Shown here: piece after piece, positions 1 to 28,724 of the stretch | How the letters are laid out: the number at the start of each line of letters is the position of its first letter | How positions within the stretch are numbered: the stretch's first letter is position 1 | IMG/VR virus record: IMGVR_UViG_3300009550_000049 | Span: 1 to 28,724 of that record | DNA length: 28,724 nt | Direction: 5' to 3' (one strand) | Source of the DNA: a virus | The notes under the pieces: model-generated | Databases searched by the model: none | Told to the model about the DNA's origin: nothing | What the model saw: only the letters and a program-made list of their open reading frames with translations | Position numbers and translations under genes: made by a program

Positions 1-4
1 AATA

Positions 5-235
5 ATGTATTTAGTGTTTACTAAACATAATTGTGCATCTTGTGAAAAGGCTAAATTACTATTAAACAGTAAACAAATACCTTATACATGGATAAACATA
101 GAAGAAATGCCAGAAATGATACCTATAGTTAAAAGTTTAGGCGTTAAAACAATGCCAGCTATTTTTAGCTATGAAGGTGGTTATGATAATTTGGAAGCAG
201 AATTAATGATGAAGGAAAATCCTAATGGAAGCTAA
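5..235 (+). CDS. Glutaredoxin / thioredoxin-fold small redox protein
   Basis: A 76-residue protein of about glutaredoxin size. It opens with a beta-strand (YLVFTKHNC) leading into a CASC redox motif at residues 10-13, followed by a helix rich in Lys and Leu. A TMPAIF segment near residues 49-54 supplies the cis-proline that glutaredoxins use next to the active site. Members of this family reduce disulfides or ribonucleotide reductase in the cytoplasm, and phage copies usually support deoxynucleotide synthesis. The real start could lie upstream of the window, but Met at base 5 fits the beginning of the fold. The gene overlaps the next by 11 bases, so the two are probably translated together. 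Family assignment is firm; its partner reductase is unknown. Confidence 0.85.
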   Translation: MYLVFTKHNCASCEKAKLLLNSKQIPYTWINIEEMPEMIPIVKSLGVKTMPAIFSYEGGYDNLEAELMMKENPNGS

Positions 236-404
236 AAAGAGTGATACATTTCAGTTTATAGGTAATAATATTAAATACGCAGACTTAACTCCAGAACAAG
301 ATTTCTTATTTAATTTACTAGTTAATGCAGAACAACAAAAGTCATTACTAGTGCAGAAACTTGCAGAAGAATTAGGAGTTGAGGATGTCAGTGGTCAAAA
401 CTAA
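225..404 (+). CDS. Small hypothetical protein (59 aa)
   Basis: An ATG at 225 inside the end of the glutaredoxin gene opens a 59-codon frame, preceded by an AAGGAAAAT purine stretch that can act as ribosome binding site. The product begins MEAKKSDTFQF, is acidic overall, and has a helical, heptad-like second half (residues 33-52, rich in Leu, Gln and Glu). No family is recognised. Its stop falls inside the following gene, a tight overlap typical of phage operons and the main support that it is real. Residues 22-48 (LTPEQDFLFNLLVNAEQQ onward) look like a small helical hairpin, so a protein-protein adaptor role is possible but unproven. Confidence 0.6.
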   Translation: MEAKKSDTFQFIGNNIKYADLTPEQDFLFNLLVNAEQQKSLLVQKLAEELGVEDVSGQN

Positions 405-852
405 GATAGGTCGTCCTGTCGGGTCTAAAGATGGCATATCTCGTAAACGAGCAGGGCGTCCAGCAGGGTCAAAAGATAAAAAGAAAAAGGTATTAAAGCC
501 TAATCCAGTAACAGCTAAACATGATTATAAAAAGAAGTATGGTTATATGAACTTTACCGCTATTTATGGTTTTGATAGTTATACTGAGGAATTGGTTAGA
601 TACTTATGGAAAGACCCTGAACATGAATTTGTCGCAACAGACCCTAATGACAGTAAGTTGGGTAACTTCAATAGAAGTATTGGTAACTTGTCATGGTCTA
701 TATACAGGTGGGATATAATGTCTCATGTAGGATTTATTGAAGAGGGTAGATTCCCTGTGGTAGTAGTTGCTGCCGAATACTGGGATGAAGTTAAGAAGCT
801 ACCTAATCCTCATGATGTTAAATTAATATGTTTGTCACACTGGGAGAAGTAA
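385..852 (+). CDS. Hypothetical protein with paired AT-hook-like GRPxGSKD motifs
   Basis: A 155-residue protein. I place the start at ATG 385 because AGGAG at 374-378 is six bases upstream; the in-frame TTG at 379 would leave no spacing. The basic N-terminus holds two copies of GRP(V/A)GSKD (about residues 10-17 and 25-32) followed by a lysine run. This resembles AT-hook or terminase-type minor-groove binding tails. The remainder (residues 55-155) is an aromatic-rich globular region with no recognised family. It lies in a run of overlapping genes with the 59-aa gene upstream. A DNA-binding role is inferred from the motif only. Confidence 0.7.
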   Translation: MSVVKTKIGRPVGSKDGISRKRAGRPAGSKDKKKKVLKPNPVTAKHDYKKKYGYMNFTAIYGFDSYTEELVRYLWKDPEHEFVATDPNDSKLGNFNRSIGNLSWSIYRWDIMSHVGFIEEGRFPVVVVAAEYWDEVKKLPNPHDVKLICLSHWEK

Positions 853-854
853 CA

Positions 855-1040
855 ATGGATGATATATTTTATCCGAAGAAGAACAACGAAGACTCAATGA
901 TTGTTAAAGTCCTCTGGACGGATATGATTGATGATGTAGCTGTTGTTTCCTATAAAGATAAAGAATATACGCTATACTGGAATGACTCATGCAGCTACTA
1001 TGCTGGTGAGGTTAACGGACTAGAAGGTTACTTAGTGTAA
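855..1040 (+). CDS. Small hypothetical protein (61 aa), last gene before terminator
   Basis: ATG 855 is chosen because GGAG at 843-846 stands eight bases upstream; an earlier in-frame ATG at 828 lies inside the preceding gene with no ribosome site. The product is small, acidic and aromatic-rich (MDDIFYPKKNNED, then VKVLWTDMIDDVAVVSY), with alternating hydrophobic residues suggesting a small beta-barrel or Tudor/SH3-like fold. No family is recognised. It is the last gene of the upstream block and is followed directly by a strong intrinsic terminator. Confidence 0.6.
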   Translation: MDDIFYPKKNNEDSMIVKVLWTDMIDDVAVVSYKDKEYTLYWNDSCSYYAGEVNGLEGYLV

Positions 1041-1049
1041 CCGCTTATC

Positions 1050-1121
1050 GGGGTCTCTCTGGGATGTTCCTTGGCTTATGCTAGGGGATGTCTCGGAGAG
1101 ACCCCTCTATTTTTTTTTTTT
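1050..1121 (+). terminator. Strong intrinsic terminator with 10-bp stem and T tract
   Basis: GGGGTCTCTC at 1050-1059 pairs perfectly with GAGAGACCCC at 1096-1105. The long loop can fold further. The stem is followed by an almost unbroken run of T (about 1108-1121). It separates the block that starts with the glutaredoxin from the block starting at 1388. Confidence 0.9.
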
Positions 1122-1138
1122 GCTTAATTTTATGATAA

Positions 1139-1162
1139 AATAAATACTTCGCAATAATGATA
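1139..1162 (+). promoter_or_regulatory. Promoter-like repeat, copy 1 (core TTCGCAATAATGA)
   Basis: Bases 1139-1162 match 22794-22817 at 23 of 24 positions (C versus G at position 9). The 18-base heart also recurs at 22900-22917. The length and intergenic placement resemble phage single-subunit RNA polymerase promoters, which are usually 20-23 bp. It lies just after a terminator and about 225 bases upstream of the gene at 1388. A + strand direction is assumed from the downstream genes. That it is the promoter of the RNA polymerase encoded at 24646 is inference. Confidence 0.7.
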
Positions 1163-1164
1163 CA

Positions 1165-1208
1165 GTAGCTACGGGGGTGGGCTACGAAGAGGGGGTTGGG
1201 GGTGTAGC
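1165..1208 (+). promoter_or_regulatory. G-rich leader with G-quadruplex potential and alternative hairpins
   Basis: Four G tracts (1173-1177, 1179-1181, 1191-1195, 1198-1202) with loops of 1, 9 and 2 bases fit a relaxed G-quadruplex pattern, which stands out in AT-rich DNA. GCTAC at 1181-1185 can pair with GTAGC at 1165-1169 or with GTAGC at 1204-1208, so two stems exclude each other. The element would lie at the start of a transcript from the promoter-like repeat. Confidence 0.4.
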
Positions 1209-1311
1209 AATTACGAGGGTAATATCAAAGGTTATTGTCCAAATTCTATCTAACAAGCCCTATTGTATGTTTGTTGTTTGTTGTTAAATTATAATCTAAA
1301 TCCTATGTGAT

Positions 1312-1355
1312 TTATGAAAAATAATTATGATGACAAGAATTATGAAAAATAATTA
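1312..1355 (+). repeat. Perfect 16-bp direct repeat, 28-bp period
   Basis: TTATGAAAAATAATTA occurs at 1312-1327 and again at 1340-1355 with no mismatch. It is AT-rich, so chance is not excluded, but the exact match and position just upstream of an operon suggest tandem protein-binding sites or a duplicated host-type promoter segment. Confidence 0.55.
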
Positions 1356-1358
1356 AGT

Positions 1359-1373
1359 GTCATTAAAAATGAC
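1359..1373 (+). promoter_or_regulatory. Perfect 6-bp inverted repeat with AAA loop
   Basis: GTCATT (1359-1364) and AATGAC (1368-1373) are separated by AAA. The stem sits a few bases before the Shine-Dalgarno of the gene at 1388. It could be an operator, an RNA hairpin modulating translation, or, by analogy with the 3-base-loop hairpins used by the N4 virion polymerase, a promoter hairpin. Only the inverted repeat itself is seen. Confidence 0.4.
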
Positions 1374-1387
1374 TAATGGAGAGCAAA

Positions 1388-1471
1388 ATGAAAAGATATT
1401 TAAAACGCCTTTGGTGTGCTATAATGAATCGTAAATGCAGCCCAACTTGTGATTGTTTAGACAATGCTTGA
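1388..1471 (+). CDS. Very small basic Cys-containing peptide (27 aa)
   Basis: The ATG at 1388 follows a GGAGAG ribosome site with good spacing. The peptide is MKRYLKRLWCAIMNRKC followed by SPTCDCLDNA, with a basic amphipathic start and a CxxxCxC cluster. Its stop overlaps the start of the next gene (ATGCTTGA), giving translational coupling that the next gene seems to depend on, as that gene has no good ribosome site of its own. It may be a leader peptide, a small membrane-associated peptide or a metal-binding peptide. No family is recognised. Confidence 0.5.
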   Translation: MKRYLKRLWCAIMNRKCSPTCDCLDNA

Positions 1472-1766
1472 TGAGTATGACTTAGATAAGAACGGTAAAC
1501 TAGACCCAGAAGAACGTGCTATATATTTAGAAGATAGACGTAGAATGATGGAAGATGAGGACGCTAAAAGAGATGCCCAAAGAAATATGACTTGGTTCGC
1601 ATTAAGTGGCATGGTAATGTATCCTCTTGGTATTTTTATGTGTAGCCTCGTAGGTATGGATACTGCCGCCATGTTGATAGCTGATATAGCTAACATCTAT
1701 GTTGTCTCTGTGTCTGCACTTGTTGGTGCATACTTTGGTTTTACCGCAATGGGAGCAAAGAAATAA
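1464..1766 (+). CDS. EF-hand-containing two-TM membrane protein
   Basis: A 100-residue protein with three parts. Residues 6-17 form a near-canonical EF-hand loop (DLDKNGKLDPEE: acidic or amide residues at 1, 3, 5, Gly at 6, Leu at 8, Glu at 12), which in EF-hand proteins binds calcium. Residues 18-42 are a highly charged helix. Two hydrophobic segments follow (about 43-65 and 73-95). It overlaps the preceding 27-aa frame and the following gene (TAATG), so it belongs to a coupled small-membrane-protein operon. Holin-like topology is possible, but the calcium-binding head is not a usual holin feature. Motif and segments are seen; function is unknown. Confidence 0.7.
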   Translation: MLDEYDLDKNGKLDPEERAIYLEDRRRMMEDEDAKRDAQRNMTWFALSGMVMYPLGIFMCSLVGMDTAAMLIADIANIYVVSVSALVGAYFGFTAMGAKK

Positions 1767-1909
1767 TGTCTCAAATAGCCACGGCAATGCTAATACTGGG
1801 ATGCGTCATCTGTGGAGCAATCTTTGTGTTTACACGAGATTACACAGTAAGAGATAAGGACATTCCCAAGTATTTGTCAGGAAACAATAAACAAAAGAAG
1901 GAAGAATGA
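1766..1909 (+). CDS. Small single-TM membrane protein (47 aa)
   Basis: The start overlaps the previous stop by one base (TAATG). The product MSQIATAMLILGCVIC continues hydrophobic to about residue 22, then has a charged tail ending NNKQKKEE. This is one membrane span with a basic, probably cytoplasmic, C-terminus. The stop TGA is directly followed by the next ATG. Size and topology fit small phage membrane proteins such as holin or antiholin partners or spanin components, but no family is recognised. Confidence 0.65.
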   Translation: MSQIATAMLILGCVICGAIFVFTRDYTVRDKDIPKYLSGNNKQKKEE

Positions 1910-2302
1910 ATGTTAAAGAAATTAAAATACTGGCTTAAGGTCAAACGACTGCTATTGCCTGTTGCGATAATCGCTGGAGCTTCTTCAGCACACGCACTAG
2001 ACTTAGGCGGTGGACTTTCTGTAGGAGCAACTACAGACTTAAGCTACACGACAGGTTCGGAACTATGGGAACTTGACGTCACACCAAAAGTCGCTATGAC
2101 TGCTTTCGGAGCATCTTTGAGTGCTGAAAGTGACATAGACATATTAAGCTTAAACACTAATAATGAATTAAAAGATATGTTCACAGGAATTGACTGGAAA
2201 GCTTCTTATGCTTGGAAAGGCATGACAACTTATACAGAAGTTTCTTCAGATGCAGACTTTGAATTCGGCAACATCACAATGGGTGTTAAGTACAGCTTTT
2301 AA
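1910..2302 (+). CDS. Exported protein, outer-membrane beta-barrel-like
   Basis: A 130-residue protein with a clear Sec signal peptide: basic start (MLKKLKYWLKVKR), hydrophobic core (LLLPVAIIAGASS) and AHA cleavage site at residues 27-29. The mature part is Gly-rich with alternating polar and hydrophobic residues (LSVGATTDLSY, KASYAWKGMTTYTEV) and ends with aromatic Phe (MGVKYSF), the usual beta-barrel assembly signal of Gram-negative outer-membrane proteins. At about 100 mature residues it is small for a closed barrel and may oligomerise or be a partial porin-like module. A role in superinfection exclusion, envelope change or lysis is speculative. It is followed at once by a terminator. Confidence 0.7.
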   Translation: MLKKLKYWLKVKRLLLPVAIIAGASSAHALDLGGGLSVGATTDLSYTTGSELWELDVTPKVAMTAFGASLSAESDIDILSLNTNNELKDMFTGIDWKASYAWKGMTTYTEVSSDADFEFGNITMGVKYSF

Positions 2303-2310
2303 ATAAAAAG

Positions 2311-2354
2311 AGTCCTTGATTTTTTTTTAATGAGAATCAAGGGCTTTAATTTCT
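2311..2354 (+). terminator. Intrinsic terminator after the exported-protein gene
   Basis: AGTCCTTGATT (2311-2321) pairs with AATCAAGGGCT (2335-2345), eleven pairs with one G-T wobble. The loop holds a T run and the downstream flank is TTTAATTTCTGCTTTTTT. A second small hairpin, ACGAA/TTCGT followed by TTTTT, lies near 2386-2407. Confidence 0.75.
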
Positions 2355-2479
2355 GCTTTTTTATGTTAAAAATGAATGGCTTATTCACGAACAATTTATT
2401 CGTTTTTAATATGGAAAAGTATCAAAAACAACTGATAATAATTCCGAAATAATATTCTAAACAACTAGGAGAAAAGATT

Positions 2480-2857
2480 ATGGCAAATCCTAATCCCACC
2501 GTTAAAGTTAATGGCGGCAAAAGAGAGGGTGCTGGAAGACCAAAGGGTTCTAAAAATATTAACTCAATGGCTTCCGTGAAGAAGCTTGAAGAACTTGGCT
2601 TTGACCCTATAGAAAAAATGGTTGACCTTTATGGAGAGATAGAAATGAAACTTTCTAGCGGTACTATAAGAGAAGGCTCTGGGGCTTATGCCCAATTAGT
2701 CGCTACACGAGGACAACTTATCAACAACCTTATGCAGTATGGTTACAAAAGAGTTCCTGAGAAGATTGAACAGGAAATCACTGAGAAGAAGCCGATTGCT
2801 GTTAAACTAGACTTGGGAGTCACTAATGAAACAGGGAATAATCAGAACGTGGAGTAG
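2480..2857 (+). CDS. Putative terminase small subunit (AT-hook-type N-terminus)
   Basis: A 125-residue protein with a strong ribosome site (AGGAG, eight bases before ATG). Residues 12-26 (GGKREGAGRPKGSKN) form the basic motif seen at the start of many phage small terminase subunits, followed by a helical region (VKKLEELGFDPIEKMVDLYGEI) and a central helix-rich segment. Small terminases recognise the genome end and load the large terminase. It begins the packaging block and lies 2.8 kb before the large terminase, with other genes in between, so the name is an inference. A general DNA-binding protein is the alternative. Confidence 0.55.
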   Translation: MANPNPTVKVNGGKREGAGRPKGSKNINSMASVKKLEELGFDPIEKMVDLYGEIEMKLSSGTIREGSGAYAQLVATRGQLINNLMQYGYKRVPEKIEQEITEKKPIAVKLDLGVTNETGNNQNVE

Positions 2858-3323
2858 CATTAAACATGATAATGGAGTAGCACAAATATTGCTGTATGCT
2901 CTATGGGGTTTATTTATCTCTGGAATGTATTTGGAAGACGAGTCTATGAGACTATTGGTCGCAGGGTGGGTAGTTATACAAACAACAACAATCATTATCC
3001 TTGTATGGGGTAATAAGAAATTCCTACAATACTCGTTGCTAGCTAACGTTGCTGCTTCTTGTTGCATACTAGGATTATACATAACTACTCTGTTAGTACC
3101 CGATAAAGAAGCCGTTGGTCAATTAGTTTATTATTTCAATAGCGTTGATGGGATGCAAAGAGCTAACATGGGTTATACCCTTTACGATAAATTTCATGAT
3201 GCGGCTGTGTTCCTTTCCAAAGGTCTTAGCTGTGGTATGCTTATTGTGCATGGTATTTACCTTGCAAATCTCGTTCAAAGACAAGAATTAGAAAAGAAGA
3301 GGTTTAGCAATGGACGAACTTAA
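2826..3323 (+). CDS. Polytopic membrane protein (about 4 TM), unknown
   Basis: A 165-residue protein whose ATG at 2826 follows GGGAG (2815-2819) by six bases and overlaps the previous gene by 32 bases. Four hydrophobic segments are visible: about residues 18-36, 43-61, 67-90 and 128-150. The C-terminal tail is charged (RQELEKKRFSNGR). No family is recognised. The gene overlaps the spanin-like gene that follows, so the pair may act together in the inner membrane, for example in lysis, but the holin best recognised in the window lies elsewhere (21925). Confidence 0.7.
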   Translation: MKQGIIRTWSSIKHDNGVAQILLYALWGLFISGMYLEDESMRLLVAGWVVIQTTTIIILVWGNKKFLQYSLLANVAASCCILGLYITTLLVPDKEAVGQLVYYFNSVDGMQRANMGYTLYDKFHDAAVFLSKGLSCGMLIVHGIYLANLVQRQELEKKRFSNGRT

Positions 3324-3621
3324 TTTAACCACTATGATGCCACTATTCGTGGCTCTGGTAGGTTCAGCTGGGTTATGGAAGTTTCTTTCCGTAAAGTCTC
3401 AGCAAGCACATGATAGAGCAGTGCAAGACCAAGAGTCTCGTGCTCAATTTAATGACACACTTAAAGAACAAGTAGACCATCTAACTGAAAGGGTAGAAAC
3501 ACTAGCTAGCGAGAAAGAAAAGCTATTATTAGAAATGGGTAAGCTTCGTGAGGACTTAGCCACGGCTACCGCTACTATTAAACATTTAGAGCAAACACTT
3601 TTAATTCAACAAAGCAAATAG
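3310..3621 (+). CDS. Spanin-like (Rz-type) membrane-anchored coiled-coil protein
   Basis: A 103-residue protein with one N-terminal hydrophobic segment (about residues 8-27, MMPLFVALVGSAGLWKFL) followed by a long charged coiled coil. Heptad-type leucines and many Glu, Lys and Gln run from residue 35 to the end (LKEQVDHLTERVETLASEKEKL). This is the architecture of inner-membrane spanins such as lambda Rz, which bridge the periplasm to disrupt the outer membrane. No outer-membrane lipoprotein partner is seen overlapping it, so the assignment is from architecture only. It could also be a structural or holin-associated protein. Confidence 0.5.
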   Translation: MDELNLTTMMPLFVALVGSAGLWKFLSVKSQQAHDRAVQDQESRAQFNDTLKEQVDHLTERVETLASEKEKLLLEMGKLREDLATATATIKHLEQTLLIQQSK

Positions 3622-3630
3622 AGGACGACT

Positions 3631-4098
3631 ATGATAGACCCCTTCACAGCCCTTAGTGTAGCGTCTGCTGCTGTAAGTCAAATGAGGACACTTATTACTA
3701 ATGGTAGGGATGCTAGTGCTGCAATGTCTAAGTTTGCTGGGGCTTGGAGTGATATTAACTTTGCTGAAAATAAAGCAGCTAATCCTCCTTGGTATAAATC
3801 CTTCTCTCAAAGCGTTGAGAAAGAAGCATTAGAGATTTATACAGCCAAGCGAAAAATGGCAGAGATGAAAAAAGAAGTTGAAACCATGATACAATTTATT
3901 CATGGACCAACTGGTCTTGCGGAGTATAAAGATACGATTAGAGCTGTTAGAGATGAAAGAAGAAAGCATGAATACAAGAAAGAAGAAATAAAGCAAGCCA
4001 TTATTGATTGGACAGTAGGCATACTTTGTTTTCTTGTTGTTGTTGGTCTTATAGGGGTAGCTATATGGTTTGTAGGAGGTAGTCAAGGTAAATGGTAG
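3631..4098 (+). CDS. Conserved phage protein with C-terminal TM (MIDPFTAL family)
   Basis: A 155-residue protein preceded by GAGGA. The opening MIDPFTALSVASAAV, the KFAGAWSDINFAENKA segment and the long charged helix resemble a conserved unknown protein I associate with marine podoviruses and myoviruses, where it lies among structural genes. Residues 60-120 are mostly helical and charged. A hydrophobic segment (about 127-149, VGILCFLVVVGLIGVAIWFV) near the end makes it a tail-anchored membrane protein. The function is unknown; an internal virion protein or membrane-interacting protein is conceivable. The family resemblance is from memory and not computed. Confidence 0.7.
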   Translation: MIDPFTALSVASAAVSQMRTLITNGRDASAAMSKFAGAWSDINFAENKAANPPWYKSFSQSVEKEALEIYTAKRKMAEMKKEVETMIQFIHGPTGLAEYKDTIRAVRDERRKHEYKKEEIKQAIIDWTVGILCFLVVVGLIGVAIWFVGGSQGKW

Positions 4099-4247
4099 GA
4101 ATGTACTCGTGGAATAATCGTTACATTGTTATTGATGAGAATGGCAAAATTATTATATCAACTACCAATAAAAGAATAGCCAGACATCAGATGATAAAGG
4201 AGAAAGAGAATGGCGAGAGCGAATCCCCGAATATGGGAGAAGGCTAA
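4092..4247 (+). CDS. Small overlapping hypothetical protein (51 aa)
   Basis: A frame from ATG 4092, or more likely ATG 4101 (MYSWNNRYIVIDENGK), to TAA 4245-4247. It overlaps the previous gene by 7 bases at its first ATG and the next by 38. Up to residue 39 it reads like a genuine protein with a small beta-hairpin (RYIVIDENGKIIISTTN) and a basic helix; the overlapping end is less convincing. The fill of an otherwise empty 110-base gap supports it. No family is recognised. Confidence 0.45.
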   Translation: MVGMYSWNNRYIVIDENGKIIISTTNKRIARHQMIKEKENGESESPNMGEG

Positions 4248-4578
4248 GAAAGATGCTGTGTCTAGGATGGGTGGTAAACACTCTGCTAGAGCTATGCAAT
4301 TAGCCGCTAAACTTTATCGTGATAGGGGTGGTAAATACACTGGTGGTAAAGATGCTTCACAGAAGTCTATGACTAAGTGGACTAAACAAAAGTGGCGTAC
4401 CAAATCAGGAAAGAATTCTGTGTTAGGTTCGGGAGCCAGTGGAGAACGTTATTTACCTACTAAAGCAATTAATAGAATGTCTAAGAGTCGCTATGCAAGG
4501 TCATCAGCCAAAAAGCGTAGAGACACTAAGGCAGGTAAACAATATTCAATTCAACCTAAAAGAAGAAGGAAGAAATAA
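4210..4578 (+). CDS. Basic DUF5872-like protein
   Basis: A 122-residue, very basic protein beginning MARANPRIWEKAKKDAVSRM, with GGKHSARAMQLAAKLYRDRG and the segment GGKDASQKSMTKWTKQKWRT. This pattern recalls the DUF5872 family known from phages and large eukaryotic viruses, whose function is undetermined. The last third is Lys/Arg-rich (KSRYARSSAKKRRDTK and a KRRRKK end), suggesting nucleic-acid binding. It has a GGAGAAAGAG ribosome site and is the first of four consecutive lysine-rich genes between the candidate small and large terminases, so a role in DNA condensation or packaging is inferred. Confidence 0.65.
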   Translation: MARANPRIWEKAKKDAVSRMGGKHSARAMQLAAKLYRDRGGKYTGGKDASQKSMTKWTKQKWRTKSGKNSVLGSGASGERYLPTKAINRMSKSRYARSSAKKRRDTKAGKQYSIQPKRRRKK

Positions 4579-4579
4579 C

Positions 4580-4696
4580 ATGCCAATGGGAAAAGGAACA
4601 TACGGAAGTAAAGTGGGTAGACCTCCGAAAAAGAAAAAGAAGCCTATGAGTAACAAAGCTAAAATGGCTAAACTTCGTTCTATGAGGAAAAAGTAG
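4580..4696 (+). CDS. Tiny lysine-rich protein (38 aa, MPMGKGTYGS type)
   Basis: The start at ATG 4580 follows an AAGGA stretch and stands one base after the previous stop. A longer frame reaching back to 4439 lies wholly inside the preceding gene and is not used. The peptide is MPMGKGTYGSKVGRPPKKKK followed by a basic tail, with a GRP core like an AT-hook. Similar tiny proteins are, from memory, common beside structural genes in marine phages. About a third of residues are Lys or Arg. A DNA-binding or capsid-internal role is inferred. Confidence 0.6.
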   Translation: MPMGKGTYGSKVGRPPKKKKKPMSNKAKMAKLRSMRKK

Positions 4697-4718
4697 CTAA
4701 AAGAAAGGTAGGCAAGTA

Positions 4719-5303
4719 ATGCCCAAAAAGAGAATTAAAAGGTTATTCAGTTCTGTTAAAAAGAAAGCAAGGACTGCTAAACAAAAGGCTGCCCTCAAAG
4801 CGGCTCAAGCTGCCTCTGCTGCTAAGCGTAAAGTAAAGGGGAAGACATCATCAATTAAGAAAAGAGGAAGATATCTTGGCTTAGCCGTAAAAGCTAAAGC
4901 TAGAGGAAGAGCCTTACAAGCTAAGCGTAATACTAAAAAGAATGTAGGAAAAGCTTCTGCTCGTACAAAGAATATATCTGCTACAGCTAGAACCAAAGGC
5001 ACTAACTTTAGAGCTTCAACAAAAGCTAAGATGGGTCTTGCTAAAGCTGTTAAAACAAAAGGTCTTAAGAATAAAGTCGTAGCTACATCTAAAGCGGCTG
5101 TTAATGTTGCTAAAGTAAAATCTGCTAACAGGAAGCGCACTATGGCTACTCGTTTAGCAAACACTAAGCGTTCTCAAGCTGCTGGCATTAAGACTAAATC
5201 TCGTAAAGATAATAGACCAACTCTAGGTTCTCTTAAGGCTAAAGCTTTAAAGAAGTATAAAGCTGCTAGACGAACAGTTGGAGTTGCTCGGAAGTTATTC
5301 TGA
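4719..5303 (+). CDS. Histone H1-like / protamine-like Lys-Ala-rich protein
   Basis: A 194-residue protein made largely of Lys, Ala, Arg, Thr and Ser, with irregular repeats of AKxK and TKxK across its length and almost no acidic residues. Composition resembles histone H1 tails and bacterial H1-like proteins, which bind and compact DNA. No folded domain is visible, and the match is compositional, not a demonstrated homology. Its stop overlaps the next ATG (TGATG), and it lies in the run of basic genes ahead of the large terminase. Neutralising packaged DNA in the head, or acting on host DNA, would fit. Confidence 0.65.
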   Translation: MPKKRIKRLFSSVKKKARTAKQKAALKAAQAASAAKRKVKGKTSSIKKRGRYLGLAVKAKARGRALQAKRNTKKNVGKASARTKNISATARTKGTNFRASTKAKMGLAKAVKTKGLKNKVVATSKAAVNVAKVKSANRKRTMATRLANTKRSQAAGIKTKSRKDNRPTLGSLKAKALKKYKAARRTVGVARKLF

Positions 5304-5584
5304 TGGCTAAAGACCCTAGACTAATCAAGTTAGGTTTGTCTGGTTATAATGTAGCTAAGAGAACTCCTAATCATCCAACCAAGTCTCATGTTGTTGTTGC
5401 TAAAGTCGGTGACAAGATTAAGACTATTAGGTTTGGTTCACAAGGGGCTGTAGGAAGCCCTAAGAAAAAGAATGAGTCTCCAGCATATAGAGCTAGAAGA
5501 TTAGCTTGGAAAAAGAGACATGCTGAAGATATTAAGCGTGGTAAGATGAGTGCTGCTTGGTGGGCTAACAAGGTTAAATGGTAA
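5303..5584 (+). CDS. Conserved basic phage protein (MAKDPRL family), unknown
   Basis: A 93-residue basic protein: MAKDPRLIKLGLSGYN, then THPTK-like PNHPTKSHVVVAKVGDK, KTIRFGSQGA and a C-terminus KMSAAWWANKVKW. These segments match a conserved unknown protein I associate with marine phages. The middle (residues 28-47) looks like a small beta-sheet and the end is an amphipathic basic helix with tryptophans. It overlaps both neighbours by single-base stop-start junctions (TGATG and TAATG), so it is translationally coupled. A DNA-binding function is plausible; none is established to my knowledge. Confidence 0.65.
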   Translation: MAKDPRLIKLGLSGYNVAKRTPNHPTKSHVVVAKVGDKIKTIRFGSQGAVGSPKKKNESPAYRARRLAWKKRHAEDIKRGKMSAAWWANKVKW

Positions 5585-5664
5585 TGAAAGAACTAGCAAC
5601 TTTATATGTAGTTCTTGTACTATTTTTTCTTGGTGCTGCGGAAGTAGTACAGTATTTCCATTAA
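5584..5664 (+). CDS. Tiny single-TM peptide (26 aa)
   Basis: The ATG at 5584 overlaps the previous stop by one base (TAATG). The peptide MKELATLYVVLVLFFLGAAE ending VVQYFH is almost entirely one hydrophobic helix. It fills the only gap between two strong genes, and its stop is 13 bases before the terminase ATG, all of which supports translation. Such peptides can be holin-like or regulatory. No family can be assigned at this length. Confidence 0.45.
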   Translation: MKELATLYVVLVLFFLGAAEVVQYFH

Positions 5665-5677
5665 AGAGAGTAATAAT

Positions 5678-7012
5678 ATGACAGATATAGTTTTACACAA
5701 AGGTCAATCAGAAATCATTAGAGACCTGTTTGTAGAGCAAAACAATAGATATGCAGTAGTGTGTGCTTCAAGGGGTTTTGGTAAATCCTTTCTAGCCGCT
5801 ACTGCTGCTATGTTAGCTGTACAAGAATTAATGGAGTTGGGTGACGAAGTTCCTAATAAGAACGTAGCCCTTATTGCTCCAACATACAGCCAAGCAGTAG
5901 ATATTTATTTTCCTTTATTGGCGTATCAATTAGGCTTAGAAGAATTTGCTGACAAGTCTTCCAAAGCGTCTGGAACATTCTGGTTTCCAGGCAATGTTAA
6001 CTTAAGACTATGGTCTTATGAAGCATCTGAAAGGATGAGGGGTACTGGGCAATACTTTGTTATTGCTGACGAGGTTACCTCTTGGAAAGGTGCTGGAATG
6101 AATTTAAAGGAATCTTGGGAATCAATCATACAACCGTGTTTGACTACTCGTTGGTCACCAGATATGCAAAATAAATTTAATGCTCCCTCTGCAGGTCGAG
6201 CATTGATTATTAGCACACCTAGAGGTTATGATTATTTCTATGAAATGTGGAATAGACAAGATACAGACGATGAGTGGAATTCTTATCACTTTACATACAA
6301 GGATTCTCCTTATACAGATGATACAGAAATTGATAGGGTAAAACTTACACTAGACCCTCTAAAGTTCGCTAGAGAATATGAAGCAAGCTTTGAAGACTCA
6401 GGTACTAATGTATTTTACACCTTTAACAGAAAAGAACACATCGATAAAACTCTTCCTAATTTTGAAGCAGATGAAGATGTACACATAGCAGTAGACTTTA
6501 ACGTAGGCATTATGGCTTCCGTTGTGTTTGCTCTACGTGGTAATCAAATACACATACTAGATGAGATGCAAGGACACCCAGACACGGAGTCTCTTTGTAA
6601 AGCATTAACGGCTAAATATCAAGGACACCGTTTAATAAGTTACCCAGACCCTGCAGGTAAAGCGAGAAAGACATCTGCAGCAGTAGGTACAACAGATTTC
6701 AGCATACTACAGTCACACGGAATAGCTACGAGGGCGCATAATAAAGCACCTCCAATAATTGATAGTGTAGCGGCTGTTAACAAGAAATTTAAAAACGCTA
6801 ACGGTGATATTGACATGTTGGTTCATCCTAAATGTGTTAACACAATTAAATCAATAGAGCGTACTCAATGGGTTGAAAGTAACCCCGATACAGCTAGCAT
6901 TGATAAGAAAGAAGGCATAGAACATTGGACTGATGCCCTTCGTTATGCAGTTGAATATTTATATCCAGTGCGTTCAGGAACTAAAGCAACAACAAGAGGC
7001 TTTGGCTTCTAA
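5678..7012 (+). CDS. terL: Terminase large subunit (packaging ATPase/nuclease)
   Basis: A 444-residue protein of usual TerL length. Walker A is ASRGFGKS at residues 30-37, Walker B VIADE at 128-132, and the coupling motif STPRG at 179-183. The C-terminal nuclease region shows VDFNVG with Asp 273, YPDPAG with Asp 324, and a late HWTDALRYAVEY acidic helix, the spaced acids expected of an RNase H-like headful or cos nuclease. It docks on the portal and pumps DNA into the head. The ribosome site is AGAGAG. The portal is 16 kb downstream, an unusually wide separation with fibre, tail and lysis genes in between. Confidence 0.95.
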   Translation: MTDIVLHKGQSEIIRDLFVEQNNRYAVVCASRGFGKSFLAATAAMLAVQELMELGDEVPNKNVALIAPTYSQAVDIYFPLLAYQLGLEEFADKSSKASGTFWFPGNVNLRLWSYEASERMRGTGQYFVIADEVTSWKGAGMNLKESWESIIQPCLTTRWSPDMQNKFNAPSAGRALIISTPRGYDYFYEMWNRQDTDDEWNSYHFTYKDSPYTDDTEIDRVKLTLDPLKFAREYEASFEDSGTNVFYTFNRKEHIDKTLPNFEADEDVHIAVDFNVGIMASVVFALRGNQIHILDEMQGHPDTESLCKALTAKYQGHRLISYPDPAGKARKTSAAVGTTDFSILQSHGIATRAHNKAPPIIDSVAAVNKKFKNANGDIDMLVHPKCVNTIKSIERTQWVESNPDTASIDKKEGIEHWTDALRYAVEYLYPVRSGTKATTRGFGF

Positions 7013-7102
7013 TATACAGAAGATTAAGCTAGACACCATCGTCTATGCAATGAAACATTTTACTTAAATACCAGCCGAGGCTCGTGGAAAGGAAAATATA
7101 AC

Positions 7103-7561
7103 ATGCCGAGAAGTAGAATTAACTCTCGCTCTAATGACTTGTTAAAGGACGATGGAGCAATACTTCTTTCTATAGTGAAAGGAGAACAGGTTCAATTTGA
7201 AGTTACTCTCGGATGGCTCACCAACTTAACAGGCTACACAATTACACCCAAAATTGTTGAAGCTAATGTAGTTGGTTTAGACACCGATAGTACTACTGAT
7301 GATTTACCAACATCAAAACAAACTGGCGGTCAAGTTAAAACTTTAACAGTAATTGACTCGACAGTTACAGATAATAAATTTAAATTAGTAATACCAGAGG
7401 ACTTAGTTGACCTCTATGTTACTCAGCCAACACCAGAGCACCCAGTATATGGTTTCTTTGGACTGGAAATTCGTGATAACGGTGTAGGAAACCAACAACA
7501 GGTGTGGAAACCTATGCGTGGATTAGTCGAGATACTATATTCTCCAAGTGAGGAGACGTAA
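7103..7561 (+). CDS. Virion structural protein, fibre-block leader, unknown
   Basis: A 152-residue protein preceded by AAAGGAAAA. After a basic start (MPRSRINSRSNDLL) it shows beta-rich segments (QFEVTLGWLTNLTGYTITPK, TLTVIDSTVTDNKFKLVIP) ending with WKPMRGLVEILYSPSEE. The pattern of a baseplate or fibre N-terminal domain with an Ig-like sheet, followed by a short fibre protein, resembles BppU-like upper-baseplate modules. No family is firmly recognised. It opens the fibre block and is separated by three bases from the next gene. Confidence 0.6.
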   Translation: MPRSRINSRSNDLLKDDGAILLSIVKGEQVQFEVTLGWLTNLTGYTITPKIVEANVVGLDTDSTTDDLPTSKQTGGQVKTLTVIDSTVTDNKFKLVIPEDLVDLYVTQPTPEHPVYGFFGLEIRDNGVGNQQQVWKPMRGLVEILYSPSEET

Positions 7562-7564
7562 GCT

Positions 7565-7978
7565 ATGCCACAGTTTAATGTTTCTTTATCTCGTACAGGT
7601 GGTCAAGGCTCTAAAGGGGATAGTGTAACAGGTGCAAATATTGCCAATAATGGTGACCTCATCTTTACAGTAACTCGTGCCGATTCAACTACTTTTACTA
7701 TAAATGCTGGCTCTTTAGCTGGGGCTTCCCTCAACTTAGGCCAACTAAACGATGTTACTATCACATCCAGTACAAATAATCAGGTTCCCATGTTTAATAG
7801 CGCAACTAGTAAATATGAGAATCACTCACTTACAACTTCGAAGATGACAGATATTGATAACACAGGTCAAACAGATGGCTCTATGCTTGTCTATAATAGT
7901 ACATCTAGTAAATATGAAGCGACAACCCAACTAGGCGGTGGCGCAGGAACAATAGCATTAATTGGAGGCTCATTCTAA
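7565..7978 (+). CDS. Short fibre protein with collagen-like start
   Basis: A 137-residue Ser/Thr/Gly-rich protein with a GAGGAG ribosome site. The N-terminus MPQFNVSLSRTGGQGSKGD carries a short G-x-y stretch; then GLN-type beta repeats follow (VPMFNSATSKYENHSL and MLVYNSTSSKYEATTQL are two copies of one unit). The end is GGGAGTIALIGGSF. It is a paralogue of the 10160 gene (same LSRxGxQGSxG motif, then a NGDLIFTV-like strand). Its stop overlaps the next ATG (TAATGG). It is probably a trimeric fibre segment or attachment module. Confidence 0.7.
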   Translation: MPQFNVSLSRTGGQGSKGDSVTGANIANNGDLIFTVTRADSTTFTINAGSLAGASLNLGQLNDVTITSSTNNQVPMFNSATSKYENHSLTTSKMTDIDNTGQTDGSMLVYNSTSSKYEATTQLGGGAGTIALIGGSF

Positions 7979-9363
7979 TGGCAACTAAAATTATTTTAAA
8001 GAAGTCGTCTACTGGCGGCTCAGTACCCTTAACCTCCGATTTGGATAATGGGGAAGTAGCGGTTAACCTCGTTGACCGTAAATTATATACAGACAATGGT
8101 TCAACGATTGTACGTCTAGACAGTGCTTACGTTGATTCATCCGCACCATCAAATCCAGTTGAAGGGGATTTGTGGTACGACACAGGAAATAACTTACTTA
8201 AAGCATATAATGGAAGTGCTTTTGTAGGTGTCGGACATTTAAATCTTTCAGACTTAGATGATACTACTATTACGTCCATAGCTTCAGGTGAAATACTCAA
8301 GTGGAATGGTTCGGCATTTGTCAATAACACTTTGGCAGAAGCTGATGTTCAACCAGCAAGTACAACCGTAGCAACAGCAAGAGGTGCTATATCAGTTGGA
8401 ACAGGTCTTAGCTATGATAGCAGCACTGGTGCAATTAGTGTTAACTCGTCAGGTGGAGGCAACATAAGTGGTAACGATACTGATGACCTTTCAGAAGGCT
8501 CAACTAACTTATATTTCACAGACGCTAGAGCATTAGCTGCTACTGACGGTGAAGTTGTTAAGTTTGCTAACCTTTATGCAACAGAAGGAGCTTTACCAAG
8601 TGCTTCTACATATCACGGTATGTTTGCACACGTACACGCTACAGGTAAAGGTTATTTTGCTCATGGTGGTTCATGGAGAAAATTACTTGACGAATCAGCC
8701 TCAACAACAGACGTTTTAACAGAAGGTTCAACAAATCTTTACTTTACAAACGCTAGAGCAGACGCAAGAATAGCAGCTGCAACCACAGATGACTTGACTG
8801 AAGGTTCTAGTAATCTTTATCATACAACAGCACGAGCAAGAGCCGCTGTTTCAGTTACAGATGCTGGCGGTGATGGTTCTATGGCATACAACAGTACTTC
8901 TGGTGTACTCACCTATACTGGTCCAAGTGCTGCAGAAGTCAGAGCACATCATACAGGTGGCACAGGTGTTACTATTACTAATGGTTCAATAGCCATTGGT
9001 CAAGCAGTTGCTTCAAGTGATAATGTTACATTTAATAAAGTAACTACAGACCTTATTGAAGGTGGTTCAACAATTACTATTGACCCTTCTGCTACAGGTG
9101 ATGCAACTGGTGATGTTGTAATTGCTGGCTCTTTAACCGTTCAAGGTACAACTACTTCTGTAAATTCAAACGAAGTTAATATTGGTGATTCAATCATCAA
9201 ATTAAATGCTGATGAAACAGGAGCAGCATCACAAAATGGTGGTATTGAAATTGAACGTGGTACAGATGCCAACGTGTCTTTTATTTGGAACGAATCAGAC
9301 AACAAGTGGGATTTATCCAACGAAACACTTCAAAACGTTACCCTCGATGGTGGCTCATATTAA
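7978..9363 (+). CDS. Tail fibre protein
   Basis: A 461-residue protein with typical fibre composition. The N-terminal ~45 residues (MATKIILKKSSTGGSVP, SDLDNGEVAVNL, YTDNGS) form a module repeated in the 9420 gene. A W-Y-D segment (EGDLWYDTGNNLLKAYNGS) follows. Three copies of a unit TDDLSEGSTNLYFTDARA lie near residues 168, 244 and 270. The C-terminal part (SLTVQGTTTSVNSNEVNIGD, then GGIEIERGTDANVSF) matches a module frequent in T4-like cyanophage and marine phage fibres. It should form a trimeric fibre involved in adsorption. Fibre identity is confident; receptor unknown. Confidence 0.85.
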   Translation: MATKIILKKSSTGGSVPLTSDLDNGEVAVNLVDRKLYTDNGSTIVRLDSAYVDSSAPSNPVEGDLWYDTGNNLLKAYNGSAFVGVGHLNLSDLDDTTITSIASGEILKWNGSAFVNNTLAEADVQPASTTVATARGAISVGTGLSYDSSTGAISVNSSGGGNISGNDTDDLSEGSTNLYFTDARALAATDGEVVKFANLYATEGALPSASTYHGMFAHVHATGKGYFAHGGSWRKLLDESASTTDVLTEGSTNLYFTNARADARIAAATTDDLTEGSSNLYHTTARARAAVSVTDAGGDGSMAYNSTSGVLTYTGPSAAEVRAHHTGGTGVTITNGSIAIGQAVASSDNVTFNKVTTDLIEGGSTITIDPSATGDATGDVVIAGSLTVQGTTTSVNSNEVNIGDSIIKLNADETGAASQNGGIEIERGTDANVSFIWNESDNKWDLSNETLQNVTLDGGSY

Positions 9364-9368
9364 TAGAA

Positions 9369-9408
9369 TTAAAAGGGGTGGCTCTATAGTCACTCCTTCC
9401 TAACGGAA
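9369..9408 (+). terminator. Stem-loop between fibre genes
   Basis: AAGGGGTG pairs with CACTCCTT (about 9371-9393, one wobble) and TTCC/GGAA forms a second small stem just before the ribosome site. There is no T tract, so it may be a processing site or weak attenuator, not a full terminator. Confidence 0.4.
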
Positions 9409-9419
9409 AAGGAAGCCCT

Positions 9420-10148
9420 ATGGCAACTAAGATTATACACAAAAAGTCCAGTGTTGCAGGCTCCGCTCCATCAAGCTCCGACTTGGAGCCTGGAGAATTA
9501 GCCTTAAACTTAACGGACAAAAAGATTTATACAAAGCAAACAGACGGTACTATTATCAGTCTGGGTGCAAGTGCTTTGACTGCACTAAGTGATGTCATTG
9601 GAGGTACACCTACTGATGGCTATATCCTTGTATGGGATAACTCAAACTCACGTTGGAAATACGAAGCAGTAGATAATATTTTACCCGATACTCAAGAAGT
9701 TACATCAGATTTAGGTAACTGGGGTCTTGGCGGTGCTACCGCTTCATCTACAGGTTTTAGCATTGAAGGTACATCTACTACCCTATTCTTTAAATGGGGT
9801 TCTACCAAAGTATTTGGCTTGTCTTCTGCTGGAGCCTTACAAATAAAAGGATTTCTAAATTCAAATCAAGCTGTTGGTGGTAATACAATTACACAATCAG
9901 CTGGCGTTTGGTCTTACCAAGAAGACAATAGTAAACTTTACTTTCAATATGGCAGCACAAATATGATGTCTGTTACTGAAGATGGAGATTTAAATATAGC
10001 AGGAGATTTTAATAGTAATGCGACTGTTGCAGGAAATACCGCAACAAGCTTTTATATTAACATTTCAGGAGGACAGAAACTAGAATTAACCGCTACTGGT
10101 GACTTATCTATAGTAAGTGACTTTGATGCCGAAGCAACGATTACATAG
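9420..10148 (+). CDS. Tail fibre protein, paralogue of the 7978 gene
   Basis: A 242-residue protein preceded by AAGGAA. Residues 1-45 (MATKIIHKKSSVAGSAPSSS, LEPGELALNLTDKKIYT) align closely with the start of the 7978 product, showing duplication of the attachment module. The rest has repeated strands (TTLFFKWGSTKVFGLSSAG, NSKLYFQYGSTNMMSVTEDG, then GDLNIAGDFNSNATVAGN), a beta-helix-like fibre shaft with about 50-residue units. It is likely a shorter fibre or a subunit joined to the preceding one. Confidence 0.8.
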   Translation: MATKIIHKKSSVAGSAPSSSDLEPGELALNLTDKKIYTKQTDGTIISLGASALTALSDVIGGTPTDGYILVWDNSNSRWKYEAVDNILPDTQEVTSDLGNWGLGGATASSTGFSIEGTSTTLFFKWGSTKVFGLSSAGALQIKGFLNSNQAVGGNTITQSAGVWSYQEDNSKLYFQYGSTNMMSVTEDGDLNIAGDFNSNATVAGNTATSFYINISGGQKLELTATGDLSIVSDFDAEATIT

Positions 10149-10159
10149 AGGGGGATAAT

Positions 10160-10498
10160 ATGTCAGATTATAAAATAACAACATCAAACCTCTATAGCGT
10201 CACCAATGAAACAGATAAGCTTACTGTAACATTGTCAAGAGTAGGCGCACAAGGTTCAGTAGGGTCACCGATAGTTAGTGCGACTCTTAACGCAACTAGG
10301 AATTTACTTCTTACTTTGCAAGATGGAACCGTTATCGATTGTGGTGTTATACCTACAGCTTATGCTATAGGTGATTTCCACTTACAATTATCTGGTGGAG
10401 GTGACTTAGAATTTTCTAAAGCAGGTCAACCTATAATGACTTTAGATGCATTAGGAAATTTAAAGCTTAAAGGTAACATTGACGCAAACGGAATATAA
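10160..10498 (+). CDS. Short fibre / attachment protein
   Basis: A 112-residue protein after a GAGGGGG ribosome site. The start MSDYKITTSNLYSVTN resembles the starts of the 21400 (SLKITTSNISIQNN) and 20474 (RIKITPNRIICKD) genes. It continues with TVTLSRVGAQGSVGSP, the LSRxGxQGSxG motif also found in the 7565 product, and ends with a GDLEFSKAGQPIMTLDALGN strand pair as in the 9420 fibre shaft. It therefore mixes modules from three neighbours and is a recombined fibre piece. Confidence 0.7.
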   Translation: MSDYKITTSNLYSVTNETDKLTVTLSRVGAQGSVGSPIVSATLNATRNLLLTLQDGTVIDCGVIPTAYAIGDFHLQLSGGGDLEFSKAGQPIMTLDALGNLKLKGNIDANGI

Positions 10499-10533
10499 AA
10501 ACATTTTAATGCTAATAGTGAAAGGACACGAAG

Positions 10534-11589
10534 ATGGCAATTAAAGTAGGAGGTACAGAGGTTATCAATGATAGCCGTAATCTCGTAAACGTAACATCAA
10601 TTAATGGTACTGCTGTGACTGCAATTACATCACAGACAGACGAAAACTTTACAACCGCAGACCATGCGAAGCTAGACGCTATTGAAGCTTCTGCTGACGT
10701 AACTGATACTGCGAATGTTGTTGCAGCTTTAACAGCTGGAACAGGAATCACAATTGCCAATGACGGTACTATAGCTGCTGGTCCAATTGCTTTGACTACA
10801 GTACAAACTGCAGCTAATCAAACTGCTCATTTGGCTCTTACTACTCAAGAAGGCGATATAGTAGTTCGCTCAGACGAAAATAAATCATATGTCCGTAATA
10901 GTGGCACTGCAGGTGATATGACAGACTTTACTGTTCTAGCAACACCAACTGATGCAGTTACTTCTGTTAACGGTGCTACAGGCGTAGTAAGCTTAGCTAT
11001 GGCTGATATTAGCGACACAACATTTACATCATTAGCATCAGGTGAATTTCTGAAGTACAATGGTTCAGCATGGGTTAATGACTCAGTCCCGACAATTAAC
11101 ACTCTTGGTGATATTGGAAATGTCACTATCAGTTCTATTGCTTCAGGAGAAGTAATTAAATGGAATGGCTCAGCATTTATTAACAACACTCTTGCAGAGG
11201 CAAATATAGTAGGTACTGCTGGCGGTACTATGACTGGTGATTTAACGTTAAATGGTTCTATTGTAAAATCAACTGCTAATGCGGTAGCTGGTTCAAGCTC
11301 TAGTACTGCTATTGACTTCACAGAAAGTAACTTCCATGTTCTTACTCTAAGCTCAAATACAACTCTTTCGTTTAGCAACCTTGCTAACGCTGTATCTTCT
11401 TCAGGCAGTATTGTTATTAAGCAAGATGGCACAGGTGGACGTTCTTTTACTCTACCAAGTGAAGCTAAGACACCAGTTAATGGTGCAACTATAGTTCAAT
11501 CTACAGGTGCTAACGAAGTATCAGTTTTATCTTACTTAGTTGTAAGTTCATCAGAAGTCCTAGTTAACTACATAGGCGACTTCGCTTAA
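10534..11589 (+). CDS. Tail fibre protein
   Basis: A 351-residue protein after AAAGGA. The start MAIKVGGTEVINDSRNLVNV is a common opening of phage fibres. Middle segments SLASGEFLKYNGSAWVNDS and SIASGEVIKWNGSAFINNTL repeat the unit SIASGEILKWNGSAFVNNTL of the 7978 fibre, and the spacing implies a repeated shaft. The C-terminus (TLSFSNLANAVSSSGSIVIK, then a Gly/Ser-rich sheet ending VLVNYIGDFA) looks like a compact beta tip domain. It is probably a receptor-contacting or shaft fibre. Confidence 0.8.
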   Translation: MAIKVGGTEVINDSRNLVNVTSINGTAVTAITSQTDENFTTADHAKLDAIEASADVTDTANVVAALTAGTGITIANDGTIAAGPIALTTVQTAANQTAHLALTTQEGDIVVRSDENKSYVRNSGTAGDMTDFTVLATPTDAVTSVNGATGVVSLAMADISDTTFTSLASGEFLKYNGSAWVNDSVPTINTLGDIGNVTISSIASGEVIKWNGSAFINNTLAEANIVGTAGGTMTGDLTLNGSIVKSTANAVAGSSSSTAIDFTESNFHVLTLSSNTTLSFSNLANAVSSSGSIVIKQDGTGGRSFTLPSEAKTPVNGATIVQSTGANEVSVLSYLVVSSSEVLVNYIGDFA

Positions 11590-11601
11590 TAGGAGGATTT
11601 C

Positions 11602-12675
11602 ATGAGCAATTTCGTATTCGGGTTATTCGATAAGAAAACGTTCAGTACTACGGTGTCTACATCAAAAAGTACAACAACTACCTTCAGTACATCGAAAAAC
11701 ACTACAACTACTTTTAATACTACCAAGAATACAACTACAACTTTTAGTACTTCAAAATCAACTACTACTACTTTTAGTACTAGTAAAAATACAACAACGA
11801 CTTTTAATACGTCAAAGTCAACAACTACTACTTTTAGTACTTCTAAGAGTACCACAACGACTTATAGTACCTCTAAAAGCACAACTACTACTTTTAGTAC
11901 TTCTAAGTCTACAACTACAACATATAGTACATCAAGAACTACAACCTATTCTACAAGTTATTCTACTAGCTATACAACCACTTATAATACTACAGGTTCT
12001 GCACCAACTATAACTCCAGGCTCTTATCAAGGTGGTACTGGTTCTACATTTTATACTTGGGGTAATGCTATTGGTGGACAACATGACTATTGGGTTGTTC
12101 CTTCTACTTATACAGGTAACGGTTCAGGTACACAGATTATTGTTGATGGCTCCTATGTTCTTAACGTAAGTGCAGCAGAAAACGTGCATTATCAGCCTAC
12201 ATCGTATACTTCTGGTGGTGTTACATACTATAGAGGTACAATGAACGAACAGCAAGGTTCAGCTTCTGGTGCTGGTACCTATAACTTCACCGCATCTGGA
12301 GGTGCTAGCCAAAGTACAAGTAGGAGTACAAGTAGGACTACAAGTAGAAACACTTCACGTACTACAACATTTAACACTAGTAAGAGTACTACGACTACTT
12401 ATAATACTACTCGAAGTACAACTACAACATTTAATACAAGTAAAAGTACAACTACAACTTATAACACTACTCGAAGTACTACGACTACTTATAGTACTAG
12501 TTCAACGTTTTCAACAAGTTTTAATACAAGTTCAACTTTTACAACAACTTACAATACAAGTTCAACGTTCTCGACTACTTATAGCACGAGTTCAACGTTT
12601 TCGACAAGTTTTAATACAAGTTCAACTTTTACAACCACGTTTAATACACAACGTGTAACCAGTTTTTATAGTTAG
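11602..12675 (+). CDS. Thr/Ser decapeptide-repeat fibre-like protein
   Basis: A 357-residue protein after an AGGAGG ribosome site. After a short start (MSNFVFGLFDKK), residues 20-132 are about ten copies of a 10-residue unit, STSKSTTTTF with Y, N and R variants. Residues 134-236 are a Gly/Tyr/Trp-rich globular domain (GSYQGGTGSTFYTWGNAIGG). From residue 237 a second array runs STSRTTSRN into NTSKSTTTTYNTTRSTTTTF units and then STSSTFSTSFNTSSTF units to the end. Thr and Ser dominate. The sheet-forming pattern (T/S alternating with aromatic every 10th residue) suggests a beta-solenoid or fibrous stalk. It lies at the end of the fibre block. A glycosylated stalk is another option. Confidence 0.75.
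   Translation: MSNFVFGLFDKKTFSTTVSTSKSTTTTFSTSKNTTTTFNTTKNTTTTFSTSKSTTTTFSTSKNTTTTFNTSKSTTTTFSTSKSTTTTYSTSKSTTTTFSTSKSTTTTYSTSRTTTYSTSYSTSYTTTYNTTGSAPTITPGSYQGGTGSTFYTWGNAIGGQHDYWVVPSTYTGNGSGTQIIVDGSYVLNVSAAENVHYQPTSYTSGGVTYYRGTMNEQQGSASGAGTYNFTASGGASQSTSRSTSRTTSRNTSRTTTFNTSKSTTTTYNTTRSTTTTFNTSKSTTTTYNTTRSTTTTYSTSSTFSTSFNTSSTFTTTYNTSSTFSTTYSTSSTFSTSFNTSSTFTTTFNTQRVTSFYS
11659..11937 (+). repeat. 30-bp coding tandem repeat array 1
   Basis: Roughly nine to ten successive 30-base units encode STSKSTTTTF-type decapeptides. Units differ mostly at synonymous Thr and Ser positions, so the protein repeat is better conserved than the DNA repeat. It is a coding repeat, not a CRISPR array. Confidence 0.85.
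12310..12666 (+). repeat. 30-bp coding tandem repeat array 2
   Basis: The second array of the same gene contains 30- and 60-base units encoding NTSKSTTTTY/NTTRSTTTTF, followed by STSSTFSTSF/NTSSTFTTTY units. The change of unit type after about base 12500 shows two expansion phases. Confidence 0.8.
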
Positions 12676-12687
12676 GAAGATTATCAG

Positions 12688-13581
12688 ATGAAAAAAATGT
12701 TTGACAGAAAGGATAGACTAGAACGTATTGGAAATATAGAGAAGGTCACCAGTCTGGAACATCTGAAACCAATAGAAGATTATGCTGTTAATAAAATGGC
12801 TAAAATCGGAATTGGTTGGGATTATGATGTAACAGCTTTTGAAGTTCCCTTTTTCAGTAATTTTGGCTATACCGAATTTGCTCACTCGTTTATAATAAAC
12901 CCTTTACAACAAGAATTACGTTGTCAACAAATAAATGATGCGTTTGAAGACGATAGTGAAAGTGACCTGTTAGATTGGACAGGTTACTTCGCTAATCGTG
13001 TTAAAAGTAAAGGTGCTAATAAGTATGTAGATATTAAACAGACTGAGTACGAAGGAAGACCACATATAATAATTCCTGTGGGTTCTAATAAATTAAAAGA
13101 CACCATATGTTTAAATAAATTACTTTTTATAGTAAGAACCTATGGTAAAGAAAATGTTTATTTTAAACCACACCCATTAACAAAACATATACTTATCGGA
13201 GAATTAAAAGATGAATTAGGAGAAGAGGTTGTAATAGAACGAGACGCTGATATGTTTAGTCTTATTATGAAAGCAGATGTTATTCACACTTCACATATGA
13301 GTGAAAGTGCGGTTTATGCTATATCTTTGGATAAAAAGGTTGACCCTATTGATGTTTATAACAAAGCATCTGGTGGTTCTTATTACCCTATTAATAGACA
13401 TTTGTTTAATCAACCAGACCCTAAACATTGGGTTAATAAAACTTTTAGTAATTATAAATCAGGCATATTCAATCCAGAAGTAGACCCTGATTGGAAAACT
13501 AAAATGGATAAGTATTTTGATTATATGATGGCAGAACGTGATAAACATAGATATAAGTTTGTCACAACGACAGGAGGTTAA
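12688..13581 (+). CDS. Possible GT-B / capsule-synthesis-like glycosyltransferase
   Basis: A 297-residue protein preceded by AGGAAG. The central and C-terminal part has features of the capsular polysaccharide/KpsS-like and related GT-B transferases: a Rossmann-type strand-loop (PHIIIPVGSNK), a YFKPHPL motif at about residues 157-163, and an ADVIHTSHMSESAVYAISL segment near 192-210, where such enzymes have a conserved ST-S-E nucleotide-sugar contact, followed by a strand VDPIDVYN. The N-terminal 95 residues are not recognised. If active it would transfer sugar to a virion or host surface target. The location between fibre genes and the tail cassette is unusual. Assignment is by eye. Confidence 0.45.
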   Translation: MKKMFDRKDRLERIGNIEKVTSLEHLKPIEDYAVNKMAKIGIGWDYDVTAFEVPFFSNFGYTEFAHSFIINPLQQELRCQQINDAFEDDSESDLLDWTGYFANRVKSKGANKYVDIKQTEYEGRPHIIIPVGSNKLKDTICLNKLLFIVRTYGKENVYFKPHPLTKHILIGELKDELGEEVVIERDADMFSLIMKADVIHTSHMSESAVYAISLDKKVDPIDVYNKASGGSYYPINRHLFNQPDPKHWVNKTFSNYKSGIFNPEVDPDWKTKMDKYFDYMMAERDKHRYKFVTTTGG

Positions 13582-13582
13582 C

Positions 13583-14137
13583 ATGTTAACTCCTATGAAA
13601 GAATTATTTCCTATACTTAAGGAATGCCCAGAGCATATATTGTGGAGCTTTATGATTTACACTGTATGTTGTCGCAATGGCAAAGAAAGTTTAACACCAG
13701 CTATAGTAGATAGAAATATAGTATGGGAAATAACTGAACTTTTTGGTAATAAATTACCCCCTTTGCCAGACATTCATGGCGTTAGTTATCACTTAGATTT
13801 AGAAAGTTGTAAAACAAACAAGATAAGATTGTATACAGTACCAATGAGAGGTATGACAAATCTAGGATATACTATAGAGAATGGCGAAGTAACAGAGTAT
13901 AAGGAATACACTAATCATGACGATTATATCATGAACAAAAGATTTGATGCTGAATATAACTTTATTTCAGAGCATAAAGAATATAAAGATGGAACTCTTG
14001 AAAATTGGACTGGAAGAAAAGAAACTTATGAAATTATGAAGTTTGCAAATGGTAGTGTTCCTATATCCTATAGGACAGATGCTGACCAAACTTATCTTCA
14101 TGGGGTTTTACCTTTAGGTGCATCATATCATTTATAA
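13583..14137 (+). CDS. Unknown protein, paralogue A
   Basis: A 184-residue protein. ATG 13583 follows a perfect AGGAGG (13572-13577), so I use it in place of an ATG at 13538 inside the previous gene. The middle shows VSYHLDLESCKTNKIRLYTV, then TNLGYTIENGEVTEYKEY, which align with LDLESIESDVKRVY and IGYYFENDVITVTKEY of the next gene. They share a predicted beta-alpha arrangement and are paralogues. No known family. The C-terminal half is aromatic and charged (NKRFDAEYNFISEHKEYKDG). It could be tail-fibre associated. Confidence 0.6.
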   Translation: MLTPMKELFPILKECPEHILWSFMIYTVCCRNGKESLTPAIVDRNIVWEITELFGNKLPPLPDIHGVSYHLDLESCKTNKIRLYTVPMRGMTNLGYTIENGEVTEYKEYTNHDDYIMNKRFDAEYNFISEHKEYKDGTLENWTGRKETYEIMKFANGSVPISYRTDADQTYLHGVLPLGASYHL

Positions 14138-14152
14138 TTTAAGGAGCTACAT

Positions 14153-14698
14153 ATGCTAGAAACAAAATATCCAGTACTAGCAAAACTAAGTACTGAACAA
14201 AAAAGTCTGTGTCACGCTTTTATACCATCCTACAGAGATGGAGTTAATTCTATTTCTATTGGAACATCCAAAACCAACGTGGAAAGCATATGCTCAACGC
14301 TAGGTTGGGAATTTCCAGACGTTTCTCAGCTTGAAAGCGATTTTTTCATGATAGACCTTGAAAGCATAGAAAGTGATGTTAAGCGAGTTTATAAGGCTTT
14401 ACCATTAACAACAGACAATGATATTGCTATGATAGGCTATTATTTTGAAAATGACGTAATAACAGTAACAAAAGAATATCATAACAAACCAAACGGTGTA
14501 TTACTTCAGAGATTCGTAGATGGTACGAAAGTTGATGAACACATGGAAATTCCAGGCGAACATAGCGATTGGGGTGGCCATGCAGACGTTTTAACGCATG
14601 TCAATGACATATATAATGTGCCAGTAAGCGTTACTCATCGTGAAGGCGAAAATCAATCATATATTCATGTTATGGATATGCTTGATAATTATCTATAA
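14153..14698 (+). CDS. Unknown protein, paralogue B
   Basis: A 181-residue protein with an AAGGAG ribosome site. It shares the LDLES...YxxENxxxxxxKEY core of the preceding gene, with a related helical start (YPVLAKLSTEQKSLCHAF versus FPILKECPEHILWSF) and a related tail (SVTHREGENQSYIHVMDML versus ISYRTDADQTYLHGVLPL). The rest has diverged. Tandem duplication followed by divergence suggests the two products form a heteromer or act on related targets. No family is recognised. Confidence 0.6.
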   Translation: MLETKYPVLAKLSTEQKSLCHAFIPSYRDGVNSISIGTSKTNVESICSTLGWEFPDVSQLESDFFMIDLESIESDVKRVYKALPLTTDNDIAMIGYYFENDVITVTKEYHNKPNGVLLQRFVDGTKVDEHMEIPGEHSDWGGHADVLTHVNDIYNVPVSVTHREGENQSYIHVMDMLDNYL

Positions 14699-14699
14699 T

Positions 14700-14720
14700 A
14701 AGGAAGTGGTAAGCTTCCTT
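14700..14720 (+). terminator. Stem-loop after the paralogue pair
   Basis: AAGGAAG (14700-14706) pairs with CTTCCTT (14714-14720), seven perfect pairs around a 7-base loop, between the stop of the preceding gene and phoH. No T tract follows, so it may be a weak terminator or RNA-processing hairpin. Confidence 0.4.
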
Positions 14721-14763
14721 GCTTGCTACTCCTATCTATAACTCTAACTAAATAGGAGCAATA

Positions 14764-15471
14764 ATGTCCAAAAGAAAATCACGCTATGCAGTTAAGAACA
14801 AAGACAGAGAGAATAATATATACAATTTATATAGATTTAATGTCTTGCCTAAGAATGAGAAACAAGATTTATTGATTCACTCAATAAAAGCTTGTCCAAT
14901 TACCGTCACCATAGGTTGTGCTGGTACAGGTAAAACTTACTGCAGTACAGGTACGATAGCTCAATTATTTACTAATAGCAGAAATGGATATGAAAAAATA
15001 ATTTTAACAAGAGCTAACGTTCCAACAGGCAAAACACTAGGCCATTTCCCAGGAACTATTCAAGAAAAGATGGAACCGTGGTTAATGCCAATGCTTGAAG
15101 TATTAAAGAAAGCATTCGGCAGTGGTAAATTTGAATACATGAAAAATAAAGGACAAATTGAAATACAACCAATAGAAACGATTCGTGGACGTTCTTACGA
15201 GAATGCTTTAGTCTTAGTAGATGAAGCACAGAATCTTTGCATGGATGAGTTAAAAGCAATAACTACACGTATTGGAGAAAATACGAAATTAGTTTTAATG
15301 GGTGACCCAGCGCAATCAGATGTTAGAAATGGTCGTGACTTGGTAAATTTTTGTTATAAAGTTAGAAAAACAGGTATTAATATGCCTGTAGTAGAATTTG
15401 GAGTAAGTGATATTGTTCGAAGTGACATCGTTGCAGACCTAGTAAAGATGTTCATAGAGGAAGGTATTTAG
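14764..15471 (+). CDS. phoH: PhoH-family P-loop ATPase
   Basis: A 235-residue protein of usual phage PhoH length. Walker A is GCAGTGKT at residues 51-58; a PhoH-type segment LTRANVPTGKTLGHFPGT follows; Walker B is LVLVDEAQN at 149-157; and a late MGDPAQSD motif corresponds to the SF1-type motif III (G-D-x-x-Q). In bacteria PhoH proteins are phosphate-responsive ATPases with links to RNA metabolism, and phoH is a common auxiliary gene of marine phages. Its exact role in infection is not settled. A hairpin lies on each side and AGGAG precedes the ATG, so it may be an independently transcribed insert in the tail block. Confidence 0.9.
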   Translation: MSKRKSRYAVKNKDRENNIYNLYRFNVLPKNEKQDLLIHSIKACPITVTIGCAGTGKTYCSTGTIAQLFTNSRNGYEKIILTRANVPTGKTLGHFPGTIQEKMEPWLMPMLEVLKKAFGSGKFEYMKNKGQIEIQPIETIRGRSYENALVLVDEAQNLCMDELKAITTRIGENTKLVLMGDPAQSDVRNGRDLVNFCYKVRKTGINMPVVEFGVSDIVRSDIVADLVKMFIEEGI

Positions 15472-15480
15472 TTTTGGATA

Positions 15481-15501
15481 GGGGTAGCTATCAGTTACCC
15501 C
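15481..15501 (+). terminator. Hairpin with 3-base loop after phoH
   Basis: GGGGTAGCT (15481-15489) pairs with AGTTACCCC (15493-15501), nine pairs with one wobble and an ATC loop. The flank CTTCCGTTG is only weakly T-rich. It probably ends or processes the phoH transcript. Confidence 0.55.
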
Positions 15502-15537
15502 CTTCCGTTGCTCCTCGTGTCAGAGAGAGGAAGTCTT

Positions 15538-15963
15538 ATGAAGTTTTTCACTGAAGAAGAAAGAAGTGGCGCACTAGACAAAGCCATAATAGAACTCGAC
15601 AAACGAGCTAAGTTTGTAGAGTATAAACGAGGATTTAATGATTGCTTCGCATTCCTTGCCTATTACGATTTATGTTTAAGAGGCAGGTCGAGAGCTTGGA
15701 AAGCAGTCATATTTGATTGGAAATCAACAAAAGAATTTCAAGAAAAATTATATGCAAGAGGTCATACAATAAAGACCTATTTAGAATATTGCGGATATCA
15801 CATTGTCAAAGAACAACCCATATTAGGCGATGTAGCATTTTTAGATGGAGCCATGATATATGATGGTAACTTTTGGGTATCAACAACAGAAACAAATCGA
15901 GGCGTGACAGAACTTATTACTACAGACCCTCGTAGAGTTCATGCCAGACCAATAAGGAGTTAA
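15538..15963 (+). CDS. NlpC/P60-like tail assembly protein (DUF6950-type)
   Basis: A 141-residue protein. ATG 15538 follows GAGAGAGGAAG at good spacing; the in-frame ATG at 15508 would lie in the hairpin flank. FNDCFAF (Cys 36) matches the catalytic-Cys motif of NlpC/P60 papain-like domains found in lambda gpK/GTA-type tail proteins, and GDVAFLDGAMIYDG matches the later GD strand. The catalytic His expected after GD is not obvious here (GAMIYDG in its place), so cleavage activity is doubtful and the domain may be structural, as in DUF6950. It begins the tail-tip cassette. Confidence 0.6.
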   Translation: MKFFTEEERSGALDKAIIELDKRAKFVEYKRGFNDCFAFLAYYDLCLRGRSRAWKAVIFDWKSTKEFQEKLYARGHTIKTYLEYCGYHIVKEQPILGDVAFLDGAMIYDGNFWVSTTETNRGVTELITTDPRRVHARPIRS

Positions 15964-15965
15964 CA

Positions 15966-16571
15966 ATGGCAACAACATATCTTTTCAATGGTTCCGCTAT
16001 CGTAACACCGTTTACAATCGTATCAAACGAACCACACTTTGATATGACAACCGTATCATTGAAAACACAAAGGTCTTCTCAAGGACACCAAAGATGGGAA
16101 TTAGCCTTTAGTACTGTTAATACTGACACTACAGAAGTTGACGCATTATTGGGTGCTATTCAAAATTTTGACCAAGCTCAAACTATGATTATGCCACAAT
16201 TACCTAGCTGTCAAGGTGACCATTTTAATACAGACCCTAATGTGTATCAAAGTTACACTGCTGGAACAACTACTGTGAGAATATCTAAAGGCGGTACAAC
16301 TGGAAAGTTGCCTAAAGGAAGTTTTGTAACATTTAGTAATCATGATAAATTATACATAACAACAAATGAATTAGATTTAACAACTTTAGCAGCTGCAGAC
16401 GTAGGTATTTACCCTGCCTTAAAAACAAGCGTAACTTCTTCCCATACTTTACAAACAGCAAGTAATTGTTTGCTTACGTATTACATGGACATAGATAACG
16501 CTATGGGTGTTACTTTCTCAGACGGCATACTATCTAATACAGGAACTATAAGTTTAGTTGAGGCGGTCTAA
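15966..16571 (+). CDS. Minor tail protein, beta-rich
   Basis: A 201-residue protein with AAGGAG before ATG. It is rich in beta strands with few charges (MATTYLFNGSAIVTPFTIVS, KTQRSSQGHQRWELAFSTV, TNELDLTTLAAADVGIYPAL, ending GILSNTGTISLVEAV). The RSSQGHQRWE segment resembles the region preceding the sheet in lambda gpM/distal-tail type proteins. Its place between the NlpC-like gene and the gpL/DUF2163-like gene, one base overlap with the latter, supports a tail-tip hub role. No exact family is recognised. Confidence 0.65.
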   Translation: MATTYLFNGSAIVTPFTIVSNEPHFDMTTVSLKTQRSSQGHQRWELAFSTVNTDTTEVDALLGAIQNFDQAQTMIMPQLPSCQGDHFNTDPNVYQSYTAGTTTVRISKGGTTGKLPKGSFVTFSNHDKLYITTNELDLTTLAAADVGIYPALKTSVTSSHTLQTASNCLLTYYMDIDNAMGVTFSDGILSNTGTISLVEAV

Positions 16572-17131
16572 TGCGTACATTCACAACAGCAGTTCAAAAC
16601 ATTATCAACAATGACCAATTTAAATATTTCTTTTTAATTAAATTGTCATTAAATAATACATACTACTTCACAAGTCATTGGAATGACATTACTTATGATA
16701 GTCAGACTTGGATATCAGACGGTGGTATGTTTGAAGTTGATTCACCAAAATTTTCCTCTATCCTTGACAGAGAAGCTTATCGAGTGGTTATTACAGATTT
16801 AGTAGACCAAATTGGAGATGAGTTTCGAACAGGGGTGGTGGGTAAACCTATACAAGTTTTCGTAGGATTCTTAGACGCAAATAATGACCCATTATTGGGT
16901 ACAGGAGATATCATCAATATCTATTCAGGTTTTGTAGATACGCCAACTGTAGAAAATACTTGGGAAACTAAGTTAGCATCTATTGAAGGAACATCACCTA
17001 TGTCAGACTTAGACTCTATAAACTTATTTATGGTATCTAAAGATGGCATGGACCAACGTTCTTCAACAGACACTTCCTTTGATAAAGTCTTTGAAGACAG
17101 CGAAATCAATATCAAGTGGGGGAAGAAATAA
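16571..17131 (+). CDS. Minor tail protein, DUF2163/gpL-like
   Basis: A 186-residue protein whose start overlaps the previous stop (TAATG). The order of segments fits the first half of DUF2163 and lambda gpL-type tail hub proteins: NIINNDQFKYFFLIKLSL, then a substrate-like YFTSHWNDITYDSQTWI, and PIQVFVGFLDANNDPLLGTG, IINIYSGFVDTPTVEN. The hub protein connects the tail tube to the tip protein, which fits the gpJ-like gene that begins at its stop codon. Assignment is by pattern and context. Confidence 0.65.
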   Translation: MRTFTTAVQNIINNDQFKYFFLIKLSLNNTYYFTSHWNDITYDSQTWISDGGMFEVDSPKFSSILDREAYRVVITDLVDQIGDEFRTGVVGKPIQVFVGFLDANNDPLLGTGDIINIYSGFVDTPTVENTWETKLASIEGTSPMSDLDSINLFMVSKDGMDQRSSTDTSFDKVFEDSEINIKWGKK

Positions 17132-19980
17132 TGGGAATAGACCCAATTAGCTTAGTAATTACCTTTGCTTCTATGGCCTATCAGCAGTCTAAGCATAAAA
17201 AGATGCAAAAACAACAGGCTGCTCGTGAGGACGAAGCCAAAGGACAAAAATTCACAGTTCGTGGACAAACTGCCCCTCTTCCTGTAGTGTATGGAAAACA
17301 AGCCTTAGGTGGTATTCATGTTGCTTATAAAGTAAGTAATTCATTTTCAGGTGCAGTCTCTAATGCAGATAAAACTTTTGAGGCTAACTTTGGCAATACT
17401 TCTTCTACAGGTAATCGTAACGAATTTTTACACGTTCAAACAGCTTTATGTCATAGTGGCATTGAATCCGTAGAACACATTATGGTTGATGATATTGATT
17501 ATCGTGGTTATACACAAGAAATGAAAGATAACGATAGTAAGTTTAATCATCGTATAAATGTTCATTATACAGGTGGAACTGCTTGTGCTCATGGTACAGC
17601 AGCAGGTTTTCCAACAACTAACACCTTTACAGACACAGCATTTTGTACTTCACATTTTAAATTAAATCGAGATAACCCACAATATAGTGGTGTTCCCTCT
17701 TTAACTTTTTTGGTTAAAGGCCAAAAAGTACGTACAGTAAATTCTTCAGGTGTTTTAAGTTCGACTTATACTTATTCCAACAATCCAGCTTGGTGTTTAC
17801 TTGATTATTTGCTTAATTCAACCTATGGTAGAGGATTAAGTTCTTCTGAAGTAGATTTAATGTCTTTCTATAATTCAGCACAAGTATGCGATACAGTAGT
17901 TAAAACTAATGCTCCTGTAGCTGGACAAGTTAACCAAAATAAAGCTATATTTTCATATTCAACATTAAGTGCGTTCCCTCAATCGGGGGTTCAACCTTAT
18001 CAAACTGAATTTTTATATTATGCAGAAGATACTAGTACTTTATACTCTATGACTCAAAGTGGTGGTACACCAAGTTATACTACAACAACTGCACCAGCAA
18101 CTAGAAATGTGCCTTTGTATGAATGTAATATGACTTTAAATACAGAGTCTACTATTCGTGAAAACATATTAGCTATTCTAGATACTATGAGTATGGCTGA
18201 ATTTACTTGGACTCCTCAAGGTAAATATAAATTAGTTGTGGATTATCCACAGACACAATCAGCCGAAGATGCTTTAGTAGTTAAAACATTCAATGAAGCC
18301 AATATTATAAGAGACAAAGTTAGTGTTTCTTATCCTCCAGCTTCTGACCGTTTTAATCAAATTACAGTTCAATTTAGTAATGAGCATGAAAACTTTAAAG
18401 ATGATAGTGTAACGTGGCCTCCAACAGGTTCAACTGCTCACAACACTTACTTAACCGAAGATAACGGACAACCTTTTAAAACTAGTTTAACAGCTAGAGG
18501 TGTTTCAGACCCTTACCATGCTCTTGCTCTTGCAGAGCATAATGTAAGAAAATCTAGAGACATATATACTCTTAAATTTACTGTTAATAAAGAAGGTCTA
18601 GTAATCGAGCCTGGAGATTTAATTAAAGTAGACTTAAACACCAACATGGGAATTAATAATGAAGTATTCCGTGTAGAGGCAATAGAAGTTAATAACGATT
18701 TCTCAACTACAATATCATGCTATAGATTTAATTATCAAGCACTTGCTTGGAATGCAAATGATGATGTGGCTTATACAGTTCGTGAAGAACGAGATTTTAC
18801 TGTTCCAGCACCAACTAACTTAAGTTTCACAAATAGCCTTGGTAGTATTATTGGTGCGCCTGATGGACAATTATCATGGACAGCCGCAGATGATGTAACT
18901 GTTCGTGAATACATTGTAGAAGTTAAATTGTCAACAGGAAGTGATTACTCCGAATTAGGTAGAACTTTTAATACTGAATTCGATGTATCTGGATTAGGAA
19001 CAGGAACTTATGATTTTGCAGTACGTGCTGTAACTTTGACAGGATTGCTTTCATCTAGAGTGTTTGCTTTAAATAAAACAATTCAAGAAATACAAACAAA
19101 AAGTATTGCAGTTATTTATGCAGATAGCGCAAATGCTGCGACTAACAACCAAGTATATACTCGTACAAACCAAGATTTTGTTGCTTTTTATGAATATGCC
19201 ACAAAAGATGGACAACCTACGCTTCCAGTTACTTCTAATATTAGTTTTGAAGAATATATTGGTCCAGCTGGAGCAGACGGTGCTGACGGTATTGCAGGGG
19301 AAACAGCCCTTGTTGTCTATGCTTATAAAAGACAAAATACTTTACCAAGCACACCTTCAGGTGGTTCATACAGATGGGATACTGCGACTTTAACAGCCCC
19401 AACTGGTTGGTATTCTTCTATTCCAACAGGCACTAATGACATATATAGAGTAGCAATTTATATCTCAACTACTGACCCAACCTCATCTACACCTACCAGT
19501 ATTGGTAGTTGGAATTCACCAGAATTTATGGCTTCTAATGGGGTCGATGGTGCTCAAGGTCCAGCTGGTGCGGCAGGGGCTGCAGGAGCGGCAGGAGCTA
19601 GAGGTGCTGGATGGTGGAGATATGCCACTGGTAATGCTAGTGCTACTACTGGTTTATCGGAATCGGCAATTAATGCCTTTTTAAGTTCTGCCACAGGTGG
19701 TTTAAGTCCAGCAGCTGGAGACCGTATTATTATTGTTAACACAAGCAATAGTGCTACAGGTTATGTCCGAAATAATGCAAATAGTGCATGGGCACCTCAA
19801 GCAGCTTTTATTGATGGTAATCTTCTTGTTTCAGGCACAGTGACAGCTGCAGCTATGAATGTAACTAGCCTATCTGCTGTATCAGCAGACATGGGTACGG
19901 TTACTGCAGGTGTTTTACAATCAACGGATGGTAACTTTGTTATTAACTTAACAAACAAAACAATTACAATATCAGTATAA
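17131..19980 (+). CDS. Tail tip attachment protein (lambda gpJ-like)
   Basis: A 949-residue protein; ATG 17131 overlaps the previous TAA by one base and is preceded by GGGGGAAG. The N-terminus (MGIDPISLVITFASMAYQQS) is a membrane- or hub-type helix; then PLPVVYGKQALGGIHV and CHSGIESVEHIMVDD, typical of gpJ/GTA tip proteins. A fibronectin III-like domain lies near residues 560-645 (LSWTAADDVTVREYIVEVKL). Collagen-like tracts occur near 711-724 (GPAGADGADG) and 804-827 (GPAGAAGAAGAAGARG). The end TVTAGVLQSTDGNFVINL matches the gpJ C-terminal core. It contacts the host receptor and triggers DNA release. It argues for a siphovirus-like tail. Confidence 0.85.
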   Translation: MGIDPISLVITFASMAYQQSKHKKMQKQQAAREDEAKGQKFTVRGQTAPLPVVYGKQALGGIHVAYKVSNSFSGAVSNADKTFEANFGNTSSTGNRNEFLHVQTALCHSGIESVEHIMVDDIDYRGYTQEMKDNDSKFNHRINVHYTGGTACAHGTAAGFPTTNTFTDTAFCTSHFKLNRDNPQYSGVPSLTFLVKGQKVRTVNSSGVLSSTYTYSNNPAWCLLDYLLNSTYGRGLSSSEVDLMSFYNSAQVCDTVVKTNAPVAGQVNQNKAIFSYSTLSAFPQSGVQPYQTEFLYYAEDTSTLYSMTQSGGTPSYTTTTAPATRNVPLYECNMTLNTESTIRENILAILDTMSMAEFTWTPQGKYKLVVDYPQTQSAEDALVVKTFNEANIIRDKVSVSYPPASDRFNQITVQFSNEHENFKDDSVTWPPTGSTAHNTYLTEDNGQPFKTSLTARGVSDPYHALALAEHNVRKSRDIYTLKFTVNKEGLVIEPGDLIKVDLNTNMGINNEVFRVEAIEVNNDFSTTISCYRFNYQALAWNANDDVAYTVREERDFTVPAPTNLSFTNSLGSIIGAPDGQLSWTAADDVTVREYIVEVKLSTGSDYSELGRTFNTEFDVSGLGTGTYDFAVRAVTLTGLLSSRVFALNKTIQEIQTKSIAVIYADSANAATNNQVYTRTNQDFVAFYEYATKDGQPTLPVTSNISFEEYIGPAGADGADGIAGETALVVYAYKRQNTLPSTPSGGSYRWDTATLTAPTGWYSSIPTGTNDIYRVAIYISTTDPTSSTPTSIGSWNSPEFMASNGVDGAQGPAGAAGAAGAAGARGAGWWRYATGNASATTGLSESAINAFLSSATGGLSPAAGDRIIIVNTSNSATGYVRNNANSAWAPQAAFIDGNLLVSGTVTAAAMNVTSLSAVSADMGTVTAGVLQSTDGNFVINLTNKTITISV

Positions 19981-20003
19981 GGAAGCCCTTCGGGGCTTTC
20001 TTC
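19981..20003 (+). terminator. Terminator with UUCG tetraloop after tail tip gene
   Basis: GGAAGCCC (19981-19988) and GGGCTTTC (19993-20000) pair around a TTCG loop, followed by TTC. The stem is eight pairs including wobble. It separates the tail tip gene from the receptor-binding block. Confidence 0.75.
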
Positions 20004-20022
20004 ACATATTAGGAGATTAGAC

Positions 20023-20481
20023 ATGTCAAGACAGTTTCATGTAAGTGGTACTCATGGTGAAATGTTCATTGTACAAGACAACGGATATAGCACTAACCAA
20101 CTAGAAACTATTGCTCAAAACCCAACCAGTTATCTAAGTAATTTGTATTTTCATACAGGCTTTGATTATATGAATTTAAGTAATACTTTTACATTATCTT
20201 CAGTAACAGCTACCTCACAATCAGTAGGTAATTTAGATGTGGAGCATGTTTTTCAAAATATTAATATGGGTAGTCATTCAACTCAACCTCGTGCTATGAT
20301 TCTTGAAATAAATGGCACTAATCATGGACAGAGATACACAGAGTCTTCAACTAATTATTTTAGATTTATGATGCCAGCTTGGGATGGCTCTTCGGTGCGC
20401 TTAATCCTTCAAAGTTCTGGTTGGACAGGCACTATCCCAGCAACAACGTATAGCAATATAAAGGTGTATGTAGATGGTTGA
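20023..20481 (+). CDS. Fibre or receptor-binding accessory protein
   Basis: A 152-residue protein after TTAGGAGATT. It shows beta-sandwich-like alternating strands (MSRQFHVSGTHGEMFIVQDN, SNTFTLSSVTATSQSVGNLD, SSVRLILQSSGWTGTIPATT). No family is recognised. It lies directly after the tip gene and overlaps the next gene's start by eight bases, the usual position of host-range proteins, so a receptor-binding or tip-capping role is inferred. Confidence 0.55.
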   Translation: MSRQFHVSGTHGEMFIVQDNGYSTNQLETIAQNPTSYLSNLYFHTGFDYMNLSNTFTLSSVTATSQSVGNLDVEHVFQNINMGSHSTQPRAMILEINGTNHGQRYTESSTNYFRFMMPAWDGSSVRLILQSSGWTGTIPATTYSNIKVYVDG

Positions 20482-21403
20482 GCGAATTAAAATTACACCA
20501 AATCGAATAATCTGTAAAGATTCTAGTGGTGCTACAACTTTTGATACAGATAATAAATATGTTAAAAACCAGTCTGGAGGTAGCTTTAAATTAAGCGGTA
20601 CTGTTGAAACCCCTATGCTTGGTTTTCTTTCAGACTACTATACTCCCTCACACCCAACACCTTATCCTTTTACTAATGTTTCAGGATTTTCTATGGACGT
20701 TATGGATTTTAACAGAGACAGCTCAGGCAATATTAATTTTATAATTCCAACTTTTCCTTATGCTTTTAGTGATGTTACTAATTTAAATTCTGGAGGTACT
20801 ATTGGAGCTTATGCTAATTTTTATACTAGCAATACTGCTTTAATATCTGGCATACCTTTTGGAACTAATCGATTATCAGGACAAAAACCTTTTACTTATG
20901 GTGCAGATTCCGAAATGGATCCAAACTTAAGTCCAAGATTAATCTCAACATGGGAACCTAGATATAACGGTAATAAAATGCAAGTTACTCTTACATATAA
21001 TACTACGTCTCTTGGAACATATGATGTTCAATATTATTATTGGGAAAGAAATCAAATACCTCCACCTGCTTACGACTTTTTCCCTTTTGCAAGTAGAGCA
21101 TATCTTGTTAATGCTGCACAGAATTTTACTGTTTCTGGTACTACTCTTGAAGATGGAGGTACATTATATGGTAGAGTGAATTATTCCTTTTTTAATTCAG
21201 CTTATTGCCTTACTAGAACTTCTGCATCATTAAATTCTGGAACACCAGCCCATAGTGCTGGCACTACTGTAAGTTTTCCTACAAATATTAGTAGTAGTTC
21301 AGCATTAGCCGCAAGAGTAAGACCCACCTCTATTGTATACCGTCACGGTTCTGTTGCAGCCAGTATGACACCTAAAACAGTTAGTTTAGGAGTAACACCA
21401 TGA
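20474..21403 (+). CDS. Receptor-binding fibre candidate
   Basis: A 309-residue protein overlapping the previous gene by eight bases and the next by four. It starts VERIKITPNRIICKDSSGATTFDTDNKY at bases 20477 on, a module that also starts the 21400 product (SLKITTSNISIQNNAGVDKF then DSDDKL). The remainder is rich in Tyr, Phe, Pro, Gly and Ser (TPSHPTPYPFTNVSGFSMD, VQYYYWERNQIPPPAYDFF), as expected of a surface-exposed recognition domain. No family is recognised. The shared N-terminal module suggests attachment to a common site on the tail tip. Confidence 0.55.
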   Translation: MVERIKITPNRIICKDSSGATTFDTDNKYVKNQSGGSFKLSGTVETPMLGFLSDYYTPSHPTPYPFTNVSGFSMDVMDFNRDSSGNINFIIPTFPYAFSDVTNLNSGGTIGAYANFYTSNTALISGIPFGTNRLSGQKPFTYGADSEMDPNLSPRLISTWEPRYNGNKMQVTLTYNTTSLGTYDVQYYYWERNQIPPPAYDFFPFASRAYLVNAAQNFTVSGTTLEDGGTLYGRVNYSFFNSAYCLTRTSASLNSGTPAHSAGTTVSFPTNISSSSALAARVRPTSIVYRHGSVAASMTPKTVSLGVTP

Positions 21404-21915
21404 GTTTAAAAATTACAACAAGTAACATATCCATTCAAAATAATGCTGGTGTTGATAAATTTGACAGTGATGATAAATTAGCCTATTTAGCAAACTCTGC
21501 CAGTGGTTCAACTAGTATTGATTTGAATAATTGGCAAAGAAAAATTAATTTAGGCTTTACAAGACGGAAAACTGATATCGTTAATGTATTTATTAAAATT
21601 ACTAGTTCATCAGGAGGTAGTCTTTCTCCCAATTATCATGGGATAACAATGCCAGTAACAGGTGCTTTGCCTGTTGATATAAGGAAAAGTGTTGTAAACT
21701 ATCAATATACTGATACTATAGCAACACAAGAAAATTTAGAAACGTTTGTAACAGACACCCAAATTTGGTTCCAAGGAACTTCTGTAAGCCCATTAAGTCA
21801 ATGGAGAATTACAGCAGCATGGCCTTATATACAAAATTTCATTTCTATGAAAATATATAGAACCTCACTAAATATAGACTGGTGGGTTTATAATTACAGA
21901 CATCAAGATATATAG
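21400..21915 (+). CDS. Receptor-binding fibre candidate, N-terminal paralogue
   Basis: A 171-residue protein with GGAG upstream and an ATGA overlap with the preceding gene. The first ~40 residues match the start of the 20474 product, after which the two differ (SIDLNNWQRKINLGFTRRKT, GAWPY-like AAWPYIQNFISMKIYRT). Shared attachment modules with differing tips are typical of alternative or accessory receptor-binding proteins. No family is recognised. Confidence 0.55.
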   Translation: MSLKITTSNISIQNNAGVDKFDSDDKLAYLANSASGSTSIDLNNWQRKINLGFTRRKTDIVNVFIKITSSSGGSLSPNYHGITMPVTGALPVDIRKSVVNYQYTDTIATQENLETFVTDTQIWFQGTSVSPLSQWRITAAWPYIQNFISMKIYRTSLNIDWWVYNYRHQDI

Positions 21916-21924
21916 GAGACAAAA

Positions 21925-22326
21925 ATGTCGGCACTTTTAACAACACTGTTACCTATGGTTGGTAACGTTGTCAATAAGGTCATTCCTGACAAAGATAAAG
22001 CGGCAGAACTAGAAAAAGAGATGACTTTGAGTCTATTACAAAGTTCAGATGCCCTTGAAAAAGCACGTACAGATATTATTAAAGCAGAAGCCTCTTCGGA
22101 TAATTGGATTACATCATCGTGGAGACCAATATTAATGTTGGTTATCACGGCTATAGTAGCAATGAATTATTTGTTTACACCTCTGATTAGACTATTTTAT
22201 CCAGAAATGCCAATGTTAGATTTACCAGATGAATTATGGAATTTGCTAACAATCGGTGTTGGTGGTTATGTAGTTGGTCGTTCTGGTGAGAAGATGATTG
22301 ATAAGTACGCAAAAGGAAAGAAATAA
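21925..22326 (+). CDS. Holin (GTA 3-TM type)
   Basis: A 133-residue protein after AGGAG. A basic-acidic helical first half (VNKVIPDKDKAAELEKEMTL, ALEKARTDIIKAEASSDNW) leads into WITSSWRPILMLVITAIVAM, then a second hydrophobic part and LWNLLTIGVGGYVVGRSGEK. This is the layout of the 3-TM holin family used for gene-transfer-agent release, in which the WRP motif and GGYVxGR end are characteristic. It permeabilises the inner membrane and releases the endopeptidase encoded immediately downstream. Identification is good. Confidence 0.8.
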   Translation: MSALLTTLLPMVGNVVNKVIPDKDKAAELEKEMTLSLLQSSDALEKARTDIIKAEASSDNWITSSWRPILMLVITAIVAMNYLFTPLIRLFYPEMPMLDLPDELWNLLTIGVGGYVVGRSGEKMIDKYAKGKK

Positions 22327-22327
22327 C

Positions 22328-22795
22328 ATGAATAAAGCATTACCAACATATGACTGGAAATTTGGTTCTGGTTCATTAAAAAGATTAAAAGGCGTAGATG
22401 ACGACTTAGTAAAAGTTGCTCACTTAGCCCTATCGTATAGCTCAGTAGATTTTGGTATTAGTTGTGGATTAAGAACCAAAGAAGAACAAGAAAAACTTGT
22501 TGCCGATGGAAAATCACAAACTATGAAGTCAAGACATCTTGACGCAAAAGCGATAGATATTGCTTGCTATGTGGATGGTAAACTTAGTTGGGATTTAGAA
22601 AACTATGTTTTAGCAGCACAAGCTATTGCAGAAGCAGCTAGAGAATTAAACGTTCCTATTCGTTGGGGCGCAGCTTGGCATACAACATTAAATGATATGG
22701 ATTCTCAAGAAGCAATGGATGATTATGTTAGCTTAAGAAAAAGCCAAGGACGTAAACCATTTATAGATGGTCCACATTTTGAAATACCAAAATAA
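22328..22795 (+). CDS. M15-family L-Ala-D-Glu endopeptidase (endolysin)
   Basis: A 155-residue protein; ATG 22328 follows AAAGGA and lies just after the holin stop, so a longer frame from 22298 is not used. SRHLDAKAIDI holds zinc ligands His 70 and Asp 77, and GPHFE near the end holds His 150, the M15 (VanY/phage T5 endolysin) arrangement. It cleaves peptidoglycan cross-link peptides during lysis. No signal peptide is seen, so it depends on the holin. Its stop codon (22793-22795) overlaps the second promoter-like repeat by two bases. Confidence 0.85.
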   Translation: MNKALPTYDWKFGSGSLKRLKGVDDDLVKVAHLALSYSSVDFGISCGLRTKEEQEKLVADGKSQTMKSRHLDAKAIDIACYVDGKLSWDLENYVLAAQAIAEAARELNVPIRWGAAWHTTLNDMDSQEAMDDYVSLRKSQGRKPFIDGPHFEIPK

Positions 22796-22817
22796 TAAAT
22801 AGTTCGCAATAATGATA
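22794..22817 (+). promoter_or_regulatory. Promoter-like repeat, copy 2 (core TTCGCAATAATGA)
   Basis: It matches copy 1 (1139-1162) at 23 of 24 bases and starts on the endolysin stop codon. A stem, CAGGTA (22823-22828) with TACCTG (22837-22842), begins six bases downstream and would lie at the 5' end of a transcript. Like copy 1 it is just upstream of a gene block. Confidence 0.7.
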
Positions 22818-22860
22818 TAAGACAGGTAAATCTCGCTACCTGACAGTCTTAAAATCGATA

Positions 22861-22896
22861 GGCATCCTCATAGAAATATGGGGATGTTTGCCTTTT
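22861..22896 (+). terminator. Terminator-like hairpin between the two promoter-like repeats
   Basis: GGCA-TCCTCAT (22861-22871) pairs with ATGGGGA (22878-22884) and TGCC (22889-22892), with a 4-base bulge, followed by TTTT. It would stop lysis-block transcripts from copy 2 or from upstream before copy 3. Confidence 0.6.
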
Positions 22897-22919
22897 CAAA
22901 ATACTTCGCAATAATGACC
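22896..22919 (+). promoter_or_regulatory. Promoter-like repeat, copy 3 (core TTCGCAATAATGA)
   Basis: Bases 22900-22917 match copy 1 at all 18 positions (1143-1160). Outside that core it diverges (the left three to four bases and the last two). It lies after the hairpin and about 100 bases before the portal gene, so it is the best candidate promoter for the portal and MuF-RNA polymerase operon. Confidence 0.7.
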
Positions 22920-23014
22920 TAGGGGGTCTCTAATAATATATTTAATAATACATTAGATTGGTGTATGTATTATGTATATTATACTAAACAACAACAAATG
23001 ATAAGGAGTAGCTA

Positions 23015-24580
23015 ATGGCATTAGTTAAAACAGCTGCTAGTTCACATAAGCGTGGTGTAGAAACACCTACCGCATCGTATTTGTCTTTAAAACCACTATG
23101 GAAAAAATCTCGTAGTATTTTACAAGGACAAGCACATGCAAAAGCTCATGATGAATTTGTTGAGACTGACTACAGCAATTTGCTGATTCCTTTCTCACCT
23201 AGCATGACCCAAGCACAATATGAATTTTATAAAGCAGAGGCAGAACTGCCTGGATTGACTACACAATATGCTCGTGTATTGATATCTGCTCTATTAAGAA
23301 AGCCATCTCAAATGAATCTCCCCGAAGATTTATCTGATGATGTATATAATTGGCTAACGAAAGATTTTACATTAGATGGATATAGCTTGTTTAACTTTTT
23401 AGATGAAGCTATTTGGGAAGAATTACAAACATCTAGAGCATGGGTTTATGTAGATAGCCCCGATATTAGTGCTGAAGAATACGATGCAATGGACACCTTT
23501 GCAAAGGATATGATTAAGCCTTATCCGATTCTTATGAAGGCTGAAAATGTAATTAACGTACAAATTAAGTCACATCCAGTAACTAAAGTAAAAACATTAT
23601 CTAGATGGGTTACACGATATATTTCAGAAGAATATTTGCCAAATAATCCTTGGCATCCAAACTATATAGACACCGTAGCAGACCATTACTTAGATGACCA
23701 AGGTAAGCTTGTTATTGATTATTATCAAAGAAAAGACCCTAATCACTCAGTAGATGCGGTTAATGGAGAACTTAGACAAGATTATCATGATGAAGTAGAG
23801 TCTGGCTTTGAGAAATATAATACAGTAACCCCTATGAAATATGGTGAACGCTTAGACTTCATTCCTGCGTGGCCTTTGAATGGTCAACTAGAACCAGTTG
23901 AACCAGTGCTTATGCCATTGGTAGACCGTGAAGTAGCTTTATATAATAAAGTTTCAAGACGTAACCACCTTCTTTATGGTGCAGCAACCTATACTCCTGT
24001 AGTTCAGTCTGATATGACAGATGAAGAATTCGAGGAGATTGTTAATGCTGGACTAGGTACTTGGTTACGAGTTCGTAAAGACGAATCCATTAGTGTTTTA
24101 GAAACACCAACAGGTGCGCTTCAAGACATGGATAGGTCGATTGAAGCAACAGTTGCAGAAATGGCTAAGATGGGTATTAGAATGTTATCACCAGAGCAAG
24201 CCGCTTCAGGTGTCGCATTAGAAATTAGAAACGCTTCTCAAACAGCGCAACTTGGTACTCTTAATGCTAAGATATCGGGCACAATGCAAGAGATTATCGC
24301 ATTTATGATTAACTGGAAATTAAACACTGAATACTCAGGTAATGATATTGGTTTCCAACTATCCGCAGACTTCTCACCTATGGTTGGTGGAGAGGCAGCT
24401 ATGCGTCTTGTATCTGAATGGTATCAAGGTGGCATTATTAGCCGTGACACTTTTGTGAACATTGCTAAATATAATGACTTCTTACCAGCAGATTATAATG
24501 ATGAAGAGGCTACAGAACAAATCATGACAGACCCACTAATACAGGAAACACCTGATAGTGAAGTTATGATTGAAGAGTAA
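23015..24580 (+). CDS. Portal protein (DUF4055-like)
   Basis: A 521-residue protein after AAGGAG. The N-terminal part contains LTTQYARVLISALLRKPSQM and LFNFLDEAIWEELQTSRAWVY, typical of the wing and clip regions of portals; MPLVDREVALYNKVSRRNHLL, then SVLETPTGALQDMDRSIEATV and MLSPEQAASGVALEIRNASQ match the stem/crown helix region of DUF4055-type portals. It should form a dodecameric ring at one vertex, through which DNA enters and leaves. The MuF-type gene immediately follows, the standard portal-minor head protein order. The DUF4055 label is by resemblance. Confidence 0.8.
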   Translation: MALVKTAASSHKRGVETPTASYLSLKPLWKKSRSILQGQAHAKAHDEFVETDYSNLLIPFSPSMTQAQYEFYKAEAELPGLTTQYARVLISALLRKPSQMNLPEDLSDDVYNWLTKDFTLDGYSLFNFLDEAIWEELQTSRAWVYVDSPDISAEEYDAMDTFAKDMIKPYPILMKAENVINVQIKSHPVTKVKTLSRWVTRYISEEYLPNNPWHPNYIDTVADHYLDDQGKLVIDYYQRKDPNHSVDAVNGELRQDYHDEVESGFEKYNTVTPMKYGERLDFIPAWPLNGQLEPVEPVLMPLVDREVALYNKVSRRNHLLYGAATYTPVVQSDMTDEEFEEIVNAGLGTWLRVRKDESISVLETPTGALQDMDRSIEATVAEMAKMGIRMLSPEQAASGVALEIRNASQTAQLGTLNAKISGTMQEIIAFMINWKLNTEYSGNDIGFQLSADFSPMVGGEAAMRLVSEWYQGGIISRDTFVNIAKYNDFLPADYNDEEATEQIMTDPLIQETPDSEVMIEE

Positions 24581-24591
24581 CCCCCCAGATG

Positions 24592-24611
24592 GCGGCTCCT
24601 TCGGGAGTCGC
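24592..24611 (+). terminator. UUCG hairpin between portal and MuF-polymerase genes
   Basis: GCGGCTCC (24592-24599) and GGAGTCGC (24604-24611) pair, with one wobble, around a TTCG loop. The flank (TCAAGTTCTATTT) is only moderately T-rich. It may be a partial terminator lowering the amount of the giant downstream product relative to the portal. Confidence 0.6.
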
Positions 24612-24645
24612 TCAAGTTCTATTTAACTACTCAATGGAGTACTAG

Positions 24646-27600
24646 ATGACTATAAATGACAACTTATTTGACCGTATTGTTGACCACATGGGAGATGTGC
24701 GACTATACGAAGAAGGTGTACAAATCACCAACAGACGTATTATTAAACGTCACAGAAAGAATTTAAGAAATCTATTAGTAAAGGATATCAGGTCTAATGT
24801 CTCACCAGAGATAAAACGATTTGGGAAGGAACTTAATTCGTCCTTAACTAACTCTGTTAAGGAGTTCTCCGCTACTCAATTAGATTTCCACTCAGATAAT
24901 ATTTATAAAGAAACTCGCAAGTTCTATAAAACGACTCGTCCTAGAACTAAGCAGTTATTAGCAGAAGTCACTGGACCAAATATTAAAGGTACTCCTACAA
25001 TTACTAAGAACCTTAATAATATTGCGTCAGGTGAATTAGTTCGTATTCAGTCTAAAGTTAAAACTGGTTTAGCTAAAGGTATGTCTCAAAAAGATATTAT
25101 TAATGATGTTATGAAAACAACAAAGATAACAGAACATCAAGCTAGGACACTTACACGAACAAGTATTACTTCTACACAAACTGCAGCACTTAATAAAGTA
25201 ATGGATGATAACGAAGAAATTATTAAAGGCTATATGTTTACAGCTATCTTAGATGCTCGTACCAGTCCTATTTGTACTCATCATAATGGTAAAGTTTATG
25301 GACTAAACGAAAAGCAATATAGACCACCTCTTCATTGGAATTGTCGTTCTTCTATGATTCCTGTTTTAAAAAGTAAAGAAGAACTAGCAGAAATAACTTC
25401 GCCAAAGATTAAAAAGGGCGCACTTTTAAAAATAAGACCAGACCGCTTAAATGGCATACAACCTAGACGTCAAAGTTTTGGTGAATGGCTTAAGAAACAA
25501 ACCTATGATGTACAATCTAAAATGCTTGGCACAGCTGCAAAAGCAGATATGTTTAGGCAAGGTATGTTAAAAGTTTCTGAGTTTGTTACACCAAAAGGTA
25601 AAGCATTAACTATTACAGCTTTAAGACGAAGGGCTGCTCAAGCCACTGCTGTGTTTAATCCTAAACAAATACAGCGTGAACGAGGTGTAAGAGTACAATC
25701 TCGAACTCCTAATAGTTTGCTTAACAATCCGAAAAATAAAGATGATTTGAGAACTTTGTTTTTGTTAGACGCAAATGACTATAATAGTCCTATGGCTCTA
25801 ACAGATTTCAAAGGTACATCTTTGGTTGGTAAACAATCATCTCGTAGGCGAGTAGGTAATGTTTTTGATGAACGTAACTTTTCAGCAGACCCTGTAACTG
25901 GCGAAATAAAGAATAATTTAATATATGAACCTGATTTTAACTTATATCAGGAACGTATTGACTTTATGCGAAGAAGTAAACTTCTATCTAGTGAACAAAA
26001 AGACTATATAGAAAACTTTGTAGCTGGTTTGGATGACAAAATATCTGTTAATCAACAAACAGTAGTAATAGAAAACCTTCGTGTTGTACTAGAACGTTAT
26101 GCTAAAGACAAGAAACCTTGGGATGATTTTGCTAGCGTTGTACGTGCTGAACACAGATTTGCTGTTCAAAACGTTTCTAGATTATTGGATACTCGTAGTC
26201 GTCAACGTAATCAAATGTTTATTTCATACTTATCTAAAGACACGCCTCAAGTGCAAATCATGGGTAAGTATTATACTTTCGATGAACTATCTAAAAACAG
26301 ACTTAAAGACCAAAGGTTTGCTAAAGATTGGGATAGAAAGTTTGGACGTAAAATAGCTAATAAAGCATTCTATAAAGGTCGTGCTCCGCTTAGAGCATAC
26401 TTTACTAGAGTTACTGATAAGTATATTGACTTAAATAAAACTAAACAAAGACTTCTTGACAACGTTATCCCTTTACGGAGAGAATTAAGAGAATTTAAGA
26501 AGAAGTTTAAAAGAGAACCTTCAGATGGTTGGTGGATAAACACCACTGGTAAATACCGAGAAACTTTTAGAAATATAGTAGATTTAGAATTTTTACAACG
26601 TAGAAAAACTGCTGCTTTTAGAAATGACTTGGCTAAGCAAGAAAAGACAATGTTAAAAATTGTTAGATATATTGCAGAAGGTAAATCTACTGATTATGAT
26701 GCTTTGGCTATTAAAATTGGTGATATTTTAAATGAAGACTTTCCTGACTTAATCCCAGGCTTTTCAAGCACTATTGCTTCTAAACATGCGGAAGGCTCTA
26801 AAATACTTGAGTTTTTAAGAGAACAAGGAATGATTAAAATCGGCTTTAGGGGTGTTGTAAGACGAGGTGTTTATGATGTAGACACTGGTAGAGCATCAAC
26901 AGGTTGGGGCGATACGGTATCTCGTGAAGTTAGAGTTGTTAACAAAGATATGCTTGCCTTACAAGAAAATGAAAGAAGACTTTTCATTTCTCAAAGAGTA
27001 GGTATTGTCAATAAACGTGACAGATTATACGTTAGAGCAAATAAGAAAACATTCTTTGATGCTCGTGGCAATGACACAGGTATTCCAGTTGTTTCAGCTA
27101 GCAAATTTCCTGACTATGACCCTAAACAAATAGATGGTGACATGGCTTCAATGCTAAATCATGTGATGAGCGTGGAATATGAAGTTGATGATACCTTTGC
27201 TGGCTTTATGGATGATTTAGTTAGATTCCGTGACCCTCGTGGTAATGTGAGAAAGTTTGATGACTTAAACTATTTTAGACAAGCAATCTTAACTCGTGGA
27301 GAACAAGGTTATAGTCTGATGTCAACAATTAAATATCATAGACAACGTGGTAAACCTTTTACAACAGGTGTATTTATTGACTCTCGTGGTCGTGTATATC
27401 ATCGTGGTTATCTTACTCCTACTGGTGGTGAATTAGTTAGACCATTTCTTAATTCAGCTAAGTCTGTAAATTTTAGTCCAGAGGCATATAGAGAACTTAG
27501 AATACAGATTGGTGCTATGCTTGGCCTCGATACTGAAACCCTTACTAACTCAGGTCGTTTACGTGCTTTCGAAAGAAATAAAGAAGAACTTCTTAAAATT

Positions 27601-28724
27601 GGTGAAATGCTGTCTGCTACTACACAAAGAGATAGACGCATTAGACAATTTCTCGAACATCCTATTATACAACATGCTGGAGATGAACCTGCAGAAATCC
27701 CTAAGATTGCAAGATTAGCATTAGAATATTATCGTTTACATAATCATGTAGATGGCGATTTTAATAATATAGCAAAACTTAGAACTTATAAAACTAAACT
27801 AATGATTGAAAACGATGCTTCATCAAGTGGAGCACAAATTATTGGTTTATCTACAGGTGACCGAGCTATTAGTGAACTTTCTAATGTTGTACAAACACAA
27901 CAGAAACAACGTTTATATGACGTTATTGCCCAGAGAACTATTGATGACCCAGACTTTCGTAAAATTGCCTCATTAAGAGATGCTGGCTTAACTTGGAAAG
28001 ATTTAGCTAAAGGTGCTAAATATCAAAACATGGTTACTTTTTATGGTGCTGGAGAAGCAACTAAAGCGGCTAATGTTTCTAGAGGTGTTGCTAAAGTTTT
28101 AGAGAAAAAAGGATTTATAACAGTTACTAAGGCAGACCTTAGTGAACAATTAAGAACAATCGATAATAAAATTAAACAATCGCAAAAGCTAGGTGCTGAT
28201 GCGGTAGTTGCAGATTTAACTGCATTTAGAAAAGAACTGGTGGAAACTGTTAATAATGGCTCCCCAGTACCCAGAACTTTACTTAAAGAGGCTGCGGAGA
28301 TACATACTGACACTGAAGAATTTGTAAACAAACTTTATAATAATAGAGTTGGTATAGTTGGTCCAAAAGATTTCGATGCTATATCAAGAATCATGTCTAA
28401 ATATCTTGAACAAGAAGCACCTGTCACTGGACAGTTTATTAAGTTTTGGAAAAGTGCAGCAAGAAAATACGTTGAGGATACAGGTAATGTTGATATACCT
28501 TGGGTTACTTTCGATGGCAAAGTAATGATGCAAAGATATCGTCCTCCTGTTCAACAACGAATAGAGTTTACAGACCCAAATACTGGGCGTAAAGTAAGAA
28601 ACATCTACGAAGGTAGAGCGACAGATGGCAAGATGAAGGGTAAAGCTGACCTTGCTAATGCTGCTATTGGATTGGGTGTTAATGGTAACCACAGCAACGA
28701 TGCTGTGATTGTGCGGAGGTTCCA
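24646..28724 (+). CDS. MuF minor head protein fused to single-subunit (T7/N4-like) RNA polymerase, 3' end cut by window
   Basis: One frame, open for 1,359 codons from ATG 24646 (GGAG six bases upstream) to the window edge. Residues ~105-240 are a MuF/SPP1 gp7 domain: HQARTLTRTSI, LDARTSPIC (Asp 203, Arg 205, Cys 210), then PPLHWNCR (residues 227-234). Residues ~255-335 keep the usual MuF tail (EWLKKQ, then LTITALRRR). The polymerase then shows DSRGRVY at 912-918 (T7 D421-R425), NDASSSGAQ with Asp 1057 (T7 motif A D537), K1125...M1129...Y1133-G1134 (T7 K631, M635, Y639, G640 of motif B), and HSND at 1349-1352 (T7 H784 region). Motif C (HD) would lie about 25 residues beyond the edge. No stop or frameshift is seen. 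Alignments are by eye. A role in early transcription from inside the virion is inferred. Confidence 0.85.
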   Translation, partial: MTINDNLFDRIVDHMGDVRLYEEGVQITNRRIIKRHRKNLRNLLVKDIRSNVSPEIKRFGKELNSSLTNSVKEFSATQLDFHSDNIYKETRKFYKTTRPRTKQLLAEVTGPNIKGTPTITKNLNNIASGELVRIQSKVKTGLAKGMSQKDIINDVMKTTKITEHQARTLTRTSITSTQTAALNKVMDDNEEIIKGYMFTAILDARTSPICTHHNGKVYGLNEKQYRPPLHWNCRSSMIPVLKSKEELAEITSPKIKKGALLKIRPDRLNGIQPRRQSFGEWLKKQTYDVQSKMLGTAAKADMFRQGMLKVSEFVTPKGKALTITALRRRAAQATAVFNPKQIQRERGVRVQSRTPNSLLNNPKNKDDLRTLFLLDANDYNSPMALTDFKGTSLVGKQSSRRRVGNVFDERNFSADPVTGEIKNNLIYEPDFNLYQERIDFMRRSKLLSSEQKDYIENFVAGLDDKISVNQQTVVIENLRVVLERYAKDKKPWDDFASVVRAEHRFAVQNVSRLLDTRSRQRNQMFISYLSKDTPQVQIMGKYYTFDELSKNRLKDQRFAKDWDRKFGRKIANKAFYKGRAPLRAYFTRVTDKYIDLNKTKQRLLDNVIPLRRELREFKKKFKREPSDGWWINTTGKYRETFRNIVDLEFLQRRKTAAFRNDLAKQEKTMLKIVRYIAEGKSTDYDALAIKIGDILNEDFPDLIPGFSSTIASKHAEGSKILEFLREQGMIKIGFRGVVRRGVYDVDTGRASTGWGDTVSREVRVVNKDMLALQENERRLFISQRVGIVNKRDRLYVRANKKTFFDARGNDTGIPVVSASKFPDYDPKQIDGDMASMLNHVMSVEYEVDDTFAGFMDDLVRFRDPRGNVRKFDDLNYFRQAILTRGEQGYSLMSTIKYHRQRGKPFTTGVFIDSRGRVYHRGYLTPTGGELVRPFLNSAKSVNFSPEAYRELRIQIGAMLGLDTETLTNSGRLRAFERNKEELLKIGEMLSATTQRDRRIRQFLEHPIIQHAGDEPAEIPKIARLALEYYRLHNHVDGDFNNIAKLRTYKTKLMIENDASSSGAQIIGLSTGDRAISELSNVVQTQQKQRLYDVIAQRTIDDPDFRKIASLRDAGLTWKDLAKGAKYQNMVTFYGAGEATKAANVSRGVAKVLEKKGFITVTKADLSEQLRTIDNKIKQSQKLGADAVVADLTAFRKELVETVNNGSPVPRTLLKEAAEIHTDTEEFVNKLYNNRVGIVGPKDFDAISRIMSKYLEQEAPVTGQFIKFWKSAARKYVEDTGNVDIPWVTFDGKVMMQRYRPPVQQRIEFTDPNTGRKVRNIYEGRATDGKMKGKADLANAAIGLGVNGNHSNDAVIVRRF

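Follow-up and report, generated by a model that had tools for sequence, protein, structure and literature searches.

The window analysed here, an entire IMG/VR virus record of 28,724 bases (IMGVR_UViG_3300009550_000049), ends in a gene that joins a MuF-type head protein to a part with the catalytic motifs and the predicted fold of a T7/mitochondrial-type single-subunit RNA polymerase (RNAP), which we refer to as MuF–RNAP. We consider it likely that this protein is the virion RNAP of a Naomviridae-like siphophage, which would be packaged in the head by means of its MuF domain and ejected to carry out early transcription, with late transcription then falling to a second RNAP. The fusion is widespread in marine bacterial viruses, and both of its parts are under strong purifying selection (dN/dS about 0.01–0.08 in the MuF part and 0.02–0.10 in the polymerase part).

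Architecture of the MuF–RNAP fusion

The MuF–RNAP ORF (24646..28724, + strand) starts with ATG and, as an earlier note on this DNA had claimed, forms a single frame that is open throughout (24646-28722), encoding 1359 aa before running off the contig end, which removes about 100 aa. Three regions can be distinguished on the + strand: a MuF/SPP1-gp7-type head domain (residues 1-260, 24646..25425), defined by profile matches and a structural model; a helical linker or extra region (residues about 262-520, 25429..26205), which lies outside the match to T7 RNAP and whose border was taken from the structural alignment; and the T7-type polymerase part (residues about 522-1359, 26209..28722), defined by PHROG and structural matches. 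An Rfam search of the window returned no known RNA.

The N-terminal half was described in that note as a complete MuF/SPP1 gp7-type head protein, a description borne out by both profiles and model. Pfam PF04233 matches residues 134-237 (25045-25356, + strand) with an E value of 6e-15 and 56.3 bits against a cut-off of 29.6, and the PHROG 241 'head morphogenesis' profile matches the protein with an E value of 2e-53. The domain carries C210..H213 and PPLHWNC motifs, and its model (pLDDT 73.6) resembles predicted minor capsid and head morphogenesis proteins; a Foldseek search of the PDB with this model gave no convincing solved structure, the matches being to predicted viral minor capsid proteins only. 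Membership of the MuF (Phage_Mu_F) head proteins is further consistent with its position next to the portal gene and, as seen in relatives, the major capsid gene.

The residue numbers that the earlier note gives within the polymerase motifs proved exact. On the + strand the motifs are the DxxGR motif DSRGRVYH (residues 912-919, 27379..27402), which is invariant among relatives; motif A, NDASSSGAQ (27811..27837), with the catalytic Asp 1057; motif B, KYQNMVTFYGAG (28018..28053), with K1125, Y1133 and G1134; and NHSND (residues 1348-1352, 28687..28701), the equivalent of the T7 HSxD segment. Motif C is absent from the window protein because the ORF is cut by the contig end, about 15 residues short of its expected place, and the HD of this motif is present in complete relatives. 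One of these, L005, has DSRGR at 914-918, D1059 in motif A, K1127, Y1135 and G1136 in motif B, HSND at 1351-1354 and motif C at H1376 and D1377. Among members with identities as low as about 45%, the whole set (DxxGR, A, B, HSxD and HD) shows little or no variation.

Profiles and models point to the same type of enzyme. The PHROG 414 'RNA polymerase' profile covers residues 907-1357 (E 1e-17), and a match to a phage T7-like RNAP was obtained by sequence (E 6e-8; 6e-9 with hmmsearch and a four-sequence set). With the Pfam RNA_pol profile, the incomplete window protein scores 12.6 bits, under the cut-off of 22, and most full-length relatives score 22.7 to 39 bits, G003 falling below the cut-off at 15.9. 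Residues 341-1462 of L005, modelled with AlphaFold2 (mean pLDDT 78.5), matched T7 RNAP (Foldseek E 3.8e-19, Z 28.8), the mitochondrial RNAPs (POLRMT; Z about 24) and, more weakly than T7, the N4 mini-vRNAP (2po4; Z 15.8), which has the same fold. The core had been described as 'T7/N4-type', and as a statement about fold this stands for both enzymes; a relationship to the N4 vRNAP by sequence, however, was undetectable (E 0.25 by profile comparison, 0.06 by hmmsearch), and membership of the N4 family was rejected on these grounds. Taken with the motif set and the Pfam scores of most full-length relatives, the modelled fold places the polymerase part in the T7/mitochondrial type.

Relatives, gene order and a second polymerase

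A tblastn search of phage records found homologues at 59% identity over all 1359 residues in the roseophages DSS3_VP1 and DSS3_PM1 (Naomviridae, Noahvirus) and a split homologue in EBPR siphovirus 1, while the remaining phage records among the matches listed matched the MuF part alone. Relatives occur at 80 loci in IMG/VR, and the same domain order is found in 44 complete ORFs on separate contigs (most of 1450-1500 aa, with members of about 1450-1600 aa); a profile scan raised the number of relatives to at least 549. No relatives (prophages) were found in bacterial genome contigs, which suggests that the phages carrying MuF–RNAP are lytic.

Judged by its core genes and their order, the window phage would be a Naomviridae-like siphophage. 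It shares with DSS3_VP1 and DSS3_PM1 the order terminase, PhoH, J, endolysin, portal and MuF–RNAP, with identities to DSS3_VP1 of 59% for MuF–RNAP, 49% for the portal, 42% for PhoH and 31% for J, and of 68% to DSS3_PM1 for the terminase large subunit (5678..7012, + strand). The roseophages differ in having their own late motif (see below) and a tRNA-Asn between the portal and MuF–RNAP genes, and in both of them the fusion gene is labelled 'minor head protein-like protein', with the polymerase domain unannotated. In the window the portal gene (23015..24580, + strand; phrog_145, E 9e-44) lies directly upstream of MuF–RNAP, after which the contig ends; in all the genomes that cover the region (VP1, PM1, G001, G002, G006, G007, G010 and EBPR siphovirus 1) the order is portal, MuF–RNAP, major capsid.

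The early region and the nucleotide-metabolism region lie outside the window. The early region was inspected in four relatives (VP1, G001, G002 and G006), each of which encodes a separate, ordinary T7-like RNAP of about 720-770 aa (Pfam E 5e-74 to 4e-87). DSS3_PM1 also has a second T7-like RNAP, and none was seen in the partial record of EBPR siphovirus 1. The DNA of DSS3_VP1 is known to contain dU in place of dT (PMC12697855).

Two classes of promoter-like motif

Two classes of promoter-like motif were found. The class 1 (early) motif, TGAGAAAA-N5-GCATCTATAAT, was present at 18 distinct sites and at none in shuffled sequence; in each of the same four relatives it precedes the second RNAP gene by 2-7 kb, on the same strand. 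A short hairpin often stands 3' of these sites, with arms that covary (GATAC/GTATC, GATAGA/TCTATC, GAAGA/TCTTC). The class 2 (late) motif reads ATAGGKKRCGTTAAAGARGGGG in VP1 and PM1, with a GACGTTAAAGA variant in G002 and G006 and AATACTGCCGCCTAATGA in G001 and G007. Its form in the window is AATASTTCGCAATAATGA, with three copies on the + strand against 0.02 expected: AATAGTTCGCAATAATGA (22798..22815), which lies upstream of the portal gene and is a candidate for a late promoter used by the second polymerase, and two occurrences of AATACTTCGCAATAATGA (22900..22917 and 1143..1160). Copies directly upstream of the portal gene are seen in VP1 and PM1, G001, G007 and the window.

Class 1 keeps one form in all lineages, while class 2 is lineage-specific and follows the divergence of the second RNAP, such that the motif is common to phages whose second RNAPs share 57% identity and different at 46%. 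Most simply, the MuF-fused polymerase would read class 1 and the free polymerase class 2.

The alternative that survives best also accepts packaging but gives the early motif to the host: the host RNAP would start early transcription at the TATAAT box, and the virion polymerase would serve some other end, for instance pulling in the genome by transcription or priming replication. Nearly all copies of the early motif do contain a perfect TATAAT. The motif nevertheless lacks both a TG extension and a -35 element, the best match to the latter averaging 2.4 of 6 as against 3.0 in random sequence, and its upstream GCATC, which is not a sigma-70 requirement, is invariant; in L034, moreover, the box reads TATATT and yet GCATCTATA is retained. 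In the early block of VP1, sigma-70-like sites showed no enrichment, and with the -35 box also absent the sigma-70 reading of the motif was rejected. Early initiation by the host enzyme thus seems improbable to us, though it keeps a modest share of the probability.

A predicted virion polymerase cascade

In the cascade that we favour, the MuF domain would be made late, beside the portal and capsid proteins, and built into the procapsid, taking a few copies of the fused T7-type RNAP into the head. On infection the fusion would be ejected together with the DNA and would transcribe the early genes from the class 1 motif, a step proceeding without the host polymerase. The second, free T7-like polymerase would be one of the early products and would read the lineage-specific late promoter, giving transcripts of the late genes, including those for the portal and MuF–RNAP. 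Packaging and ejection are what we infer from the fusion to MuF itself: a MuF head part is joined to the polymerase, and every virion therefore probably brings a polymerase of its own to the infected cell. Size speaks against this to some degree, since a fusion of about 165 kDa would have to traverse the portal and the long siphophage tail, probably unfolded. MuF proteins are believed to number 2-3 per virion (PMC12226406), and gp44 of 80alpha, which occupies a comparable position, undergoes ejection and then works on the DNA that enters (PMC7290940). More tentatively, a T7-type polymerase tethered to the ejection protein of the portal vertex might transcribe the first incoming uracil-containing DNA at its own conserved promoter, making the phage independent of the host polymerase from the first minute, and may also pull in the remainder of the genome; we regard this version as possible rather than likely.

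The arrangement of the promoter-like motifs and the presence of another polymerase gene fit the virion polymerase cascades of N4, phiKZ and P23-45, and the earlier note's proposal of a head-targeted polymerase came through all the computational checks that it had named. In N4 the step carried out by the virion RNAP is followed by one that uses a second phage polymerase. The N4 enzyme (gp50 of the Schitoviridae) is likewise a single-subunit polymerase of T7 fold, of which a few copies are held in the head and ejected (PMC12633501). N4 is, however, a podovirus, and its protein of ~3500 aa has other flanking domains; members of the present family have a MuF N-terminus, and lack the giant size and the regions that in gp50 serve injection (N-terminal) and encapsidation (C-terminal). 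In the long-tailed phage P23-45 the virion RNAP, gp96, is also fused to a structural protein and makes early RNA that includes a second polymerase, but it is a two-barrel RNAP akin to cellular enzymes and its partner is the tape measure protein (PMC10770324). AR9 and phiKZ share the passage from a virion (vRNAP) to a non-virion RNAP (nvRNAP), the latter in AR9 making late RNA that includes the virion RNAP, and AR9, like DSS3_VP1, has dU-DNA (PMC9209446, PMC12697855); the jumbo-phage enzymes are multisubunit RNAPs, not a single-chain MuF fusion. T7 RNAP itself resembles the polymerase part in catalytic core, motifs and fold, but is a free protein, produced early from RNA that the host transcribes, and is not in the virion. 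From the other side, MuF is joined at its C-terminus to many effectors thought to be virion-borne (polymorphic toxins, RelA/SpoT, PBECR and (p)ppApp synthetase), which are directed at the host rather than at transcription of phage genes (PMC5512222, PMC12226406), and a survey of polyvalent phage proteins found N4-like virion RNAPs confined to N4-like phages (PMC5512222).

The same features could be explained if the fusion were cleaved, after translation or at head maturation, such that MuF remained in the head while the freed polymerase acted as a late or replication-associated enzyme rather than as cargo. The linker is long and modelled with low confidence, and in some members (L069, L071 and L078) about 130 additional residues, without family assignment, are inserted exactly at the domain border. 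(A TraB-like or protease identity for this insert was suspected by eye but is unsupported by Pfam or PHROGs.) Yet these phages already own a separate T7-like polymerase, and cleavage offers no reason for the single frame kept in every complete member found, making it somewhat less probable still than early transcription by the host. That the polymerase might be translated on its own, from an internal start codon, was also considered and rejected, there being no fully conserved Met between the two domains (the best, L005 residues 441 and 542, reach 83%).

A non-catalytic, DNA-binding structural element of the head would suit the low sequence similarity to known RNAPs and the weak matches to solved structures, but catalytic residues preserved in distant members and the low dN/dS argue against it. 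So do two separate group I introns, both sitting in motif B, of the distant relatives L068 (Rfam, 85 bits) and EBPR siphovirus 1 (40.5 bits, under the gathering score, E 2e-8; HNH gene present), introns in catalytic motifs being typical of functional, conserved genes. We hold this reading to be very unlikely. The ORF does run into the window end, but an assembly error or chance joining of two genes can be dismissed, because the same fusion recurs in the genomes of two isolates and in 44 complete ORFs from other contigs.

Virion polymerases and MuF–enzyme fusions are each already known; the combination of MuF with an RNAP was not found in the literature searched, which did not take in the DSS3_VP1 genome paper, where a prior description is possible. 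If the cascade proposed above is correct, virion-borne transcription would have arisen once more, and by simple means, from a head or ejection protein fused to a T7-type polymerase, and MuF would have a natural model of its use as a cargo tag. A gene publicly labelled 'minor head protein-like' would acquire a function, and the cultured pair of DSS3_VP1 and Ruegeria pomeroyi DSS-3 would offer a virion polymerase that is small and T7-related and has a distinct promoter. It would also explain how some, at least, of the siphophages with dU-DNA that infect abundant marine bacteria start transcription, their DNA, which may be a poor template for host enzymes, being provided with a polymerase of its own.

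Group I introns in the polymerase and terminase genes

The codons for motif B of the polymerase are interrupted by group I introns in two distant relatives, at 5531-5850 of locus L068 and at 23179-24039 of L003 (EBPR siphovirus 1), the latter intron carrying an HNH endonuclease gene. A further group I intron (93.9 bits) lies in the terminase gene of the roseophage isolate DSS3_VP1 (L002:3960-4176), with a small ORF 3' of it; this terminase is annotated as two genes, and that of DSS3_PM1 is intact.

Features bordering the MuF and polymerase domains

One sublineage has an extra insert of ~130-140 aa at the MuF-polymerase border (L071:10739-11167, L078:1145-1573 and L069:1708-2136), with the conserved segments FGExHT, HRDREaFM-like and MGNxHxF. 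Between the portal and MuF-polymerase genes, a tRNA-Asn is annotated in both DSS3_VP1 (21063-21138 of the record) and DSS3_PM1 (39589-39664). The corresponding interval of the window, 24581-24645, has no tRNA and contains a small stem-loop at about 24590-24615.

Hairpins and promoter-like motifs

A run of small ORFs occupies positions 1-5600 of the window, 5' of the terminase. The late-motif repeat occurs once in this region, at 1143, and at about 1041-1120 there is a long hairpin with a T-tract after it. Directly 3' of the early promoter-like motif is a short hairpin, variable in sequence but with its pairing kept, found at 35809 and 36256 of the DSS3_VP1 record and within 6104-7978 of the related genome G002; this hairpin perhaps represents a 5' RNA stem.
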